Shown here piece by piece: positions 1 to 64,000 of a DNA stretch of 64,000 nucleotides. The stretch's first letter is position 1; each line of letters starts with the position of its first letter. Source of the stretch: a virus; IMG/VR virus record IMGVR_UViG_3300017971_004103, positions 1-64,000 of that record; one strand, 5' to 3'. The position numbers and the translations under genes were made by a program. The notes under the pieces are model-generated. The model was not told where the DNA came from. It did not search any database and saw only the letters and a list, made by a program, of their open reading frames with translations.

Positions 1-342
1 CCTAATCCTAATCCTAATCCTAATCCTAATCCTAATCAAAAAAGCACGCCTCCGGCGAGCAAAGCTGCCCCTCTATCTTTATTAGAAATAAAAGACGCAA
101 CCCCTAAAAAGATATTTGAGGAAATAGAGGATGTGACTGAAAGATTATACAATGACGGTTTCAAATCGGCATATGCCTTCAAAAATACTGCATGTAAAAA
201 GAAACTCAACCCAAAAGCTATACTACACGCATTAAAACAATGTGAAAAGCACAAACCCAAGCAACCCTGGGGATACTGTACTGATATTTTAAAAAAGGAA
301 GATGGGAACTATAACGCAGAAGATTTTATGAGGGGGAAATGA
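1..342 (+). CDS. Replication protein, C-terminal part (DnaD/RepO-like), partial
   Basis: The frame is open from base 1, so the N terminus lies outside the window. The visible 113 residues begin with six Pro-Asn pairs encoded by six tandem CCTAAT hexamers, continue through a Pro/Ser/Ala linker, and end in a helical stretch containing NPKAILHALKQC and KPKQPWGYCTDIL. A flexible linker followed by an 'nPwgYi..il' ending is typical of phage primosomal proteins with a DnaD-like C-terminal domain. An internal ATG at 133 is possible, but the upstream frame reads as sensible protein. The stop overlaps the next start (ATGA). The family assignment rests on this short motif and is tentative. Confidence 0.6.
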   Translation, partial: PNPNPNPNPNPNQKSTPPASKAAPLSLLEIKDATPKKIFEEIEDVTERLYNDGFKSAYAFKNTACKKKLNPKAILHALKQCEKHKPKQPWGYCTDILKKEDGNYNAEDFMRGK

Positions 343-1151
343 AACTAATAGCGCGGGTATTCCCAAGAAAAACTAGCATGAGTCCAACAGATAAACATGC
401 CTATTTCGGCTTACCACCAATGTTTCCCAAGTATGACGAAGTTCATATCAGCGTAACATTTACTTGGGATATTAAAAGAGGATACTACCTTAAAAAACAA
501 TGGGGAATGGTTTGTGATAATGTCAGGATTGGTGGGCCAGCCCTTAATGATTGCGGTGGTAATTTTGAATCAGGTATGTATCTCAGAAAAGGTGTAGTAA
601 TAACCTCTAGGGGGTGTCCTAATAACTGCTCATTTTGCTTTGTTCCTAAACGGGAAGGGAAAATAAGAGAATTACCAATAATAGAGGGAAATAATATTTT
701 AGATAACAACTTTTTGGCTTGCCCCATAGAACATGTTGTTGCTGTGTTTAGGATGCTTAAAACACAAAAAGGTGTAATATTTTCTGGTGGTATAGAGGCG
801 AAAAGGGTTAATGATCATTTTATTAGAAAGCTAAGAGAAATTAGCTTTAAGCGATTATATCTAGCATATGACCGAGAGGATCAGGAATGCCACGTTGCAA
901 AAGCAAGCATTAAACTAAGAGAATATTTTACAAGAGAACAAATAGGATGTTATGTGCTTATTGGCTATGAAAAGAACAATACACAAACCATTGAGGGTGC
1001 AAAATGGCGTCTTAAAGAAGCGTGGGATTTAGGAACAATGCCGTTTGCTATGCTTTATCAACCAACCGAACATAGAAGATATTCAAAGGAATGGAAGCAA
1101 TTACAAAGAATGTGGACAAGGCCGGCAATTATAAAAAGCATGATGAAATAA
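339..1151 (+). CDS. Radical SAM protein (phage type)
   Basis: This 270-residue protein carries the radical SAM signature C93-x3-C97-x2-C100 (SRGCPNNCSFCF), which binds the 4Fe-4S cluster that cleaves S-adenosylmethionine. It is shorter than most family members, and the conserved part covers roughly residues 85-250. The start overlaps the replication gene by 4 nt and the next gene begins 2 nt after the stop, so it belongs to the early operon. The substrate cannot be read from the sequence; modification of nucleic acid or a nucleotide is a guess based on its place among replication genes. Confidence 0.8.
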   Translation: MKLIARVFPRKTSMSPTDKHAYFGLPPMFPKYDEVHISVTFTWDIKRGYYLKKQWGMVCDNVRIGGPALNDCGGNFESGMYLRKGVVITSRGCPNNCSFCFVPKREGKIRELPIIEGNNILDNNFLACPIEHVVAVFRMLKTQKGVIFSGGIEAKRVNDHFIRKLREISFKRLYLAYDREDQECHVAKASIKLREYFTREQIGCYVLIGYEKNNTQTIEGAKWRLKEAWDLGTMPFAMLYQPTEHRRYSKEWKQLQRMWTRPAIIKSMMK

Positions 1152-1152
1152 A

Positions 1153-1656
1153 ATGACCAAACCAGACCTCCTTAAAAAATGGGCCAATGAAAACGTTGAT
1201 ACTCTAGGTAAAGATGTCATTGATATTGTGGACTCTCAGACTAAGCTATGGAGTGAGAAGAAGCCGGAGCAGGAAAACGGACTCACACCAATTAAAGGTA
1301 TAATACAAGAAGCAATTAACCAAACAAAAGAGAAATCATCAAGCGCAGAGAATATTTTAGCAGAGGCACTACTCAAAGCAGGATTATCATTTCAAAGACA
1401 ATATCCTATTTCACCATATGAGAAACCCGATGGTGGTACGGGCGCAAGATACTACCTAGATTTCTTGATTAATGAAACCCTTAATGTAGAGATATCCGGC
1501 GAAGTGTGGCACGACAAGGAACAGGACAAAATAAGAGACACCTATCTTAAAAAAATGGGATATGAGGTTGTAAGATTTCCTGTGTCCCAAGTGTATTTTG
1601 ATGTTGAATCAATAACTGAACACATAAAAAAAATATTTGATAGGATAGGAGGGTAG
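1153..1656 (+). CDS. DUF559/Vsr-like endonuclease domain protein
   Basis: The 167-residue product has a helical N-terminal half and a C-terminal DUF559-like core: SSAENILAEALLKAG, FQRQYPI, then YYLDFLI...LNVEISGEVWH and GYEVVRFPV. This matches the E...D...E-x-(H/D) pattern of the Vsr-type PD-(D/E)XK nuclease fold, with acidic residues in YYLDF and VEISGE as likely metal ligands. It sits 2 nt after the radical SAM gene. It ends with -DRIGG because the ribosome-binding site of the next gene is embedded in its last codons. DNA processing is likely; the substrate is unknown. Confidence 0.7.
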   Translation: MTKPDLLKKWANENVDTLGKDVIDIVDSQTKLWSEKKPEQENGLTPIKGIIQEAINQTKEKSSSAENILAEALLKAGLSFQRQYPISPYEKPDGGTGARYYLDFLINETLNVEISGEVWHDKEQDKIRDTYLKKMGYEVVRFPVSQVYFDVESITEHIKKIFDRIGG

Positions 1657-1660
1657 GGGG

Positions 1661-1879
1661 ATGATTGGATTAAGGGAATCAAACATAGGATTTCCAGATT
1701 GTGCAAAATGGTGTCGCATAGTAGATGAATTTGGAGTTTGTGAGTGTGAATCAGTGTGTCCTCATAAGTTTCCTGCTGAAAGATTTATTGATAAAGTAAT
1801 GATATTAGGATATTTGGAAAAGAAAATGAAAGAACAGTTTGATAGTATAGGAGGGCAAGATGGCAGTAGAACTTCCTAA
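1661..1879 (+). CDS. Small Cys-rich protein
   Basis: This 72-residue protein has a Cys cluster near the middle (CAKWC, VCECESVCPHKF), which looks metal-binding but matches no family I recognise. The ATG follows a GGAGGGTAGGGGG ribosome-binding site that overlaps the stop of the previous gene. Its last six codons overlap the next gene in another frame. Confidence 0.55.
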   Translation: MIGLRESNIGFPDCAKWCRIVDEFGVCECESVCPHKFPAERFIDKVMILGYLEKKMKEQFDSIGGQDGSRTS

Positions 1880-2042
1880 AGACTTAGCCGAGGAAATTGC
1901 AGATGAACTTAGCATATATGATATAGCAGAAGAACATGAAGAAGATTGTAACTGTAGAGTTTGTTTTGTCATTGGCCTAACCAAAAGGATTAGGGACTCA
2001 AGAGACAGTGAATTGGTTTTAAGCGGAAGAAAAATAATTTGA
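1860..2042 (+). CDS. Small acidic protein with CNCRVC motif
   Basis: The product is 60 residues: an acidic N-terminal helix (ELPKDLAEEIADEL) followed by CNCRVC and a basic tail. The ATG is preceded by GGAGGGCAAG inside the end of the upstream gene. Function is unknown. After the stop, 2043-2111 contains only a 10-codon ATG frame (2056-2088) with a good ribosome-binding site, which is probably not a gene. Confidence 0.55.
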   Translation: MAVELPKDLAEEIADELSIYDIAEEHEEDCNCRVCFVIGLTKRIRDSRDSELVLSGRKII

Positions 2043-2111
2043 TAGGATAGGGAGGATGATAAGAGTGAGGTTATTGGGATTGAAATAATAGATAAAAGAG
2101 GAGGATAGGAG

Positions 2112-2405
2112 ATGAAAAAGTATAGAAAAAAACCAGTGGTTATAGAAGCGTATCAATTTACAAGAGATATTATAGAAAGACATCTGTTTGATGATGAACC
2201 ATTGCCCGACGGAATATAGTTGAGTAACGCACATTACCATAAAGAAAATAGGGTAATTACAAGATACACAATAAGAGTTGACACTCTGGAAGGTGAAACC
2301 TATAAGGTTGAAGAAGGAGATTGGATAATTAAAGGAGTTAAAGGGGAATATTATCCGTGTAAACCAGATATATTTGAGCAAACTTATGAAGAGGTAGGGA
2401 GATGA
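2112..2405 (+). pseudogene. Conserved phage protein split by in-frame TAG
   Basis: From ATG 2112 the frame reads MKKYRKKPVVIEAYQFTRD and reaches TAG at 2217-2219. The same frame then continues without a start requirement as [10 protein letters not shown]... and ends [20 protein letters not shown]...TYEEV. These N- and C-terminal signatures belong to one small protein common in phage early regions, so the two pieces are halves of a single gene. A TGG-to-TAG change would explain the stop. TTG 2220 could restart the C-terminal half, but no good ribosome-binding site precedes it. Function in the family is unknown. Confidence 0.7.
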
Positions 2406-2575
2406 AAGATCATATCTGGGTTATAGAGGCAAAGCGGGGTGACGGAAATTGGCAACCTACAATAGCCTTTATCGACGAAACAAAAAAAAGTTGTGAAAAA
2501 TTTATAAAGGAAATGAAAGAGGTAAATTATAACGAGAGAATGAGAGTAAAAAAATATAGGAGGGTAGGGAGATGA
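2402..2575 (+). CDS. Small hypothetical protein
   Basis: This 57-residue, charged protein starts [20 protein letters not shown] and ends KKYRRVGR. It overlaps both neighbours through ATGA junctions (2402-2405 and 2572-2575). The AGGAGGGTAGGGAG ribosome-binding site of the next gene forms its last codons. The W-x-I-E...[11 protein letters not shown] pattern resembles small phage proteins that respond to an instrument-like 'W.pt..f..k..A' motif, but I cannot assign a function. Confidence 0.6.
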
Positions 2576-2844
2576 AATTGTTGATTGAAAAACTGGCTGA
2601 GTTTATAGGGAGGAATGAGGGAGAAAACTATGATAAATTACCAGAAATCGAAAAGGAAAGTTTAAGATTTGAAGCAAGGAGCTTGATAGGTTTTCTCAAG
2701 GTAAACGATTATAGAATAATATGGGGGAAGACAATGATTGAATATAGATGTGGGTGTGGATGGGTTGAATGGGCGCATGAAAAAAACAAGTATTTATTAT
2801 GTCCCACGTGTGGTGGTAGGGTATCTCAAAAATTTGTTGATTAA
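2572..2844 (+). CDS. Small zinc-ribbon protein
   Basis: The 90-residue product has a helical N-terminal half (residues 1-50) and a C-terminal zinc ribbon, RCGCGWVEWA...LLCPTCGGRV, with two CxC/CxxC knuckles. It overlaps the previous stop by 4 nt. A role in nucleic-acid binding is plausible for such phage ribbons but not shown. Confidence 0.6.
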   Translation: MKLLIEKLAEFIGRNEGENYDKLPEIEKESLRFEARSLIGFLKVNDYRIIWGKTMIEYRCGCGWVEWAHEKNKYLLCPTCGGRVSQKFVD

Positions 2845-2853
2845 GGAGGAAAA

Positions 2854-3339
2854 ATGGAAAATCCAAGTTATAGTAAAGTTGGGAATGTTGGTATATATGA
2901 AGCACTACCAGAAGACTGCGCTGTTTGTCATAGTGCTAAAATGGGCACGATATTGGTAGAGGAATGCATAGGAGGGGTGTTTCAAGGGCCGGTGTGTTTG
3001 GACTGTTTATTAGCTAATAATATATCGGGCCAAGAGGCAGGAATTAATTTAGCTCATAAGATTGCAGAACATCTGATAGATTCGTCCGCCGAAAAATTAA
3101 TGATACCCGTAGAGATAGAAGACGAAGTTGTTTTAGTAATCGCCAAAAGGATTTATGGGAAAAAGTATTGTTGCCACGATGGGTGTGAAAATGATGCTGA
3201 GTTTATTGTTACATATAACAATAGACGTGATCCAGACAATGAAACACATGCTTGTATGGAGCATGTAGGAGAGATGCTTGGAACGGTAATGGGACACGAA
3301 GAATGTTGTTCGTGGACTGTAACAAGGATAGGGGGGTAG
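2854..3339 (+). CDS. Cys-rich protein with two metal-binding modules
   Basis: This 161-residue protein has one Cys module at residues 22-51 (CAVCH ... CLDCLL) and a second at 107-138 (CCHDGCENDAEF ... HACMEH). The second resembles small host and phage zinc-finger proteins of unknown function. The ATG follows AAGGAGG. The tail again ends -RIGG because it contains the ribosome-binding site of the next gene. Confidence 0.6.
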   Translation: MENPSYSKVGNVGIYEALPEDCAVCHSAKMGTILVEECIGGVFQGPVCLDCLLANNISGQEAGINLAHKIAEHLIDSSAEKLMIPVEIEDEVVLVIAKRIYGKKYCCHDGCENDAEFIVTYNNRRDPDNETHACMEHVGEMLGTVMGHEECCSWTVTRIGG

Positions 3340-3343
3340 GGGG

Positions 3344-3574
3344 ATGAGTGATAATGAAATATTAGATAGCCCAAAAGTATTGAAACAACAGATAAAGCAA
3401 TTAGGCATAAATTGTGATTGGTTGCTGAGTAAATTTTTTATTTTACATCGTGTATTAAATCTCCCCGCGATTGGAGCCTGGCAAGATACGGTAGAACAAG
3501 TGGTTGAACACGTAAAGAAGATTAGTAAAAAGGATTCAAGGGGATGTCTACTCAGAGACAGGGAGGAGAAATGA
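3344..3574 (+). CDS. Small helical hypothetical protein
   Basis: The product is 76 residues, probably all-helical (SPKVLKQQIKQLG, DTVEQVVEHVKKI), and its family is not recognised. The start follows ATAGGGGGGTAGGGGG, almost the same junction sequence as before 1661. It overlaps the next gene by ATGA. Confidence 0.5.
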   Translation: MSDNEILDSPKVLKQQIKQLGINCDWLLSKFFILHRVLNLPAIGAWQDTVEQVVEHVKKISKKDSRGCLLRDREEK

Positions 3575-3696
3575 AAAAGACAATATGTTGTAGGAACTGC
3601 GACCATTACAAAGACTGGTTTTGTAGACTAAAAGACAGAATGGTCTATGATCCAGAGGAAAGGCCGGTGTGGTGTCCACTTAAAGGCAAGGAATAG
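3571..3696 (+). CDS. 41-residue zinc-ribbon-like protein
   Basis: The short frame reads MKKTICCRNCDHYKDWFCRL and later RPVWCPLKG. The spacing CxxC...C...C is that of tiny metal-binding phage proteins. GGAGGAG precedes the ATG and the gene overlaps the previous one by 4 nt, which supports translation. Confidence 0.6.
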   Translation: MKKTICCRNCDHYKDWFCRLKDRMVYDPEERPVWCPLKGKE

Positions 3697-3698
3697 GA

Positions 3699-3878
3699 AT
3701 GAAAAATAAAGTAGGAATGTATAGATTTTATAATTGTGATTTATGTAAGCATGGAGATTATTTTGCATTATGTGAAAAACATGCAAAGGAGATGATTGTA
3801 CCACAAAATTGTGTGCTTGAAAAAATAGTCGAAAATGCAAATCTACAACAATGCATAGAATGTGAGGAGGAGAAATGA
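3699..3878 (+). CDS. 59-residue Cys-rich protein
   Basis: The frame starts 2 nt after the previous stop, with a weak AATAGGA ribosome-binding site. It contains CDLCKHGDYFALCEKH and a C-terminal CIECEEEK, so a metal site is likely. It overlaps the next gene by ATGA; GGAGGAG within its tail serves that gene. Confidence 0.55.
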   Translation: MKNKVGMYRFYNCDLCKHGDYFALCEKHAKEMIVPQNCVLEKIVENANLQQCIECEEEK

Positions 3879-4078
3879 AAGGAATAGAGCAAAGCAAGAT
3901 AGATGAATTGAGCAACTTTTTGCTTGGTTATTTGACAGCGGTAATTGTGGGGAAGTGCATAAAGTGTATGGAAGAAAAAGGGAGTGTAAGCATCAAAGAT
4001 ATATTACCCGAAAACGATACTCTATCCCAAGTAATAACTGAATGGTTAGAGGATAGAGATATATCAATATTATTTTGA
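3875..4078 (+). CDS. Small hypothetical protein
   Basis: This 67-residue protein has an N-terminal helix, a hydrophobic stretch (FLLGYLTAVIVG) and an acidic C terminus. The hydrophobic segment is short for a certain membrane span. Family not recognised. Its place immediately before rusA and the strong ribosome-binding site support it as a gene. Confidence 0.5.
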   Translation: MKGIEQSKIDELSNFLLGYLTAVIVGKCIKCMEEKGSVSIKDILPENDTLSQVITEWLEDRDISILF

Positions 4079-4085
4079 GGGTGAA

Positions 4086-4484
4086 GTGAATCACTATAGT
4101 TTTGAAATCTTGGGAAATCCAGTGCCACAGGGGAGACCACGGGCGTATCGCAGGGGCAAACTCATTGGCGTTTATGACCCCAAAAACTCAAGAGAATGGA
4201 AAAATTATGTTAAAACAAAACTATCATTTTGCGAGAACAAACCTGTAACGCCTATTGATACCGCAATAAAAGTAAGAATGATATTTTATTTTCTAAAACC
4301 GAAATCTAAACCGAAAAAGGTTGTCTCGCATACTGTGAGGCCGGATTTATCAAATTGTATCAAAGCAATCGAGGACGCAATGAATGGAATTATTTACACA
4401 GACGACAGCAGGATTATTTCTCTTTTAGCAGAAAAGTATTATGGTGAAAGACCGGGGGTAAAGATTGATGTATGGAGAATTTAA
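4086..4484 (+). CDS. rusA: RusA-family Holliday junction resolvase
   Basis: The 132-residue product has the full RusA pattern: an N-terminal strand with NPVPQGRPRA, then RPDLSNCIKAIEDAMNG and the acidic pair in YTDDSRI. D87, D97 and D106/D107 are the likely magnesium ligands. The enzyme cuts four-way DNA junctions as a dimer, here probably to resolve recombination or replication intermediates before packaging. The start is GTG 4086, preceded by GAGGGTGAA. Length is normal for the family. Confidence 0.9.
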   Translation: MNHYSFEILGNPVPQGRPRAYRRGKLIGVYDPKNSREWKNYVKTKLSFCENKPVTPIDTAIKVRMIFYFLKPKSKPKKVVSHTVRPDLSNCIKAIEDAMNGIIYTDDSRIISLLAEKYYGERPGVKIDVWRI

Positions 4485-4505
4485 AACTATTAAGAAGAAT
4501 GGGGA

Positions 4506-4670
4506 ATGAGAAAAATCTTAAAAACAAAGAAAAATAGAATGCCGGGAATCATTGCAATAATGAAGGACATCATCATTATCGATAGAACCCTTAAAATGGA
4601 TGAGGTTGATTATCATAGAAATTTTCATTGTCCTCATTACGATGCATGTTTAGTGAAGGCAAATAAATAA
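4506..4670 (+). CDS. 54-residue protein with HCPHYDACL motif
   Basis: The frame runs MRKILKTKKNRMPGIIAI... and ends HCPHYDACLVKANK. The Cys/His cluster at the C terminus suggests a small metal site. It starts with a GGGGA ribosome-binding site just after rusA. Function unknown. Confidence 0.5.
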   Translation: MRKILKTKKNRMPGIIAIMKDIIIIDRTLKMDEVDYHRNFHCPHYDACLVKANK

Positions 4671-4740
4671 ATCTACGAATTGTATCGGAACAATGGTCGT
4701 ATAAAGATGATCCCAGAGCATTCTTTTAGTTGTATGAATT

Positions 4741-4938
4741 GTGGAAATGGGGGGGGCAAAATTGCTAAGACTGCCGAGACATAGGATTGGTGATATGGAG
4801 GAAGTGTTTAACCGGTGGATTAAAAGAATAAAAAAAATTAGAAAGATGCGTAAATTCAAAGAAGGCAAACACAATACCTTTAAAATCTATCGCACAATAG
4901 AACCGGAACGGGGGAATAGAATCTTAAGGATTACATGA
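4741..4938 (+). CDS. Uncertain basic ORF after a G8 tract
   Basis: From GTG 4741 the frame gives a 65-residue very basic protein (IKRIKKIRKMRKFKEGKH). No ribosome-binding site precedes it. Its stop overlaps the methyltransferase start (ATGA), which suggests a real coupled gene. Just upstream, in another frame (ATG 4707), a short stretch encodes SFSCMNCGN, and the two frames meet at a run of eight G (4749-4756). A one-base slip there would join them into one zinc-knuckle protein. Confidence 0.35.
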   Translation: MEMGGAKLLRLPRHRIGDMEEVFNRWIKRIKKIRKMRKFKEGKHNTFKIYRTIEPERGNRILRIT

Positions 4939-5570
4939 TGAATTACCTCAATCAATTTCTTCAATTGATATGTTGTACAGATGTATTGGAAGTAGTAAAT
5001 CCACTCGGCAATAAAGCAGTAAAAGAAATCACCGAGTCTATGGCAATGATTAGGCCGATTAAAAAAATAACATTAGCAGAGCCGATGAAATATGGATTAG
5101 TTGACTTTTGTGCGGGAAATGCACTTACATCTGTTTTGGCCGTTTATCTTGCGAAGGTAGCATGGGCAGTAGCGATTGACAAAAGGGAAAGAAAACGAAA
5201 GTGGAATAAGGTTAGGCGATTCAATTATTTGAATGCAGATATTGTTTCCGACATCGATATCACCAAATGGAATAATGATAATTTTGCACTTATTGCGAAA
5301 CCCAAAATATTTATTGCCGTCCATGCCTGTGGTAGATTGTCGGAACGGGTTATAGAACTATATAATGAATGTAAATCAGCACAGCACTTAATAATGATGC
5401 CATGTTGCGAGGATAATTTTAAAAAGAATAATAATGAAAGGGGATTGAATAACATACTGACAAAATATCAGTTATGGGTTTATCATCTTGCAAAAAAATG
5501 CAATGGCTATTTTTATTTTGATAAATATTGTATGTCACCAAAGAATGGAATAATTGTGGCATCGAAATAA
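4935..5570 (+). CDS. Class I SAM-dependent methyltransferase-like protein
   Basis: This 211-residue protein has a SAM-binding loop, LVDFCAGNALTSVLA (about residues 55-69), an acidic second-strand end (AIDKRERKRKW), and a later AVHACGRLSERVIELY...MMPCC segment. The HACG...pCC pattern is that of the Methyltransf_32 (METTL25/RRNAD1-like) group, whose substrates are mostly unknown. It sits between the uncertain basic ORF and an HNH protein. RNA or protein methylation is possible; nothing in the window decides between them. Confidence 0.65.
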   Translation: MMNYLNQFLQLICCTDVLEVVNPLGNKAVKEITESMAMIRPIKKITLAEPMKYGLVDFCAGNALTSVLAVYLAKVAWAVAIDKRERKRKWNKVRRFNYLNADIVSDIDITKWNNDNFALIAKPKIFIAVHACGRLSERVIELYNECKSAQHLIMMPCCEDNFKKNNNERGLNNILTKYQLWVYHLAKKCNGYFYFDKYCMSPKNGIIVASK

Positions 5571-5587
5571 TATCCCGGGGGTAGAAA

Positions 5588-5905
5588 ATGAAAAATTTAC
5601 TTCTAACACCGAAGCTAGGTGAAATATACAAAAATTATATTAAGTCTAAAACCTGTATTATCTGCGGCAAAATGGGGGTTGATCCACACCATCTTGAGGC
5701 ACGCGGCATGGGTGGGAAAAACAAAACAAGCTGGAAGGATTATACATGTGTTCCATTGCACCATAGATATCATGTGGAGCTTGATAACATAGGAATAGAA
5801 AGATTTGTAGAAAAATATCGGGTCAGACTAGAACCCGTAGAAAAAAATATTTTACTTGGTCATGCATTTAAATATTTCAGGGAATTCATTTTAACTGAGG
5901 GATGA
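5588..5905 (+). CDS. HNH-type (DUF968/NinX-like) nuclease
   Basis: The 105-residue product has the order CIICGKMGVDPHHLEARGMGG, a polar loop, then VPLHHRYHVELDNIG and a helical tail. This is the small HNH family found in phage recombination regions, with CxxC and later His residues around the metal. The ATG follows GGGGGTAG. Nearby rusA and SSB fit a role in recombination. Confidence 0.75.
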   Translation: MKNLLLTPKLGEIYKNYIKSKTCIICGKMGVDPHHLEARGMGGKNKTSWKDYTCVPLHHRYHVELDNIGIERFVEKYRVRLEPVEKNILLGHAFKYFREFILTEG

Positions 5906-5991
5906 CTATGAAAATTATAGATATAAAAGACCATAAAAACGATAGCAAAGTACAAAGCATTAAACGGAGGATAAAAACATGCAGGAATTAG
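5902..5991 (+). CDS. Possible 29-residue basic peptide
   Basis: ATG 5902 overlaps the HNH stop (GATGAC) and opens a short Lys/Arg-rich frame that overlaps the next gene by 13 nt. The TAAACGGAGG inside it is the ribosome-binding site for 5979. It may be only a translational bridge between two genes. Confidence 0.3.
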   Translation: MTMKIIDIKDHKNDSKVQSIKRRIKTCRN

Positions 5992-6731
5992 TTAGATTAA
6001 CAAATCACTCGGTAGCGCAGAAAATTCAACTTACACCGAATGCACTCAGGATAAATGGTGTGCTATCGCTTGAAGAATGGGAATATGGTGGAATGGGATT
6101 ATCTTGTATCGAAGATGGAATAAATTTTTGGGTTGGCGATCATCTTAATTATGGTGATGATAATTTTGAAGAATTCAGCCAGGCACTCGAATGGTACATC
6201 GAGAAACTTGGGAAAGCAGAAAGAACGCTTATGAAGTATATGTATGTATGCAGACGCATACCACCAGACCGGCGTCGGAATTTATCTTTTAGTCATCACG
6301 AGGAAGTGATTAGGGTATCTGATGATGAAAAGATGTATCAATTCCTAGATATTGCGGAAAGGGATAAATTGCCCGTAAAGGGGGAGGGGAGCTTAAGGGA
6401 ATTAATTGATACATTTCTTGGAGAAACATTACCCACACTTACCCTTAAAAAGTTTCTCGATAGTATTATTAAAAAAATAGACAGCGGTGAAAATGAGTTG
6501 GGGAAGGAACAATATTATGAGGCATTAAAGAAAATTCAAGAAGTAGTATTAAACAATTTCAATAGGCTATCTATTGAACTTGGTATAGAAATCCCCGCCG
6601 ATTGTTCACATGAAAATTGCAAAAAGCCTGAACAAAAGGAGAAAACAGAAATTACCCACAATGGCAATATAGTAAAAATGAATGCCAAAACCGAGGAGTT
6701 CATTAATAGGCACCTCAAAAAAGGATTGTAA
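5979..6731 (+). CDS. Conserved phage protein with GDHLNYG and NLSFSHHEEV motifs
   Basis: The N-terminal part (residues 25-110) reads SLEEWEYGG, FWVGDHLNYGD and RRNLSFSHHEEVIRV. This is a motif set widespread in phage and plasmid proteins whose second segment resembles the helix-turn-helix side of ParB-like proteins. Residues 140-250 are helical and charged. A DNA-binding role is likely but unproven. The AACGGAGG ribosome-binding site is good. Confidence 0.6.
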   Translation: MQELVRLTNHSVAQKIQLTPNALRINGVLSLEEWEYGGMGLSCIEDGINFWVGDHLNYGDDNFEEFSQALEWYIEKLGKAERTLMKYMYVCRRIPPDRRRNLSFSHHEEVIRVSDDEKMYQFLDIAERDKLPVKGEGSLRELIDTFLGETLPTLTLKKFLDSIIKKIDSGENELGKEQYYEALKKIQEVVLNNFNRLSIELGIEIPADCSHENCKKPEQKEKTEITHNGNIVKMNAKTEEFINRHLKKGL

Positions 6732-6732
6732 A

Positions 6733-6966
6733 ATGGAAAACAATAAAGCACTTGCATTGACAGAGTTATTAAAACTTAGAGAACAAAAGATTGCACTGCA
6801 AGAAAGAATTACAAAATATCTTCACGCTGAAATGGAGGAATTTCACGAACAGACTGGTTTTGGGATAAGGACTATTAGTGTAACTATTTATGAAGGCAGG
6901 ATATTTGGACAGGTTGAAAAAGAATATAGTTTGGCGGAAGTAAGTGTGTCCTTGGAGGATATTTAA
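6733..6966 (+). CDS. Small coiled-coil protein
   Basis: The product is 77 residues: a helical N terminus (LTELLKLREQKIALQERI) followed by a beta-rich end. ATG 6733 is preferred over an upstream in-frame ATG at 6682, because AAAAAGGATTGT lies just before it and the upstream start would overlap the previous gene by 50 nt. Family not recognised. Confidence 0.55.
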   Translation: MENNKALALTELLKLREQKIALQERITKYLHAEMEEFHEQTGFGIRTISVTIYEGRIFGQVEKEYSLAEVSVSLEDI

Positions 6967-6983
6967 TAGGGAGGGTGGGAATC

Positions 6984-7190
6984 ATGAGTACATTAAAGAT
7001 AATAGGTTTCTGTGTGGGATGGGGCCCCATAATTATAGCCGCTATTTTTATGACGGGTGAGATATGTTCAGAAAGTGATGATAATATATGGAGGGTTATT
7101 GTAAATGGATTAAAGACTTTCGGGGGCTCACTATTGATCGTTATTTGGTTGGTTGGTGCAGTTATTTTAATGTGCTATAAAGGGGAATAA
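6984..7190 (+). CDS. Small membrane protein, two transmembrane segments
   Basis: This 68-residue protein has two hydrophobic helices (GWGPIIIAAIFM and GSLLIVIWLVGAVILMC) separated by an acidic loop. GGGAGGGTGGG lies upstream of ATG 6984, so a GTG at 6975 is rejected as the start. It could be an inner-membrane protein of the early operon; its position is unusual for a holin. Confidence 0.6.
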   Translation: MSTLKIIGFCVGWGPIIIAAIFMTGEICSESDDNIWRVIVNGLKTFGGSLLIVIWLVGAVILMCYKGE

Positions 7191-7192
7191 TT

Positions 7193-7375
7193 ATGATAGA
7201 CAAAGGATGCATCGAAATAATCAAGATGGTAATTAAGCAGAACGAAGAAGTTTTGCAGATGAATACACACTTAATTAAGCATCTTTCAATACCAATGCTC
7301 CACGTGAAAATAGAGAATATAAACTCTATGATAAATATTCCTGGCGCAGCTCATATCGTGGAATATAAAAAATAA
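7193..7375 (+). CDS. Small hypothetical protein
   Basis: The product is 60 residues, helical at the N terminus (EIIKMVIKQNEEVLQM), with no family recognised. It begins 2 nt after the membrane-protein stop, with a GGGGAATA ribosome-binding site. Confidence 0.45.
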   Translation: MIDKGCIEIIKMVIKQNEEVLQMNTHLIKHLSIPMLHVKIENINSMINIPGAAHIVEYKK

Positions 7376-7398
7376 CTAAAGGATAAATAGGAGGTATT

Positions 7399-7800
7399 AT
7401 GGCTGGTGTAAATAAAGTAATCTTGATTGGACGGCTAGGGGCAGACCCGGAAGTAAAATACACAAATAGTGGAACACCTATAGCTAATTTTAATATAGCC
7501 ACCAGTACAAGTTTCACTAACAAAAGCGGAGAGAAGGTAGAAAATACAGAATGGCATCGCATTGTTGCCTTTGGTAGGTTGGGAGAGATTTGTGGCGAGT
7601 ACCTTATGAAGGGGAAGCAGGTGTATATTGAAGGAAGACTACAGACGAGGGAATGGGAAGATAGGGATGGCAATAAACGGTGGACGACTGAAATAGTGGC
7701 AAATACTATGCAGATGTTGGGAGATCGGGGGGCGGGAACGGAACAACCGGGGCAAGAGCAACCTGCCGACGTCGGCACGGAAGATGATGTTTTATTTTAA
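7399..7800 (+). CDS. ssb: Single-stranded DNA-binding protein
   Basis: This 133-residue SSB has a canonical OB fold: [62 protein letters not shown] short Gln/Pro/Glu-rich linker leads to the acidic tip DDVLF, which in SSBs recruits replication and repair partners. The ATG follows ATAGGAGG. A 14-bp GC palindrome (7764-7777) sits in the linker and encodes PADVG. Confidence 0.95.
7764..7777. repeat. Palindrome TGCCGACGTCGGCA, copy 1
   Basis: This is a perfect 14-bp palindrome inside the ssb linker. The same sequence recurs at 11824-11837 and, with one change, at 56903-56916. Confidence 0.7.
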
Positions 7801-7820
7801 AAAGTGAAGATATATAGAAA

Positions 7821-8033
7821 ATGAACCAAGAAGATATGTTTAGGGCTGTAATTGAGTGGGCCCATGAGCAGGTGAAGCACAAGGGAAACTTTCTCTTAGT
7901 TAGGGGGAAAATAGTTATAGACCTTGAATTTCCAACAAGGAATGGTCAAATCCAGTGGGATGCAAGGAAAGAAATGAAAAATAAGATAAACTCTGAAGAA
8001 ACAAAAATTGAACCCGAAATAAGATTTGCGTAA
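7821..8033 (+). CDS. Small hypothetical protein
   Basis: The product is 70 residues (MNQEDMFRAVIEWAHEQV...). It has no recognised family. It follows ssb by 20 nt and overlaps a possible TTG start of the next frame. Confidence 0.5.
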   Translation: MNQEDMFRAVIEWAHEQVKHKGNFLLVRGKIVIDLEFPTRNGQIQWDARKEMKNKINSEETKIEPEIRFA

Positions 8034-8049
8034 ACACAGGAAAATTATA

Positions 8050-8598
8050 ATGGCTATAATAGGAAGACGATATCAAAAGTATTTAAATTTATCATCTATG
8101 GAATCACCCGAGCATTTAAAGGGATATCATATTTTTAATCCTGGTGATATGGCAGAAGTAACGGGTAATGGTGGTGTTTATAATTCGTCAATAGAGTATA
8201 GTAATTTGTTGGGCGCAGATATGGAAAAGGTATATCTTAATTGCTCAAAGCATGAAAGAACATTGCCGAATTGTGAATTTATTGTAGGTAGAAGAGTGAA
8301 AGTTATAAATCGGGCATTTTGGGGGGATTGTGGTACAAAAATATGCCTTATAGAAGTTGACGGCTGGCAATTTATTATTGATATGGAATATTTAAAACTC
8401 ATAAAACCTATAAATAGGGGGATTAGTATGAACAAGACAATAGTTGAATTATTTCCAGTTACAGAAGAAGCGGTTCTTGTAGCAGAACAATTTAGTGCCG
8501 CCTTTGAATTGCCTTTGGCAAAAATAATATTCAAGGGCAAGGAAGAAGAAATATTGAAATTGGCAAGAAGAGAGGCAAAAGAAAAGGAAAATAAATAG
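8050..8598 (+). CDS. Hypothetical protein with SH3-like N-terminal part
   Basis: The 182-residue frame from ATG 8050 has a beta-rich N-terminal half (FNPGDMAEVTGNGG, GRRVKVINRAFWGDCG, CLIEVDGWQFIIDMEYL) that looks like an SH3-type barrel, then a helical C-terminal part. A strong internal start (ATG 8429 after GGGGGATT) could make the 56-residue helical part alone. TTG 8026 would add eight residues and is less likely. Function unknown. Confidence 0.5.
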   Translation: MAIIGRRYQKYLNLSSMESPEHLKGYHIFNPGDMAEVTGNGGVYNSSIEYSNLLGADMEKVYLNCSKHERTLPNCEFIVGRRVKVINRAFWGDCGTKICLIEVDGWQFIIDMEYLKLIKPINRGISMNKTIVELFPVTEEAVLVAEQFSAAFELPLAKIIFKGKEEEILKLARREAKEKENK

Positions 8599-8710
8599 CA
8601 TTCTATGCTTGGGGTTAAAATGCAGCGCCCACTACTATTAGTAGCGGCATAACATAAAAAGACACCCACCCTTAATAAGGCGGTTTCTTTCAACAGGAGG
8701 AGATCGTCTT
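8599..8710 (+). other. Short intergenic region with a small hairpin
   Basis: This holds a hairpin CTACT-ATT-AGTAG (8632-8644) and the CAGGAGGAG ribosome-binding site of the next gene. No promoter was clear by eye. Confidence 0.4.
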
Positions 8711-8962
8711 ATGTCTATTATTCTATCAGAAGAAGAAAAAGCCTTTCTCAAGAAGCTTTCCAAAATACTCACCCTACAAGAAAAACAAGTTTTTCGGGCA
8801 AAAATTTTAGGATTAAAACAGGGAGAAATTGCCTTTATTTTAGGTATTTCGCAACAAACAGTATCACGCAAGCTAAAAAAAGTTGAAAGCAATGTGAGTA
8901 AAAAGGCGCAAACTTCCCCTATATATAGGAGGGATAATATCTATTATGTCACGAGAAAATAA
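8711..8962 (+). CDS. Sigma-70 region 4-like HTH protein
   Basis: This 83-residue protein reads EKAFLKKLSKILTLQEKQVFRAKILGL, then KQGEIAFILGISQQTVSRKLKKVE. This is the sigma-70 region 4 / LuxR-like helix-turn-helix. It has no region 2, so it is not a complete sigma factor. It may control the switch to the late genes that start shortly downstream. The ribosome-binding site AGGAGGAG is strong. Confidence 0.65.
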   Translation: MSIILSEEEKAFLKKLSKILTLQEKQVFRAKILGLKQGEIAFILGISQQTVSRKLKKVESNVSKKAQTSPIYRRDNIYYVTRK

Positions 8963-9269
8963 AAAATATGTTCAAGTAGACCCGGATAGTCTCGGAGATA
9001 TTTTAATAAACCCAAGAGGAACCTATCGCTATCGTTGTGGTGTAGACCCACTAAACGACCCAGAACGGGAATTGATGTGTGATAGAAATTGGGTTTTGGA
9101 AAGACAATTTTATAGCAATGAATCTGGAAAGTTGAGCTGTAGATGTATAAGGGGCAATTGTAGACACAAAAATCATCTTTGTAAACCAATAAGGTTTGAA
9201 CGAATTATTGAAGATAAAACAATTCAATTTAATTATGCTCGTGGAGCATTGTTAAGAGATTGTTTTTAA
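8946..9269 (+). CDS. Cys-rich hypothetical protein
   Basis: This 107-residue protein has a central cluster LSCRCIRGNCRHKNHLC that is likely to bind metal. It overlaps the HTH gene by 17 nt, and its ATAGGAGGGA ribosome-binding site lies inside that gene. Family not recognised. Confidence 0.5.
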   Translation: MSRENKKYVQVDPDSLGDILINPRGTYRYRCGVDPLNDPERELMCDRNWVLERQFYSNESGKLSCRCIRGNCRHKNHLCKPIRFERIIEDKTIQFNYARGALLRDCF

Positions 9270-9393
9270 AATATGGCCTCAATGGTGACACCCATGTCCT
9301 ACCAGGGCAAGGCCAATATAGCGGGTTTGGTGGGCTTCCCGCTTGGTAAGCAAAACACCACACCTTTAAAAGCCTAAAGAGGAGCGCTCCTTA
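9270..9393 (+). other. Intergenic region with inverted repeat
   Basis: There is no gene in these 124 nt. An inverted repeat AGCGGG (9320-9325) / CCCGCT (9338-9343) encloses 12 nt. No T-run follows, so it is not a clear terminator. Confidence 0.4.
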
Positions 9394-9759
9394 TTGGCAT
9401 TCAAATCGATCTACTCAGCCCTGTATACCTATTTTGATGATTATGCGGGCTATCCCGGCTCGCTTTATCCCGATGGAGATAGGGTAGATCGCAGTATCAC
9501 GCAAAACACCAAAAATCTTGATAATCTGGCAACAATCGGATTCTACATCAAGCAGTTAGATCCCAACCATAAACTTGTTCTTTTATATTCCTTCAAATTT
9601 AACAAGAGTGATCAGGAAACTGCACACATAATTAATTATCAAACCCATTCAAAGAATTGGGATAGCAAAAACACGCGGAAAATGAGGAATAAAATTGTGA
9701 GGGAGCTTGATGAAAAGTTCAGGGAAATCGGATTAATCGAGAAAAAAGATGTTTTTTGA
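9394..9759 (+). CDS. Hypothetical protein, possible transcription-regulator-like fold
   Basis: The 121-residue frame starts at TTG 9394 after AGAGGAGCGC. The middle (TIGFYIKQLDPNHKLVLLYSF...SDQETAHIINYQ) and the helical end resemble small phage late regulators with a sigma-4-like layout, but the match is weak. It overlaps the next frame by TTGA. Confidence 0.4.
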   Translation: MAFKSIYSALYTYFDDYAGYPGSLYPDGDRVDRSITQNTKNLDNLATIGFYIKQLDPNHKLVLLYSFKFNKSDQETAHIINYQTHSKNWDSKNTRKMRNKIVRELDEKFREIGLIEKKDVF

Positions 9760-10037
9760 AGGGAAGACGATTCAAGGAATTGATGAAAAAGAAACAAGAA
9801 AGAGAACATGAGCGCCAAGCTGTTTTTATCAAAGAGAATATAGAAGTAGTATTAGAAGATATAAGGGAATACATATCCCGTATAGACCAGGACAAGCCAA
9901 TCGAGATAGATGATTATGGCTGGCTGGCCACTTATGCGCATATGAGAGAGATCGCACTGAAAGATAACAAGGGAAAATCATGTAAAATAAGTTATCGTAT
10001 TTTTCTACAGGCAGAAATCCCACCCGAAAAATTATGA
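9756..10037 (+). CDS. Small hypothetical protein
   Basis: The 93-residue frame from TTG 9756 has a basic coiled N terminus (KKKQEREHERQ) and a mixed C-terminal domain (IEIDDYGWLATYAHMREIAL). ATG 9783, five bases after AAGGA, is an equally good start giving 84 residues. Not recognised. Confidence 0.45.
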   Translation: MKGRRFKELMKKKQEREHERQAVFIKENIEVVLEDIREYISRIDQDKPIEIDDYGWLATYAHMREIALKDNKGKSCKISYRIFLQAEIPPEKL

Positions 10038-10480
10038 GCACTATTAATTTAAGGCCGTGCAACCCCAAATGGTATTATGCAAGAGGTGTATATCATAATG
10101 TTATGCCAATGGGGAAACGACCAAAAATAAGTGAAAGCACTATTAGATATTGCATCAGACATAAAGCTGATTGTGAATGTGATTATCCCATTGAATCAAG
10201 GTGTGTGAATTGTAAGAGTTGGATGCTGCCTATATTTCACTATGTAGAAGTCGAAGGAGAAAGGAAGCCTATATCATTATGCCCGAAATGTCAAAAAAAA
10301 TATATTTTAAGTATTTCTTTAGGCGGAACTGTGTTAAATGTTCCGCTCAGAAAACCCAAGAAACCCTTAAAATTTTGGGAGATAGGAATTTTATTATCGA
10401 AATGCATGACTGCGATGAACTCGATGGTCTCTCAGAAGCATCTTATTACAGCGTATGGTCATTTCCAACACTGGTTTTAG
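10034..10480 (+). CDS. Zinc-ribbon protein, 3' half probably frameshifted
   Basis: Residues 1-92 are coherent: CIRHKADCECDYPIESRCV, then CVNCKSWM...ISLCPKCQKK form a Cys4 ribbon. Beyond that the frame runs 180 nt through the thioredoxin-like gene in another frame, and the sequence no longer looks like protein. The switch falls at eight A (10293-10300 region). With one A fewer, the ribbon protein would stop five residues later (QKNIF). I take the true product as the N-terminal ~92 residues. Confidence 0.45.
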   Translation: MSTINLRPCNPKWYYARGVYHNVMPMGKRPKISESTIRYCIRHKADCECDYPIESRCVNCKSWMLPIFHYVEVEGERKPISLCPKCQKKYILSISLGGTVLNVPLRKPKKPLKFWEIGILLSKCMTAMNSMVSQKHLITAYGHFQHWF

Positions 10481-10611
10481 CTATGGAATATGAAAATGGT
10501 AGTCATGGCGAGACAATGCTTGGTCGATGGGTGGGAATTCTTGATATTAATAAGGTTGATGAGATATTAAAAGAACAAAATGTTGTGATTGAGAAAAAAG
10601 AGGATCAATAA
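10279..10611 (+). CDS. Thioredoxin/glutaredoxin-like protein
   Basis: From ATG 10279 (or 10288) this frame gives about 110 residues with a CxxC active site (RRNCVKCSAQKTQETL) and a cis-Pro loop (SVWSFPTLVLAM), both hallmarks of the thioredoxin fold. It probably reduces disulfides or ribonucleotide reductase, but no reductase lies in the window. An upstream ATG (10219) would add an unlike Arg-rich stretch and is rejected. The start overlaps the zinc-ribbon gene. Confidence 0.7.
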   Translation: MPEMSKKIYFKYFFRRNCVKCSAQKTQETLKILGDRNFIIEMHDCDELDGLSEASYYSVWSFPTLVLAMEYENGSHGETMLGRWVGILDINKVDEILKEQNVVIEKKEDQ

Positions 10612-10612
10612 T

Positions 10613-10708
10613 GTCCTGGCCCATGTAGCAGCGGTAGAAAAGTTTTATCGTAAGTATAGGGCAATATATATTTCAATGTTAGAATTGCCCCAAAAAGATA
10701 ATATGTAA
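10613..10708 (+). pseudogene. Remnant copy of lytic transglycosylase C terminus
   Basis: The frame 10613-10708 has no start and encodes VLAHVAAVEKFYRKYRAI, nearly the same as the true transglycosylase end LAYVAAIEKFYRKYRAI (12896-12949). Nucleotide similarity continues into the downstream leader, showing a duplication rather than chance. Confidence 0.85.
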
Positions 10709-10783
10709 TTTTATATTATCATTTTATGTAGCAAATTAAATAAACAATAAATACTAACAAGGACAACGATTAAAATGGCTAGA
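10616..10783 (+). repeat. Diverged direct repeat, copy A
   Basis: This segment matches 12896-13031: transglycosylase 3' end, an identical 22-bp block AATATGTAATTTTATATTATCA, then AACAAGGACAACGATT and ATGGCTAGA of the following gene. Copy A has an extra ~27 nt after the coding remnant. Confidence 0.85.
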
Positions 10784-11203
10784 AAGAAGGTAGCAAAGAA
10801 AGTTAAGAAAAAAAAGAAGGTTGACGGGGGTTTACAAAAACAGCCAGGTTGTGCCACCATTGAAGATGTAGAAGAAGCGATAAAAAAAGCAGGGGGATTT
10901 ATTTCTATAGCAGCAAGGACTTTGGGGGTTACAAGACAAGCAATTTGGAAAAGAGTCAAGAAAAGCGCAAGGCTCAAGGAAGCCATAGATGATATAGAGG
11001 AAAAATATTTAGACCTGGCCGAATCGGAACTTGTAAAGGCAATAGACGGGGGTGAGCGTTGGGCAATTACCTTTTATCTTAGGACGAAGGGAAAGAAGAG
11101 GGGATATGTTGAGGGGCAGGAGCTTACTGGCAAGGAAGGCAAGCCACTTCCACTCCACATAACAATTGAGAGATCGGAAAGGGTGAAGGAGACAGGTGGA
11201 TAA
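10775..11203 (+). CDS. HTH protein, terminase small subunit-like
   Basis: This 142-residue protein begins with a Lys-rich tail (MARKKVAKKVKKKKK). It has an HTH at residues 38-62 (GFISIAARTLGVTRQAIWKRV), then a helical segment ending FYLRTKGKKRGYVEG. This order is seen in small terminase-type and transposase-type phage DNA-binding proteins. Its leader is a copy of the leader of 13023, the gene directly before the large terminase. It may be a second or former TerS. Confidence 0.6.
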   Translation: MARKKVAKKVKKKKKVDGGLQKQPGCATIEDVEEAIKKAGGFISIAARTLGVTRQAIWKRVKKSARLKEAIDDIEEKYLDLAESELVKAIDGGERWAITFYLRTKGKKRGYVEGQELTGKEGKPLPLHITIERSERVKETGG

Positions 11204-11302
11204 AATGGCAAATTTACACAGGAAGAACTAGCAAATATATTCGAAATAAACCAAGCAACAGCACAAAGGATTTTAGTGGGGAAAAGCCATGGATACCACT
11301 AA
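11204..11302 (+). pseudogene. HTH fragment without start codon
   Basis: Directly after, and in frame with, the TAA of the previous gene, the sequence reads FTQEELANIFEINQATAQRI then LVGKSH. This is a good helix-turn-helix of the type linked to phage HNH proteins. There is no ATG, GTG or TTG at its start, so it looks like the leftover end of a gene, or is reached only by readthrough. Confidence 0.4.
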
Positions 11303-11663
11303 AGAATATGTTGCCTTATGCAATTGTCCTGAGATTCAGGATGAGTGGGAGCCGAAAGTAGCAGATTATGTTGCCTTTGAGAAATATGGTTATAAGAAAG
11401 AAGGATTAATTCACCTTCCCCGTCAAGACCAGTATCAGGAGAAGCTAATTGCCCTTAGACATCCAGATCATGATCCCCAAGAAAGGTTTTGTGCATTCTA
11501 TTTATACTTGGACATGATGGATTGGTTAAGGAATGATTTGAAAAAGCCAACAATAATTGATTGTAATTCAATGGAACAACTCTGGTGTGCTTTTTACATG
11601 AAGGAAGCTCATAACAAAACATGGGACGGTGAGAAGTTTAATGGTACACAGATTCTGTCCTAA
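11289..11663 (+). CDS. Conserved phage protein of unknown function
   Basis: The 124-residue product has recognisable family landmarks: EYVALCNCPEIQDEWEPKV, LIHLPRQDQYQEKL and SMEQLWCAFYMKEAHNKTWDG. These recur in many phage genomes in the lysis/packaging neighbourhood without an assigned role. The start follows GTGGGGAAAAG. It overlaps the HTH fragment and, at its end, the zinc-ribbon gene. Confidence 0.65.
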   Translation: MDTTKEYVALCNCPEIQDEWEPKVADYVAFEKYGYKKEGLIHLPRQDQYQEKLIALRHPDHDPQERFCAFYLYLDMMDWLRNDLKKPTIIDCNSMEQLWCAFYMKEAHNKTWDGEKFNGTQILS

Positions 11664-11811
11664 GTGTGGAGAAGAAATATTCGGGCATGCAAGTTGGCAT
11701 AGTTGTGACCCCAAGAAAAAGAAGGCTATGGATAAGGTTATAAATAAAATAGCGAGTGCCATTAAAAGTGGAAAGCGTAATGGAGTGAAGAGGCTTAGAA
11801 ATGGAATTTAA
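11641..11811 (+). CDS. 56-residue zinc-ribbon protein
   Basis: The frame from ATG 11641 reads MVHRFCPKCGEEIFGHASWH followed by SCDPKKKKAM and a basic helix. The CPKC...H...C set should bind one zinc. GTG 11629 is an alternative start four codons upstream. It overlaps the previous gene by 23 nt. Confidence 0.6.
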   Translation: MVHRFCPKCGEEIFGHASWHSCDPKKKKAMDKVINKIASAIKSGKRNGVKRLRNGI

Positions 11812-11823
11812 AATGACAGATTC

Positions 11824-11837
11824 TGCCGACGTCGGCA
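11824..11837. repeat. Palindrome TGCCGACGTCGGCA, copy 2
   Basis: A second perfect copy of the 14-bp palindrome in ssb, here in non-coding sequence right after the zinc-ribbon stop. Confidence 0.7.
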
Positions 11838-11899
11838 ATAATGACAATGTAGCACTCCAAACAAAAACCTATGCCTGATGAGGATTTGAGATCCGAAAT

Positions 11900-12060
11900 A
11901 GTAGTTGTACTATAGCGTAGGCCCACTAGAGGGGTTGTAGGTGGGACAAGGCTCCCCCTTAGTTCTGAGGGTTCAAGTTAATCTTGAGCCTTGAGAGCTA
12001 AGGCCGGCAGGGGAGATGGAGTTACCGGGTACGAAGCCCCTCAAAAACTAAGCAATGGGG
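11900..12060 (+). ncRNA. Candidate structured RNA
   Basis: The 254-nt gap 11812-12065 contains nested pairings. GGTTCAAG (11970-11977) pairs with CTTGAGCC (11983-11990). It is enclosed by CTTAG (11958-11962) / CTAAG (11998-12002) and CTCCCC (11952-11957) / GGGGAG (12010-12015). Upstream lie CCCAC (11922-11926) / GTGGG (11941-11945) and TAGT-TGT-ACTA (11902-11912). No T-run makes any of them a simple terminator, and no riboswitch class I know fits. It lies just ahead of the gene at 12066 and could be a leader or a free RNA. Confidence 0.5.
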
Positions 12061-12065
12061 ATGAA

Positions 12066-12326
12066 ATGGTATTTTGTAAAAATTGTAAATATTATAAGCC
12101 CATTCTAGCTTGGGGTAGATCCCGCGAGATGGGAATGGATTATATTCAAAGTTGTATCTATTCTAAAAACTTATCATCCCCCGACCCAATTAGTGGTCAT
12201 ATGCGATGTGATAAAAGCCCAGAAGACATTAATAAGAAGTGTGATTGCAGTTGGTATGTAAAGAGAAAAAGTATGTGGGAAATATTTAAAATTCAAAGAA
12301 GGCGTTTTAAGTGGATGCACTCTTAA
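12066..12326 (+). CDS. Cys-rich phage protein
   Basis: The 86-residue frame from ATG 12066 (after GGGGATGAA) begins MVFCKNCKYYKPI. It carries further Cys in SCIYSKN, MRCDKSPE and CDCSWYVKRKS, spaced as in a family of small phage proteins with 'CknCkyy' openings. The upstream TTG (11991) is rejected because it lies in the structured RNA. Confidence 0.6.
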   Translation: MVFCKNCKYYKPILAWGRSREMGMDYIQSCIYSKNLSSPDPISGHMRCDKSPEDINKKCDCSWYVKRKSMWEIFKIQRRRFKWMHS

Positions 12327-12949
12327 CATTTACCTGCATATTATCAATCTATTTAAACCCTATGGTCATAAAGCCCGTAGGGTTTTTTAATGAGGTTTTG
12401 AACATGCTCAAGCAGGATCGCTATGATAGTTTGATTCAATTCTATACTGAAAAGCACACTGAATTTGACTGGATGCTCATCAAGGCTGTGATCAGGCGGG
12501 AAAGCAGATTCAATCGTTATGCCGAAAGCCAGGTCGGTGCAAGGGGATTAATGCAGTTGATGTCTGGGACGGCAAAAGATATGGGCATGGTAAAGGATGA
12601 AGAAAGATTCGATGTGGAATGGTGCATAGATGCTGGGATTAGGTATCTATGGTTTTTATATGGCCGGTACCCTGAAATACCGGATGAGCAGGAAAGGCTT
12701 AAATTTGCCCTAGCCGCCTATAATGCTGGGCGTGGAAATATTAATAAGGCTCTTGAGATCGCTAGGGATAGAGATGGATTTCCTGCTTCATGCAAAAAAT
12801 GGAAAGCACTTGGCTCTCCCCCGGGCCGATGGCAGACATGGAAATATTCAAAGCAGTTCTTAAAAAAAGTAACAGGTGATTATTCAAAAGAAACTCTAGC
12901 CTACGTAGCGGCAATAGAAAAGTTTTATCGTAAGTATCGGGCAATATAA
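12311..12949 (+). CDS. Lytic transglycosylase (SLT domain)
   Basis: This 212-residue protein has an N-terminal hydrophobic segment (LLTFTCILSIYL) that may be a signal anchor, then an SLT domain. The catalytic Glu is in VIRRESRFN, followed by the motifs VGARGLMQLM and FALAAYNAG. It cleaves the beta-1,4 bond of peptidoglycan, for lysis or for local wall opening during entry. The start is GTG 12311, inside the previous gene; ATG 12362 is an alternative without the hydrophobic part. Its 3' end is duplicated at 10613. Confidence 0.85.
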   Translation: MDALLTFTCILSIYLNPMVIKPVGFFNEVLNMLKQDRYDSLIQFYTEKHTEFDWMLIKAVIRRESRFNRYAESQVGARGLMQLMSGTAKDMGMVKDEERFDVEWCIDAGIRYLWFLYGRYPEIPDEQERLKFALAAYNAGRGNINKALEIARDRDGFPASCKKWKALGSPPGRWQTWKYSKQFLKKVTGDYSKETLAYVAAIEKFYRKYRAI

Positions 12950-13031
12950 GTTAATATGTAATTTTATATTATCACTTATTTGGCAAATTAAATAATAAAT
13001 ACCAACAAGGACAACGATTATCATGGCTAGA
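12896..13031 (+). repeat. Diverged direct repeat, copy B
   Basis: This is the intact counterpart of 10616-10783: functional transglycosylase end, leader, and first codons of 13023. The two copies bracket about 2.28 kb. Confidence 0.85.
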
Positions 13032-13475
13032 CCAAGAAAGAAATTTACAGAAAATGAAAAGAAATTAATAGTAGCCCTATACGGTGAGGGAAAAACGGAT
13101 GCCGAAATAGCTAAGTTATTGGATATACCGAGAAAAACATTTACGGACAGGCTAAAATATAATGATTTAACCGCCACTATAAAAAAAGCAAAAAAAACAC
13201 CCAATGAAATGGTTGAAGCATCTTTATTTAAGGTAGCAAATGGGTTTTTTTATGAAGAGGTGAAGGCATCACAACTTAAGGACGGAACCACTAGACAGAC
13301 CATAACCAGAAAGTATGTCTCTCCCAACGAAAGAGCATGTATGAACTGGCTATGTAATAGAGACCCCGATAGATGGAAACACATAATGAGCCTACAAATA
13401 GGTGGCGATACCGAGGGGGCACCGATAGATTTTAGAATAATCGATGCCACTAAAGGCAATGCCCTCAAGGATTAA
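13023..13475 (+). CDS. Terminase small subunit
   Basis: The 150-residue product opens with a basic tail and an HTH (EKKLIVALYGEGKTDAEIAK, DIPRKTFTDRL). A central segment (NEMVEASLFKVANGFFYEEV) and a C-terminal region (NERACMNWLCNRDPDRWKH) are typical of small terminase subunits that recognise phage DNA. It overlaps the large terminase gene by 32 nt. The gene at 10775 shares its leader. Confidence 0.75.
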   Translation: MARPRKKFTENEKKLIVALYGEGKTDAEIAKLLDIPRKTFTDRLKYNDLTATIKKAKKTPNEMVEASLFKVANGFFYEEVKASQLKDGTTRQTITRKYVSPNERACMNWLCNRDPDRWKHIMSLQIGGDTEGAPIDFRIIDATKGNALKD

Positions 13476-14784
13476 AAAAGATGTTCCACTTCTACCGACA
13501 CAGAAAAAATATTATCAGGCGCCGGAGAAATATACGGCATTTTTGGGTGGGTTTGGAAGTGGGAAAACATGGGGATTTTGTGAAAAGGGACTGAGGTGTG
13601 CATTGGAAAACCCTGGTGCGCCAGGGATGCTTGCAGCTCCTACATTTGCTATGCTGCAGGAACCACTTCTAAGGACATTTTTTGAAATCCTAGATGAAAG
13701 ACAAATTAAATATGTATATCGCGGTTCTCCCCATCCTCTAGTAAGGCTTTATAATGGAAGGCATTTATCTAATGAAATCTTTTTCCGGTCTACAGATAAC
13801 CCCAATTCTTTGAGGGGGCCAAGCTTATCGTTTTTCGGAATTGATGAAGCGGCAATGGCAGATCTGCGTGCCTGGCAAATTGGTATTGCCCGGTTACGGC
13901 ACAAAAAAGCAAAGTATTTGAAGGGCTTTTTATCAACCACACCAGAGGGAACGCTACATTGGATTACAGATGAATTTGTAGACAAGTGTGAGGATGGTAA
14001 ACGAGATGGTAAGTACAAGCTTTTTACGGCAAGTAGCAGGGAAAACATATTCCTTCCCGATGATTATGTACATGATTTAGAAGAGTCGTATGACGACATA
14101 ATGGCACGGGCGTATATTGATGGTTTAATTATCAATATGACCAGTGGCCGTGCATACCATGAGTTTGGCAATCATAACATAGCAGAATTAAAGTTTGATT
14201 CCCACCTAAATCTCGGTCTTACCTGTGATTTTAATGTTCGGCCAATGGTGTGGGAAATATTTCAATATGGACACAATTATATAGAATTTATTGATGAAAT
14301 AGTCATTCCCGATAATGCGAAAACCGAGATGGCTATTAATAAGTTCTGTGACTGGTATTATGAAAAGATGAAGCCACTCGGGCTAAAGCTGCAGGTGAAT
14401 GTGTTTGGGGATGCTAGTGGTGGGCATAGGTCAACTGTTGGCGAATCAGACTATCTAATAATGAGAGATGTTTTGATTGAACGTCGCGTTCCTTATATGG
14501 GACATATACCAGGGGGAAATCCGCCAATAAAAGATAGGCTAAATTCTGTTAATGGCGCATTAAAGAACCGGGACAAAGCAACAAGAATAAAAATTGATCC
14601 GAAATGTGGAAAACTCATTAAGGATTTTCAGATAGTTGTACTTGATAAAAATGGACAAATAGATAAAAGACGACAAGAACTAACCCATGCGAGTGATGGA
14701 GCGGGTTATGCAATACACGCATTAATGCCGATAAGAAAGCCAATCATTTCTTCTCGTGGTTGGGCTTCTAGTTCGTATTGGTGA
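13444..14784 (+). CDS. terL: Terminase large subunit
   Basis: This 446-residue motor-nuclease has Walker A GGFGSGKT (residues 35-42), Walker B SFFGIDEA with D134/E135, and a C-terminal RNase H-like nuclease. The nuclease has acidic residues in LTCDFNV (D262), NVFGDASG (D323) and a late HASDG. It pumps DNA into the prohead with ATP and cuts the concatemer. Length and domain order are complete. The start at ATG 13444 overlaps the small subunit, which suggests coupled translation. Confidence 0.95.
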   Translation: MPLKAMPSRIKKDVPLLPTQKKYYQAPEKYTAFLGGFGSGKTWGFCEKGLRCALENPGAPGMLAAPTFAMLQEPLLRTFFEILDERQIKYVYRGSPHPLVRLYNGRHLSNEIFFRSTDNPNSLRGPSLSFFGIDEAAMADLRAWQIGIARLRHKKAKYLKGFLSTTPEGTLHWITDEFVDKCEDGKRDGKYKLFTASSRENIFLPDDYVHDLEESYDDIMARAYIDGLIINMTSGRAYHEFGNHNIAELKFDSHLNLGLTCDFNVRPMVWEIFQYGHNYIEFIDEIVIPDNAKTEMAINKFCDWYYEKMKPLGLKLQVNVFGDASGGHRSTVGESDYLIMRDVLIERRVPYMGHIPGGNPPIKDRLNSVNGALKNRDKATRIKIDPKCGKLIKDFQIVVLDKNGQIDKRRQELTHASDGAGYAIHALMPIRKPIISSRGWASSSYW

Positions 14785-14822
14785 AAACAGAACGATTGTA
14801 CGAAACAATATGTAAGGAGTGA

Positions 14823-16295
14823 GTGGAATTGGATTTTGAAGATAAGAATCTTAGTAATATAGATCGAGCTAGGATTATTGCTGACATTTATAGTTCTAGG
14901 CAATATATGGACAATATTATAATGTGCAATGATTTTTATTTAGGTGAACAAGAATCTTATCTCCCTCCCATCGGTGAGGAACCCGATGATGTATACAATA
15001 GCAGACCCAAGCTCTGGATTAATTTTACTCAACCGATTGCAGATAAAAGGGCGAGTGTTTATGAAGGACAGGCATCAAGAAAAATCGATAGTGCAGATGA
15101 TTATCAAAAGATTATGGAAGAAAAGGTGTGGGAAGGAAAACACCACGTTTTTCAGGAAATTGATTTGACGTGCGAGCTGTCCCCGTTTTGTTGTGTAAGG
15201 GTATTTTATAATAAAGAAAAAGACACAATTGAATATATTCCCTATCCCGCACAATATGTTTTCCCCTACATATCAGAAGAAACCGGAGAGATGGAATCCC
15301 TATGCCTGAGATGGGATAAGGAGATTAGAAAAAATGATGAAACGATAAAAACCGTTACATTTGAACAATGCTGGGATAAAGATGGTTGGCGCGAATATGA
15401 AGATAATGAATTAATTTCTGAACGCATCGGTGAGCATGTTTACGATACGCTACCATTTGTATTTTTCTTTAGTGATCAGCGAACCAAGTCTTATTTTATG
15501 AATCCCCCTATTTTTGATGTAGTTGAGCAAAATTTCAATATAAATTCAGTCTTGTCTGATTTGCGGTATGTCTGCCAATATCAAAGTTTTGGACAGATGG
15601 TTCTTACTGTTGATAAACTTGATGATAAAGGCAACCCCCTCAATTCGCAGGGGCAGATAGTAAATACAAGACAAATAAAGGCCGGTATCGGCAGAATTGT
15701 CTTGGCGCCCGAAGGTGGCGATGTAAAATTTATTCACCCCGATGCTGCAATAGCAGAATTAAAAGAGGTTATAGATTTTTTAATCAACAATCTTTATACA
15801 ACATCTCATGTGCCCAAGGTAACGCTTGCCCCTTCTGAGACAACCGCCTCCGGTATATCATTAATCGTTCAATGGTATCCACTGATTGGACTTCTAAATA
15901 AAAAGAGATCGAGTTTCAAGGTAAGTGAGGAGGAGCTCACAAGAATGTCTCTTTTAGTTTATGAGCGAAATCATGGGCGAACAGATAAATTAAAAGATTA
16001 TTCCTTTACTATTAATTTTGATGAAGGTTCAGTACCCAAGTCATCCGAGGAACAAATAGCTACCGATAAGTTTGAATTAGAATTAGGTGTAGTATCGGCA
16101 GTTGATATTTTAACGAGGAAAGACCCGGACTTAACGGAACAAGAGGCGGTTGCAAAGCTGAAAGAGAACGAAAAAATTAACAGGGAAATATTAAGTGTTA
16201 GATCGTCCTTATCAGAAAATGAGGAAGAGGCATTTGACAAAAGTATTGAGAAAATAAAAAACAACCGTGACATTAAAAAGAAGAGCCGAAAGTAG
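14823..16295 (+). CDS. Portal protein
   Basis: This 490-residue protein lies directly after terL and has the portal layout: helical N terminus (RIIADIYSSRQYMDNI), a wing region with strands (IEYIPYPAQYVFPYI), a stem/crown part (FNINSVLSDLRYV) and a charged C-terminal tail. The start is GTG 14823 after AAGGAGTGA. It forms the dodecameric ring through which DNA passes. Assignment is by position and general architecture. Confidence 0.8.
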   Translation: MELDFEDKNLSNIDRARIIADIYSSRQYMDNIIMCNDFYLGEQESYLPPIGEEPDDVYNSRPKLWINFTQPIADKRASVYEGQASRKIDSADDYQKIMEEKVWEGKHHVFQEIDLTCELSPFCCVRVFYNKEKDTIEYIPYPAQYVFPYISEETGEMESLCLRWDKEIRKNDETIKTVTFEQCWDKDGWREYEDNELISERIGEHVYDTLPFVFFFSDQRTKSYFMNPPIFDVVEQNFNINSVLSDLRYVCQYQSFGQMVLTVDKLDDKGNPLNSQGQIVNTRQIKAGIGRIVLAPEGGDVKFIHPDAAIAELKEVIDFLINNLYTTSHVPKVTLAPSETTASGISLIVQWYPLIGLLNKKRSSFKVSEEELTRMSLLVYERNHGRTDKLKDYSFTINFDEGSVPKSSEEQIATDKFELELGVVSAVDILTRKDPDLTEQEAVAKLKENEKINREILSVRSSLSENEEEAFDKSIEKIKNNRDIKKKSRK

Positions 16296-16306
16296 ATGGT
16301 GGCAAG

Positions 16307-16546
16307 ATGGATGTATGCAATGAACATTTAAAATTATCCGAGAGAATAACTAAGACTGAAACAAAGGTGGGTGTGCTTTGCGTGGATCAGACTACTATAT
16401 TTAGCAAGATCGATACGCTCACTACGAAAGTAGATGAAGCGATTCAAGCAAGACTAACAAAGGGCATTACGGCACTTATAGCGATATTATCGAGTTCGCT
16501 TGCCGGGCTTATATCATCGATAATAACAGCAATGTATGTGAGGTAA
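16307..16546 (+). CDS. Holin-like small membrane protein
   Basis: The 79-residue product has an N-terminal coiled-coil part (LSERITKTETKVGVLC...IDTLTTKVDEAI) and one C-terminal transmembrane helix (ITALIAILSSSLAGLISSII). This is the layout of the XhlA/haemolysin-type holin accessory proteins. It overlaps no other gene. Its place between portal and head genes is unusual for lysis, so membrane function is sure but the lysis role is not. Confidence 0.6.
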   Translation: MDVCNEHLKLSERITKTETKVGVLCVDQTTIFSKIDTLTTKVDEAIQARLTKGITALIAILSSSLAGLISSIITAMYVR

Positions 16547-16547
16547 T

Positions 16548-16629
16548 GTGGGTAATGCAGAGCTGCCACTAGAATGGGTACGTTGTTTTAAAGCTGGGCA
16601 GTCTCGGTTGAGTGCGCCCATTCACCCAC
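16548..16629 (+). ncRNA. Candidate pseudoknot-forming RNA
   Basis: Three perfect pairings lie in this 99-nt gap: GTGGGT (16548-16553) / ACCCAC (16624-16629), CTGCC (16563-16567) / GGCAG (16597-16601), and GAATGGG (16572-16578) / CCCATTC (16617-16623). The second and third cross each other, which is the order of an H-type pseudoknot. There is no T-run. It matches no RNA class I recognise. Confidence 0.45.
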
Positions 16630-16645
16630 GAAAAAAGGGGGATCA

Positions 16646-17017
16646 ATGACCAAAGGATATAGTCCCAAACAAAAAATATTCTTATGCTCCCTACTTAAAC
16701 AGTTGCGGGAAGGATTGAATGATTCAGAAAATCTTCGGTGGGAGCCAAGTGATCACTATAGCTACCTAGAGGTTTTTATTATCAAACCACAGCTTTTTCG
16801 AAAATATGGGCTAATGGCTATCCCCATTCTGTTTGATACTGATTTCAATATTATTTATTCTACGGGTAAATCCCCCAAATGTGTGGGTATATACATAAAA
16901 GATTATTGCAAGACAAGAAAGGCATATGATTGTCATGGAATAGGGATAGAAGAATTTTTGAAGAACGTGCTACCTCAAATCATAGCTGGATGGGAAAAGC
17001 AACTATTAAGAAAGTAA
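16646..17017 (+). CDS. Hypothetical protein
   Basis: This 123-residue protein starts after AAAAAAGGGGGATC. It contains YSPKQKIFLCSLLKQLREGL and FKNVLPQIIAGWEKQ-like helical parts with a beta core between. No family recognised. After it, 17018-17107 has no gene or clear signal. Confidence 0.5.
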   Translation: MTKGYSPKQKIFLCSLLKQLREGLNDSENLRWEPSDHYSYLEVFIIKPQLFRKYGLMAIPILFDTDFNIIYSTGKSPKCVGIYIKDYCKTRKAYDCHGIGIEEFLKNVLPQIIAGWEKQLLRK

Positions 17018-17107
17018 TTAATTCTTATCATAGAAAAAACATTGGAAGATAAAAAAACCCTTAGACCCAATTGATAGAAAATATGCTGTCAATCCTTAAA
17101 AATTCTA

Positions 17108-17353
17108 ATGATTTGTAGCACTACATGCCTTAGAAAACTAGAAGATTGTAATCCCATATCAAATGCCATATGTGGAGAGAATACATTTATTTGTTGTGGG
17201 GAATTGGGTAAAACATCACGCACAATAAAAGAAGACAAATATCGGCTGTGTTTTGTTTCTGAAACAACAGATACAACATATGATCATAGTGAAATAGAAT
17301 TGAAATTATTATTAGCTATTATAGCAGATGCATTAGCATTGAGTTGTGATTAG
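17108..17353 (+). CDS. Cys-rich hypothetical protein
   Basis: The product is 81 residues with eight Cys, most in the N-terminal half (MICSTTCLRKLEDCNP, AICGENTFICCGELGK). No ribosome-binding site is obvious (AAAAATTCTA), which lowers confidence. It ends 11 nt before the minor head gene. Confidence 0.4.
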   Translation: MICSTTCLRKLEDCNPISNAICGENTFICCGELGKTSRTIKEDKYRLCFVSETTDTTYDHSEIELKLLLAIIADALALSCD

Positions 17354-17364
17354 GAACTTAGATA

Positions 17365-18285
17365 ATGCCCTCAATTCTTAAGATAATGGAACAAATGGCC
17401 GGTGCCCATGATGAAGCGCTGGAAAAGATTGTTGCACCCGCAGAGAGGGACTTCCTCAAAATATGCAGCAATGCAGAACGCAGAATAGCATCTGAACTGA
17501 GAAGGCTTACCAAGAATTTGTCAATGTCTTCCGGGGAGCTTGATATTCAGCTAGATATTGCCAGAACAGAGGCAACCCTGTCAAATGTGATGCGACTCCA
17601 TAATGAGCACATAGTCAATGCTGGAGTAGACTGGGCGACTGAGTATTATCCCGAAATAGTTAATCAATCCATTGAATTAATGAATGAGTTCAAATCTATA
17701 ACCGGCATATCACTGGATACATTCACCGACATTGACAAGATGCAGATCAGAACGTCTTTGGAAAGCTGGAAGGGTTCCTTAATCCAGGCTGGTGATAGTT
17801 ACAAGCAATTTGCAAGCAAAACTATTACCGAACATATTATGGCCGGTGTTGGTACCAAGGCCGATCTTATTAATAAGTTAATGGATAGTGACGGGCTCCT
17901 GCCGACGTCGAGAATGACTCGCAAGACAAGGGCGGGTTGGCAGGCACGAAACGAATTAATAAGAATCAGCCGTGAGACCAATGCCATTAAAGATAGAGAT
18001 GAGAAGTTTTTTAGGATGGCAGGGCCAGTTGACTCACGGGCAAGCAAGTTGTGTTTGCGCCATGTTGGTAGGATTTTATCTAGGAAGGAATGGTTGAAAA
18101 TTAATCCCCGTACATTTAACGAGGGGTTGCATTTTTCGTGTAGACATAAATGGTATGCAATTAGAAAAGAGTGGCTTGATGAAGATGAACAACAATCCAT
18201 GAATGGGAATAAGAGAATTCTATATAGTAAAAAAGACAGGAAATTCATTCAAGATTCAGATGTGCCAAATAATTTTCTTAAATGA
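17365..18285 (+). CDS. Minor head/head morphogenesis protein (SPP1 gp7/Mu F-like)
   Basis: This 306-residue protein has a long helical N-terminal region and the C-terminal Mu-F signature: FFRMAGPVDSRASKLC, then GRILSRKEW and EGLHFSCRHKWYAIR. Such proteins bind the portal and are taken into the head in a few copies. It follows portal with three small genes between. The near-palindrome GCCGACGTCG at 17901-17910 falls inside it. Confidence 0.8.
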   Translation: MPSILKIMEQMAGAHDEALEKIVAPAERDFLKICSNAERRIASELRRLTKNLSMSSGELDIQLDIARTEATLSNVMRLHNEHIVNAGVDWATEYYPEIVNQSIELMNEFKSITGISLDTFTDIDKMQIRTSLESWKGSLIQAGDSYKQFASKTITEHIMAGVGTKADLINKLMDSDGLLPTSRMTRKTRAGWQARNELIRISRETNAIKDRDEKFFRMAGPVDSRASKLCLRHVGRILSRKEWLKINPRTFNEGLHFSCRHKWYAIRKEWLDEDEQQSMNGNKRILYSKKDRKFIQDSDVPNNFLK

Positions 18286-18363
18286 TTTTCCCGAAAATAA
18301 TGAGTTTTTTTCAGGAACACCTACTTAACAAAACTGTTAATTAGATGTTTTTCATGGAAGGCT

Positions 18364-18513
18364 ATGGGCAGGAAAAGTAGACTGAAAAAAGAGCAAAGAG
18401 AATCACCGAAAGAAAAGGGCATCCTAGAAACATGGAAAGATGATGTCGATGCCTTAATGGTGGGAGCCGTATTTTATGTAGCACTAATTTTATTAACATC
18501 AATCTTTAGATAG
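18364..18513 (+). CDS. 49-residue single-span membrane protein
   Basis: The frame MGRKSRLKKEQRESPKEKG continues to a C-terminal hydrophobic helix (MVGAVFYVALILLTSIFR). The ATG lacks a strong ribosome-binding site (GGAAGGCT). Its basic N terminus and membrane end fit a small inner-membrane protein. Confidence 0.5.
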   Translation: MGRKSRLKKEQRESPKEKGILETWKDDVDALMVGAVFYVALILLTSIFR

Positions 18514-18526
18514 AAGGAGAAAAACA

Positions 18527-18886
18527 ATGAAGAAAATTAAATCGTTAATTTTGGCAGTGGTAGGGATATTTTTGATGGTGTCCCTATGTGTTGCACTTCC
18601 TGGAATAAAGCAGTGGAAGGCCATATGGAATGCGAATACAGAATCAGATTTAGCAGGGTATAAACTTTACTATAGTTCTACAAGTGGAAGTTATACCGAT
18701 GCTAACAGCATAGACTGTGGCAACGTCACTGAATATAACTTAGATACCATTCCAAATGGTTCTTACCTGGTGCTTACTGCATATGATACCAGTGAGAATG
18801 AGGGGAATTTTTCGGGTGAAGTTTTTTTCGACAAGGACACGGTTGCTCCTGCAAGTCCTGGTGGACTGGCAATCGTGGAACAGTAA
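18527..18886 (+). CDS. Secreted fibronectin type III domain protein
   Basis: This 119-residue protein has a signal peptide (MKKIKSLILAVVGIFLMVSL, likely cut near CVALPG) and one FN3-like domain: WNANTESDLAGYKLYYS, then YLVLTAYDTSENEG and a short Pro-rich end. An exported FN3 protein can bind glycans or host surface. The ribosome-binding site AAGGAGA is strong. It is the first gene of the accessory block and is followed by a hairpin. Confidence 0.7.
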   Translation: MKKIKSLILAVVGIFLMVSLCVALPGIKQWKAIWNANTESDLAGYKLYYSSTSGSYTDANSIDCGNVTEYNLDTIPNGSYLVLTAYDTSENEGNFSGEVFFDKDTVAPASPGGLAIVEQ

Positions 18887-18912
18887 AATTTGAGTGGAAG
18901 AAAAGAAATTAA

Positions 18913-18945
18913 AAGAGCGGCATCTTAATGGGTGCCGCTCTTAAT
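18913..18945 (+). terminator. Rho-independent terminator
   Basis: The stem AAGAGCGGCA (18913-18922) / TGCCGCTCTT (18933-18942) is a perfect 10-bp hairpin followed by AATTT. A-rich sequence upstream could let it work in both directions. Confidence 0.75.
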
Positions 18946-18960
18946 TTATGGGGACAAGGT

Positions 18961-19812
18961 ATGTTGTCGGTCATAATTCCGTCACGCACAGAAAGATTTT
19001 TAGATAATACAATAAGAGATGTTTTGGAAAAAGCCACTGGGAAAATAGAAGTGATACCAGTGCTTGATGGATATGAACCACCAGAACTCATTGAAGACGA
19101 AAGAGTAAAGTATTTAAGCCTTCCAAAATCCCGCAATACCCAAAAGAGACACGGCATTAATAAGGCAGTTTCTATTTGTAAGGGTGATTATGTGATGAGT
19201 CTTGATGCTCATTGCATGATGGATAAAGGATTTGATGAAAAACTAGCTGAGGCTCACCATCCCAATTGGGTACAAATCCCTCGCCGGAATAGATTGGATG
19301 CTGAAAACTGGTGTCTTCAGGATCAATGTGATGATCGTCCCCCGATTGATTATGAATATATTATGTTTGCTCCCCTAATTAAAGATCGCTCCATACACGG
19401 ATTCAAATGGGACAAAAGAACTTTAGATAGATGGGATATTCCCATTGATGATACCGTTGAATTTCAGGGTTCGTGCTGGTTTATGACCAAAGACTGGTAT
19501 CACAAAATGGGGTTTATGCAGGTCGAGGGTTATACTGGATGGGGGCAGGAGGCCGAGGAAATAAGTTTAACTACTTGGAAAAACGGCGGTGAAGTCAAGA
19601 CAAACAAAACCACTTGGTACGCACATTTGCATAAGGGTAAAAAGTACGGGCGCATGTATTGGATGAGTCGGGAAGAGTGCCGTCGCAGTTATGCTTATTC
19701 ATTTCAGAAATGGCTGATAGAAGAAAAGGAATTTTTTATTAATTTAATTGAGAGATTTTCCCCCCTCCCACAATGGCCGGAAAACTGGAAAGAAAAGCTG
19801 TGGAAACTTTAA
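18961..19812 (+). CDS. GT2-family glycosyltransferase
   Basis: The 283-residue GT-A enzyme begins LSVIIPSRTERFLDNTI. It has a DxH metal motif at D82-A83-H84 (SLDAHCMMDKGF) and a late GWGQEAEEISLTTWKNGG that resembles the acceptor-side motif of polypeptide GalNAc-transferase-like GT2/GT27 enzymes. ATG 18961 after GGGGACAAGG is chosen because ATG 18928 lies in the terminator loop. The acceptor is unknown; it is the first of four GT-like genes. Confidence 0.8.
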   Translation: MLSVIIPSRTERFLDNTIRDVLEKATGKIEVIPVLDGYEPPELIEDERVKYLSLPKSRNTQKRHGINKAVSICKGDYVMSLDAHCMMDKGFDEKLAEAHHPNWVQIPRRNRLDAENWCLQDQCDDRPPIDYEYIMFAPLIKDRSIHGFKWDKRTLDRWDIPIDDTVEFQGSCWFMTKDWYHKMGFMQVEGYTGWGQEAEEISLTTWKNGGEVKTNKTTWYAHLHKGKKYGRMYWMSREECRRSYAYSFQKWLIEEKEFFINLIERFSPLPQWPENWKEKLWKL

Positions 19813-20411
19813 AATATATTGTTGACAAATATAAAATAGATCTTTCACAACCATCGCCCTTTCATCTTCCCATTGGACGATTTAAGGATGTTCCAAGGCT
19901 ATTTAAAGAGCTTGGCTTTAAGGTTGGGGCTGAGGTGGGAACTTATCAGGGTGAATATGCAAGGTATCTTTTAAGGTATTGTCCTGGGTTGAAACTTTAC
20001 GGCATTGATATGTGGAAATCATATAAGGGATATAAGGATTTCGGCGCGAATGATCTAATTGATTCCCATCAAATAGCAAAAGAAAGGGTTAAGGGGTATG
20101 ACTGCGAACTAATCCAGGGATGGAGCAATGAAGTTGTCAAACGAGTTTTAGATGAGAGCTTAGACTTTGTTTTTATAGACGGCAATCACGCATATGAATA
20201 TGTAGTTGAAGATATTGCTAATTGGTCAAAAAAGGTTAGAAGTGGCGGGATTGTCTACGGTCATGACTTTGATGATTATACAAATAGAAGAAGATGGAAG
20301 CAGATGCACGTTATCCAGGCAGTTGAAGGGTGGGTGAAGTCGTACAAAATCCATCCGTGGTTTGTGCTGACCAATAACAAAAATAAAACATGGATGTATG
20401 TCAAGCCATAG
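19773..20411 (+). CDS. Class I SAM methyltransferase (Methyltransf_24-like)
   Basis: This 212-residue protein has a SAM loop VGAEVGTYQGEYARYL, then LYGIDMWKSYKGY and LDFVFIDGNHAYEYVVEDI with GGIVYGHDF. This pattern is common in methyltransferases of glycan and natural-product clusters. It overlaps the GT before it by 40 nt and the GT-like gene after it by 14 nt, so they are co-translated. Sugar O-methylation is likely. A relative lies at 45786. Confidence 0.75.
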   Translation: MAGKLERKAVETLKYIVDKYKIDLSQPSPFHLPIGRFKDVPRLFKELGFKVGAEVGTYQGEYARYLLRYCPGLKLYGIDMWKSYKGYKDFGANDLIDSHQIAKERVKGYDCELIQGWSNEVVKRVLDESLDFVFIDGNHAYEYVVEDIANWSKKVRSGGIVYGHDFDDYTNRRRWKQMHVIQAVEGWVKSYKIHPWFVLTNNKNKTWMYVKP

Positions 20412-21054
20412 CCTTACCATACTGTACTACACGGCAAATAGAGAAGATGAAAATTTTGCGAGTAGGATTCGAGAAAACATCCTTAGTGTTTCTGGTGGTT
20501 TACCAATTGTAAGTGTCTCACAAAAACCCCTGTGTTTTGGTAAAAATATTTGTGTGGGGATGCATGATAATTGTTATCACAATGCTGCCCGCCAGGTGCA
20601 AATCGGACTAAGGGCTATAGATACTCCCTATGTAATTGCGGCAAATTCAGACACTCTTTATCCACCGGAATATTTTCAATTCAAAATATCTGGAAGGGGG
20701 TGGGTTTATAGATACAACAATGTCTGGGTTCACTATACTCAATTTAAGGGACAGCCGAAATTTTGGTTTAAGGGCGTTAGTCATTGTGCTCAAGTAGTAG
20801 ATAGAGAATTATGGCTGAAGCGAATTGATAGGGTTATGGATAAACTCCCTAAATGGAGAATTGATAAAATCGATAGAATTTCCAGCATACACTTTAAACA
20901 CTATGAACATATGGCCGCAGACAATCCAGTAATAACATTTAAAACAAGAACTGGGGTCAAATCTACAACTGCCGTGAAAAGAGGTCACTTACCGAAATAT
21001 AGTTTGCCCTATTGGGGATCGGCAAAAGCATTGAGAGAAAAAATGTTTCAATGA
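20398..21054 (+). CDS. Glycosyltransferase-like protein
   Basis: This 218-residue protein (LTILYYTANREDENFASRIR, then QIGLRAIDTPYVIAANSDTL) has a Rossmann-like N terminus and an NSD motif where GT-A enzymes have DxD. Its second half resembles the C-terminal domain of the 532-residue GT at 21730, which has CEHDVLYHPSHF at the same place. It overlaps its neighbours on both sides. A catalytic role is probable but not certain. Confidence 0.6.
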   Translation: MSSHSLTILYYTANREDENFASRIRENILSVSGGLPIVSVSQKPLCFGKNICVGMHDNCYHNAARQVQIGLRAIDTPYVIAANSDTLYPPEYFQFKISGRGWVYRYNNVWVHYTQFKGQPKFWFKGVSHCAQVVDRELWLKRIDRVMDKLPKWRIDKIDRISSIHFKHYEHMAADNPVITFKTRTGVKSTTAVKRGHLPKYSLPYWGSAKALREKMFQ

Positions 21055-21743
21055 AATTATCAATCATAATCTCCGTATATCAAAGCCATGAAATTGTCCG
21101 AAGGCAGCTATTACATTTTAAAAAGATAAAATTACCATTTGAATTAATCATCGTTGATGATGGAAGCAGCCCCCCAATTGAGGGGGCTTTTTGTTGCACA
21201 AATAATAAGCTGGCATGGACACAGGGATTGGGCAGGAACCTCGGGGCATCTAAGGCAAGCGGTGAATATCTTTTTATGACAGATATTGACCACATCATAT
21301 CGAGAGAAGCTATAGAAGATGCCCTCAATTTTACCGGCAACAAGATGATTTTCAGAAGGCAGATTAGGGTTTTAGATGAAGATGGGAATATTAGGCAAGA
21401 CAAAGAAACCCTAAAAGACTGGGGTTATGAAAAAGATAATTTAGATGCGAGCGTTCACGGCAATACTTTTGTAATCAAAAAAGAAGTTTTTGAAAAGCTC
21501 GGTGGTTATGCAAGAAGCACTTGTACAATTGGTTATCACCCAGCCCGTCGCAAGGGAGATGATTGTTACTTTAACTCTAAGTGGAATCGTACTTATCGAG
21601 GAATTAAGCCAGTAGTTGGTTCTGATATCTATATGTTTCCCATAGGTAGATTTCATAAGAATGGTGATTTAAACCCCAAAGGACTCTTTCACAATTTAAG
21701 TCAAACTAAGCAGGAGAAATTTTATAAGAATGCCACAGCTTAG
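21051..21743 (+). CDS. GT2-family glycosyltransferase
   Basis: The 230-residue enzyme starts MKLSIIISVYQSHEIVRRQL at ATG 21051 (ATGA overlap). It has FELIIVDDGSSPP and FMTDIDHIIS, the nucleotide-sugar and DxD-type metal motifs of GT2. An upstream ATG (21012) would only add 13 residues out of the preceding gene. An inverted repeat AGCCCCC/GGGGGCT near 21168-21188 lies inside the gene. Confidence 0.75.
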   Translation: MKLSIIISVYQSHEIVRRQLLHFKKIKLPFELIIVDDGSSPPIEGAFCCTNNKLAWTQGLGRNLGASKASGEYLFMTDIDHIISREAIEDALNFTGNKMIFRRQIRVLDEDGNIRQDKETLKDWGYEKDNLDASVHGNTFVIKKEVFEKLGGYARSTCTIGYHPARRKGDDCYFNSKWNRTYRGIKPVVGSDIYMFPIGRFHKNGDLNPKGLFHNLSQTKQEKFYKNATA

Positions 21744-23328
21744 TGTCATCATCCCATCGAGAAATGAGATGTTTCTCAATAACACCATTGAAGACATCTT
21801 AAAAAACAGTGAAGCAGATACTGAGATTATTGTGTGTTTAGATGGTCAATGGCCGATTGATCCGATTAAACAACATCCAAAAGTAAAGATAATATTCTTC
21901 CCTGAAAGTATCGGTCAGAGAGCCGCGACAAACAGGGGCGCTCGGATATCAGATGCAAAATATCTCATGAAACTAGATGCCCACTGTTCTTTTGCTAAAG
22001 GATTTGATCGAGTTCTTTTAGAAGATATTCAAGATGATTGGACTATAGTCCCTCTCATGCGAAACCTCCATGCCTTTGATTGGGTATGTAAAAATGGACA
22101 CCGTAAATATCAAGGGCCGACTCCGGGGAAATGTGGAGAATGTGGCGAGCCCATGAAGCGGGAAATATTGTGGCGAGCAAAACCAAGTCCCAAAAGTACC
22201 TCCTATCGTTTTGACCGTACCCTGCATTTTCAATACTGGGGAGAATACAAAAAGCATCAAAAGGGTGATCTTGTAGAGACAATGTCATTACAGGGGTCAT
22301 GCTTTATGATGCGACGTGATCGTTATTTTGATTTAAATATCTGTGATGAGACTTGGGGATCATGGGGCAATCAAGGAACGGAAGTTGCGGTAAAATCATG
22401 GTTATCGGGTGGTAGAGTAATAGTTGATAAGCGTACTTGGTATGCTCATATGTTTAGGACGCAGGGTGGGGACTTCGGATTTCCATATCCACAATCAGGC
22501 AAAGCAGTTGAACGTGCAAGACAATGTTCCAGGGATTTATTTTTAAATGATAAATGGGATAAAGCCGTTCATCCCTTTAGCTGGCTGATTAATAAATTTA
22601 AGCCACCAGATTGGGAAGATGTGTGGCAAAAAGAACCCGACAAAAAGCCGACATCCCCCACCAAAGGAATTGTCTACTATACGGATAATCGGCTTAACAT
22701 GAAGTTGGCCAAATTATGCCGGAACTACATCAAGAAATCTAATCTTCCCATCACATCGGTAACCTTAAAGTCAACAGGCTTCGGACATAATATTGTTGTT
22801 AAGTCTGAGCCTAGCTATAAGACCATGTTCAAACAGATATTGACCGGTCTTAAAGAAGCCAAAGAGGACATTATATTTTTATGCGAGCACGATGTCTTAT
22901 ATCATCCGTCTCATTTTGAGTTTACACCAGAGGAAGAAAACACATTTTATTATAACGGATATTATTGGATGGTTCGGCTAAAAGACGGCTTTGCTATTAA
23001 CTATGATGTCAGCCCGCTATCTGGATTAGTCGCCTACAGAGAACCACTCATTACTCATTTCGAAGAGCGTGTAGCACTAATTGAAAAACAGGGATTCGGT
23101 TATTATATGGGATTTGAACCGATGACTCATAAGCGTATCAAGTGGGAGAATTGGTATGACTTTAAAATATTTAAACCCCAATATCCTAATGTTGATTTAG
23201 CACACGAAGGAAATTTAACTAACAAAAGATGGACGCAAAAGAAGTTTATACGAAAACCAAAGTTTTGGAATGAAGGAAGTATTAATAATATAGAAGGCTG
23301 GCCTAATTTGCCAAAATTATTAAGCTAA
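21730..23328 (+). CDS. Two-domain glycosyltransferase with inserted zinc knuckle
   Basis: This 532-residue protein has an N-terminal GT2 domain (LSVIIPSRNEMFLNNTI, metal motif KLDAHCSF with D83/H85). A C/H-rich insert at residues 120-138 (WVCKNGH ... GKCGECGE) looks like a zinc site. The C-terminal domain, from about residue 310, resembles the protein at 20398. The first domain is closest in pattern to the GT at 18961. The operon ends here with a strong terminator. Confidence 0.75.
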   Translation: MPQLSVIIPSRNEMFLNNTIEDILKNSEADTEIIVCLDGQWPIDPIKQHPKVKIIFFPESIGQRAATNRGARISDAKYLMKLDAHCSFAKGFDRVLLEDIQDDWTIVPLMRNLHAFDWVCKNGHRKYQGPTPGKCGECGEPMKREILWRAKPSPKSTSYRFDRTLHFQYWGEYKKHQKGDLVETMSLQGSCFMMRRDRYFDLNICDETWGSWGNQGTEVAVKSWLSGGRVIVDKRTWYAHMFRTQGGDFGFPYPQSGKAVERARQCSRDLFLNDKWDKAVHPFSWLINKFKPPDWEDVWQKEPDKKPTSPTKGIVYYTDNRLNMKLAKLCRNYIKKSNLPITSVTLKSTGFGHNIVVKSEPSYKTMFKQILTGLKEAKEDIIFLCEHDVLYHPSHFEFTPEEENTFYYNGYYWMVRLKDGFAINYDVSPLSGLVAYREPLITHFEERVALIEKQGFGYYMGFEPMTHKRIKWENWYDFKIFKPQYPNVDLAHEGNLTNKRWTQKKFIRKPKFWNEGSINNIEGWPNLPKLLS

Positions 23329-23355
23329 CCCCCTTACGACTATAAGGGGGTTTTT
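23329..23355 (+). terminator. Rho-independent terminator
   Basis: CCCCCTTA (23329-23336) pairs with TAAGGGGG (23343-23350) and is followed by five T. It closes the first GT operon. Confidence 0.9.
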
Positions 23356-23368
23356 ATTAGGAATAAAG

Positions 23369-26300
23369 ATGACTCGATATACCAATATAGTAATTATGAT
23401 TTTCTTTTTTTTGTTGATTAGCTGTAGTAATGGCTGGTGTCTTATCAGTAAGACATTAAAATCATCTGGGGGAGATTATGCCTCTTGGGAAGAAATGATA
23501 ACCGATCTTACGACGACCTATAATGCTTTATCAGACGATCTTACCGTTACCGTATCCCCCGCAAAATATGTAGAAGATACATATGCACCCACCTGTACGA
23601 TTGATCTAAACGGACATACTGTAATTATAAAGGCCATTGATGGATATGGGCCCCATTCGTCTGATGGAAAAACAGGGCCGCAATTTGATTTACAACTCCC
23701 AGACTCTGCTCATCATTTTTTATTTCTTGATGCAAAAGATACCGGACAATTTATCGTTGAGGGACTTACATTTGATGTAGATGAATCTTCTTCTAGTCCA
23801 GCCAATGTTTTTTATTTAGCCAATGATGCTGCATCTGTAGTAACGATTAGAAATTGTGTATTTAAGGGGCAACAAGATGAGGATGCGATCTATTCCTCTA
23901 ATATAAACACTACTATCCGCATATACAACAATTTTTTCTATAATTTCTATACCGCCATTACTACCCTGTTTCAAGCAACTGATAGTTTTATTGGGAATAA
24001 TACTATTTATGGATGTGCTCAATATGGAATCAGCCTTTCCAGCAAAGACATTTTAGCCATGAATAATCTGGTTTACAATAATGGAACGGATTTTTTATTA
24101 CCTGGAAGTGCTACTGGATATAATAATCTGTGTAGTGACACTACCTGTGAAGATGGTGATTTTAGTACTGGCAACGGTAATCAACCATCTAAAACAGTAT
24201 CTTTTACCTCTACATCTGATGATGAGTATTTCCTTGCATCTGATGAGGTGATAGCAATTGATGGTGGGACTGTAACTGCGTACGATGATCTAGTCGCTCA
24301 TTATAGATTTGAAAGAGGATATCTAACAGAAGATAGTAGTGATAATAGTAACACTATAACGGCAGTAAGTGATCCGGCATCAATTATGTCTGATTACAGG
24401 GAAGGTAACGGAGCAATAGATTATGATAGTGATGATTATCATGTAAGGCCTGATGGGGATTTAAGCGATGATTTTCCTGGCAAACAAGATTCAGCCAATA
24501 CAGACCTAACAGTATCGCTCTGGATAAGACCCACTGGAAGTGGTAGTAATAATCGAGACCTTATTTCGATTGCTGCTGCCGGTACTGAGAACGGTAAAAT
24601 ATGGGCTGTGCGTATTGATGCAAGTGATAAAATATCATTTTTAAAAGGTTACGACAATGGTGCATCATGGGAAACAACAACTTATAGTACTGCCCTAACA
24701 GAAGGAAGTTCTGCCCCCTGGTATAGAATAGATGTTACCTACGATGAATCAGGGGCAATAGGAGCAGCAAAGGGCGTTAGAATTAGGGTGTGGGATGATA
24801 CGGCTAAAGCATGGTTAAGTAGTGATACAACAGCTACTCATGGCAATGCTATGGATACCAGCACAACGTATACACCTGACTTTGTAATTAATGCCCTTAA
24901 ATATAATGGAACTTATTATCCATATGATTGTGAAATGGATGGCATTAGAATTTACAATAGAGCATTAACTCCTGACGAATTAGATGAAGCATGGACATTA
25001 AATCACGATGCCTTTAATAGACCAAGGGATACATCTCCAGACATCGGTGCTTATGAATATATTGCGCCAGTTGATTACTATGTTAGTGCAGACAATGGAG
25101 ATAACAGTAATAATGGAACAAGCACCTCTACTGAATGGGAAGATTTTACTAATGTCGATAGTATGATATTCAATCCAGGTGATACGCTTAATCTAGCAAT
25201 GGATGATGAATGGAATGATACTTTATGGATTACTGCCGTTGGTTCTACTGTAAATGGAAATGGGGTTACAGTAACAAAATATATTGATGATACAAGCACC
25301 ACAAATCCTATAATACATGGTACATCCGGTAGTTATGGTATCAATTATAAAACCTCATCTCATGTAATAACTGAAAATATAATAGCAGAAAGTTGTAGTT
25401 CTCATGGTATTTATGCTGCGAGTGCAAATGATTTAACTTTTACAAATGTAGAATCAAATCGCAATGGTGGAGAAGGTGTAGATACAAGTATTTACAGTGG
25501 ATTTACTTTTTATGCTATCGATAATCTTAATCTTACAAACTGTACTGGTAATTGGAATCATGGACATGGCTTTTATCTAGGATATACAAATGATGGAACT
25601 TGTAATATTGCTGGATCAACATTTAATTATAATGGTCTTATACATGGAAATAAACAAGGATTTGGCATTCTAACGAGTTGTTACGCAGATAGTGGATATG
25701 ATGATATCTTAAATGTAACTAACACAATTGCTAATTATAATGGATATATTGGTATCGGGCCTGGTACAAACAGTATTATAGATAATTGTACGGCTAATTA
25801 TAATGGAGATGGTTGGGGAACACAGGGAGTAAAGATATTCTCTGGTACATTAACTGGGAATTTAGGTGATCTCGATACTGTTACACAAGAAAATACTAAT
25901 GCTGCAGGAATAGTTCATCACTGCAATTCATCTTATTTTATAAAAGATGGACATAGTATTTGGTTATCACTATGGGAAGAATCTGGCACTTTTAATGGTA
26001 CAGATAAAATTGTAAAAGATGTAAGTAATTATTGGGAACCTACTACTGTAATTGATTATGAGCCTGATTCTGACTGGTCTGGGGGGGGGATGGATTTAAG
26101 AAATAGTGATAATACAATAGTTAGGTATTGTTTAGCAATTGGCAATCTTACAGTTTATCATGTCGGAATAGATGGCTATGGCATTAATATAGATGATGAA
26201 ACTGATGGGGCAAAGGTTTATTATAGTATAAGTACGTTTAATCGTGGCGCCGGTTTCAAGATACATAATTCCGGTAAAGTAGCAATGAATTATTTATATC

Positions 26301-27151
26301 ACTGTCTTTCATATGGAAATAGTGTATCTGTAGCTACTGCTGCTGGTATACATATTGCAGATTTAGAGGGCGGGGATGTTACTATTAAAAATTGCATATC
26401 TCTATTAGATACAAATTGGGCTTTCAGGGTAGCTGCTGCTAGTTTAGACACAGAAACACTGGTACTAGATTATAATAATTATTACATGGGGGCAGGAGAG
26501 CAAGATTTGGTTAGGTGGGGAACAACTGAATATACCTCATTAGAATTTGAAGATTATCAAACCGATACTGGGCAGGATGTGAATTCAATAGCTACTGATC
26601 CCTCATTGGTTGATCCCGCCAATGGTGATTATAGACTAGCATTTGATTCACCTTGCATTGATACTGGAGTTGACTTAACGGGAAGTACAGAAGCCACAGA
26701 CTATCATGGAAACTCTGTTCCCGTTGATGGTGATCAGGCTGGTGGAGGGCAATCTGATATAGGTCATTATGAATATTCAATTGGATGGAAATGGGGAGCT
26801 GCATCAGAGGAGGCGGGATATCATGATGATGGATTAACCGAAAGGGGATGGACCGAGGGAACTGGTGCTATATCTGGTGATAGCCAAACAGGAATACTTG
26901 AATTAGATGATGATGAATATTTATTGGGGCCAGTGATAAATACCGGAAGTACAGCTACAAAGCATTTGTCTATTTCCAAGGGCAGCGAATCTGGAACCGG
27001 CACTTTATGCTGGCGTGGTCAATCAACTAAATTTGAACAAACTGATACCGATCCTAGTTGGGAAGTATATAGCAAAAGTGAGAATAAGGATTGGCAATAT
27101 GTCCAAATAGCTGTTGACAACGACGATGACAACTGTGCGTCTCTACCATAG
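23369..27151 (+). CDS. Giant beta-helix/LamG lipoprotein
   Basis: This 1,260-residue protein has a lipoprotein-type signal (FFFLLISC, lipobox Cys at residue 19). A first parallel beta-helix region (about 20-300; repeated NN.I..c...GI) is followed by a LamG-like domain (about 310-545; LVAHYRFERG, LTVSLWIRP, DGIRIYNRALTPDEL). A second beta-helix (about 570-1150; DYYVSADNGDNSNNG, many GI/NN turns) and a beta-rich end complete it. Such folds bind or cut polysaccharide. A signal peptide is unexpected for a virion spike, so it may be placed on the host surface. Confidence 0.75.
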   Translation: MTRYTNIVIMIFFFLLISCSNGWCLISKTLKSSGGDYASWEEMITDLTTTYNALSDDLTVTVSPAKYVEDTYAPTCTIDLNGHTVIIKAIDGYGPHSSDGKTGPQFDLQLPDSAHHFLFLDAKDTGQFIVEGLTFDVDESSSSPANVFYLANDAASVVTIRNCVFKGQQDEDAIYSSNINTTIRIYNNFFYNFYTAITTLFQATDSFIGNNTIYGCAQYGISLSSKDILAMNNLVYNNGTDFLLPGSATGYNNLCSDTTCEDGDFSTGNGNQPSKTVSFTSTSDDEYFLASDEVIAIDGGTVTAYDDLVAHYRFERGYLTEDSSDNSNTITAVSDPASIMSDYREGNGAIDYDSDDYHVRPDGDLSDDFPGKQDSANTDLTVSLWIRPTGSGSNNRDLISIAAAGTENGKIWAVRIDASDKISFLKGYDNGASWETTTYSTALTEGSSAPWYRIDVTYDESGAIGAAKGVRIRVWDDTAKAWLSSDTTATHGNAMDTSTTYTPDFVINALKYNGTYYPYDCEMDGIRIYNRALTPDELDEAWTLNHDAFNRPRDTSPDIGAYEYIAPVDYYVSADNGDNSNNGTSTSTEWEDFTNVDSMIFNPGDTLNLAMDDEWNDTLWITAVGSTVNGNGVTVTKYIDDTSTTNPIIHGTSGSYGINYKTSSHVITENIIAESCSSHGIYAASANDLTFTNVESNRNGGEGVDTSIYSGFTFYAIDNLNLTNCTGNWNHGHGFYLGYTNDGTCNIAGSTFNYNGLIHGNKQGFGILTSCYADSGYDDILNVTNTIANYNGYIGIGPGTNSIIDNCTANYNGDGWGTQGVKIFSGTLTGNLGDLDTVTQENTNAAGIVHHCNSSYFIKDGHSIWLSLWEESGTFNGTDKIVKDVSNYWEPTTVIDYEPDSDWSGGGMDLRNSDNTIVRYCLAIGNLTVYHVGIDGYGINIDDETDGAKVYYSISTFNRGAGFKIHNSGKVAMNYLYHCLSYGNSVSVATAAGIHIADLEGGDVTIKNCISLLDTNWAFRVAAASLDTETLVLDYNNYYMGAGEQDLVRWGTTEYTSLEFEDYQTDTGQDVNSIATDPSLVDPANGDYRLAFDSPCIDTGVDLTGSTEATDYHGNSVPVDGDQAGGGQSDIGHYEYSIGWKWGAASEEAGYHDDGLTERGWTEGTGAISGDSQTGILELDDDEYLLGPVINTGSTATKHLSISKGSESGTGTLCWRGQSTKFEQTDTDPSWEVYSKSENKDWQYVQIAVDNDDDNCASLP

Positions 27152-27159
27152 GTAAAAAT

Positions 27160-27333
27160 ATGAATAAGCTTGAATATCTTAAAAAGAAATTAAGAATAAT
27201 AAAAATCCTTTTAATAATGATTCCTATAATTGGAGGATTAGTTTATTCATTTATTATTAAAGAGTATTTTGAAACAAAACGAGAAATATATAAAATACAG
27301 GGCATTCGGCTAGTTGTGGCCCCGGCGAAGTAG
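27160..27333 (+). CDS. 57-residue single-span membrane protein
   Basis: The frame reads MNKLEYLKKKLRIIKILLIM, continues with IPIIGGLVYSFII, and ends in a charged tail. One transmembrane helix with a positive N terminus is clear. The ribosome-binding site is weak (AGGTAAAA). It lies between the two giant proteins; function unknown. Confidence 0.5.
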   Translation: MNKLEYLKKKLRIIKILLIMIPIIGGLVYSFIIKEYFETKREIYKIQGIRLVVAPAK

Positions 27334-27345
27334 GTGAAACAGTAA

Positions 27346-30300
27346 TTGGTGCAGTGGACAATTGACGATATAAAATTAGGACAGGGGCCATCTGATAGTC
27401 CATCTGTTTCACCATCAGTAAGTCCATCTGCTTCAGTATCACCGTCAGCCAGTGAATCGCCTAGTGTATCCCCCAGTGCGAGCGTTTCTCCTAGCGCGAG
27501 TGAATCGCCGAGCATGAGTCCTTCGGCATCTATTAGCCCATCGGCCAGCGAAAGCCCAAGCATATCACCGTCGGCCAGTGAATCTCCGTCAGAATCACCA
27601 AGCGTTTCACCGAGTATTTCTCCTTCGGCCTCTGAATCGCCGAGCGTAAGCCCGTCAGCCTCAGAAAGCCCATCTGTTTCGCCGTCCGCTTCTGTGAGTC
27701 CAAGTGCTTCTGAGTCGCCAAGTATATCTCCGAGTACTTCTGAATCACCATCGGAATCACCTTCAGTTAGCCCTTCCACCTCCATTAGTCCTAGTGTATC
27801 ACCCTCTGCATCTGTCAGTCCATCTGAAAATTTATTTGATTACAATCAATCATTTGATGAATTAAATGATGGCGCCATAGATGGTCAGGATGGTTGGACG
27901 GAAGACCCCTTCGATAATGGTGCAATTGTTCAAACCAGTGTGGTATTTCATGGTGCAAAGGCACTATCTTTTCCTATTGGCGAAGCAGATGATGAGATTA
28001 TAGCTTATAGGGATTTTGCCGAGTATTTTACTGCTGGTACATTATATTTTGCCATACGTTTTTCTGATTTTTCTAATTGGGAAACAACTGAATATAGTAC
28101 TATAGCACCCCTATATAATGATATCGGAAGCCTTATTTCACTTAGACCCGATGGTAATGACTTAAAAATAAGGGTTGAAGAAACTGGATATGGAACAAGC
28201 CATAGCAACTTAATTGAAACTATTTCTAATATTCAAGATAATACTTGGTATGCAATTGGTATAGAATGGGATATTTCACGCGGTACTAAAGGACAGGCAA
28301 GAGTACAGGTAAATTCGGGAGAATGGAGCGATTGGGTAGATTATTATGCAGAAGATTTACAGGGATTTAATTGCATATATTTGCATTGTGCTACTGGTGC
28401 TGGTAGAGGTTGCACTTTTTATTTTGATGAGATAAATTCTGAGGAAATAGAATCTAGTAGTATTTCACCCTCGACCAGTGAATCGCCCAGCGTATCTCCT
28501 AGTAGTAGTGAAAGTCCATCGGTATCGCCCAGCACGAGCATATCTCCCAGTGAGAGCCCCTCCGAGAGTCCGAGTTTGTCGCCGTCTTCATCGGAATCTC
28601 CCTCTGTTAGTCCAAGTGCTTCGGTATCACCTTCAAGTTCAGAATCACCATCAGTGAGTCCGTCTACTTCGACCTCACCATCAGAATCACCTAGTATCAG
28701 TCCGAGCAGTTCAGCTAGCCCATCGGTATCGCCCAGTGCATCTGTTAGCCCTTCGGCGAGTGAATCTCCTAGCGTTTCGCCCTCGACAAGTGAGAGTCCC
28801 TCAATAAGTCCGTCGGCTTCTATCAGTCCGAGTATTTCACCGAGTAGTAGCGAATCACCCAGTATTTCACCATCTGCCTCCATTTCGCCATCTACCTCGG
28901 AAAGTCCCTCAGTATCGCCGTCGAGTTCGGAGAGCCCCTCAGCTTCTCCTAGTGCTAGTATTAGTCCTAGCACCTCGGAGTCGCCGAGTTTAAGCCCTAG
29001 CACAAGTGAGTCTCCATCGGTATCACCTAGTACATCTGAATCACCTAGTGAGTCACCGAGTAGTTCAGAGTCACCGTCAGTTAGTCCCTCGGCCAGCGTG
29101 AGCCCATCAAGTAGCGAGTCACCATCGACCAGTCCCTCAAGTTCCGAGTCACCCTCAATCAGTCCTAGCACTAGCGAGTCGCCATCAATATCACCGTCAG
29201 CAAGTGTATCACCGAGTGAGAGTTCATCAGAATCTTCTTCTCTTAGCCCCAGCGCTTCGGTTAGTCCGTCAATATCCCCAAGTAGTTCCGAATCGCCGTC
29301 ATTGTCACCAAGTGCCAGTGTAAGCCCATCGGTAGGGTCGGCATCATTATCACCAAGTTCCAGTATATCGCCCTCGGTATCACCGAGTGCCTCTTTATCA
29401 CCATCATCTTCAATTAGTCCGTCAAGCTCCGAGAGCCCGTCGGTGTCTCCATCGAGTTCAGAGAGTCCGAGTGTCAGTCCATCTTCAAGCGAGAGCCCCA
29501 GCGTCAGTCCCAGTGCATCAATTTCACCGAGTATTTCGCCGTCAGCTTCGGTTTCTCCATCATCCTCAGAGTCGCCCTCCGTGAGTTCGTCGAGTTCCGA
29601 AAGTCCTAGTTTGAGCCCTTCATCATCGGAATCACCCTCGGTCAGTCCATCAGCGAGTGTCAGTCCCTCAAGTTCGATCAGTCCGTCAGTCTCTCCCTCG
29701 GCGTCAGTTAGTCCATCAACCAGTGAGAGCCCGTCGGTATCGCCAAGCGCAAGTGAGTCACCCAGTAGTAGTGAGTCACTCTCGGTGAGTCCATCGGCCT
29801 CTATTTCTCCGAGCAGCTCAGAGAGCCCCAGTGTCTCTCCCTCAGCATCAGAATCGCCAAGCCCGTCTGAGGGTTCTTCTTCTGAATCACCGTCTGAAAG
29901 TCCAAGCGTATCGCCGAGTGCTAGTATCAGTCCGAGTACATCAGAATCTCCATCTGTCAGTCCCTCGGCCAGCGTGAGCCCTTCAACCTCAATATCACCC
30001 TCGGTATCGCCAAGCGCCTCCGAGAGTCCCTCAGTCTCACCCTCGGTCAGTATGAGTCCCTCAGTCTCACCGAGCGCAAGTGAGTCGCCTTCAATATCAC
30101 CGTCAAGTTCGGAAAGTCCATCGTTGAGCCCCAGTGCTTCCCTATCTCCATCGGCTAGTGAAAGCCCATCAGTCTCTCCGTCGGCATCCGTTAGTCCAAG
30201 TGCTTCCGTAAGCCCATCATGTGAGCCAGGGGAATATGAAAACCTGACAATCTACGACAAGGTAGATGAAGGAAATGATATAACTGTTGAATGCACTAAA

Positions 30301-31305
30301 TCAACCTTCATTAATCTGGATAATTTAGATGAGGCTCATTTATCAAGGGATTTTGGCATAGACTATTTTCAAAATTTTAGTATTGATTTTGAAGCTCAGA
30401 TCACTTCCGTATCAAATGGTTCCGTTGTCGGGTTAATTGGAGTTACAAATTTACCGGAATCGATAATGCCATGTGATCATGGGATTTTTGTTGATGTTAA
30501 TGATGATCGCAAAGTTTATTTGATTGATCGAGACAGTGGATCGGGCATAACCTCTGGTGCTCTTACATTAAGCACAACTTATTATTTCACGTTTAGGCGA
30601 GATGAAAGTACAGCTTATGTAGATATTTACACGGATTCAGACAGAAACAATCTATTTCAAACCATATCGCTTGAATGTGAAGCCATTAACTGGCGATATT
30701 TACAGGTAACTACATCACAAGAATGGGGATCAACTCCTGATAGGCTATGTTCTGGATGGGTAGATCATGTATTAATTAATTATGCCTATAGTCCCTCATC
30801 TTCGGAAAGTCCTTCAGTAAGTCCGAGTGCGAGTTTATCGCCGTCAGCATCAGCCTCTCCCTCGGTGAGTCCTTCGGCATCTATTAGCCCATCGGTCTCC
30901 CCGAGTGCGAGCGTTTCTCCGTCGAGTTCGGAGTCGCTGTCGGTCTCACCTTCAGCCTCAGAAAGTCCGAGTGAGAGTCCTTCGGCCTCAGAATCACCCA
31001 GCGTGAGTCCTAGCGCCTCAGAGAGTCCGAGCCTTTCTCCCTCTGCGAGCATAAGCCCGTCGAGTTCCGAAAGTCCCTCGATAAGTCCCAGTGCATCAAT
31101 TTCACCGAGTACCTCTGAGAGCCCGAGCATGTCGCCGAGCGCATCAGAATCACCTAGCGTTAGTCCATCTTCTAGTTTAAGTCCATCGATTTCACCGTCG
31201 GTTAGTCCCTCGGCTTCGGTTAGCCCCAGCGTATCACCGAGTGCATATGGTGAATCAAGATATAGCTTCAAAAAACACATCAACAAGAGCTTTGAGGTAA
31301 AGTAA
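27346..31305 (+). CDS. Giant Ser-Pro repeat protein with two beta domains
   Basis: The 1,319-residue protein has three long runs of SPSxSPS-type repeats (27394-27831, 28454-30216, 30790-31245). They separate two globular, LamG-like or jelly-roll-like domains: SFDELNDGAIDGQDGWTEDP..., ending TFYFDEINSEE, and LTIYDKVDEGNDITVEC..., ending CSGWVDHVLINYAYS. It ends YGESRYSFKKHINKSFEVK. It starts at TTG 27346 (or GTG 27349) with no clear ribosome-binding site. A long, stiff, Ser-rich stalk is likely, as in serine-rich repeat adhesins. No signal peptide is visible. Confidence 0.75.
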   Translation: MVQWTIDDIKLGQGPSDSPSVSPSVSPSASVSPSASESPSVSPSASVSPSASESPSMSPSASISPSASESPSISPSASESPSESPSVSPSISPSASESPSVSPSASESPSVSPSASVSPSASESPSISPSTSESPSESPSVSPSTSISPSVSPSASVSPSENLFDYNQSFDELNDGAIDGQDGWTEDPFDNGAIVQTSVVFHGAKALSFPIGEADDEIIAYRDFAEYFTAGTLYFAIRFSDFSNWETTEYSTIAPLYNDIGSLISLRPDGNDLKIRVEETGYGTSHSNLIETISNIQDNTWYAIGIEWDISRGTKGQARVQVNSGEWSDWVDYYAEDLQGFNCIYLHCATGAGRGCTFYFDEINSEEIESSSISPSTSESPSVSPSSSESPSVSPSTSISPSESPSESPSLSPSSSESPSVSPSASVSPSSSESPSVSPSTSTSPSESPSISPSSSASPSVSPSASVSPSASESPSVSPSTSESPSISPSASISPSISPSSSESPSISPSASISPSTSESPSVSPSSSESPSASPSASISPSTSESPSLSPSTSESPSVSPSTSESPSESPSSSESPSVSPSASVSPSSSESPSTSPSSSESPSISPSTSESPSISPSASVSPSESSSESSSLSPSASVSPSISPSSSESPSLSPSASVSPSVGSASLSPSSSISPSVSPSASLSPSSSISPSSSESPSVSPSSSESPSVSPSSSESPSVSPSASISPSISPSASVSPSSSESPSVSSSSSESPSLSPSSSESPSVSPSASVSPSSSISPSVSPSASVSPSTSESPSVSPSASESPSSSESLSVSPSASISPSSSESPSVSPSASESPSPSEGSSSESPSESPSVSPSASISPSTSESPSVSPSASVSPSTSISPSVSPSASESPSVSPSVSMSPSVSPSASESPSISPSSSESPSLSPSASLSPSASESPSVSPSASVSPSASVSPSCEPGEYENLTIYDKVDEGNDITVECTKSTFINLDNLDEAHLSRDFGIDYFQNFSIDFEAQITSVSNGSVVGLIGVTNLPESIMPCDHGIFVDVNDDRKVYLIDRDSGSGITSGALTLSTTYYFTFRRDESTAYVDIYTDSDRNNLFQTISLECEAINWRYLQVTTSQEWGSTPDRLCSGWVDHVLINYAYSPSSSESPSVSPSASLSPSASASPSVSPSASISPSVSPSASVSPSSSESLSVSPSASESPSESPSASESPSVSPSASESPSLSPSASISPSSSESPSISPSASISPSTSESPSMSPSASESPSVSPSSSLSPSISPSVSPSASVSPSVSPSAYGESRYSFKKHINKSFEVK
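27394..27831 (+). repeat. SPSxSPS coding repeat, block 1
   Basis: About 146 codons alternate Ser-Pro-Ser with variable Val, Ala, Glu, Ile or Thr. Serine codons mix TCN and AGY, so DNA-level repeats are imperfect. Confidence 0.85.
28454..30216 (+). repeat. SPSxSPS coding repeat, block 2
   Basis: This is the longest block, nearly 590 codons, with the same alternating pattern and mixed serine codons. Confidence 0.85.
30790..31245 (+). repeat. SPSxSPS coding repeat, block 3
   Basis: About 150 codons of the same repeat precede the short C-terminal YGESRYSFKK tail. Confidence 0.85.
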
Positions 31306-31631
31306 TGGATACAGATTTTGAAAAATATACATACGAACAATTTCCCATTGAGTGTGATTTTGCCAATGTTTTGGATACTGGAGAAACATTGGTAGTCGCA
31401 AATTGTGAAATAAAGATTTATGATGAAGATGGTAAAGACGTAACTACAGCCATGTATGTAGATGGTTCAATAAGTGTTGCGGATGGTAGCAAAACAAGTT
31501 CAAAATTAAAGGCAAAGATCAAGGCTGGAACTGCAGATGCTAAATATACGGTTAAGTTTAAGGCTACAAGTAGTGCTTCAAATAAATTTCAATTAGATAA
31601 AACTCTTTACGTAAAGTACGAAAATACCTAA
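31305..31631 (+). CDS. Small Ig-like phage structural protein
   Basis: This 108-residue beta-rich protein (VLDTGETLVVANCEIKIYDE, GKDVTTAMYVDGSI, KAKIKAGTADAKYTVKFKA) has the layout of small Ig-like phage proteins found with head or tail genes. It starts one nt after the stop of the repeat protein (TAATG). Exact role unknown. Confidence 0.6.
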   Translation: MDTDFEKYTYEQFPIECDFANVLDTGETLVVANCEIKIYDEDGKDVTTAMYVDGSISVADGSKTSSKLKAKIKAGTADAKYTVKFKATSSASNKFQLDKTLYVKYENT

Positions 31632-31654
31632 TTGATAACCGCAAGGTAGATTAA

Positions 31655-31873
31655 ATGGTAGAAAGAAAAATAACAATAGATGGAATTCTAAATGGTGCAA
31701 TTGATGTTACGGATGCCGATAACGAAGGACGATTGTTTTATATTACAAAAGAAACGGTAGATATATTCATTGAAGGATTAAATAGTATCGAAACTAAAGA
31801 TAAGCGAAAATTAAATATCATTCGATGGAGTCTCGATTTACTTGAGCAATTTAAAAAAGAATGGGAGGTGTAG
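31655..31873 (+). CDS. Small hypothetical protein
   Basis: The product is 72 residues, beta then helix (ITIDGILNGAIDVTDADNEG, LNIIRWSLDLLEQFKKEW). Not recognised. It shares its last G with the GTG of the next frame. Confidence 0.5.
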   Translation: MVERKITIDGILNGAIDVTDADNEGRLFYITKETVDIFIEGLNSIETKDKRKLNIIRWSLDLLEQFKKEWEV

Positions 31874-32010
31874 TGAAAAAAAGAAGATTACGATTTTGTT
31901 GGTCATGCAGTGATTATGTTCATCACGAACACAAATATAAGTGGACAGCGATTTTGTGCGGTAAGGTGCAATATTGCATACATGTATTAAAAAATTGGAT
32001 TAAAAATTAA
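31873..32010 (+). CDS. 45-residue Cys/His-rich protein
   Basis: From GTG 31873 (after GGGAGGTGTA) the frame reads FCWSCSDYVHHEHKYKW and then ILCGKVQYCIHV, a plausible metal site. It fills the gap before the scaffold gene. Confidence 0.5.
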   Translation: MKKRRLRFCWSCSDYVHHEHKYKWTAILCGKVQYCIHVLKNWIKN

Positions 32011-32025
32011 TAGGAGGAAATAACA

Positions 32026-32775
32026 ATGACTGATGATAACAAACAAACAGTAACACAAGACGTAGAACCAGGAATAGTGCAGGCTCCAAATTCAACCCAA
32101 GTCCCAGCACCGGCACCATCAATGAGGCCGAATCTTTCACCAGCTGACCCCGGACATCCAGAATACGATCCCCTTAAGGACGAAAAGGTAAAAAGCTATA
32201 GCAATAAATTGTTTACTCAGATTGCGGAGCGAGACAACGAGCTTAAAAGCCTTAAGGATATCCTTGAAAACACAAACGAAAAGTTAGCTTTATACGAGAA
32301 AGAAAAGAAAGAAAAAGAGGACAAGGATAAGACCGAATTGCAGTTAGCTAGTGAGAGGTTGTCTGCTCTTGAGAAGGAAAAGGCCGATTTGGCAAATCAA
32401 TTGGAAAATACAAAAGCGAGTAGTAGTAAGATTAAAGTAAATCTTGAGGCACGCTTGCTGCTCATGGAGGAACTTAGCCGGGCGGGCATTAAAACCAATT
32501 CGGCAGAACGCAAGGGATTGCAAGCCGAGCTTGAGGACAGGCTCAGCAAAAAGAAAGAGAATGAAGATTCATCTGATATTGCAAAAGCAATCGTTGTTGA
32601 TTTTGGCAAAGACAAACAAAGTGCCTTTACACCGCCGGCCGAACCAAAGCCGGCAAAACCACAGAAAATAGAGCCGACTGATCTTCAAAAGAAGATAGTC
32701 GAATTATCAAGGAATTATGAAAAGAACAAGGATGAAATACAGGCAATCCTTAAGCAAATAGAAGCAAAAAAATAA
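32026..32775 (+). CDS. Scaffolding protein
   Basis: This 249-residue protein has a disordered Pro-rich N terminus, a long coiled coil (about 55-140; LKSLKDILENTNEKLALYEK, LSALEKEKADLANQL) and a charged helical C terminus. Position directly before the capsid gene and composition are those of a capsid scaffold (GPO-type, no protease motif seen). AGGAGGAAA precedes the ATG. Confidence 0.75.
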   Translation: MTDDNKQTVTQDVEPGIVQAPNSTQVPAPAPSMRPNLSPADPGHPEYDPLKDEKVKSYSNKLFTQIAERDNELKSLKDILENTNEKLALYEKEKKEKEDKDKTELQLASERLSALEKEKADLANQLENTKASSSKIKVNLEARLLLMEELSRAGIKTNSAERKGLQAELEDRLSKKKENEDSSDIAKAIVVDFGKDKQSAFTPPAEPKPAKPQKIEPTDLQKKIVELSRNYEKNKDEIQAILKQIEAKK

Positions 32776-32842
32776 ACAGCGAAAACAGCCGACAGGTCAA
32801 TAAGGAATTTCTCGCTATACTTAATAACAGTAGGGATTAACT

Positions 32843-32869
32843 ACCCTGGATATATTCTAGGGTTTTTTT
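32843..32869 (+). terminator. Terminator between scaffold and capsid genes
   Basis: ACCCTGGA (32843-32850) pairs with TCTAGGGT (32856-32863; one G-U) and runs into seven T. The stem is modest, so partial readthrough to the capsid gene is expected unless a promoter lies in 32776-32910. Confidence 0.75.
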
Positions 32870-32910
32870 ATGCCCATATTCTATTTTCATTTGAGAGGAG
32901 GTGAAAGAAT

Positions 32911-33954
32911 ATGGCGAATGATGCTGTAATGAATGTTATTCAACCGTCGGATTGGATGAGTGGAACCATTCCAACTGTATATTCCAGAAGGATATATCAG
33001 GAGGCAATGAATTCTATGCTCTGGTCTAAATTTATGGGTGAAGAGGGTGCTCTTATGCCTATAATCAAAAAGACCGATCTCGTGGCCGAGGCCGGAGGTA
33101 CGATCAATATAATCAGAACCCTGAATCTTACCGGGGATGCACAAACCGGGAGATTAAAGGGTAATGAGGAAAAGATTAATACCCAGGTATTGACTACCAG
33201 CCCTAGCTTAAAACGGCATGGTGTTGCATGGGAAGAGCTCTCGGACAAAAGAGTATCTTTTAGTACGAGAGAGCGTGCAGCCATGCTGCTCCAGAGACGT
33301 TGGGCAGAGCAATTTGACGACGATATCTGGGCTGCAATGGTTGGTACGGGTACTGGTTTTAGCGGAAATGCCCCGACTGTAGTTTGGGGCGGAGATGCAA
33401 CTGCCCTATCCGACATTGATTCGACCGATACTTTCGATATAGACGATATCGATAAGATGAGGGAAAAGCTGGAAGAGAATAAAACTGTTCCCGTTGGTGG
33501 AGCAGAGGGACAATATTGTCTTTTTATTCACACCAGGCAAGCCTACTATCTTGGTATCACCGATGCATGGAGAACCTATCAAAAGGACGCTGATGTAAGG
33601 GGTATCGAGAACTGGCTGTTCTCTGGTGGCAAACCCTACGGTGGAATCAAGGCTTTTGGTTATTGGAATGGTGCTGCTATTTTCAAAACCAATCAAGCCC
33701 CGACCGTGACCTCTACCAGCTCTCCCTCTTGCACTGTTGCAAAGGGTGTAATGGTAGGTTGTGAGGCATTAGCTCATGCTATCGAATCTTACACAATTGA
33801 TGGTGAGATCGTAGAGGGTGTGAAATATGCTGAGCAAATTGATGATTATGGTAATGAAAAGGGCATTGGAGCTGGCGCAAGTTATGAGGATAAAATCCTA
33901 ACTTCCGAAAACCTGGTTCAGATTTGGAGCGCTGCAAACAATCCCAATGCTTAA
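32911..33954 (+). CDS. Major capsid protein (N4-gp56 family)
   Basis: The 347-residue protein has family landmarks: SGTIPTVYSRRIYQEAMNSM, GGTINIIRTLNLTG, HGVAWEELSDKRVSF, FIHTRQAYYL and ILTSENLVQIW. This is the N4-gp56 group of HK97-fold capsid proteins. It follows a scaffold and starts after GAGAGGAGGTGA, the best ribosome-binding site in the region, as expected for the most abundant protein. Confidence 0.9.
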   Translation: MANDAVMNVIQPSDWMSGTIPTVYSRRIYQEAMNSMLWSKFMGEEGALMPIIKKTDLVAEAGGTINIIRTLNLTGDAQTGRLKGNEEKINTQVLTTSPSLKRHGVAWEELSDKRVSFSTRERAAMLLQRRWAEQFDDDIWAAMVGTGTGFSGNAPTVVWGGDATALSDIDSTDTFDIDDIDKMREKLEENKTVPVGGAEGQYCLFIHTRQAYYLGITDAWRTYQKDADVRGIENWLFSGGKPYGGIKAFGYWNGAAIFKTNQAPTVTSTSSPSCTVAKGVMVGCEALAHAIESYTIDGEIVEGVKYAEQIDDYGNEKGIGAGASYEDKILTSENLVQIWSAANNPNA

Positions 33955-33976
33955 CTATATATAACCCATTAACCTG

Positions 33977-34010
33977 ATGGGGGGTGTCTATGGTGCCCCC
34001 CATTATTTAT
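33977..34010 (+). terminator. Terminator after the capsid gene
   Basis: ATGGGGGG (33977-33984) pairs with CCCCCCAT (33996-34003), followed by TATTTATT. The strong GC stem isolates the capsid transcript. Confidence 0.85.
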
Positions 34011-34037
34011 TAACAACCGTATATGGAGGATTTTAAA

Positions 34038-34469
34038 ATGTCAAATGAACAAGTAATGGTAAATCAATATTATGTTATGTGGGTAGGGCAAAAAAACCCT
34101 AAAAGATTGACCTTTCATTGGCGAGGGCAACCTGATCCCCTGAAAACGATTACTTTGCCGAAAGATAAGTGGATGCGTGTAACTGAGCAGGATGCTGCAG
34201 AAATCCGAAGGAGAGCCGGGGACGATAGCCCAAATTGGAAGTTCATGATTAAGCAGGTTATGCCCGCAGAAGATCGCATAGATTATCTCGAAGGGAAACA
34301 TGATGAGTCGGCAAAAACCCCCAATCCCATTAAAGACAGTCCCAAACAAAGTGATACTCAAACTGAAACGATGCCACTAGGTGAGGGCGATGTTTTTAAG
34401 GATTCTCAGGCTTCCCCGGAATCAAACAAAAGGGGCAGACCGAAGAAAAAAGCTGAAATATCAGCATAA
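34038..34469 (+). CDS. Hypothetical virion-region protein
   Basis: The 143-residue frame from ATG 34038 (GGAGG at 34025) has a beta-rich N-terminal domain (LTFHWRGQPDPLKTITLPKD, VTEQDAAEIRRRAG) and a disordered Ser/Pro/Glu tail with a basic end (KRGRPKKKAE). ATG 34023 overlaps the ribosome-binding site and is rejected. A head-decoration or connector role fits the position. Confidence 0.55.
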   Translation: MSNEQVMVNQYYVMWVGQKNPKRLTFHWRGQPDPLKTITLPKDKWMRVTEQDAAEIRRRAGDDSPNWKFMIKQVMPAEDRIDYLEGKHDESAKTPNPIKDSPKQSDTQTETMPLGEGDVFKDSQASPESNKRGRPKKKAEISA

Positions 34470-34483
34470 TCGAGGAGTAGAAC

Positions 34484-35179
34484 ATGGCAGGAAATTACAT
34501 AACAAGCACTAGCGTTTTAGTATTTCCCAATGGCAGGAAATTTGAAAAGTATCTTGATCCAGACCTAAAGCAGTCTGAGAAAGATACTGCCCTTGATTTA
34601 ATTATAACCGAGTCAGAAAATTGGGTTGATAATCAGCTCAAGGGAAATACTGCCATCCCCGCTACTCACATCATATCAGATTGTAAACAGATTGCCCTTG
34701 AATATGCACGGGCACTGATGTTTAGAGATAATCCTATCGTTACAGATGATGATAAAGAAAAGAGGGCAAAACAGTATTTCGAGCAGGCTGAAAATCTGAT
34801 TAGAAATCTACGGTATGGAGCTAGTGCCGATATCCCCGTTGCATCTTCTCAGAATACTGGTGACGGGACAATGTCTGTTGTGACCGTTGATGATAACGAA
34901 ACGATTACCGAGTCATGGATTGTTCGGTGCATATCCGAGACTGAGCCCACCTTTGAAGTAATCGGGAGCATAACGGGTGCTCTTTACAATTACGATCTTA
35001 CCTACGAAATATATCCCGATCAATACAATTCTGAAAAGTATGGTGATCAAAGAAAGATATGTTTTGTAATTACAGAGGGTGAATATGCATTCGTCTTAGA
35101 GGATGAATTTACATTCAAAACCTATGCCGCCTCATGGAATCAGAAAATGTTCGGAAGCGGTCAGATAATATTGGGGTAG
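34484..35179 (+). CDS. Head-tail connector-like protein
   Basis: This 231-residue protein has a helical N-terminal half (ALDLIITESENWVDNQL, QIALEYARALMFRD, EKRAKQYFEQAENLI), as in gp6/DUF1320-type head completion proteins, and a beta-rich C-terminal domain. It starts after CGAGGAG. Position between capsid and tail-completion genes supports a connector. Confidence 0.6.
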   Translation: MAGNYITSTSVLVFPNGRKFEKYLDPDLKQSEKDTALDLIITESENWVDNQLKGNTAIPATHIISDCKQIALEYARALMFRDNPIVTDDDKEKRAKQYFEQAENLIRNLRYGASADIPVASSQNTGDGTMSVVTVDDNETITESWIVRCISETEPTFEVIGSITGALYNYDLTYEIYPDQYNSEKYGDQRKICFVITEGEYAFVLEDEFTFKTYAASWNQKMFGSGQIILG

Positions 35180-35182
35180 ACA

Positions 35183-35533
35183 ATGTCGTGCAATGAATGC
35201 AAGAAGCTCAATACTCTATTGAAACAAATCATTAATGCCCTTGCAGACTATGATATTGTGCATACTGAATTTCCCCTGAATCTGTTAAGAGAATATCAGA
35301 AAAAAGATATGATCCGAGGTCTTGCCGTTGATGATATGAAAAGGATTTACATTGATAAGAATGCCTGCAGTAGCGAGAGAAGAGAGGCAGTTATACATGA
35401 GCTATTGCATATATTTAATTATCAAAGCGGTGAGTTAGACAATGTCAGTACTGCCGAGGAAGAAAATCATGTGATAAGAAAGACAAAAGAGGTAAAAGAT
35501 TTGCTTTATTCGCAAAAGGGGAAAAAGAAATGA
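35183..35533 (+). CDS. Putative HExxH metallopeptidase
   Basis: The 116-residue product carries VIHELLHIFNYQSGE, an HELLH zinc site, with a downstream Glu-rich region that could supply the third ligand. Small phage proteins of this type resemble the ImmA/IrrE and SprT-like groups. The N terminus has CNEC. Target unknown; a second HExxH protein lies at 44659. It overlaps the lipoprotein gene by 4 nt. Confidence 0.6.
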   Translation: MSCNECKKLNTLLKQIINALADYDIVHTEFPLNLLREYQKKDMIRGLAVDDMKRIYIDKNACSSERREAVIHELLHIFNYQSGELDNVSTAEEENHVIRKTKEVKDLLYSQKGKKK

Positions 35534-35895
35534 AGGATGTATGGAAAGTAGGGTTGTGGCTAAATATTTTATTGGTGCTTTCATTGTGTGTGTTGATGAT
35601 GGGATGTACCCTTAAGATAAATGTTGGGCTTGGTAATACAATTCACAGCGAGCTTGGCACAGCCGATTTAGATACTGCCCTTGTCAATAAGATGAAAACT
35701 GAAATCAAAAATGAAATGGATACTGAAATAAAGGCTAAGGATATCGGCCAGGGCAATGTTAATGAAATTGATTCTGAGATCGGGACTGCCAAGCAGACCA
35801 AAACCGATCAAAGCGTAAATATTGTCCCACAAAAGAAAAGAGGCCCCGTCACAAGCACAATCATCTGGGTATTAGATAATATTAAAAGGTTTTAG
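35530..35895 (+). CDS. Predicted lipoprotein
   Basis: The 121-residue product has a signal sequence ending in a lipobox (LCVLMMGC, Cys at residue 26), a mature part with a helical repeat (KMKTEIKNEMDTEIKAKDIG) and a basic C terminus. It could be an outer-membrane spanin component, but it lacks the usual Pro-rich stretch and a partner gene is not evident. Confidence 0.6.
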   Translation: MKDVWKVGLWLNILLVLSLCVLMMGCTLKINVGLGNTIHSELGTADLDTALVNKMKTEIKNEMDTEIKAKDIGQGNVNEIDSEIGTAKQTKTDQSVNIVPQKKRGPVTSTIIWVLDNIKRF

Positions 35896-35905
35896 GTGAA
35901 AGCAA

Positions 35906-36040
35906 ATGCCATGTATTTATGATCCCAACACTGGCAAGTGGAAAATAGGCAATGGTAAACCCATATATCCCACAAAGGCGAAGTGTGAAAAGGCACTCAA
36001 GGGGTATTATTCTAGTAAGCGCAAGAAGGGAAAGAAGTAA
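35906..36040 (+). CDS. 44-residue basic protein
   Basis: The frame MPCIYDPNTGKWKIGNGKPI ends KRKKGKK. It is a small Lys-rich protein of a type common near phage head-tail genes. The ribosome-binding site is weak (AGGTGAAAGC). Its stop overlaps the next ATG (TAATG). Confidence 0.5.
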   Translation: MPCIYDPNTGKWKIGNGKPIYPTKAKCEKALKGYYSSKRKKGKK

Positions 36041-36495
36041 TGGACATAGCACAACTACCCAAAGATATAAGCAAGCTGGCTAAGCGGATAGGGGATACTC
36101 GACCTTTAATGGAAGACCTGGCGGGTCTTTTTATACATAGAACAGAAAAGAAATGGGACAAAAGGGGTGAGGGTGAAAATTATCAAGGTGTGCAATGGCC
36201 GAAACTTGCCGAATCAACCGCCATGAAGATAAAAAGCAAATCAACTGGTGCAAGGCGTGGCTATGAACACATGCTAGTTGATGAAGGATTAATGCGCACT
36301 GCCCTTACTAAAAGTGTCAGTGAAAAAGAGGCCAAGATATTCTTTATGTCACCAGAAGGCAAGAAGTATATGCACCATCATTTTGGAATGGGTAATTTAC
36401 CCAAGCGAGTTGTGTTGGACATCACAAAGGAAGATGATAAGGCACTTGATAAAAGAGCACTAGAATTTATTGATAAGGCATTGTCTAAGAAATAA
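36040..36495 (+). CDS. Virion morphogenesis/tail completion protein (Mu gpG-like)
   Basis: This 151-residue protein has YQGVQWPKLAESTAMK, EHMLVDEGLMRTALTKSV and YMHHHFGMGNLPKR. These match the phage virion morphogenesis family (W.pl...t...k; l..tG.L..s; hq.G...iPkR) that closes the head-tail joint. A terminator follows. Confidence 0.75.
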   Translation: MDIAQLPKDISKLAKRIGDTRPLMEDLAGLFIHRTEKKWDKRGEGENYQGVQWPKLAESTAMKIKSKSTGARRGYEHMLVDEGLMRTALTKSVSEKEAKIFFMSPEGKKYMHHHFGMGNLPKRVVLDITKEDDKALDKRALEFIDKALSKK

Positions 36496-36520
36496 ATAAG
36501 TCACAAAAGATTAATTACAG

Positions 36521-36556
36521 AAGTGACACCTGTAACATTTAGGTGTCACTTTTTTA
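36521..36556 (+). terminator. Strong rho-independent terminator
   Basis: AAGTGACACCT (36521-36531) pairs perfectly with AGGTGTCACTT (36541-36551), followed by TTTTT. Confidence 0.95.
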
Positions 36557-36566
36557 TTGGTGAAAA

Positions 36567-37001
36567 ATGAGCTTAAAAACAGTTAGAAAAAATCTGAAAG
36601 AACAGCTTGAAGATGATAACAATCTTCAGAGTATGTTTAAGACTTTCTTAATTGAAAGGCGTCCAGAAGTAAATGAGCTTGACGCGATAACAGTTAGAAA
36701 AACTGATTCAGAGGAAGCCAAGGAAGAGTTTGGGTCAAACTATAATGTAGCAGCGACTTATCATTTTGAAATTGTTGCTACAATACAAAAAGCTAACCTT
36801 GAGGCTGGGGACGAAGCGCAGCTATTATCAGATCAGTATATACGACAGGCATTGAGAACAAGTCTTGACCTGAGTAATACCATAGGATTTATGAAAATTG
36901 GAAAAACTACCTGGGGTTATGATGCTCAGAACCAGAACATATTCTATACTATTGTTGCGGTTCAGTGCAAATTAGATGAAGACCCGACGGATAGGGATTA
37001 A
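36567..37001 (+). CDS. Probable tail terminator-like protein
   Basis: The 144-residue protein (helical N terminus, then AATYHFEIVATIQKANLEAG and FYTIVAVQCKLDEDPT) has the alpha-beta size and place of tail-terminator or head-tail-joining proteins. No motif is decisive; the call is by position and fold impression. Confidence 0.5.
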   Translation: MSLKTVRKNLKEQLEDDNNLQSMFKTFLIERRPEVNELDAITVRKTDSEEAKEEFGSNYNVAATYHFEIVATIQKANLEAGDEAQLLSDQYIRQALRTSLDLSNTIGFMKIGKTTWGYDAQNQNIFYTIVAVQCKLDEDPTDRD

Positions 37002-37004
37002 TCA

Positions 37005-37343
37005 ATGGGAATGAATTATTATTGGTATAAAAATAAGCCATGCCCTGCTTGCGGCAGAAATGATGAACCACTACATGTCGGCAAGAGTAGTGCTGGATGG
37101 GTATTTTCATTACATATAGTACCCGAAGAAAACATTAATGATTTTGAAGACTGGCTCAAAAAGTTTGATATTAAGGGTTCTTACATTGAAAATGAAGATG
37201 GTGAGAAAAAAACAAGAGAAGAAATGATTGATACTATTACCAAGAGAAAACATCCCGACGGTTTATTGAGACATGATTTAGGGGGGATTTGTCTTAAGCA
37301 TGGAAAGGGAACGTGGGATTGTCTTGAGGGTAAATTTAGTTAG
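37005..37343 (+). CDS. Conserved phage protein with CPACG opening
   Basis: This 112-residue protein reads NYYWYKNKPCPACGRNDEPL, then HVGKSSAGWVFSLH and later GICLKHGKG. The 'CP.CGR.d..HiGKSS.GW.F.lh' pattern recurs in many phages near the baseplate or tail region and likely binds zinc. Function unknown. Confidence 0.65.
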   Translation: MGMNYYWYKNKPCPACGRNDEPLHVGKSSAGWVFSLHIVPEENINDFEDWLKKFDIKGSYIENEDGEKKTREEMIDTITKRKHPDGLLRHDLGGICLKHGKGTWDCLEGKFS

Positions 37344-37355
37344 GGGAGGTGTAAT

Positions 37356-37703
37356 ATGAAGAAAAAGGTAAGATATTTGGTTGATCAAGTTACTAATCAC
37401 GGAATAGTTAAAATAGGTGATGAGAAATTGGTTGATGCCGAGATTGCGGAGATTGAAGTAAAGAGGGGGTTGGCGGAATATATTATAGAACCAACACCAA
37501 GCTATAAGAATTGGGGCATACCAAGAGAAGTAGAAAAACCAACACCCGCTAAGACAGAAGAAGATAATAAGGACTCTATTGTCAATGAATTGAAATCAGA
37601 TGAGCTCTCCGATACTCCACCGCCCGAAAGCATGCCCCTGGAATCACCAAGTACCATAATCGAATCAAAATCGGCAAGCAGGAGAAGAAAAAGAAGAAAG
37701 TAA
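37356..37703 (+). CDS. Small domain protein with disordered tail
   Basis: The product is 115 residues. Residues 1-50 (VTNHGIVKIGDEKLVDAEIA, EVKRGLAEYI) resemble the N terminus of the next gene, a GT9 enzyme. Residues 60-115 are Pro/Glu/Ser-rich and end SRRRKRRK. The shared domain looks like a short structural module found in phage head-tail proteins. Confidence 0.55.
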   Translation: MKKKVRYLVDQVTNHGIVKIGDEKLVDAEIAEIEVKRGLAEYIIEPTPSYKNWGIPREVEKPTPAKTEEDNKDSIVNELKSDELSDTPPPESMPLESPSTIIESKSASRRRKRRK

Positions 37704-37722
37704 AAATTAAATAAGAGATAGA

Positions 37723-38874
37723 ATGAAAAAGACAGTAATAATTGAATGGACTGAAGACCAACTCACACCATACGGTACAGTTAAAAAGGGTGGGATAAAG
37801 GAATTATCAGAAAGTGAAGCAAAACCCTATTTGGATAGGGGTTTATGTATTATCCCAGAATCGGTAATGGTTGAATATACAGGAATTCATGAATCCAAGA
37901 GAATAAAATTCAGAGGAGAAACATATGCCTTTATCAAGGGACATCCTCGCGTAGTTCCCGTAATTCTTGCAAGAGAAGTCAGGCATTTCAAAGATTCATT
38001 TAAAATCAAACCTACAAAGATACCTTCAATTATATTTTCAAAAAGCAGCAAACCCCAAAAGCATTTTATCATTAAATATAATGGAAATTTCGGCGATGTG
38101 TTAAGGGCAACCTGTGTGGCAGAATCCTTATACCATGAAGGGTATACCGTAAGTTTCGATATTAAGAAACATATGGAAGAGCTTTTGTATAATAATCCTT
38201 TTATCAGCCCACACAAAGAAAAGGCAGAAATTATTGACCTTGATAAAATCAGGGTTCATGCCCTTGAATCTGAAAATGTGTTGAGAACCAATACATGGCT
38301 AAAGGCAATTGGATTAGAAGACAGCCCCTTTAGAAAGCCCTCATATTTTCCCAGTAAAGAAGAAATTGAGAAGGCCAGAAGGATTGTAAAAGACGATAAG
38401 TTCACAATCGGCTTGGGTACTAGGGCAAGTGTTCCCGGTAAGACATGGCATGGGTTCGATGATTTGAAAAAGAGATTAAAACCAAAGAACAGAGTCCTTG
38501 TCTTAGATAGAATGGTTAGTGGTGCACATCCGGGATTAATGGAATATCGATATTCACTTAGGCACGTAGGGGCAATTATAAGCTTATGCAATCTCATTGT
38601 AACTAATGACAGCCTGATCCTACATCTTGCCGGTGCAATGGATGTCCCGTGTATTGGGTTATTTGGGAATACCAATGGAAAGGTAATGACTCAAAACTAT
38701 CCATTTTGTGTACCGATTCAGGGGAAGTGTATCAAAAAATCTACCCTATCTAGCAATTCTGTCAAACCTTGTTGGTACGATGTTTGTCAGGAATACCACG
38801 ATGGTGAATTACCATGTCTCGGTAACATAGAAGTTGATGAAGTTTTATCTGAAATCCGTAAAATGAGGTGTTAA
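37723..38874 (+). CDS. GT9 (heptosyltransferase-like) with N-terminal phage domain
   Basis: This 383-residue protein has residues 1-90 related to the preceding small protein (LTPYGTVKKGGIKELSESEA). A GT-B fold of the GT9 family follows: FIIKYNGNFGDVLRATCVAE and the C-terminal IVTNDSLILHLAGAMDVPCI with GLFGNTN. GT9 enzymes add heptose to lipopolysaccharide cores. A fusion of a phage module to GT9 is unusual. It opens the second glycan block. Confidence 0.75.
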   Translation: MKKTVIIEWTEDQLTPYGTVKKGGIKELSESEAKPYLDRGLCIIPESVMVEYTGIHESKRIKFRGETYAFIKGHPRVVPVILAREVRHFKDSFKIKPTKIPSIIFSKSSKPQKHFIIKYNGNFGDVLRATCVAESLYHEGYTVSFDIKKHMEELLYNNPFISPHKEKAEIIDLDKIRVHALESENVLRTNTWLKAIGLEDSPFRKPSYFPSKEEIEKARRIVKDDKFTIGLGTRASVPGKTWHGFDDLKKRLKPKNRVLVLDRMVSGAHPGLMEYRYSLRHVGAIISLCNLIVTNDSLILHLAGAMDVPCIGLFGNTNGKVMTQNYPFCVPIQGKCIKKSTLSSNSVKPCWYDVCQEYHDGELPCLGNIEVDEVLSEIRKMRC

Positions 38875-38881
38875 AAAAGAA

Positions 38882-39097
38882 ATGAATACCCCGATTTTAG
38901 TATGGAAGTTTTACGAAGCACCCAAAGAGTTTCAAGCACTTTCCAAACATGGTGGGGATGAGGATTATTTGGCATATGTCCCCGATGGGGCAAATTATAA
39001 TTATATCCCATGGCTAGAAGAAGGATCATTTGGGGTGTGTGACATACATTCCACAAAGGTTGAAGGAGGGACGGTTTATATAGGTGCACATGCCTGA
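38882..39097 (+). CDS. Conserved small phage protein
   Basis: The 71-residue product has PILVWKFYEAPKEFQALSKH, GGDEDYLAYVP and YIPWLEEGSFGVCDIH, ending VYIGAHA. This family is widespread among phages and has no known role. It starts 7 nt after the GT9 stop. Confidence 0.65.
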   Translation: MNTPILVWKFYEAPKEFQALSKHGGDEDYLAYVPDGANYNYIPWLEEGSFGVCDIHSTKVEGGTVYIGAHA

Positions 39098-39120
39098 AAT
39101 TTATAAGATGAGGTATTAAG

Positions 39121-39336
39121 ATGCAAGGAGTAAAACAACTTGCCTACCCCCCAATATTTCAGAAAAAGTATTGCAAGAACTGTAATAGAAACATTTCTCC
39201 AGGTGGGGTCTATTGTTATGGTGGCAAAAATCCCTATACTGGTGAAATCATAAAAATCCCCAAGAGTACTTATAATTCAGATGGAAATTGTAAATACTAC
39301 AAAAGAAGGTGGTGGAAATTCTGGTGTTATAAGTGA
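39121..39336 (+). CDS. Small Cys-rich phage protein
   Basis: The 71-residue product has CKNCNRNISPGGVYCYGG and CKYYKRRWWKFWCYK. Four to five Cys and aromatic-basic residues suggest a metal-binding peptide. Function unknown. Confidence 0.5.
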   Translation: MQGVKQLAYPPIFQKKYCKNCNRNISPGGVYCYGGKNPYTGEIIKIPKSTYNSDGNCKYYKRRWWKFWCYK

Positions 39337-39378
39337 CACAAAAAATGATCAAATTCAATAATAGAGGAATAAACAATC

Positions 39379-39465
39379 ATGGCCAAGAAAAAAGGTAAGA
39401 AGAAAAAAAAGAAAAAGGCACCTGAGCCCACAAGATCAAGGGCGGGGAGCATAACAAAAAGATAA
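39379..39465 (+). CDS. 28-residue Lys-rich mini-protein
   Basis: The frame MAKKKGKKKKKKKAPEPTRS ends GSITKR. The next gene is a similar 29-residue protein, which supports both as real. The ribosome-binding site is weak. Confidence 0.45.
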   Translation: MAKKKGKKKKKKKAPEPTRSRAGSITKR

Positions 39466-39484
39466 TTGAATCAAATGGGAGGTG

Positions 39485-39574
39485 ATGTATTTGGCAAAGA
39501 AAGCAGGCAAGAAAAAGAAGAGGAAAGAGGCTATGCCAGAAAGAACCAAATCGGGTAGATTCAAAAAGAAATGA
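39485..39574 (+). CDS. 29-residue Lys-rich mini-protein
   Basis: MYLAKKAGKKKKRKEAMPER ends KSGRFKKK and follows GGGAGGTG. It shares the AKK.GKKKK...PE.T.S.G pattern with its neighbour. A third, longer basic protein is at 57868. Confidence 0.5.
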   Translation: MYLAKKAGKKKKRKEAMPERTKSGRFKKK

Positions 39575-39583
39575 TTATTTTGC

Positions 39584-39608
39584 GGGGATAGTATTAATGC
39601 CTATCCCC
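39584..39608 (+). other. Stem-loop before the ParB-like gene
   Basis: GGGGATAG (39584-39591) pairs with CTATCCCC (39601-39608). No T-run follows, so it may be an RNA-stability or attenuation element. Confidence 0.5.
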
Positions 39609-39623
39609 TAGGACTTATAAAAT

Positions 39624-40133
39624 ATGGAAATAAAGACAATACCTATTTCTAAATTAAAATTCGCTGATTATAATCCTCGCCAGCATCCAGACAAAGCCAT
39701 TGAGCGATTAGTTAAATCTATAGAAAAATACGGGTGGACTAATCCGGTGCTTGTGCAGAAAGGATCACATATTATTATAGCGGGTCATGCCAGAGTAAGG
39801 GCAGCCCAAAAACTAGGCATTAAAAAAGTACCTGTTATATATCTTGATTTTGACGATGTTACTACCAAGGCTTATGCGATAGCCGATAATCGCCTTGCAG
39901 AACTTACAGAATGGGACTACCCCCTCCTAAAAAATCTTGTTGTGGATATTGATGATGGGGCATTTGATCTTGAATTAACCGGATTTGATGAGCTTGAGCT
40001 TAAAGAGGTTTTTGATTATGAGGGGTTGAATGTAGACAACAAGGGCGGCAAGACCGGAAGCTCTAAGAATAAAACACTTGTATGCCCCGAATGTGGCTAT
40101 GAGTTCCCCTCTAAAAAAGGCAAAGAAAATTGA
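39624..40133 (+). CDS. ParB-like nuclease domain with C-terminal zinc ribbon
   Basis: This 169-residue protein has a ParB/sulfiredoxin-type domain: ISKLKFADYNPRQHPDKAIE, GWTNPVLV, and IIAGHARVRAAQKLGIKKVPV with the GHxR motif. After an acidic linker comes a CPECGYEF ribbon with only one visible CxxC. In many phages this domain is fused to a DNA methyltransferase; here that part is absent. It probably binds or nicks DNA, or uses CTP as a clamp. Confidence 0.75.
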   Translation: MEIKTIPISKLKFADYNPRQHPDKAIERLVKSIEKYGWTNPVLVQKGSHIIIAGHARVRAAQKLGIKKVPVIYLDFDDVTTKAYAIADNRLAELTEWDYPLLKNLVVDIDDGAFDLELTGFDELELKEVFDYEGLNVDNKGGKTGSSKNKTLVCPECGYEFPSKKGKEN

Positions 40134-41098
40134 TTAAAAAAAAGTCGCTTAGAATCTGCGATTACATGGTGCAACCGCCACACCAATTCGAGTTAGCTAA
40201 ATTAGGTCATTCATTCTTTTTTCTCCGCGAAAACCTAATATACGACTGGCGGGTAAACACCAGACCACAACCATATAATTGCTATTTTATCAGCACGGCA
40301 AACCCCAATGATTTTGATTTGATCATTGCCCACAATGGCAGACAGATTAGGCAGATTGAAGAGTGGAAAGTATCAGGGGCACTTACAAAAGATATTCCCC
40401 TGATTTACATTTTCCATTTTCAACCGAGTGGTGACAGTGTCGAAATAGAGGACATGGCAAAGAAACTTGGGGGGTATCATCTAGTTTTCAACAGCTATGA
40501 TTCGCAGAAATCTTGGAATATGCCCAACCCCAGTCAGCGCACTATCATACATGGATTTAATCAAGATGAGTGGCATGAGTGGCATGGTGGGATTAATGGT
40601 GTATTAACCGTAGCGGGCAGAATGGGTGACAGGCCCCATGTAACCGGCTATCAATTTTGGAAAGATGTAGTTACCGGGCTCGATTGTGAAAAGCTAGTCA
40701 TGGGTAGTAAGTGGGAAAAGATGAGGCGATGGGAAAAAGAGATAGTAAGACATTCAAGAGATTGGAGTGATTTAAAAGAAACCCTAGCCTCATACGATGT
40801 TTATTTTTCCCCTACTCATGAAAGTCCATTCCCCAGGGCAAGAAGTGAGGCATTTGTAACGGGGATGCCGATGGTGACGACGCCGGATCATAATGTAAAT
40901 CTTTATGTAGAACATGGGATAAATGGTTATGTTACCAATGATGCCGATGAAGCCGCTGATTATATTAATATGCTATTGGGTAATAAGAAATTAAGAACTA
41001 AATTTAGCAAGAATGCTAGGGAAAAAGCTAGAGAAGTTTTAAACATAGACAGATTTTTAAAGGAATGGAATGACTTGCTTGATTTTGTGATGGGGTAG
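40130..41098 (+). CDS. GT4-family glycosyltransferase
   Basis: This 322-residue GT-B protein has a Rossmann-like start, a VFNSYDSQKSW middle, and the GT4 acceptor/donor region VYFSPTHESPFPRARSEAFV followed by TGMPMVTTP. The Glu in RSEAF occupies the EX7E-like site. It starts at TTG 40130, overlapping the ParB stop. Confidence 0.75.
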   Translation: MIKKKSLRICDYMVQPPHQFELAKLGHSFFFLRENLIYDWRVNTRPQPYNCYFISTANPNDFDLIIAHNGRQIRQIEEWKVSGALTKDIPLIYIFHFQPSGDSVEIEDMAKKLGGYHLVFNSYDSQKSWNMPNPSQRTIIHGFNQDEWHEWHGGINGVLTVAGRMGDRPHVTGYQFWKDVVTGLDCEKLVMGSKWEKMRRWEKEIVRHSRDWSDLKETLASYDVYFSPTHESPFPRARSEAFVTGMPMVTTPDHNVNLYVEHGINGYVTNDADEAADYINMLLGNKKLRTKFSKNAREKAREVLNIDRFLKEWNDLLDFVMG

Positions 41099-41100
41099 TG

Positions 41101-41424
41101 ATGGAAGATGAGAGAAAGGAAGCGATAAAAGCCGCAGAGTCTATTGCGGAGGCGATTGAAAGCAAGGTCGAGGAAAATCTTAGCGAACTAACAAAGGGCT
41201 TTGGGGTATGCAGTAAATGCAAACATCTTAGAGTAGTAGAAACACAGTATGGTAGATATACAACGGAATGTAATTGTTTTTATGATGAGTGTAAAATTAA
41301 GCCCAATCGCATTGACCCCATAATAAGATGTTCAAGGTTTTGGAATAAGGAATGGGCGGATTTTAGAGATTTAGAAAAACTAGCAATATTGATTGAACCG
41401 GATAAGAAAAGGCCAGGGTTTTAA
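41101..41424 (+). CDS. Cys-rich protein
   Basis: This 107-residue protein has a helical N terminus (IKAAESIAEAIESKVEENLS) and CSKCKHLRVVETQY...ECNCFYDECKIKP...RCSRFW. The metal-binding pattern is shared by several small phage proteins. GTG 41098 would add one residue. A terminator follows at once. Confidence 0.55.
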   Translation: MEDERKEAIKAAESIAEAIESKVEENLSELTKGFGVCSKCKHLRVVETQYGRYTTECNCFYDECKIKPNRIDPIIRCSRFWNKEWADFRDLEKLAILIEPDKKRPGF

Positions 41425-41429
41425 AAAAC

Positions 41430-41479
41430 GCCCTATGCAACCAACCCCAAGGGATGGGGATTTGCGACCATAGGGCTTT
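41430..41479 (+). terminator. Terminator-like hairpin
   Basis: GCCCTATG (41430-41437) pairs with CATAGGGC (41469-41476), followed by TTT. Inside, CCCC (41445-41448) pairs with GGGG (41456-41459). Confidence 0.65.
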
Positions 41480-41485
41480 ACAGGG

Positions 41486-41557
41486 AAGGACGGTAGTAGC
41501 TTCCTACTGTCCTTTCGGATGTCGAAAGAAGCGACTATTTTAATGGTTTCGGCATCC
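41486..41557 (+). other. Two further stem-loops
   Basis: AAGGACGGTAG (41487-41497 region) pairs with CTACTGTCCTT. GGATGTCGAAA (41517-41527) pairs with TTTCGGCATCC (41547-41557) with one G-U. Neither is followed by a T-run. Confidence 0.55.
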
Positions 41558-41570
41558 AGATAATTAAATC

Positions 41571-41598
41571 CCCGTCATCATACGTGATGGCGGGTTTT
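41571..41598 (+). terminator. Rho-independent terminator
   Basis: CCCGTCATCA (41571-41580) pairs with TGATGGCGGG (41585-41594; one G-U) around TACG, followed by TTTT. Confidence 0.8.
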
Positions 41599-41627
41599 AT
41601 CCGAGGGTCGGTAGGCCGACACAATAG

Positions 41628-41665
41628 CCCCCGTTATCATTTACAGGATAGCGGGGGTACATTTT
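41628..41665 (+). terminator. Second terminator-like hairpin
   Basis: CCCCCGTTATC (41628-41638) pairs with GATAGCGGGGG (41647-41657; one G-U), then TACATTTT. A small hairpin GTCGG/CCGAC (41607-41620) lies between it and the previous one. Confidence 0.7.
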
Positions 41666-41780
41666 GGGGTTATGGCTAAAAGCTCAGATGTGCCAGTACC
41701 GTCCAGACGGGCAAACATCACCTATGAGTGGAAACACTCAGAAGCCAAGCGGGGAGCCAGTCCGCAATGCCTAACGCCCC
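41666..41780 (+). ncRNA. Candidate multi-branched structured RNA
   Basis: The last part of the 383-nt gap closes with GGGG (41666-41669) / CCCC (41777-41780) and GGC (41674-41676) / GCC (41769-41771). Inside are GATGT (41687-41691) / ACATC (41715-41719) over CCGT/ACGG, and a perfect TGAGTG-GAAA-CACTCA hairpin with a GNRA loop (about 41724-41739). It sits 27 nt before the gene at 41808, like a leader or riboswitch, but fits no class I know. Confidence 0.5.
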
Positions 41781-41807
41781 ATTAATTGATTTTACGGAGG
41801 ATTTAAC

Positions 41808-42581
41808 ATGAGAAAATTTTTCAATGCTTTAGTAATTAGTATGATTTTCATTTTTGCAATAGCAATTAACACTATGGCCTCGGATAGCATATATACCTGG
41901 TCTGAAATGGAGGCAGTAGACACAACCTTTCAAACAGGCGATTGGTTATGGTGGAGACCTGCTCAATGGATGATTGCTGAGGGTTTTGTGTTCCCGACTG
42001 AAATAACAGAGGCAATTTGCACAGACAAAGAGATAGAAGATCGTAATATAGAGATTGCTTATGCACATGCTGATTACTGTAGGAAGTGTGATGATCCCAA
42101 TGATTATATTAGAACATCTACCCCTGGGGATGGAATGAGGGCGGATAGTTCTATTAGTAGCAGAGCATCAAGTGGTACATTTGACAAGTTATTGGTATTG
42201 AGACCAACGGATAAGAGCCGGGTATCTACCATGAATGACAAGTGTGATAATGCTACGGGCAAATATGATTGGATGGGTTATTATTTATATAATTACGATA
42301 CCTATATTCCCACATTGAAAAGACCACTTAAGCCTAATTGCCTGGAGAGGAAAGTAGCAAGACAAATATATGAACTATTTCCCTTTCTAACAATCGGCGT
42401 AGGTCATTGCCATTCTGCATCCTGTGTTTGGGCAACTGCCGGTTTAAAAAATCCACCCGATTGTCACACCTTCAATATGTTTAAATTACTCAGGGGGATT
42501 AGAGCTGGCACTAATGCGGATTTTTATATTGCGGGTGAATATGACATAGTGAATGGTTCATTAATTCCTATTGGGGAATAA
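41808..42581 (+). CDS. Secreted Cys-rich protein of unknown function
   Basis: The 257-residue protein has a Sec signal (MRKFFNALVISMIFIFAIAI, likely cut after TMA). The mature domain has ten Cys, for example CTDKEIEDRN, ADYCRKCDDP, GVGHCHSASCVWATAG and PPDCHTFNMF, probably disulfide-bonded in the periplasm. I recognise no family. TACGGAGGATT is a good ribosome-binding site, and the upstream RNA may control it. Confidence 0.65.
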   Translation: MRKFFNALVISMIFIFAIAINTMASDSIYTWSEMEAVDTTFQTGDWLWWRPAQWMIAEGFVFPTEITEAICTDKEIEDRNIEIAYAHADYCRKCDDPNDYIRTSTPGDGMRADSSISSRASSGTFDKLLVLRPTDKSRVSTMNDKCDNATGKYDWMGYYLYNYDTYIPTLKRPLKPNCLERKVARQIYELFPFLTIGVGHCHSASCVWATAGLKNPPDCHTFNMFKLLRGIRAGTNADFYIAGEYDIVNGSLIPIGE

Positions 42582-42601
42582 ATTAACATGGGGATAGGGG
42601 A

Positions 42602-43039
42602 ATGAATTTAGTCATAGCACTCACGGCATTAAAAATGATGCAAGAGTTTATGAAAAACTCACCCAAACTCCAAAGGCTTGTTGATCGGGAGATTGATAGG
42701 GTTGAAGATCACTTTAAGCAGGGCACGATAAGAGATAAGGCCACAGAAATAGCTTGTAAGATTTTAAGAAACCAATTGAAAACCCCAAATTTACAAACAG
42801 AACAGATTGAAAAAACATTAGTTATGGAGGACAAGAAAATGAAAATAGGAATTTTTGAAGCACTTAAAATGATTACTCAGTTGATACCCTATTTATTGTT
42901 GGCAGCAAGGCTATTCAATGAGCATAAGGCTGACGACGGGAAGGTAGATTTGCTTGAATGGATAGATATAGTAAAGCAGATTCTTGATAAGCTGGTAGAG
43001 GATTTGGCAGCCAAGGATTTCACCCCGGCAAAGGCATAA
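42602..43039 (+). CDS. Helical protein, possible lysis or tail accessory
   Basis: The 145-residue frame is helical throughout. An internal ATG 42840 after ATGGAGGACAAGAAA could make the last 66 residues (FEALKMITQLIPYLLLAARL) separately. The hydrophobic part is short for a true membrane span. Two products from one gene would resemble dual-start holins, but this is speculative. Confidence 0.45.
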   Translation: MNLVIALTALKMMQEFMKNSPKLQRLVDREIDRVEDHFKQGTIRDKATEIACKILRNQLKTPNLQTEQIEKTLVMEDKKMKIGIFEALKMITQLIPYLLLAARLFNEHKADDGKVDLLEWIDIVKQILDKLVEDLAAKDFTPAKA

Positions 43040-43061
43040 TATAATAGCCAAGGGATTTGAT

Positions 43062-43076
43062 TTAAGGCAGAGAGGT
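43062..43076. repeat. 15-bp inverted repeat, left arm
   Basis: TTAAGGCAGAGAGGT is the exact reverse complement of 43411-43425. The arms flank the gene 43101-43403. Confidence 0.8.
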
Positions 43077-43100
43077 AGATAGACAAGGAGGTAGATAGTT

Positions 43101-43403
43101 ATGATATTGAAAATTAAGGGCTATGGATTCGATGGAGAAACACAGGGAAAAACCTGGTGGATATATGGAGACCTAAAAAGAATCCGCTATGAGGAAGTAA
43201 GTTATTTAGAACACATTGACAATGACTACGATCTACTCAACCTGAGTAATAAAATTGAAGCATCCCCCGATAGGGATAGAAGGGTTATAAGTATAGCTAT
43301 GTTACATTTAAATGGTCAGGAATATACCATATTAACTGATACAATAGCTTATATTTGTAACGAAAGCGGTGAAACCGTAGAAAAAATAGTGTGTAACTGT
43401 TAA
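43101..43403 (+). CDS. Small phage protein flanked by inverted repeat
   Basis: This 100-residue protein (ILKIKGYGFDGETQGKTWWI, then EEVSYLEHIDNDYDLL and NGQEYTILTDTIAYICNE) starts after AAGGAGGTAGATAGT. Not recognised beyond a beta-rich impression. The 15-bp perfect inverted repeat around it is unusual for a phage gene and may mark a small cassette or an RNA fold. Confidence 0.55.
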   Translation: MILKIKGYGFDGETQGKTWWIYGDLKRIRYEEVSYLEHIDNDYDLLNLSNKIEASPDRDRRVISIAMLHLNGQEYTILTDTIAYICNESGETVEKIVCNC

Positions 43404-43410
43404 TTAATTA

Positions 43411-43425
43411 ACCTCTCTGCCTTAA
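43411..43425. repeat. 15-bp inverted repeat, right arm
   Basis: ACCTCTCTGCCTTAA pairs perfectly with 43062-43076 across 334 nt. Confidence 0.8.
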
Positions 43426-43444
43426 TAAATGAAATGGAAACAAA

Positions 43445-43639
43445 ATGACCACCAAGATATTTGATCTTAATAGGGAAAAGCTAAAAAGAATACGGCGGGA
43501 AAGGGATATCGAACCCTTAACGGGCAAGACATTATTAACCCGCCTTCGTGAGTTTAATGAAGCTCTAAGACTGTCTAATGAGCGAATGAAAAGGGATAGG
43601 GAAAAGCGTGAAGCCGAAAGAAATATTCCAAAAACTTGA
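43445..43639 (+). CDS. Small charged helical protein
   Basis: The product is 64 residues, very basic/acidic (NREKLKRIRRERDIEPLTG, RMKRDREKREAER). Its last 32 nt overlap the peptidase-like gene. Function unknown. Confidence 0.45.
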   Translation: MTTKIFDLNREKLKRIRRERDIEPLTGKTLLTRLREFNEALRLSNERMKRDREKREAERNIPKT

Positions 43640-44192
43640 GGCCGATGGATTCAAACGGTTTATGAGAGGTGACATAATCCTTACCAATAATCTATCGGGC
43701 ATATTTGCAAGGTTAATCAGGCTTAAGACTAATGGCAAGTGTAACCATGCCGAGCTCTATGCCTTTACTGGCCATACCATCGGGGCAACTAGGACGGGAG
43801 TAGACATAAACAATCTCAAGCGATTTTTTAACGGCAAAAATGAGGTTTATGTTTTTCGATGTAAGGAATTGAGTCAAAACGATAGAACAAAAATTCTTTA
43901 TAATGCCTGCCGATGGTTACATAGACCCTATGACTGGTGGGGTATTGTTTGTCAGGGACTTGACTGGGTATCTAGGTCAACTTGGTTTTCAAGAAAACTC
44001 AATGGTTCACACTTTCCTTATTGTAGCGAATTAGTCGGGCGTGCATATAGGGGCAAAAGAAAGATATCGGGAAGACTAATTGAGGCTACAGCTCCACAGG
44101 ATATATTTGATTATCTAAATACCTCCCCTAAATGGAAACAAGTTTTTAATATGTTTAAGACAGGAGATTCATGGTTTTCAAATATTTCCTAA
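43608..44192 (+). CDS. YiiX/NlpC-type permuted papain-fold protein
   Basis: This 194-residue protein has GDIILTNN, CNHAELYAFTGHTIGATRTG and, later, HFPYCSELVGRAYRG. This circularly permuted NlpC/P60-like order puts the catalytic His in NHAELY and the Cys in YCSEL. Such proteins cleave peptidoglycan amides or lipid acyl bonds. With the lipoprotein after it and the transglycosylase elsewhere, a lysis or entry role is possible. Start GTG 43608. Confidence 0.7.
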   Translation: MKPKEIFQKLEADGFKRFMRGDIILTNNLSGIFARLIRLKTNGKCNHAELYAFTGHTIGATRTGVDINNLKRFFNGKNEVYVFRCKELSQNDRTKILYNACRWLHRPYDWWGIVCQGLDWVSRSTWFSRKLNGSHFPYCSELVGRAYRGKRKISGRLIEATAPQDIFDYLNTSPKWKQVFNMFKTGDSWFSNIS

Positions 44193-44323
44193 TCACCATT
44201 GTTATTATTATGCTTTGTGGTTGTAGCATAAGCCTGAGAAATAGACAAGATGAAGCCATATGTAATCATAGAATAATGGACAATTGTACGGTATATATAG
44301 TATTTGAGGCAAGGCTTAAATAA
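44171..44323 (+). CDS. 50-residue lipoprotein
   Basis: The frame MVFKYFLITIVIIMLCGCSI has a lipobox (LCGC, Cys 18) and a short mature part with two Cys. It overlaps the peptidase gene by 22 nt in another frame, the arrangement seen for Rz/Rz1-type pairs, though the upstream partner is not an i-spanin. Confidence 0.55.
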   Translation: MVFKYFLITIVIIMLCGCSISLRNRQDEAICNHRIMDNCTVYIVFEARLK

Positions 44324-44345
44324 TGAATTCAGCTAGTGCACTTTA

Positions 44346-44391
44346 TGCAACAGCTTGTTGCACTTTTAGACCGTTCAATTGAGCGGTTTTT
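44346..44391 (+). terminator. Tandem terminators before the tRNA cluster
   Basis: TGCAACA-GCT-TGTTGCA (44346-44362) is followed by CTTTT. CCGTTC (44371-44376) / GAGCGG (44381-44386) is followed by TTTTT. Confidence 0.85.
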
Positions 44392-44400
44392 GCTTTCAAT

Positions 44401-44477
44401 GGGGACGTAATTCAATTTGGGGGAATACCAGTTTTGCACACTGGAGGTTGAGGGTTCGATTCCCTCCGTCTCCACCA
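44401..44477 (+). tRNA. tRNA-Ala(UGC)
   Basis: Acceptor GGGGACG pairs with CGTCTCC and includes G3-U70, the alanine identity element. The anticodon arm is CCAGT-TTTGCAC-ACTGG (anticodon UGC). The T arm is GAGGG-TTCGATT-CCCTC, and CCA is encoded. Confidence 0.93.
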
Positions 44478-44481
44478 TTAT

Positions 44482-44557
44482 TGCGGGGTAGGCAAGTGGT
44501 TAAGCCGATGGTCTCATAAGCCATAATTCACGGGTTCGACTCCCGTCCCCGCTACCA
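44482..44557 (+). tRNA. tRNA-Met(CAU), initiator-like 1-72 mismatch
   Basis: Six acceptor pairs GCGGGG/CCCCGC follow a T1-T72 mismatch. The anticodon arm is ATGGT-CTCATAA-GCCAT (CAU), the T arm is ACGGG-TTCGACT-CCCGT, and CCA is encoded. The open 1-72 pair resembles initiator tRNA, but the anticodon stem lacks three G-C pairs. An Ile2 (lysidine) identity is also possible. Confidence 0.9.
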
Positions 44558-44562
44558 TTTTA

Positions 44563-44636
44563 GGGGCGTTGGTGTAGCGGGAACATCCCAGACTCCAAAC
44601 CTGGGGCCGAGGGTTCAAATCCTTCACGCCCTGCCA
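44563..44636 (+). tRNA. tRNA-Trp(CCA)
   Basis: Acceptor GGGGCGT pairs with ACGCCCT. The anticodon loop CTCCAAA gives CCA, the discriminator is G73 as expected for Trp, and CCA is encoded. The closing base pair of the anticodon stem is an A-C mismatch. Confidence 0.9.
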
Positions 44637-44658
44637 TTTTTTGAGGACAAAAGGAGTG

Positions 44659-45054
44659 ATGAAGAAAAAGAAAAGTAACAAAGCACAGATCAAGGAATTG
44701 ATTAGGAAAAGTTGGGATGAAATTGTTGATATAGTGCCATTAATTAGAATTTATCTTATTCACTGGAACGAAGAAAAAGAAAACCAACATGGTGGACATT
44801 TTACCATATGGTATAGTTCGGAGAATTTTCAAGCAGTTTTAACAATATTCGCAGGTGTATATGATCATCCTTGTGACAAAACGCATATAGAATGGAGTCT
44901 TTGTCACGAAGCGGGGCATATATATTTATGGGAACATGAGGGCAAATTCACAGATACAGAGAAAGCAGCAACTTTAATAGGGGAATTAATTTATAAATTA
45001 TTAATGAATAAGCGGGAAAATGCGAAAAAAAAGAGACTACAAAAAAGAATATAA
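44659..45054 (+). CDS. HEAGH metallopeptidase-like protein
   Basis: The 131-residue frame from ATG 44659 (AAAGGAGTG) contains SLCHEAGHIYLWEHEGKF, an HExxH zinc site. A Glu/Asp-rich stretch with DTEKAATLIGELI follows and could give the third ligand, as in ImmA- or SprT-like proteins. Target unknown. TTG 44641 is the upstream alternative. Confidence 0.65.
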   Translation: MKKKKSNKAQIKELIRKSWDEIVDIVPLIRIYLIHWNEEKENQHGGHFTIWYSSENFQAVLTIFAGVYDHPCDKTHIEWSLCHEAGHIYLWEHEGKFTDTEKAATLIGELIYKLLMNKRENAKKKRLQKRI

Positions 45055-45247
45055 TGATTATCACTCAAAGCCTGACCAAAAGAAAAATCGGGCGCTACGA
45101 AATGCAGCTCGTAAAAGGGCGGGTTTAAAAGTTGGCGATCCAAGGGAGGTTGATCATAAAAAACCACTGTCAAAGGGCGGCACTAATAGAAAGAATAATT
45201 TAAGAATTATATTGCGAAAGACAAACCGGAAAAAGGGAAAGAGGTGA
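45020..45247 (+). CDS. Small HNH-like protein
   Basis: This 75-residue, very basic protein has RALRNAARKRAGLKVGDPRE and VDHKKPLSKGGTNRKNNLRI. This is the HNH-type motif (DH...N..N) of a small protein common in phages. It lacks the CxxC pair of larger HNH nucleases. It overlaps both neighbours. Confidence 0.7.
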   Translation: MRKKRDYKKEYNDYHSKPDQKKNRALRNAARKRAGLKVGDPREVDHKKPLSKGGTNRKNNLRIILRKTNRKKGKR

Positions 45248-45789
45248 AACTACACCTTGGCTGTGGCAGCGACTATCTGGATGGATATACTAACATTGAT
45301 AAGTTTGATTATGAGAAAGGTGATACGTCCAGGCGTGGCAGTAAGTATGATGTTAAGGCCGATATATTCAAACTCCCCCTTGAAAATAATAGCATTGAAT
45401 TGATATTAATTGTCCACACCCTTGAGCACTTTTATCGGTGGGATACGATTGATATCTTAAAAGAGTTTTACCGGGTATTGCAACTAGGCGGAAAGCTAGT
45501 TGTAGAAATGCCCGATCTTGATCGATGTATTGAGTGGTATGTTAATGCAAAATATGATCGGCATGGCGGGAAGATACTTAATACCCCACTTGGTAAATTG
45601 AATAAGGGGTTCATTCAGCTTTATGGAAATCAGTGGTCAAGGCTTGAATATGAAACCCATAAGTATGTCTGGACAAAACCTGAATTTATAGGGGTATTAC
45701 AAGAAGCTGATTTCTCGATAGAAGAAGTCACCAATAAAACAGAGTTTCACATGGTCAATAGGGACATGAGGGTAATTGCGGTTAAATGA
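45244..45789 (+). CDS. SAM-dependent methyltransferase
   Basis: The 181-residue product starts at GTG 45244 and reads KLHLGCGSDYLDGYTNIDKF, VKADIFKLPLENNSIELI and HTLEHFYRWDTIDILKEF. This is the methyltransferase group often found in lipopolysaccharide and capsule loci. It opens the run of tightly overlapping glycan genes to 57752. Confidence 0.8.
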   Translation: MKLHLGCGSDYLDGYTNIDKFDYEKGDTSRRGSKYDVKADIFKLPLENNSIELILIVHTLEHFYRWDTIDILKEFYRVLQLGGKLVVEMPDLDRCIEWYVNAKYDRHGGKILNTPLGKLNKGFIQLYGNQWSRLEYETHKYVWTKPEFIGVLQEADFSIEEVTNKTEFHMVNRDMRVIAVK

Positions 45790-46256
45790 ATTATCGATGG
45801 GAATTCTTAATCAAACAAATCCAAGACAATGACTACAAAATCATAGCAGAGATCGGTGTTTTAAAGGGTAATACCATGATACCGATTTTAAGGGAATGTA
45901 CCGTTAAAAGCTATTATGCCATTGATACCGTACCGCAAAAGAAATGCTATATTGATAATAGAATTAAATGGATAGGAAAACCCTCAATCGAAGCCGCAAA
46001 AGAAATAGCAGATAAAAGCATGGATTTAGTTTTTATTGATGCTAGTCATAAATATCGGCACGTGAAAGAAGATATTATCGCATGGTTACCAAAAGTAAAA
46101 GACGGTGGAATGCTTTGTGGTCATGATTATTGCCCGGCGGAGACGGGAGTATATCGGGCAGTAAATGAATTATTGCCGAATGTTCAATTCGTAGAACTAA
46201 AGGGTGAGCCATGTGGTAATCAATTCAGGGGAATTTGGTTTGTGGAGATAAAATAA
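45786..46256 (+). CDS. Class I methyltransferase (Methyltransf_24-like)
   Basis: The 156-residue product has IIAEIGVLKGNTMIPIL, SYYAIDTVP, and MDLVFIDASHKYRHVKEDII with GGMLCGHDY. It is a relative of the methyltransferase at 19773. It overlaps genes on both sides by 1-4 nt. Confidence 0.75.
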   Translation: MNYRWEFLIKQIQDNDYKIIAEIGVLKGNTMIPILRECTVKSYYAIDTVPQKKCYIDNRIKWIGKPSIEAAKEIADKSMDLVFIDASHKYRHVKEDIIAWLPKVKDGGMLCGHDYCPAETGVYRAVNELLPNVQFVELKGEPCGNQFRGIWFVEIK

Positions 46257-46948
46257 TGGCAAGAGTAGAACCATTCATATCAATAGTTACCAGGGCACAC
46301 AATCGGCTTGAATATACAATCAGGTGTGTAAACGCCGTGCGGAATAATACCCTATATCCAAACTACGAACACATTATTGTTTCTCAGGGATCAACTGACG
46401 GAACGGTTGAATGGTTGAACTGGATTAAAAAAGATATGCCTAATCAATCCCACTTTTCACGGGTACGGGCATTTCACCCCGGCAAAAACTTGGGTAGTTT
46501 GGGGGGAACATTATATGCCTTAGAAAAAATACAGACTGATCTTATAGTAGTTCTCGATAATGATATGGAGGTGCCAAGGGATTGGCTTCGTAAAATGGAG
46601 CATGTTTGGCACACCCTTTATCCATCAACCAAGGGATTAATTGCGGTAATGGCAAGGCGAATCGGCGTTACAAAAACAAAGAAATGTAATTTTTATGCAC
46701 ATTATAATTATGGCAAAATGATACTTTCTGTTTGGACAACCTCTGACCCTGGCGCCTGTTTCATGTTCAAGAGAAAATCCCTATTAGAACATAGAAATGA
46801 AATGACCGAGCACTTACATGTTGGGAGATATGGAAAAACTTTCAAAATACTAGAGGTTGAAGTTACTCATATGGAGGGTGCCAATTTAGGTGGGGAAGGA
46901 AGTTATTTGCAGAATTTAAAATATAAGCCGAATGGTAAAAAGGCATGA
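46256..46948 (+). CDS. GT2-family glycosyltransferase
   Basis: This 230-residue GT-A enzyme has FISIVTRAHNRLEYTIRCVN, DLIVVLDNDMEVPRDWL with the LDND metal motif, and a late HMEGANLGGEGSY. ATG 46256 shares its A with the previous TAA; an upstream start (46235) is not needed. Confidence 0.78.
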   Translation: MARVEPFISIVTRAHNRLEYTIRCVNAVRNNTLYPNYEHIIVSQGSTDGTVEWLNWIKKDMPNQSHFSRVRAFHPGKNLGSLGGTLYALEKIQTDLIVVLDNDMEVPRDWLRKMEHVWHTLYPSTKGLIAVMARRIGVTKTKKCNFYAHYNYGKMILSVWTTSDPGACFMFKRKSLLEHRNEMTEHLHVGRYGKTFKILEVEVTHMEGANLGGEGSYLQNLKYKPNGKKA

Positions 46949-48093
46949 GCGATCCCAGACCAGATATGTATCTCTACTACAAACAGTTAATGGATCATTT
47001 AAATTGGGATGAAACTAAAATTTTTAATGGTGAATTAATTTATCCCCGTCAATTTGAGATTCATTTACCGGCAAACCATAAGAGGCCATGCAATCTGGCA
47101 TGTCCTGCATGTGCCGGAGCTTTTTTTGATAAATCACTAGGCCGATGGGAAATAGATTGTCTGGAATTACTCGATAAACTTCAGGGCAAAATTCCCTATC
47201 ATATCTATGGCGGTGCATATACTGAGCCCCTACTAAATCCCTACTTTATTACCTTTATGGCCATGACCAAAAAATGGGGTAATCATTTCGGCATCCACAC
47301 TAACGGGACACACCTCGATGACCTTGAAACAAAATACGGCTTATTGACAGAGCTCAATAAGTTATCTACTGATGATGTAGACTATTTATCAATTAGCATT
47401 GATGCTGGACTGCCCTGGAGTTGGGGAAAGACTAAGGGCACGAAAAAGCGGAAAATGTTTGGAGATATTTTAGAGGGAATAAGGCGGGCTTGTGAAATCA
47501 GAAAGAATGCCGGTGGTGGACATGCAATCAGATTGTGCTATTTGATTTCTTCCGCCAGTGGGAATATTGAGGATTTTAATGCCATAGTATCAATTGCTAA
47601 AAGTTTGGGTGTAGATAGTCTCAGATTTAGCATACCTTTCGGGAGCTACAATCAGAGCTTTGATAAAATCCGAGAATATAAGGCCAACACGGAAATCCCC
47701 GGCCATACCGTTTACGAGAAATTACTTGAGCCGATTGTATCAAAAAGCAAAGACGAAAGACCATATATATTTTATACGGGGCCGGAATATACGGACATTG
47801 ATAAGTATGACTTTACAGTTTGTGCCTACGGATATTATCAAGTCACTGTTTCCGCCGATGGTTATTTTTATAAGTGTAGTACGACTGCAACTCCTACGGG
47901 CAAGCAATGCAGAATTGGAAAGATGTCCCCCGACCTAGAGAAATTTAAAAAGGTTATCATGAGAAACCAGAACCTAAAATGGGATTGCCGGAAAATGTGT
48001 TTTGACAAGGGCTTACGAGGAAACCGCATGGCATTAGAAATCAACACCATAGTTAATGAATTGCTTGAAGGCAAGTCTGAAAGTGCAACATAA
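46945..48093 (+). CDS. Radical SAM protein with C-terminal Cys domain
   Basis: This 382-residue protein has RPCNLACPACAGAFFD (CxxxCxxC cluster site near residues 49-56), IHTNGTHLDD and SISIDAGLPWSWGK from the barrel. A SPASM-like C terminus follows (VCAYGYYQVTVSADGYFYKC, DCRKMC). The gene neighbours point to a sugar or glycan substrate. Confidence 0.78.
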   Translation: MSDPRPDMYLYYKQLMDHLNWDETKIFNGELIYPRQFEIHLPANHKRPCNLACPACAGAFFDKSLGRWEIDCLELLDKLQGKIPYHIYGGAYTEPLLNPYFITFMAMTKKWGNHFGIHTNGTHLDDLETKYGLLTELNKLSTDDVDYLSISIDAGLPWSWGKTKGTKKRKMFGDILEGIRRACEIRKNAGGGHAIRLCYLISSASGNIEDFNAIVSIAKSLGVDSLRFSIPFGSYNQSFDKIREYKANTEIPGHTVYEKLLEPIVSKSKDERPYIFYTGPEYTDIDKYDFTVCAYGYYQVTVSADGYFYKCSTTATPTGKQCRIGKMSPDLEKFKKVIMRNQNLKWDCRKMCFDKGLRGNRMALEINTIVNELLEGKSESAT

Positions 48094-49027
48094 ATATACG
48101 GGGACAATATGTGCACCATCCAGATACCGCAAGGAAGCATGCCTAACCGACCGCTATGCTCTTTTGCTAGAATCTCTTGCCAGGAAATTAAACTGGAAAC
48201 TTCTGTTTGCAGACAATATCCGACGTCCCAAATTAGAGGGGAATACATTATTCCTATTTAAAATCCCAATTAATGAGCGTAGGAGCCCTGTATTACCGGT
48301 TAATGAAATCCCTCCCCAAATGAAAGTCATTTGCTATATGACTGACCTACAGATTAATCAAAAGCAATATGGTTATCGGTATATCAAAAATTGTGATCGC
48401 ATGTTTAAGCGGGCAGATATTATCCTTTGCCCGAACGTGCGATCCTTTTATCAGCGGTGGCAAAAGTATTTTTCCAAGCTAATCTTTTTCCCTCATTTTA
48501 TTGCCCCGACAAGTAGATATAAACGATTGACTCAAATTAGTCACCAGACAAAGAAAGCTCTGCTTATTGGATTGATAGGTAAGAAAGAATATCCATTTAG
48601 GTTATTCTTGCGGCAATTGCAATCGGATTTAATTGAAGAAGTCCCGCACCCTGGCGATAGATTTGACGTTTATGAACGATTAGAGAGCGGTTATAAGATC
48701 AGAGATGCTTATGCCGAAACCATCAACCAATATGTGTGCGCTATTGCATCGAGTAGTCGATATCATTATGTATTGGGAAAACATTTTGAAATCCCAGCAT
48801 CCAATTCTATCTTATTGGCAAACGAGATTCCAGAACTAGCCAAGTGTGGATTTATGGCCAACGAACACTATATACCCATAAGCAAAAAGAATGCCCGTGA
48901 AATAATTGAAGATGTTACCCAAAATTCTTGGAAATATAGCCACATAAGAGAGAATGCAAGAAATCTTGTTTTTAGTAGACATACCATTGAACATAGAATT
49001 GAACAAATTATTCAAATGGTAAGTTAA
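48056..49027 (+). CDS. CgeB-like glycosyltransferase
   Basis: The 323-residue frame from ATG 48056 has the GT-B end KHFEIPASNSILLANEIPEL, as in CgeB/Glyco_trans_1_2 proteins. ADIILCPNVRSFYQRWQKYF and HPGDRFDVYERL precede it. GTG 48083 would shorten the overlap with the radical SAM gene and may be the true start. A clear paralog lies at 53707. Confidence 0.7.
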   Translation: MNCLKASLKVQHKYTGTICAPSRYRKEACLTDRYALLLESLARKLNWKLLFADNIRRPKLEGNTLFLFKIPINERRSPVLPVNEIPPQMKVICYMTDLQINQKQYGYRYIKNCDRMFKRADIILCPNVRSFYQRWQKYFSKLIFFPHFIAPTSRYKRLTQISHQTKKALLIGLIGKKEYPFRLFLRQLQSDLIEEVPHPGDRFDVYERLESGYKIRDAYAETINQYVCAIASSSRYHYVLGKHFEIPASNSILLANEIPELAKCGFMANEHYIPISKKNAREIIEDVTQNSWKYSHIRENARNLVFSRHTIEHRIEQIIQMVS

Positions 49028-49999
49028 ATGATCAAAGCATTTATTACTGGTGGGGCAGGATTTATCGGTAGTCACCTAGTGGATGCCCTAATAGACAAAT
49101 ATGATATTACTGTTTATGACAATCTAAGTTCCGGGAATAAGGAATTTCTAAGACCGCACCTTGACAAATCTAAAATCAAATTTATCTGCGGCGACTTGTT
49201 GGATAGAAAGAAACTACAGCAAAGCATTGCAGGTCATGACATTGTTTATCACTTAGCCGCCAATTCTAATGTTAAGCCCGATATCCCGTCTACTGAACTT
49301 GATCTTACACAGGGAACAATAGCTACTTATAGTGTTATTGAATCAATGCGGCTAACCGGAATAAGGGACATTGTTTTTTCTTCTAGCTCTGTAGTTTATG
49401 GAAAGCCGGAAGTTTTCCCCACCCCAGAGAACTACGGGCCACTCTTACCTATTTCCCTGTATGGTGCAAGCAAGCTGGCATGTGAATCTCTAATAACTGC
49501 CTTTTGTCATATGTTTAATATGAGATGTTGGATTTTTAGGTTTGCTAATATTGTAGGTACACGACAGACACATGGAATAATATTTGATTTCCTAAACAAG
49601 CTATTATCAAATCCCAGTGAACTTGAAATATTGGGAAATGGCAAACAAAAGAAATCATATCTATTGGTTAGGGAATGTATTGAGGGAATAATTTTAGGTG
49701 TAGAAAAAGCACGGGATAAAATTAATGTATACAATCTTGGTAGTACCAGCCAGGTTGAGGTAGACGAAATAGCCAATATTCTTGTCAATGAGAGAGGGTT
49801 AAGTACAATAAGATTCAGGCATACGGGCGGCGAAGGTGGCTGGCCCGGAGATGTTCCGGCGATGCTACTTGATGTTACTAAAATAAACAGACTAGGGTGG
49901 AAGGCTCGATACAATTCTAAAGAGGCAATATGCCAAGCGATAAAAGATACCGTAAAATCCAAGCAGTCATCCTTGCGGGAGGGTTGGGTACTCGGCTAA
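49028..49999 (+). CDS. NAD-dependent epimerase/dehydratase
   Basis: This 323-residue SDR enzyme has AFITGGAGFIGSHLVDALID, the NAD loop, HLAANSNVKPDI, and catalytic YGASK with SSSSVVYG before it. It resembles UDP-glucose 4-epimerase or dTDP/UDP-sugar dehydratase types. Here it may act on a GDP- or UDP-sugar of the cluster. It overlaps the HddC-like gene by 70 nt. Confidence 0.85.
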   Translation: MIKAFITGGAGFIGSHLVDALIDKYDITVYDNLSSGNKEFLRPHLDKSKIKFICGDLLDRKKLQQSIAGHDIVYHLAANSNVKPDIPSTELDLTQGTIATYSVIESMRLTGIRDIVFSSSSVVYGKPEVFPTPENYGPLLPISLYGASKLACESLITAFCHMFNMRCWIFRFANIVGTRQTHGIIFDFLNKLLSNPSELEILGNGKQKKSYLLVRECIEGIILGVEKARDKINVYNLGSTSQVEVDEIANILVNERGLSTIRFRHTGGEGGWPGDVPAMLLDVTKINRLGWKARYNSKEAICQAIKDTVKSKQSSLREGWVLG

Positions 50000-50667
50000 G
50001 GCCTCTTACTCACGAAGTTCCTAAACCTATGATCATAATAAGAAATAAACCCTTTCTTTATTATCAAATCATATATTTAAAACGATCCGGTATAAAAAAT
50101 ATTTTACTTTTAGTGGGTTATTTGGGCGATCAAATTAAAAATTATTTTGGCGATGGAAGTATATTTGGATTGTCCATAAAATACTCGGAAGATAAACATT
50201 GTCTCGGTACAGGCGGTGCAATAAAACAAGCAGCGCAATTACTTGATGACAGCTTTTTTTTAATTTATGGAGATTCATTTTTACCAATTGAATACGATAA
50301 AATATTTGAACGATTTATTGAAAATGGCAAAAGGGGTCTTTTAGTGATTTCCCATAATAGTGACCCTTTTGCAAGGGGCAATATTACCATAGACAAAGAT
50401 TCAAATATTATAAGATATGAAAAAGATGGTAGCAATAGTCGCTTGAAATACATTGATGCTGGTGTTGGTGTTCTTAGTAAGGATATTTTAACCTTTTTAG
50501 GACAACATGAGATTACTTCATTGGAAAAAGAAGGATTCCCCGAATTAATCAAACATAAAGAATTGGCAGGGTTTATTACAGATGAGAGATTTTATGATAT
50601 TGGGACAGTGGCGGGATTGAATAAGTTCAGGAGGCGGTTAAATGATTATTTCCCGTACACCATGTAG
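49930..50667 (+). CDS. hddC: HddC-like heptose-1-phosphate guanylyltransferase
   Basis: This 245-residue nucleotidyltransferase has AVILAGGLGTRLRPLTHEVP and KPMIIIRNKPFLYYQI, LGTGGAIKQAA and YGDSFLPIEYD. HddC charges D-glycero-alpha-D-manno-heptose 1-phosphate with GTP. The family also includes mannose-1-phosphate enzymes, but the hddA- and gmhA-like genes that follow favour heptose. Confidence 0.8.
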   Translation: MPSDKRYRKIQAVILAGGLGTRLRPLTHEVPKPMIIIRNKPFLYYQIIYLKRSGIKNILLLVGYLGDQIKNYFGDGSIFGLSIKYSEDKHCLGTGGAIKQAAQLLDDSFFLIYGDSFLPIEYDKIFERFIENGKRGLLVISHNSDPFARGNITIDKDSNIIRYEKDGSNSRLKYIDAGVGVLSKDILTFLGQHEITSLEKEGFPELIKHKELAGFITDERFYDIGTVAGLNKFRRRLNDYFPYTM

Positions 50668-51610
50668 GGTTAGTTTTGCTGGGGGGGGTACAGATTTACG
50701 GGCATTTTATCAACATGAGCCTGGTGCAGTAGTGGGAACGGCAATTGATAAGTACATATACATTACCATCAATAAACGATTTGATGAAACTATTCGGGCG
50801 GGTTATTCTAAAACAGAAATTGTGGATGATGTAGCACAGATTCAGCATCCCATCATTAGAGAAGCCATGAAGATTACCGGGGTTACTAGCGGGATAGAAA
50901 TAACATCCATTGCAGACCTGCCCGCAGGAACGGGCATGGGAACATCGAGCAGCTTTGCTGTTGGACTTCTCAATGCGTTATATGCGTATAAAAATGAACA
51001 CAAAACCGCAGAAGAACTTGCAAGGGATGCCGTTAAGATCGAAGTCAATATTTTAAAAGAGCCCATAGGAAAGCAGGATCAGTATTTTGCTGCGTATGGT
51101 GGGCTGAAGCATTTTGTGTTTAACTCAGATGAAACGGTATATGTGGAACCCATTATTTGTTATGAAAAAACCAGGAAGACCCTCGGTGAAAATCTTTTGC
51201 TTTTTTATACTGGGATTACCAGAAATGCTAATTCTGTTCTAAAAAAACAAAAGGAGTCTACCGAGAAAAAAATGATATATCTGGGGCACATGAAAGAGAT
51301 GGCACAAAACATTTCAAATGCCTTAGTTGAAAATGATTTAAGTTGTCTGGGAACATTTTTAAATGATGGATGGCAAAGTAAAAAGCAGCTTGTAGATACT
51401 ATTAGCAATCCGGTTATTGATTTCTATTATGAGAGAGGGATTGCGGCAGGTGCAAGCGGCGGTAAGCTACTCGGTGCAGGTAATGGTGGGTTTCTACTCT
51501 TTTATTGTACTCCACAGAATCAAGCAAAATTAAGGAATGTACTGGGATTGAGAGAGATTTCATTTTCCCTTGAGCCGCAGGGAAGCAAGATTATTTATGT
51601 AGGTAATTAA
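50642..51610 (+). CDS. hddA: HddA-like heptose-7-phosphate 1-kinase
   Basis: This 322-residue GHMP kinase begins IISRTPCRVSFAGGGTDLRA and has the ATP loop ADLPAGTGMGTSSSFAVGLL and a C-terminal AAGASGGKLLGAGNGGFLL. HddA phosphorylates C1 of D-glycero-D-manno-heptose 7-phosphate. It overlaps the hddC-like gene by 26 nt. Confidence 0.85.
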   Translation: MIISRTPCRVSFAGGGTDLRAFYQHEPGAVVGTAIDKYIYITINKRFDETIRAGYSKTEIVDDVAQIQHPIIREAMKITGVTSGIEITSIADLPAGTGMGTSSSFAVGLLNALYAYKNEHKTAEELARDAVKIEVNILKEPIGKQDQYFAAYGGLKHFVFNSDETVYVEPIICYEKTRKTLGENLLLFYTGITRNANSVLKKQKESTEKKMIYLGHMKEMAQNISNALVENDLSCLGTFLNDGWQSKKQLVDTISNPVIDFYYERGIAAGASGGKLLGAGNGGFLLFYCTPQNQAKLRNVLGLREISFSLEPQGSKIIYVGN

Positions 51611-51613
51611 AAA

Positions 51614-52186
51614 ATGGAAAAAAGCATTACAGCATATTTAGATAATCTCAAAAATTGCATCAATGATATTTCAATAGAGAAGATTGAGAAGATCATCAAT
51701 CTTATCTACCGGGCTTATAAAAACAACAGACAGATATTTATTATTGGAAATGGTGGAAGCGCTGCCACTGCAAGTCATTTTGCCTGTGATTTGGGTAAGG
51801 GAACAGCCTTCAGGGGTAGGCCAAGAATGAGGGTGATTTGTCTTAATGATAATATCCCACTCATTACGGCCATATCAAATGATTGGGACTATGATCAAAT
51901 CTTTAAAGAACAATTAATGAATCTTGTTAATTCGGGAGATATATTAATCAGCATTAGCTGTTCGGGCAACTCTAAAAACATATTGAATGCTGTTAATTAT
52001 GTAAAATCAAAGGGGATAACTAATATCGGGTTTACGGGGTTCGGTGATGAGGGTGCATTAAAACATATTGTTGATGAATACATATCTATCAATAGCACGA
52101 ATTATGGCATTGTTGAAGATGCTCACCTTACACTGGTTCATGCAATTTCTCAGGCCATAAGAAAGAAAATTATTGATGAATGGTAA
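51614..52186 (+). CDS. gmhA: GmhA-like sedoheptulose-7-phosphate isomerase
   Basis: The 190-residue SIS-domain enzyme has FIIGNGGSAATASHFACDLG and SISCSGNSKNILNAVNYVKS, with a late VEDAHLTLVHAISQAI carrying the Glu and His ligands. It turns sedoheptulose 7-phosphate into D-glycero-D-manno-heptose 7-phosphate, the first step of nucleotide-heptose synthesis. Confidence 0.88.
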   Translation: MEKSITAYLDNLKNCINDISIEKIEKIINLIYRAYKNNRQIFIIGNGGSAATASHFACDLGKGTAFRGRPRMRVICLNDNIPLITAISNDWDYDQIFKEQLMNLVNSGDILISISCSGNSKNILNAVNYVKSKGITNIGFTGFGDEGALKHIVDEYISINSTNYGIVEDAHLTLVHAISQAIRKKIIDEW

Positions 52187-53720
52187 TTTACATTTCTTAT
52201 TTATATATCCAGACATGGGAACGGACACTGCAAGTTTTTCACCGGCCATACAATTATTATCTGCAATTTTAAAGGATCGGGGAATAGATGTTAGCCTGGT
52301 TCATTTAAATAATCCCCACATGATACCAGATGACAAATCTTTCATATTGGCGGAAATTAAAAAACACAATCCAAATGTCATAGGTTTTACAGCGACAAGT
52401 TTTCAATTCACAAGGGCAAATAAAATCGCAGGATATATCAAAAAAGAGTATCCCCGTAAAACCATAATATTAGGGGGAACTCACGCCACTATTAAACCAG
52501 AAGATTTACGGGAATCTAATTTTGATGCTTTTTGTATTGGGGAGGGAGATGAGGCACTACCAGAATTCTTAGAAAAAATCGCTAGCAAACAGGATCATTC
52601 TAGTGTAAATAATTTCCATGTTAAATTAAAAGATGGAACTATTAAAAAAAATCCAATAAGGCCATTCATTAAGGATTTAAATTTTTTACCCCATTGGGAT
52701 ATGAACATAATGGATATGCCAAAACTCATTAAAATTAGAAAGGGATGGCTCAGCATATCTTTTTCCAGGGGGTGTCCATATAGATGTGCATTTTGTATAA
52801 ACCCACTACTTCTGAAATTGAACGTTCCCGAAGGGGAATGCATAGAAGGATATTGCAGAAAAAGAAGTGTTGATAACGTTATTAATGAATTAGTAATTAT
52901 TATTGAAAAATTCAAGGGCAGTATTTCAGTAATCAACTTTGACGATGATTTGTTAATGCTGGATAGGGCATGGATACTTGCATTTACCGAAAAATACATG
53001 ACCAGGATTTTTCATCCCCATAACATTCAATATGTTTTTAATTGTAGGGCTAATACCATTGACCATGAAATAGCCCAGGCGCTTTCACGAAGTGGATGTC
53101 TGGAGCTGAGAATTGGATTAGAGACGGGCGATGAAACATTACGGAATACGATATTAAACAAACGGGTTTCCAACGATGAATTGAGGCGGGCATTTTCAAT
53201 TGCCGACCAGCATGGAATTCATACCAATGCATTTGTAATGCTTGGTTTGCCGGGTGAATCACAACCAACCATCAATGCAACACTTAAATTGATTGCCGAC
53301 ATTAGGCCGTTTCTTATTCGCATGACATTTCTTTATCCATACTACCGAACCCAAATTTATGATTATTGTGTTAAGCACAATCTTATTAAACCGGAATACT
53401 ATACATTATCGAATTCATTTACGGAGTCACCACTCCGATTTCATTTGCTGGACGACAATAATCTGCTTTCTAATCGATTATTCTTTCCTTGGTATGCTAA
53501 TCTATTAATATGTGATGATCCATCAATTTATTTAGATAGAATCTGGCATTATGGAGCAATGAAATTAAAACAACTACGACAAAAACAAACCTTTAAAAAC
53601 ATATTGAATGATGATAAAGCCTTGAGCCAGACCATGACTAAGAGGGAGATCCCCCACTACAAATATTTCAGTGACAATAGAAACTATTTTCATCTCAAGG
53701 GTAAATATGGGTTCAACTAG
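52176..53720 (+). CDS. B12-binding-domain radical SAM protein
   Basis: This 514-residue protein has a B12-binding-type domain (residues 1-150; VIGFTATSFQFTRANKIAGY, ILGGTHATIKPED). Then comes a radical SAM core (FSRGCPYRCAFCINPLLL) and a long C-terminal part. Members carry out methyl transfer or ring changes on unactivated carbon. In this place it may C-methylate or rearrange a sugar. It starts at ATG 52176 inside the gmhA end. Confidence 0.82.
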   Translation: MNGNLHFLFIYPDMGTDTASFSPAIQLLSAILKDRGIDVSLVHLNNPHMIPDDKSFILAEIKKHNPNVIGFTATSFQFTRANKIAGYIKKEYPRKTIILGGTHATIKPEDLRESNFDAFCIGEGDEALPEFLEKIASKQDHSSVNNFHVKLKDGTIKKNPIRPFIKDLNFLPHWDMNIMDMPKLIKIRKGWLSISFSRGCPYRCAFCINPLLLKLNVPEGECIEGYCRKRSVDNVINELVIIIEKFKGSISVINFDDDLLMLDRAWILAFTEKYMTRIFHPHNIQYVFNCRANTIDHEIAQALSRSGCLELRIGLETGDETLRNTILNKRVSNDELRRAFSIADQHGIHTNAFVMLGLPGESQPTINATLKLIADIRPFLIRMTFLYPYYRTQIYDYCVKHNLIKPEYYTLSNSFTESPLRFHLLDDNNLLSNRLFFPWYANLLICDDPSIYLDRIWHYGAMKLKQLRQKQTFKNILNDDKALSQTMTKREIPHYKYFSDNRNYFHLKGKYGFN

Positions 53721-54699
53721 GGTATATGATGGAACGGTTTTTCTACCGGCAAGAATTTCCAAAGAACAACATCCATCTGATTGGTCAAGCCTTTTTGCCG
53801 AAACACTTGCCAAGACCTTTAGCTGGAAAATAGTTTGTTCTAACAAATTATTGCCAAGTGATATAGAGGGAGAAATATTATTTACAATCAAAGCCCCCCA
53901 ATTGGGTTATCCCAATGTACTGACTACAATCGACAAGATAAGCAAAGATATAAAAATAGTGAATTACCTACAGGATATTAGGGGTGACGATCAAAATTAT
54001 TTGCGGTATATGCATCAAATGCTAGAAAGGTCTGATCTTATTCTCTATTCCTATAAAGAATCTTTTGAAAATGGTTGGCCTGAATATATCAAAAAAGGAG
54101 TTTACTTTCCCGTATTTATTATTCCATCAGAACGATTTTTATCGTTAGAACAAGACATAAATGCCCAGGAGAAGAAATGCCTTGTTATAGGCTGCACTGA
54201 CAGAAAATGGTATCCCCTTAGACATAAGGCAACTATGCTATCGCGGGATTTATTCAATGTCATTCCCCACCCAGGCTATGATATTTCCTTTAATCAATTG
54301 GCCGAAAGAAAGAATAGGAAATTTGTAGATGCCATTGAGTATGCTGAAATGATGAATAAGCATATTTGTTGCGTGACCTCTACGCTCAATAATGAATGTT
54401 CTAATCGTACCAATCATTGGGTAGTTCTTAAATTGTTTGAAATCATGGCTGCCGGATCAATTTTGATAAGTGATTGGTGTGAGGAAATGAATGGGCTGGG
54501 ATTCATTGATGGAATTAATTTCATAGATGCTGATGCCAATAACTTAGAGGAAAAGGTTGGGGATATTGTAGGAAACCCAGCGAAATATGAGAAAATCAGT
54601 AAAGAGGGAAGGGCCTTCGTTAAAAACAATCATACAATAGAAAGGCGAATAGAATCTCTCAAAAAAATATTGAGGAATATTGGATATAGAAACTCATAA
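53707..54699 (+). CDS. CgeB-like glycosyltransferase
   Basis: The 330-residue frame from ATG 53707 (AAGGG upstream) has YPNVLTTIDKISKDIKIVNY and the GT-B end VVLKLFEIMAAGSILISDWC followed by EEMNGLGFIDG. It is a paralog of the protein at 48056 in order and spacing. It overlaps the radical SAM gene by 14 nt. Confidence 0.72.
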   Translation: MGSTRVYDGTVFLPARISKEQHPSDWSSLFAETLAKTFSWKIVCSNKLLPSDIEGEILFTIKAPQLGYPNVLTTIDKISKDIKIVNYLQDIRGDDQNYLRYMHQMLERSDLILYSYKESFENGWPEYIKKGVYFPVFIIPSERFLSLEQDINAQEKKCLVIGCTDRKWYPLRHKATMLSRDLFNVIPHPGYDISFNQLAERKNRKFVDAIEYAEMMNKHICCVTSTLNNECSNRTNHWVVLKLFEIMAAGSILISDWCEEMNGLGFIDGINFIDADANNLEEKVGDIVGNPAKYEKISKEGRAFVKNNHTIERRIESLKKILRNIGYRNS

Positions 54700-55975
54700 T
54701 TGCATTCTCGGTGGGGGCCTGGCAGGATTAAGCACAGGTCTTTTCCTGGAAGGCAAGACTACAATAATAGAAAGGGAGGCAGCACTCGGCGGTTTATGCA
54801 AAAGCATCCAGAAAGATGGTTTTACATTTGATTGTGTGGGTGGCCATATTCTCTTTTCGCGAAATAAAGATATTTTAAAATTAATCATAGACATACTTGA
54901 GCCCAATTATGAAACGAAATATAGAAATGTTAAGATATATTATAGGGGTAAATACCTTAAATACCCCTTTGAAAATGGACTGTCGGGCTTACCATTAAAA
55001 GAAAACATAGAATGTCTATACCATTATCTATTTAATGATTCAAAAACCCCCACCAACTTCAAAGAATGGCTTTATCATATATTCGGCAGGGGAATTGCTG
55101 AAAAATATTTGGTTCCCTACAATGAGAAAATATGGAAAACAGATTTGTCGAAAATGGATTTACAGTGGGTTAGTAGAATTCCCAAGCCCCCCACCCTAGA
55201 CATAATTAAATCATCCATTGGCATTTCTACTGAAGGATATAAACATCAATTATATTTTGTTTATCCCAAAACCGGGGGCATTCAATCATTAATTGATTCT
55301 ATGAAAAAGAAACTTCCAGCAAATGTAGATACTATTAAAAACTTCCCGGTCACAAAAATTTATCGGCAGAATAATCAATGGGTTGTTTCCGATGGAAAGC
55401 GCAAGGTCAAGTGTAATGTTTTGATTTCTACAATTCCCATATTTGATCTTATTGGAGCGCTTGATAATGTACCAGGTAAAATCAAAAATGCCTTGAATGG
55501 GCTAAGATATAATTCCTTAATTACCGTACTACTTGGTTTGAACTGTAAGAATCAATCTAATTTCTTAAGTGTATATTTCCCGAATAAGCATGATATTTAT
55601 CATAGAATTTGTTTCATGGAAAACTTTAGCAAGCATAATGTTCCACCCCGCAAATCGTCACTTATGGCAGAAATAACGATAAGACCCGAAGGTGGGAATA
55701 AGAGTGACGATAAAATCATTAATGATGTTATTAATGACTTAGATGCTAAAAAAATTATAAACAAAAAAGATGTTTGTTATGGTAGGGTTATTCGCACGAA
55801 ATATGCCTATGTAGTATATGATGAGGGTTATCAAAAAAACATTACCATGCTGAGGGATTACATTAATAAACTTGGTATATATCTTTGTGGCAGATTTGCC
55901 GAGTTCAAATATCTGAATATGGATGGTTGCATTGAGCACGGATTAAAACTTGCAAATAAGTTAAATCGAATATGA
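54680..55975 (+). CDS. UDP-galactopyranose mutase-like flavoprotein
   Basis: This 431-residue protein has CILGGGLAGLSTGLFLEGK, the FAD loop, GGLCKSIQKDGFTFDCVGGH and a late LCGRFAEFKYLNMDG. This is the amine-oxidase/UGM-like order seen in polysaccharide loci. It may contract a sugar ring or oxidise a sugar nucleotide. Start TTG 54680, overlapping the previous gene. Confidence 0.8.
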   Translation: MDIETHNCILGGGLAGLSTGLFLEGKTTIIEREAALGGLCKSIQKDGFTFDCVGGHILFSRNKDILKLIIDILEPNYETKYRNVKIYYRGKYLKYPFENGLSGLPLKENIECLYHYLFNDSKTPTNFKEWLYHIFGRGIAEKYLVPYNEKIWKTDLSKMDLQWVSRIPKPPTLDIIKSSIGISTEGYKHQLYFVYPKTGGIQSLIDSMKKKLPANVDTIKNFPVTKIYRQNNQWVVSDGKRKVKCNVLISTIPIFDLIGALDNVPGKIKNALNGLRYNSLITVLLGLNCKNQSNFLSVYFPNKHDIYHRICFMENFSKHNVPPRKSSLMAEITIRPEGGNKSDDKIINDVINDLDAKKIINKKDVCYGRVIRTKYAYVVYDEGYQKNITMLRDYINKLGIYLCGRFAEFKYLNMDGCIEHGLKLANKLNRI

Positions 55976-56829
55976 CAAATATAGTATTAATAGGACATGG
56001 CTACTGGGGCAAAAAGCTGGAGAATTACATTCCGGCTTTTTTTAATTTAAGGCATGTCTGTAATTTAAAAACAGATATGTCAAAAGTATGGGACGATGTT
56101 GAGGCTGTGATAATAGCCACGCCGATTGAAACACATTATAGTATTGCGATGGGTGCGCTCTTACGCGGGAAGCATGTCTTTTGCGAAAAACCCATAACCC
56201 TGAAAATAGGTGAGGCTTTAAGATTACGACATACTGCGAATGAAAGAAACCTAAAAATAGGGGTTGAGTATACATTTCAGTTTTCCCAGGGCATCCAGCA
56301 CATGATCCGCGAACTTCCCAGGATCGGGAAAATACAGCACATCGAAATGGTATCAAGGCACCTTGGCCGGTTCATGAATCATAATGTCTATTGGTTACTG
56401 GCCTCTCACTATATGGCGGTGCTTGATCGGATAGTTGATTTGGATTTGTTGAATTGGGAAGATATTGACTGCGTTAAAAATGAAAAAATTGTTACCACGG
56501 GGTTATTGGATTTTTGGAATAATGATCTAACCGGAACGATAAATGTAAGTATCAACTATCCGGGTAAGGATAATAATATCACCATTTATGGTGAAGTGGG
56601 TACTATTAAATTCAATTCGATTTCTGGGAAACTTGAGATTGCCGAATATGATAAAATCCCAATGGCGTTACCCCCCGAACTTACTCAATGCCATGATGAA
56701 TATTATACCGATGAGAAACACAACTTGAGATATGCCATGCAGTATTTCAAAGATTTGATTGACGGGAAAGTCGAATCGAATATTGATACGGCAATTAAGA
56801 TTACTCGGATACTAGGAGAAATTGATTGA
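55972..56829 (+). CDS. Gfo/Idh/MocA-family oxidoreductase
   Basis: The 285-residue product has NIVLIGHGYWGKKLENY, VIIATPIETHYSIAMGALL and GKHVFCEKPITL with the EKP catalytic Lys, followed by the GFO C-terminal sheet. Such enzymes oxidise or reduce nucleotide sugars. Overlaps on both sides by 4 nt. Confidence 0.85.
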   Translation: MTNIVLIGHGYWGKKLENYIPAFFNLRHVCNLKTDMSKVWDDVEAVIIATPIETHYSIAMGALLRGKHVFCEKPITLKIGEALRLRHTANERNLKIGVEYTFQFSQGIQHMIRELPRIGKIQHIEMVSRHLGRFMNHNVYWLLASHYMAVLDRIVDLDLLNWEDIDCVKNEKIVTTGLLDFWNNDLTGTINVSINYPGKDNNITIYGEVGTIKFNSISGKLEIAEYDKIPMALPPELTQCHDEYYTDEKHNLRYAMQYFKDLIDGKVESNIDTAIKITRILGEID

Positions 56830-57752
56830 AAATAGCGGTAATGAAGGACAGAAAGTCCTGGATTGTTGATAAGCTCTCAGACACCATTAAAAAATATGCC
56901 CCTGCCGACGTCGGCTTCACGGATTTTGAGGTAGATATCGATATTAAGGGATTATTAAAACTAGCCAAAACCCATGACATCATCTATTCAGCATTTTGGC
57001 AGCCATTCATGAGAAACGATCTGGTTTTAGATGAGCGATTTCCGGGTGATAAAACGATTATTCAGGTATGGCACTTAATTGATGGACACGACAAAAATCA
57101 GCTTAAACTCTGCCATCCCAATGTGAAACATATTGTGTATCCCTGTAGAACTACCCAAGCATCATTAAGTTTGTTGGGCGTTAAAGCATCTCTCCACAAG
57201 TGCAATATGTCGGTAGATATCGATATCTACAAACAAGTTGTACCACATAAACGCTGTGAAAAACTTAAGATCGGGAGTTTTGGTCAAAATCTACCACGAA
57301 AATGCTTTGATGTATTATGTAGCACACTTGATCAGATGGAAAATGTGGAGCTCATCACAACTTTAGGCCCTGAGCATAAAAAAGTAAGAAGATATGGGAG
57401 GGTATCAGATGAAGAAATGGTCGAACTATTCTCAGAAATTGATTGCTATGTATCGACTTCAGACTGCGAGGGTGGGCCGGTGGGTGTGCTTGAGGCTATG
57501 GGATGCGGAGTGCCTGTTGTTATTACTCCTACTGGTTTTGCTGGTGATATTGTCAGGAATGGAATAAACGGATTCATTATTCCATTTAATGATATTAGTG
57601 CATTAATAAAAAGGCTGGAATGGATACGGGAAAATCCGGGGATGTCGGGGATTATCGGGGAAAGCGGTCGAATGACTGTTGAGAAATACACACCCCAGGC
57701 AATGAGCGAACAGTACATAAATATGTTCGGGAGGATTTTCGATTCACAATAA
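56826..57752 (+). CDS. GT4-family glycosyltransferase
   Basis: This 308-residue GT-B enzyme has LKIGSFGQNLPRKCFDVLC, and STSDCEGGPVGVLEAMGCGV then PVVITPTGF, the GT4 donor site with EX7E. The Rossmann N terminus is intact. Start TTG 56826. A near copy of the 14-bp palindrome falls at its start and encodes PADVG. Confidence 0.8.
   Translation: MKIAVMKDRKSWIVDKLSDTIKKYAPADVGFTDFEVDIDIKGLLKLAKTHDIIYSAFWQPFMRNDLVLDERFPGDKTIIQVWHLIDGHDKNQLKLCHPNVKHIVYPCRTTQASLSLLGVKASLHKCNMSVDIDIYKQVVPHKRCEKLKIGSFGQNLPRKCFDVLCSTLDQMENVELITTLGPEHKKVRRYGRVSDEEMVELFSEIDCYVSTSDCEGGPVGVLEAMGCGVPVVITPTGFAGDIVRNGINGFIIPFNDISALIKRLEWIRENPGMSGIIGESGRMTVEKYTPQAMSEQYINMFGRIFDSQ
56903..56916. repeat. Palindrome TGCCGACGTCGGCT, copy 3 (one change)
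   Basis: Thirteen of 14 bases match the copies at 7764 and 11824. Confidence 0.65.
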
Positions 57753-57820
57753 CTGAAACACGACCAGAAGTTTCACCGTTTCTGATACATTTAATAGAAG
57801 ATAAATTTAAGGAGGTATTC

Positions 57821-57853
57821 ATGTTTATTAAGGGAGGTGGTCACATGGCATGA
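57821..57853 (+). CDS. Possible 10-residue leader peptide
   Basis: AAGGAGG lies 7 nt before ATG 57821, which opens MFIKGGGHMA and stops. It immediately precedes a basic-protein gene with its own GAGGAGG. It may be a leader ORF. Confidence 0.3.
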   Translation: MFIKGGGHMA

Positions 57854-57867
57854 GGAGGTGATGTTGT

Positions 57868-58041
57868 GTGGCTACCAAAAAGAGTACTGGTAAGAAGGGC
57901 AATAAAAAACATGGTCGTATGAAGAAAAAGCCCTCGCATATCCGTTATAATGCCGAGAATCGCAGAGAGAAAAACAAACTGCGAAGAATGGCGAGAATAA
58001 AAAGAAAGATGGAGAGAAAAGCGAGAAGGCGAAATGCTTAA
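57868..58041 (+). CDS. 57-residue Lys/Arg-rich protein
   Basis: From GTG 57868 (GAGGAGGTG 8 nt upstream) the frame reads MATKKSTGKKGNKKHGRMKK and later NRREKNKLRRMARIKRKMER. Short basic proteins with this nRrekNK..r pattern are frequent in phage genomes, and nucleic-acid binding is likely. Related in composition to the two mini-proteins near 39.4 kb. Confidence 0.6.
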   Translation: MATKKSTGKKGNKKHGRMKKKPSHIRYNAENRREKNKLRRMARIKRKMERKARRRNA

Positions 58042-58111
58042 TAAGCAGTAGTGGGTGGGGGAATTTCTCCTCACCTTATTTATGCAGATAAGACCCTTAA
58101 AATTCTGAAAA

Positions 58112-58139
58112 AACCCCTCGATTCAATCGGGGGGTTTTT
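58112..58139 (+). terminator. Rho-independent terminator
   Basis: AACCCCTCGATT pairs with AATCGGGGGGTT (one G-U) and runs into TTTTT. It ends the long sugar operon. Confidence 0.88.
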
Positions 58140-58184
58140 CTGTAGGATCAACGATAACTCCTTTATTGGATAGATAGGTCAAAT

Positions 58185-59174
58185 ATGAGAAAAAAAGCCC
58201 TTATAACGGGAATTACGGGAATGGACGGATCAAACCTCGCCGATTTGCTTTTAGGCAAAAATTATGAGGTACACGGAATAATTAGGCGATCATCGACCTC
58301 AAATACATGGCGGATTGATCATATCCTGGACAGAATAACATTACATGAGGGTGATGTAATGGATGGGGCTTCCCTGGTTAAGATAATGGAAAAATGTATG
58401 CCTGATGAAATATACCACCTTGCAGCCATGAGTTATGTCGGGGCATCATGGAAAACCCCGATATACACATCTGAGTGTACTGGATTAGGCACACTTAAAG
58501 TGCTTGAGGCAATGAGACAGGTGTGTGAGGGGGCTAGGTTTTATCATGCAGGATCGTCCGAGCAATTTGGGAAAGCACAAGAAACCCCACAAAAAGAAAC
58601 CACCCCATTTTATCCCCGTAGCCCCTATGGGGTGGCTAAATGTTTTGGCTTTGATATGACCCGGAACTACAGAGAGTCATACGATATGTTTTGTTGTAGC
58701 GGTATACTTTTTAACCACGAAGACCAAAGGCGCGGCATTGAATTCGTTACCCGAAAGATCACCGATGGGGTAGCACAGATAAAATTGGGGTTGCTGGATA
58801 AGCTAAAACTCGGCAATCTTGATGCAAAAAGGGATTGGGGTAGTTCGATTGATTATGTAGTTGCTATGTGGATGATGCTACAAAACGAAAACCCAATTGA
58901 TTATGTAGTGGCAACTGGCGAGACACATTCTGTCCGTGAATGGTGTGAGGCTGCTTTTTCTCATGTAAATTTGGACTACAAAGAATTTGTTGAGCTTGAC
59001 CCCAGATTTATAAGGCCAGCCGAAGTCGATATTTTAATCGGCGATGCAAGCAAAATTAAAAGGGAACTAGGCTGGAAGCCAAAAATAGGATTTAAGGAAT
59101 TGATTCAGCAAATGGTAGATGCCGACATGAAAAGAGTTTGGGATAAGGGGAAATATGATGTTAAGACTATATGA
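58185..59174 (+). CDS. GDP-mannose 4,6-dehydratase-like enzyme
   Basis: The 329-residue SDR has [59 protein letters not shown] and catalytic SPYGVAKC. This is the GMD family, which makes GDP-4-keto-6-deoxy-mannose; close relatives (DmhA-type) use GDP-manno-heptose. With GmhA/HddA/HddC in the cluster, a 6-deoxy-heptose product is plausible. Confidence 0.85.
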
Positions 59175-59370
59175 TTTTTCCTGTGTAACGTGCGGTTATA
59201 CATTCGAGGATATCGTCAGGGCGGAAAACGGGGTTATCGAAGAAATGCCATTATGCCCTAAGTGCAAAAAAGAAACGGTAAGGGTGCCAAGCGTATGTAA
59301 TTTTAGGTTTCAGCGAATCAGATTTGATTCAGTCGCTAATCGCTGGGATTATTCGGGCGTGGAGCAATAA
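59158..59370 (+). CDS. FmdB-like zinc-ribbon protein
   Basis: The 70-residue product reads [17 protein letters not shown] and [15 protein letters not shown], a Cys4 ribbon of the FmdB type. ATG 59158 or 59155, both overlapping the dehydratase end. It is the last rightward gene before the leftward operon. Confidence 0.65.
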
Positions 59371-59393
59371 AAAACCCCGCCTTGTGAGCGGGG
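59369..59393 (-). terminator. Terminator for the leftward operon
   Basis: CCCCGC (59375-59380) pairs with GCGGGG (59388-59393). Read leftward, the hairpin is followed by TTTTTT. It may also stop rightward transcription weakly. Confidence 0.85.
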
Positions 59394-59418
59394 CTAGCTT
59401 GACTTATTTGCTTGTCCT

Positions 59419-59784
59419 TCAGTTTCTTTGACAATTAAAATATTTTTGGCCAGCACGTCCCATATCATCTATATAGATGTGCATAGCCTTGCCGTCGTAC
59501 TCAGCTATGATTTTGGTGGTGTCGTGGTCATCCATTGCATCTTTCGCAGTTAATTCCCGGCCATCAATCTGGTCGCCCTGACTATTGCCTCCAGAGTCGT
59601 ACCATTGTGAGGCATCTCTATACTCCCAAGTGCCATCAACAATGCCACGTAGATCATCTACGCCATTAGCATTGTCGGCATATTCTATGCCCGAGATTAC
59701 GGCTACAATATTATCAAGTGCATCATAACACTCGATTTGCAGTCCTCCACCATTGTTTTCTTTAACCTGCGCACTTGTTATCAT
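59419..59784 (-). CDS. Acidic hypothetical protein, last gene of the leftward operon
   Basis: The 121-residue product (GGGLQIECYDALDNIVAVIS, IVDGTWEYRDASQWYDSG, IAEYDGKAMHIYIDDMG) is acidic and beta-rich. Small acidic proteins are frequent among phage inhibitors, but no family was recognised. GGAGAAATT precedes the start. Confidence 0.5.
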   Translation of the reverse strand: MITSAQVKENNGGGLQIECYDALDNIVAVISGIEYADNANGVDDLRGIVDGTWEYRDASQWYDSGGNSQGDQIDGRELTAKDAMDDHDTTKIIAEYDGKAMHIYIDDMGRAGQKYFNCQRN

Positions 59785-59816
59785 AATTTCTCCTTTCCCT
59801 CTAGTGAGGGGTTAGG

Positions 59817-59981
59817 TTATTTATCCTTGTAAAATATTCCAAAGTCTGGGTCGGTTGTGACTGTAAAAATATCACCATGCTCATCTACTATATCGTCAAT
59901 AATTGTTGCAAGGTCGGCATCATCGTCAACATCTTCAGTCCACGCATACCCACTATGGGCTGTAACGGTTATTGTAATCAT
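59817..59981 (-). CDS. 54-residue acidic protein
   Basis: The frame MITITVTAHSGYAWTEDVDD continues ADLATIIDDIVDEHGD and ends FGIFYKDK. The leader GAAAGGAGAAATGAATT is nearly the same as that of the next gene downstream, which suggests local duplication of the leader. Confidence 0.5.
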   Translation of the reverse strand: MITITVTAHSGYAWTEDVDDDADLATIIDDIVDEHGDIFTVTTDPDFGIFYKDK

Positions 59982-60008
59982 AATTCATTTCTCCTTTCCC
60001 TCTGGGGG

Positions 60009-60200
60009 TTAAAGTTTTTTAAGTTCTTTTTTGGGTCTACCAGTTTTTCTAATTCTAACCATTTTTAGAAATTTGACATTGATTGCCCAATCCCTACCGA
60101 ATTTTATTGCGGGCAAGCGGCCAGACAAAATTAATTGTCTGACCCTTGACTGATTTATCTTTAGGATTTTGGCTGCTTGAGTGGTGTTTATGATTTTCAT
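60009..60200 (-). CDS. Excisionase-like HTH protein
   Basis: The 63-residue protein from the start at 60200 reads MKIINTTQAAKILKINQSRV then RQLILSGRLPAIKFGRDWAI and a GRPKK tail. This is the MerR/excisionase-type winged helix (HTH_17). It may repress the divergent promoter region or control the operon. Confidence 0.75.
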   Translation of the reverse strand: MKIINTTQAAKILKINQSRVRQLILSGRLPAIKFGRDWAINVKFLKMVRIRKTGRPKKELKKL

Positions 60201-60520
60201 GATGTCCTCCTCAAAATTCCGATTTCGCAATTTTTCAAGACAAAATCGGGGGTGAGCTTGCCCTTGAGGGTGGGGTCAGACATTCGGCAAGTGAGGCGGA
60301 AAATTAGAGCTTCATCACCGGATGCCATTTTCACCATTCTTCGATTAGTGGGGATGAGGATTCCGGTTATTGCCGAGATGGCAGAAGCCGTCTCAGCATA
60401 ACCGATTGTGCTGTCGAATGTACCAGCACTCAACCATTTTTTGGCCGTCTCAACATCCACTAGAAAATAATCGTATTTTCCCGGAGATGTGATAACGGCA
60501 CTATTTAATATATATCTCAT
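60197..60520 (-). CDS. DUF1874 protein (AcrIII-1 ring-nuclease family)
   Basis: The 107-residue product begins MRYILNSAVITSPGKYDYFL and has TIGYAETASAISAITGILIP, then NRRMVKMASGDEALIFRLTC. This is the DUF1874 fold. Viral members (AcrIII-1) bind and cut cyclic tetra-adenylate and so block type III CRISPR. The catalytic His of the IGH motif is Tyr41 here (IGYAET), so this copy may bind without cutting or act otherwise. It overlaps genes on both sides by 4 nt. Confidence 0.75.
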   Translation of the reverse strand: MRYILNSAVITSPGKYDYFLVDVETAKKWLSAGTFDSTIGYAETASAISAITGILIPTNRRMVKMASGDEALIFRLTCRMSDPTLKGKLTPDFVLKNCEIGILRRTS

Positions 60521-60984
60521 ACTTCGACGGCCTCCTCGCCGTCTAGGAGTACATCATTACCCAAAGGGATAAATCCATCGGGAGTAAATTTATCATAACG
60601 CACCCCATGTCTGCCCTTATAGGTATCATGAGCCAGAATAGATTCACAAGTGACAATCCCGATATTGGATTCAGAATTGCCATAACCCCCACAACTAGAG
60701 GCCATGAAAATGGGTTCGGGGGATACGTTTACACCATAACCACCGCCCATGAAAACACCCACCACTCCCTCCTTTTTGGGTGGGTTGATGAAAATATAGG
60801 AGTGATTGCCCTTTTCGTAATAGGCAACCTCTCCCTCAGTTTGTGTCCACCCCTTATCATTGTAAGGGATGAACTCACCTTGAAAATCTTTTCCTGATAC
60901 GATTACCAGGTTGCGCCTCGTGGCGCCATTACTCTTTTCTATTTTTCCCCCTTCATAGGGGAAATTAAAATATATTTTACTCAT
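60517..60984 (-). CDS. Unknown protein with Gly-rich core
   Basis: The 155-residue frame from 60984 (after GAAAGGAGTAAATGT) reads MSKIYFNFPYEGGKIEKSNG, then NLVIVSGKDFQGEFIPYNDK and VVGVFMGGGYGVNV. Beta-rich, with a central Gly-rich region. Family not recognised. An upstream start would run through the previous gene. Confidence 0.5.
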   Translation of the reverse strand: MSKIYFNFPYEGGKIEKSNGATRRNLVIVSGKDFQGEFIPYNDKGWTQTEGEVAYYEKGNHSYIFINPPKKEGVVGVFMGGGYGVNVSPEPIFMASSCGGYGNSESNIGIVTCESILAHDTYKGRHGVRYDKFTPDGFIPLGNDVLLDGEEAVEV

Positions 60985-60988
60985 ACAT

Positions 60989-61252
60989 TTACTCCTTTCT
61001 CCCGTGCTCATTTTGAGCGCAGGAATGATTCTCAGAAAACAGCCCGCTTGTTTCCCGAGATAAAATTTCGGCTCTGTGCTCGTACACCCAGCGGGCGTGT
61101 TTGCAAACTCTCCCATTACGGGCAGAAGGACACGAACACTTTAGGGACTTAAGTCCCACAAAATAAAATTGTCCTGGAAGGGACTCAGACTCAATTGAGA
61201 CTGTAACCCCATTTTCCAATAGTTCCCAAGATGATGGTACGAATGGTCTCAT
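60989..61252 (-). CDS. SWIM-type zinc-finger protein
   Basis: The 87-residue protein has CSCPSARNGRVCKHARWVYE, the CxC...CxH SWIM motif, after a beta-rich start (MRPFVPSSWELLENGVTVSI). SWIM fingers bind DNA or protein. GGAGGGAAA precedes the start at 61252. Confidence 0.65.
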   Translation of the reverse strand: MRPFVPSSWELLENGVTVSIESESLPGQFYFVGLKSLKCSCPSARNGRVCKHARWVYEHRAEILSRETSGLFSENHSCAQNEHGRKE

Positions 61253-61506
61253 TTTCCCTCCTTTTCTAAAAAGGTTAATCTTGCCCGTTTCTCCCACCTA
61301 CCCAGGCGGGGAAAAGGAACATCTATATCCAATATGGCAGCCCTTCGCACATGCTGTACTTGCTGCCAAATTCTTAGAAATGTTTCTTCTTCCTTAACCG
61401 AGAGAGAAGAAACGATTTTCCCCTTACAACGTATTGCTCCGTCTTTAAGAGAGAAAGTTAAATATCGCCCATCAGGGCAGAAAATTTTTCTGGTGAAAGG
61501 TCTCAT
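61249..61506 (-). CDS. Hypothetical protein of the leftward operon
   Basis: The 85-residue product begins MRPFTRKIFCPDGRYLTFSL, similar in its first codons and leader (GGGAGGGAGACTA) to the next gene, and continues with a helical end. Function unknown. Confidence 0.5.
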   Translation of the reverse strand: MRPFTRKIFCPDGRYLTFSLKDGAIRCKGKIVSSLSVKEEETFLRIWQQVQHVRRAAILDIDVPFPRLGRWEKRARLTFLEKEGK

Positions 61507-61856
61507 TAGTCTCCCTCCCTCACCCATTGCCTCATTTCAAAGCGATGGGTACAAGAGTCTACCAAAGTAGATTCAAAACTAGTTTCTCGCAAGAGTTTTT
61601 TCAATCTCTTGCGGGCACGGCTTGGAGTCCGGCCAGCAGCGAGTAAAATACGACGCTCCGGCCAAATTTCCGACTCATGAAAAGAGCCGTTCCAACCGTT
61701 GTCAAACTCTGCCCATTCCGGCAGGTCTCGGTTATCGACTGGTGCAGGAGTATCAATACCCCTGATAAATGCTACCCACCTATGACTGCGGGTAGCGAAG
61801 GAACAATCAAGAAAAAAATGATGCTCCCTAAATTTTTTCAATCTCAATATTTTCAT
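61506..61856 (-). CDS. First gene of the leftward operon, unknown
   Basis: The 116-residue product (MKILRLKKFREHHFFLDCSF, WVAFIRGIDTPAPVDNRDLP, RTPSRARKRLKKLLRETSFE) follows the promoter directly and has AAGGGAGA as its ribosome-binding site. Family not recognised. Confidence 0.5.
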   Translation of the reverse strand: MKILRLKKFREHHFFLDCSFATRSHRWVAFIRGIDTPAPVDNRDLPEWAEFDNGWNGSFHESEIWPERRILLAAGRTPSRARKRLKKLLRETSFESTLVDSCTHRFEMRQWVREGD

Positions 61857-61878
61857 TGGGTCTCCCTTATAATTAATC

Positions 61879-61908
61879 TTGATTATAATATAACCCATAC
61901 GTTATAGT
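61879..61908 (+). promoter_or_regulatory. Possible divergent rightward promoter
   Basis: TTGATT (61879-61884) and TATAGT (61903-61908) are 18 nt apart on the plus strand and overlap the leftward promoter. It would serve the GT at 61997. Confidence 0.45.
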
Positions 61909-61915
61909 TTGTCAA
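61887..61915 (-). promoter_or_regulatory. Sigma-70 promoter of the leftward operon
   Basis: On the minus strand, TTGACA (61915-61910) is followed after exactly 17 nt by TATATT (61892-61887). The first start codon is about 30 nt further on. Confidence 0.85.
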
Positions 61916-61996
61916 GTCTTTTTTTCAAAAAAAGCACAAAAAAATGAAGAAAAAAGGCTATAAAAATCAATTATATAGACATTTTAGGTAAAAATA

Positions 61997-62962
61997 ATGA
62001 AAAAAGATGTGAAAAAAAAGCTGCTTTATGTTCCGATTGACCAGTTTTCTCATGGGGGAGGCAGTACATTTTTAATGTCATTGTTACCCTCTGTAGGGCG
62101 TAACATCACTCAAGATATAGCTGATGAATGGGATGTTGCCTTAATGATGGGAGCAGAAACCGATATTGATACTATTAATAGTATTGTTACAGAAAGAAAA
62201 GAACGGGGTGCAAAAATCCTGTTCAGGCTCGACGGAATAAAATATACGAGAATGCCCGAAGGTATCGAGCGAATGAAAGCCATGTTTGATATCGCTGATA
62301 CTGTGGTTTATCAAAGTAATTTTGTAAAATCTGAAGCAGAAAAACTTTGGGGTGAACACAAAAATAGCAAAGTAATTTATAACGGTGTTGATTTAGAAAA
62401 ATTTAAACCCCGAAGACCGGATGATTTTTACAATAGACAACATAGTTTTTTGTACTGTGAATTTTCCCACAAACTCCACAAGCGAGCACAGGAGGCATTC
62501 GGGTTATTTAAAAAGATTATTGGGAAATATCCCAATGCCAAATTAACTATCATTGGTAAATTTCCCCAGGATTGGGTTAATCAATGTTTCGGATTGCCCC
62601 AGGAGAACGTAAAATATTTGTGTCGTATTCCCCATGATGTTATGCCTGGCATTTTGAACAGTCACAAGGTTTTATTGTTCCCTTCCGTTGATGAACCTTG
62701 CAGTAATTTAGTTTTAGAAGCTATGGCATCGGAAGTTTTGATTATTCACAAAGACAGTGGTTGTATGCCCGAGCTTTGTGGTGATACTCAGATACTATGG
62801 ACTGGTGATTTAAATTGCATCGATTCCCTGTATTGCAAATCCCATGATTACCACGCCGGCAGATTGCGTGTGCATAAATATTTTTCTAAGTACGAAATGA
62901 TAAAAAACTATCTGGAGGCATTAGGGGAATATGGAATATCAGGAGTTGTTGAAGAAGGTTGA
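61997..62962 (+). CDS. GT4-family glycosyltransferase
   Basis: The 321-residue product has LYVPIDQFSHGGGSTFLMSL, VYQSNFVKSEAEKLWG, VIYNGVDLEKFKP and VLLFPSVDEPCSNLVLEAMA, the donor-binding end of GT4. It starts with a weak ribosome-binding site after the divergent promoter region. Last GT of the block. Confidence 0.8.
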   Translation: MKKDVKKKLLYVPIDQFSHGGGSTFLMSLLPSVGRNITQDIADEWDVALMMGAETDIDTINSIVTERKERGAKILFRLDGIKYTRMPEGIERMKAMFDIADTVVYQSNFVKSEAEKLWGEHKNSKVIYNGVDLEKFKPRRPDDFYNRQHSFLYCEFSHKLHKRAQEAFGLFKKIIGKYPNAKLTIIGKFPQDWVNQCFGLPQENVKYLCRIPHDVMPGILNSHKVLLFPSVDEPCSNLVLEAMASEVLIIHKDSGCMPELCGDTQILWTGDLNCIDSLYCKSHDYHAGRLRVHKYFSKYEMIKNYLEALGEYGISGVVEEG

Positions 62963-63305
62963 GAAATTAGAACATGATAACCAGGTATTATTTAACCGGA
63001 TAGACAGGCAGCAAAGAATTCTTAATGAGCTTGTAGCATTGCTTGAGATTAATTGTCTTGAGGATATAACCTGGGTGAAAATTTCCAATCACGACATACT
63101 TCTAAAAAGTAAAAATCATTTTATTGTCGGAAGATATGGGGAATGGGATACCCTTGGTAATGTTGTAAGGGAAATGAATGAAAAGGGTAGCGGATTTCGC
63201 CTAACCATAAAAGAAAGATATAAACATCTACCCACAAGTATTTTGCCAAGCATTGATCGCAAAAATTTATATACGAACAACTGTTTAATTGTAGTTAAAT
63301 TATAA
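62931..63305 (+). CDS. Coiled-coil hypothetical protein
   Basis: This 124-residue protein has an N-terminal coiled coil (LLKKVEKLEHDNQVLFNRID) and a beta-rich C-terminal half. It overlaps the GT by 32 nt with AATCAGGAG inside that gene. Unknown. Confidence 0.5.
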   Translation: MEYQELLKKVEKLEHDNQVLFNRIDRQQRILNELVALLEINCLEDITWVKISNHDILLKSKNHFIVGRYGEWDTLGNVVREMNEKGSGFRLTIKERYKHLPTSILPSIDRKNLYTNNCLIVVKL

Positions 63306-63327
63306 TCCATAATAGGAGATAAAAAAA

Positions 63328-63606
63328 ATGACAGTAAATGAACTCATGGTTTTCATGAAGGCCGTAAGACAAAGAATCTATGAGCTTAGCGCTCTAAGAT
63401 CACAAACATCAACCAGAGAAAGTATTTATAGTGGTGACATAACAAAAGTTATCGAACCGCAGTATGATGTTAAGGTGGTCGATAAGAAAATCACAGAGCT
63501 CCAGAATTTTCTTTTTAAAGCTGATTCCAAGATCAAACAGAGTAACGCAGTAACAACCATTGACATTGATGTTGATGTGGATAGCCTGCTTGAACCGTTA
63601 CAGTAG
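63328..63606 (+). CDS. DUF6847/DIP1984-like small phage protein
   Basis: The 92-residue product has IEPQYDVKVVDKKITELQNF and ADSKIKQSNAVTTIDIDVDV ending SLLEPL. The family is common in phages and is written off as DIP1984 or septicolysin-like; its role is unknown. TAGGAGATAAAA is the ribosome-binding site. Confidence 0.75.
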   Translation: MTVNELMVFMKAVRQRIYELSALRSQTSTRESIYSGDITKVIEPQYDVKVVDKKITELQNFLFKADSKIKQSNAVTTIDIDVDVDSLLEPLQ

Positions 63607-63776
63607 GTGATAAGGGTTTTATGGAGACAGATATTCCAACATTGTTGATGGGGGAAATTACACTATAGTATTGTTATTAATTGTTAAGACCCCCAATGAG
63701 GACAATGTTTTTAGTTGCTGTCATTCTATAAAACCTTTCCACATTAACATCTAATAATCTCAAACCTATGAAGGCC

Positions 63777-63804
63777 AAAGCCTCACGAATGTGGGGCTTT
63801 TTTA
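63777..63804 (+). terminator. Rho-independent terminator
   Basis: AAAGCCTCAC (63777-63786) pairs with GTGGGGCTTT (63791-63800; one G-U) and is followed by more T. Confidence 0.9.
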
Positions 63805-63849
63805 TTTTAACATTTAACCTTTTGCAAATTCGTTTGATTGGTCAATGAG

Positions 63850-63878
63850 GCCCTGCACTCCGTAGGGCTTTTCGTTTT
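63850..63878 (+). terminator. Second terminator
   Basis: GCCCT (63850-63854) pairs with AGGGC (63864-63868), followed by TTTTCGTTTTT. Confidence 0.7.
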
Positions 63879-63910
63879 TGTAAATAAACAATGAAGGGAG
63901 GTTTTTAAAA

Positions 63911-64000
63911 ATGTATGGAGGAGACAAATATCTCACAATTCAAGAAGAAACTACTCGCGGCGAGCTTGTAACCGATGCTCCTATTTTTCTTCCGATTGAA
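63911..64000 (+). CDS. Tail protein, N terminus only (partial)
   Basis: ATG 63911 follows GAAGGGAGG and the frame is open to the window edge: MYGGDKYLTIQEETTRGELV and more. Start and position after the last accessory gene suggest a tail-tube or tail-sheath type protein, but 30 residues are too few to be sure. Confidence 0.45.
   Translation, partial: MYGGDKYLTIQEETTRGELVTDAPIFLPIE

Follow-up and report, generated by a model that had tools for sequence, protein, structure and literature searches.

In this study, we analysed a stretch of viral DNA of 64,000 nucleotides, referred to here as the window, which lies within a 76,763-base virus record (IMG/VR record IMGVR_UViG_3300017971_004103) bearing terminase, portal and major head genes. 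Most of the phage genes are on the plus strand, and the gene of interest, which codes for a DUF1874 protein, belongs to an operon of eight genes on the minus strand (Table 1). The arrangement of a promoter, an operon, a terminator-like hairpin and a downstream helix-turn-helix gene recalls the layout of anti-CRISPR operons. An identical 17-base stretch is found at 59786-59802 and 59987-60003; it carries the ribosome-binding region ahead of two small operon genes that follow one another. Elsewhere in the window there is a phage glycan and radical-SAM cluster (46945-59174 and 61997-62962), with genes for glycosyltransferases, a GDP-mannose 4,6-dehydratase, an epimerase, a GHMP kinase and a B12-binding radical SAM protein, as well as three clustered genes for tRNAs (Ala, Met and Trp; 44401-44636). 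For the 8 kb tested, known phages related to the window at the DNA level were not found.

Table 1. Genes and sequence features of the minus-strand operon, in the order of transcription, with the two altered sites of the DUF1874 gene
Feature	Position in window	Strand	Basis
Sigma-70-like promoter TTGACA-17-TATATT (11/12), just upstream of the first gene	61887..61915	-	consensus match only
Protein of 117 aa, or 130 aa if an earlier start is used; no family; first operon gene	61506..61859	-	ORF list, family search
92-aa protein, no family	61249..61527	-	ORF list, family search
102-aa SWIM zinc-finger protein, PF04434 (E 6.1e-5)	60989..61297	-	ORF list, family search
158-aa protein without known family; next gene upstream, 4-base overlap with the DUF1874 start	60517..60993	-	
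107-aa DUF1874 (PF08960) protein belonging to the Tyr clade, ATG to stop	60197..60520	-	ORF list, Pfam match, alignment, tree
Codon 41 (TAT, Tyr), replacing the catalytic His	60398..60400	-	sequence and alignments
D-P-T-L-K-G loop in place of the PEG loop, codons 82-87, with invariant Lys86	60260..60277	-	alignment
63-aa protein, probably a regulator, with a helix-turn-helix (PF12728 HTH_17, E 3.2e-8); gene immediately downstream	60009..60200	-	
54-aa ORF	59817..59981	-	ORF list
121-aa ORF, no family; last operon gene	59419..59784	-	ORF list, family search
Intrinsic-terminator-like hairpin followed by a T run, just past the last gene	59373..59395	-	pattern match only

The window protein is a member of the DUF1874 family both by sequence cut-off and by fold. 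PF08960 (STIV_B116-like) was the sole family reported in a Pfam search (E 7.6e-15; score 55.3 bits, cut-off 26), and the protein also matched PHROG 5063 (E 1.6e-12). Its AlphaFold2 monomer model has a mean pLDDT of 87.1, with the lowest confidence in the block of residues 81-90 (pLDDT about 71), and gave TM scores of 0.86 to AFV3-109 (2J6B) and 0.80-0.82 to SIRV1 gp29 (6SCF); significant matches in the PDB were limited to the DUF1874 family. A preliminary description of this DNA had placed the protein in the AcrIII-1 family, and as regards membership of DUF1874 this is borne out by the Pfam match and the fold. Viruses employ proteins of this family to break down the signal molecule of type III CRISPR immunity. 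The gene is virus-encoded, as expected for AcrIII-1; however, the catalytic histidine, a residue that defines AcrIII-1, is absent and for this reason we do not use the AcrIII-1 name for the window protein.

We aligned the window protein with AFV3-109 and STIV B116, and then with 6 and 14 relatives, and in every alignment Tyr41 occupied the column of His47 in SIRV1 gp29 and His45 in AFV3-109, within the motif S-x-[IV]-G-H (gp29 residue numbers apart from His47 derive from the alignment). Histidine is present in this column in AFV3-109, STIV B116, Csx1-Crn2 and Bacillus YddF, and likewise in proteins of Fusobacterium phage Fnu1, Synechococcus phage S-CBWM1 and a Thermoanaerobacterium plasmid. 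The tyrosine codon, which appears as 'ata' on the plus strand, is a single base away from the histidine codon CAT. The replacement of the conserved histidine by Tyr41 noted in the preliminary description is therefore confirmed for the exact catalytic column, and its statement that this histidine is needed for fast cleavage is also correct. A misalignment can be rejected, as the flanking S-x-I-G and T-A residues (Ser37, Gly40, Thr44 and Ala45) lock the register and place no other residue at the histidine position. The nearest relatives (about 46-57% identity; the first one found, L009, has 54%) also carry tyrosine. A sequencing error or decay in a single phage was likewise rejected, because 23 other distinct members, including all of the closest relatives, have tyrosine at this position, and dN/dS values in the clade are low.

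To date we have gathered 67 distinct DUF1874 members from scans of viral contigs and genome contigs and from profile searches of genomes; 43 have histidine in the catalytic column, 24 have tyrosine and none has a third residue, numbers that are not frequencies since Tyr members served as bait. What had been described as one odd protein is thus part of a clade that has at least 24 members and is found in a variety of phages, in prophage-like contigs and in a single type III CRISPR locus. A scan of viral contigs with the single protein gave no matches, and a first mixed alignment was too divergent for scanning, while smaller alignments succeeded. Among several hundred sampled genomes of the phyla concerned, no cellular Tyr genes were found beyond the seed genomes, with the exception of one fragment at a contig end. 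The peptide patterns used to fetch the clade neither demanded Tyr41 nor touched residue 86, so the invariance of Tyr41 and Lys86 is real, whereas that of YILNSAV (which holds Asn6 and Ser7) and GDEAL in part reflects the search patterns themselves. An origin of the tyrosine in the search patterns was rejected on the same grounds, and the profile searches of genomes returned both types.

In the phylogenetic tree, all Tyr members fall on one side of a single branch with a support of 100/99. When the active-site columns were removed and nearly all of the rows (66) retained, the His/Tyr label required two changes; when seven long or fragmentary rows, among them the Tyr fragment L081, were omitted as well, a single Tyr clade was again recovered at 100/98, and we therefore rejected the idea that monophyly is an artefact of the active-site columns. 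It seems that the switch from histidine to tyrosine occurred once. In three close pairs inside the clade dN/dS was 0.066, 0.057 and 0.044, which indicates strong purifying selection on these proteins. One member (L099:5737-6408), in which Gly40 is replaced by arginine and Arg60 by proline, is possibly decayed or further diverged. A literature search, with most subscription journals outside its reach, found no description of the Tyr branch, and the largest survey discarded matches without key conserved residues (PMC12409355), so that Tyr proteins could have been filtered out.

The change at position 41 does not stand alone. In AFV3-109, His45 forms a hydrogen bond with Glu86 of the second monomer beside Asn6, Thr48 and Arg64, and the conserved pocket is lined by Asn6, Thr48 and Glu86 (PMC1796864). 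This partner glutamate is kept in 41 of the 43 His members, mostly as part of a PEG motif. In the Tyr clade the conserved glutamate is absent; its position is taken by Asp, Asn or another residue, followed by an inserted P-x-x-K, and the resulting Lys86 is found in all 24 Tyr members, within an insertion of 3-4 residues that none of the 43 His members has. Tyr41 is equally strict (24/24, against histidine in 43/43 outside the clade). Residues on the binding side are retained, namely Asn6, Ser7 and Thr44 (24/24 each) and Arg60 (23/24), and all members have an arginine immediately preceding the loop, although a longer loop shifts its position in the alignment. In Csx1-Crn2 the counterpart of Ser7 is Ser452, and the S452Y substitution in that protein severely weakens cA4 binding (PMC7293037). 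Judged from these alignments, the pocket seems to have kept its binding side, and the His and the Glu of the pair have both been replaced. The loss of histidine and glutamate and the gain of lysine are probably one evolutionary event, and since the switch seems to have been a single one, the correlated changes do not count as independent support.

In a Nitrospira MAG contig (L045), the Tyr gene is the first in a one-strand row and is followed by genes for an NE0113-CARF/sigma-54 activator fusion, a Card1-like nuclease and a Card1-CARF protein; cas1, cas2, an RNase HI-like gene and cas6 face this row, with a TM1812 CARF gene beyond them, and a Csx11 gene is present on a different contig of the same MAG. 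His members in three other loci (L065-L067) lie directly before TM1812 or Card1 genes, a position like that of the Nitrospira Tyr member. The fusion protein (L045:8092-9861) is a candidate for a transcription activator controlled by cyclic oligoadenylate, and a 980-aa frame next to the CRISPR genes (L045:391-3330), which seems to contain membrane segments, had no matches in NCBIfam or PADLOC. The other Tyr genes are found in phage or phage-like sequence. Three MAGs with Tyr members (L044, L046 and L047) carry Cas10/Csm1, although the binning of the phage contigs there is uncertain. One phage contig (L050; IMGVR_UViG_3300031812_000001) carries a Tyr copy and an intact His copy about 6 kb apart (the two genes lie at L050:14206-14556 and L050:8001-8336). 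Apart from the DUF1874 gene and its antisense shadows, no neighbour gene was common to most of the Tyr phage loci.

Based on these data, we propose, with a probability of roughly 0.4, that the window gene encodes a retooled ring nuclease which cleaves cyclic oligoadenylate by means of tyrosine, lysine and arginine residues. The broader idea that the protein handles nucleotide messengers of some kind we regard as quite probable, and it is favoured by the Nitrospira Tyr member, which is located inside a CRISPR signalling operon in a position like that of the His members. According to the proposed model, two subunits would form the cradle typical of the family, which would bind a cyclic oligoadenylate of the type III CRISPR response, most likely cA4, via Asn6, Ser7, Thr44, Arg60 and the loop arginine. 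Tyr41, together with Lys86 of the other subunit and arginine residues, would then make up a metal-independent site in place of the His-Glu pair, the ring would be cut through attack by a 2'-OH group, and removal of the alarm molecule would blunt the CRISPR effectors. There is a parallel for such an exchange: RelE cleaves RNA by 2'-OH attack using tyrosine, lysine and arginine residues, and its relative YoeB, which has the same fold, uses glutamate and histidine. Several points count against a catalytic role. Most characterized ring nucleases rely on histidine (AcrIII-1, Crn4, AcrIII-2 and, where active, Csx15), and as the H47A and H495A mutants are inactive, loss of the histidine by itself would predict loss of fast cleavage. 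In addition, the contact between Lys86 and Tyr41 is putative, the structure model being that of a monomer with its lowest confidence in the block of residues 81-90, and a CRISPR locus houses just one of the 24 members.

The preliminary description had suggested that the protein may sequester the messenger, use another one or have a different job; all three remain on our list, to which we add a rebuilt active site and rate it somewhat above sequestration. The close rival is indeed that clade proteins bind cA4 or another cyclic oligoadenylate tightly without cleaving it fast, with Tyr41 and Lys86 improving the binding. Family members with the histidine mutated to alanine retain cA4 binding at about 20-25 nM (PMC7213978, PMC7293037), so that loss of the histidine alone would yield such a sponge, the pocket residues that have been kept are the binding ones, and the Csx15 family includes cA4 sponges devoid of enzymatic activity next to members that degrade cA4 slowly (PMC13148439). 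However, the Csx15 authors point out that sequestration could be fruitless given the large messenger output of type III systems (PMC13148439), a sponge has no need for a second invariant pair at both the His and Glu sites, and the phage with two copies retains a His protein beside the Tyr protein. Because both members of the pair have been invariantly replaced, we consider cleavage in another form more likely than pure sequestration, although the two readings are close in probability.

Less probable still is a change of messenger, in which the rebuilt pocket would serve for cA3, cA6, SAM-AMP or a nucleotide of the CBASS type and not for cA4. The two copies about 6 kb apart would fit a division of labour, and the floor of the cradle is altered too: Ala8 is present in 24/24 Tyr members, where the His members mostly have Leu, Pro or Ala, and Tyr16 and Tyr18 are further differences, although the N-terminal stretch was part of the search pattern. 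In its strongest form, which we find similarly improbable, the Tyr-Lys site would define a distinct class on the AcrIII-1 fold that acts on other type III or CBASS nucleotides, and phages of the two-copy kind would keep one copy per signal. On the other hand, the two-copy phage was seen only once, no residue predicts a specific ligand and the Nitrospira operon contains Card1-type CARF genes. The best known activator of Card1-type CARF proteins is cA4. The least likely option is that the clade has no link to nucleotide signals and serves in DNA binding, gene regulation or some other phage job, as might be suggested by the helix-turn-helix gene that follows in the window, the nearly general location of the members in phage-like sequence without CRISPR context and the binding of double-stranded DNA by AFV3-109 (PMC1796864); this is countered by the conserved pocket, the member in a CARF operon and the action on cA4 of the relatives that have been tested biochemically.

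If the Tyr branch is active, it would represent a second catalytic solution on one fold, and if it is a sponge or a reader of another signal, a new type of counter-defence. The anti-CRISPR role of AcrIII-1 at native expression is disputed (Nature 2025, 640:E8, cited in PMC12751052 and PMC13131331), which is a further point against the proposed reading, and the Tyr branch bears on this dispute. The question is directly testable, as the clade proteins are small and expressible, and the two-copy phage provides a natural His/Tyr pair.

With regard to known systems, the window protein shares the PF08960 fold with AcrIII-1 from SIRV1 (gp29, 6SCF), AFV3-109 (2J6B) and STIV B116 (2J85) at TM scores of 0.71-0.86; all are small viral proteins that have Asn6, Ser37, Gly40, Thr44, Arg60, Gly68-Asp69 and the loop arginine in common. 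It differs from them in the replacement of histidine by tyrosine and of the Glu/PEG loop by a longer loop with an invariant lysine, and the Tyr clade has its own C-terminus, E-x-G-[LI]-L. The catalytic histidine (His47 in gp29 and His495 in Csx1-Crn2) is absent from the window protein and from the entire clade (24/24). Crn2, the cellular DUF1874 form represented by Marinitoga Csx1-Crn2 (8Y7F/8Y7G), has a homologous domain, which in Csx1-Crn2 depends on His495. Crn2 is marked by its location in a type III CRISPR locus; the window gene is phage-borne and lies outside such a locus, whereas the Nitrospira Tyr member, next to cas1, cas2, cas6 and CARF genes, has a CRISPR-CARF setting similar to that of Crn2. 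A ring-nuclease family in which some members sequester the messenger without enzymatic activity is already known in Csx15, but this is a different, CARF-like family that forms filaments and is not seen in phages.

Some further observations concern other DUF1874 proteins and their annotation. On a Vibrio aerogenes plasmid (L007:2977-5125), a His DUF1874 gene is located directly before a gene for a 604-aa protein whose C-terminal part weakly matches CARF, and the cas1 gene of the type III CRISPR locus there is unusually long. Three proteins of Erwinia phage vB_EamM_Kwan (A0A1B2IEC3, A0A1B2IEJ3 and A0A1B2IEG6) gave weak-to-moderate matches to the DUF1874 fold, which suggests a diverged paralogous set. 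A likeness of the fold of the ring nuclease Csx16 to 2J6B has been reported (PMC12409355). The PADLOC-DB model PDLC01147, which is labelled Csx16, matched the window protein with E 2.3e-13 and the ordinary His DUF1874 protein of the Vibrio plasmid far better (E 1.9e-28); the Csx16 label therefore appears to cover DUF1874, does not decide whether the window protein belongs to Csx16, and may mislead the annotation of DUF1874/Crn2 proteins.
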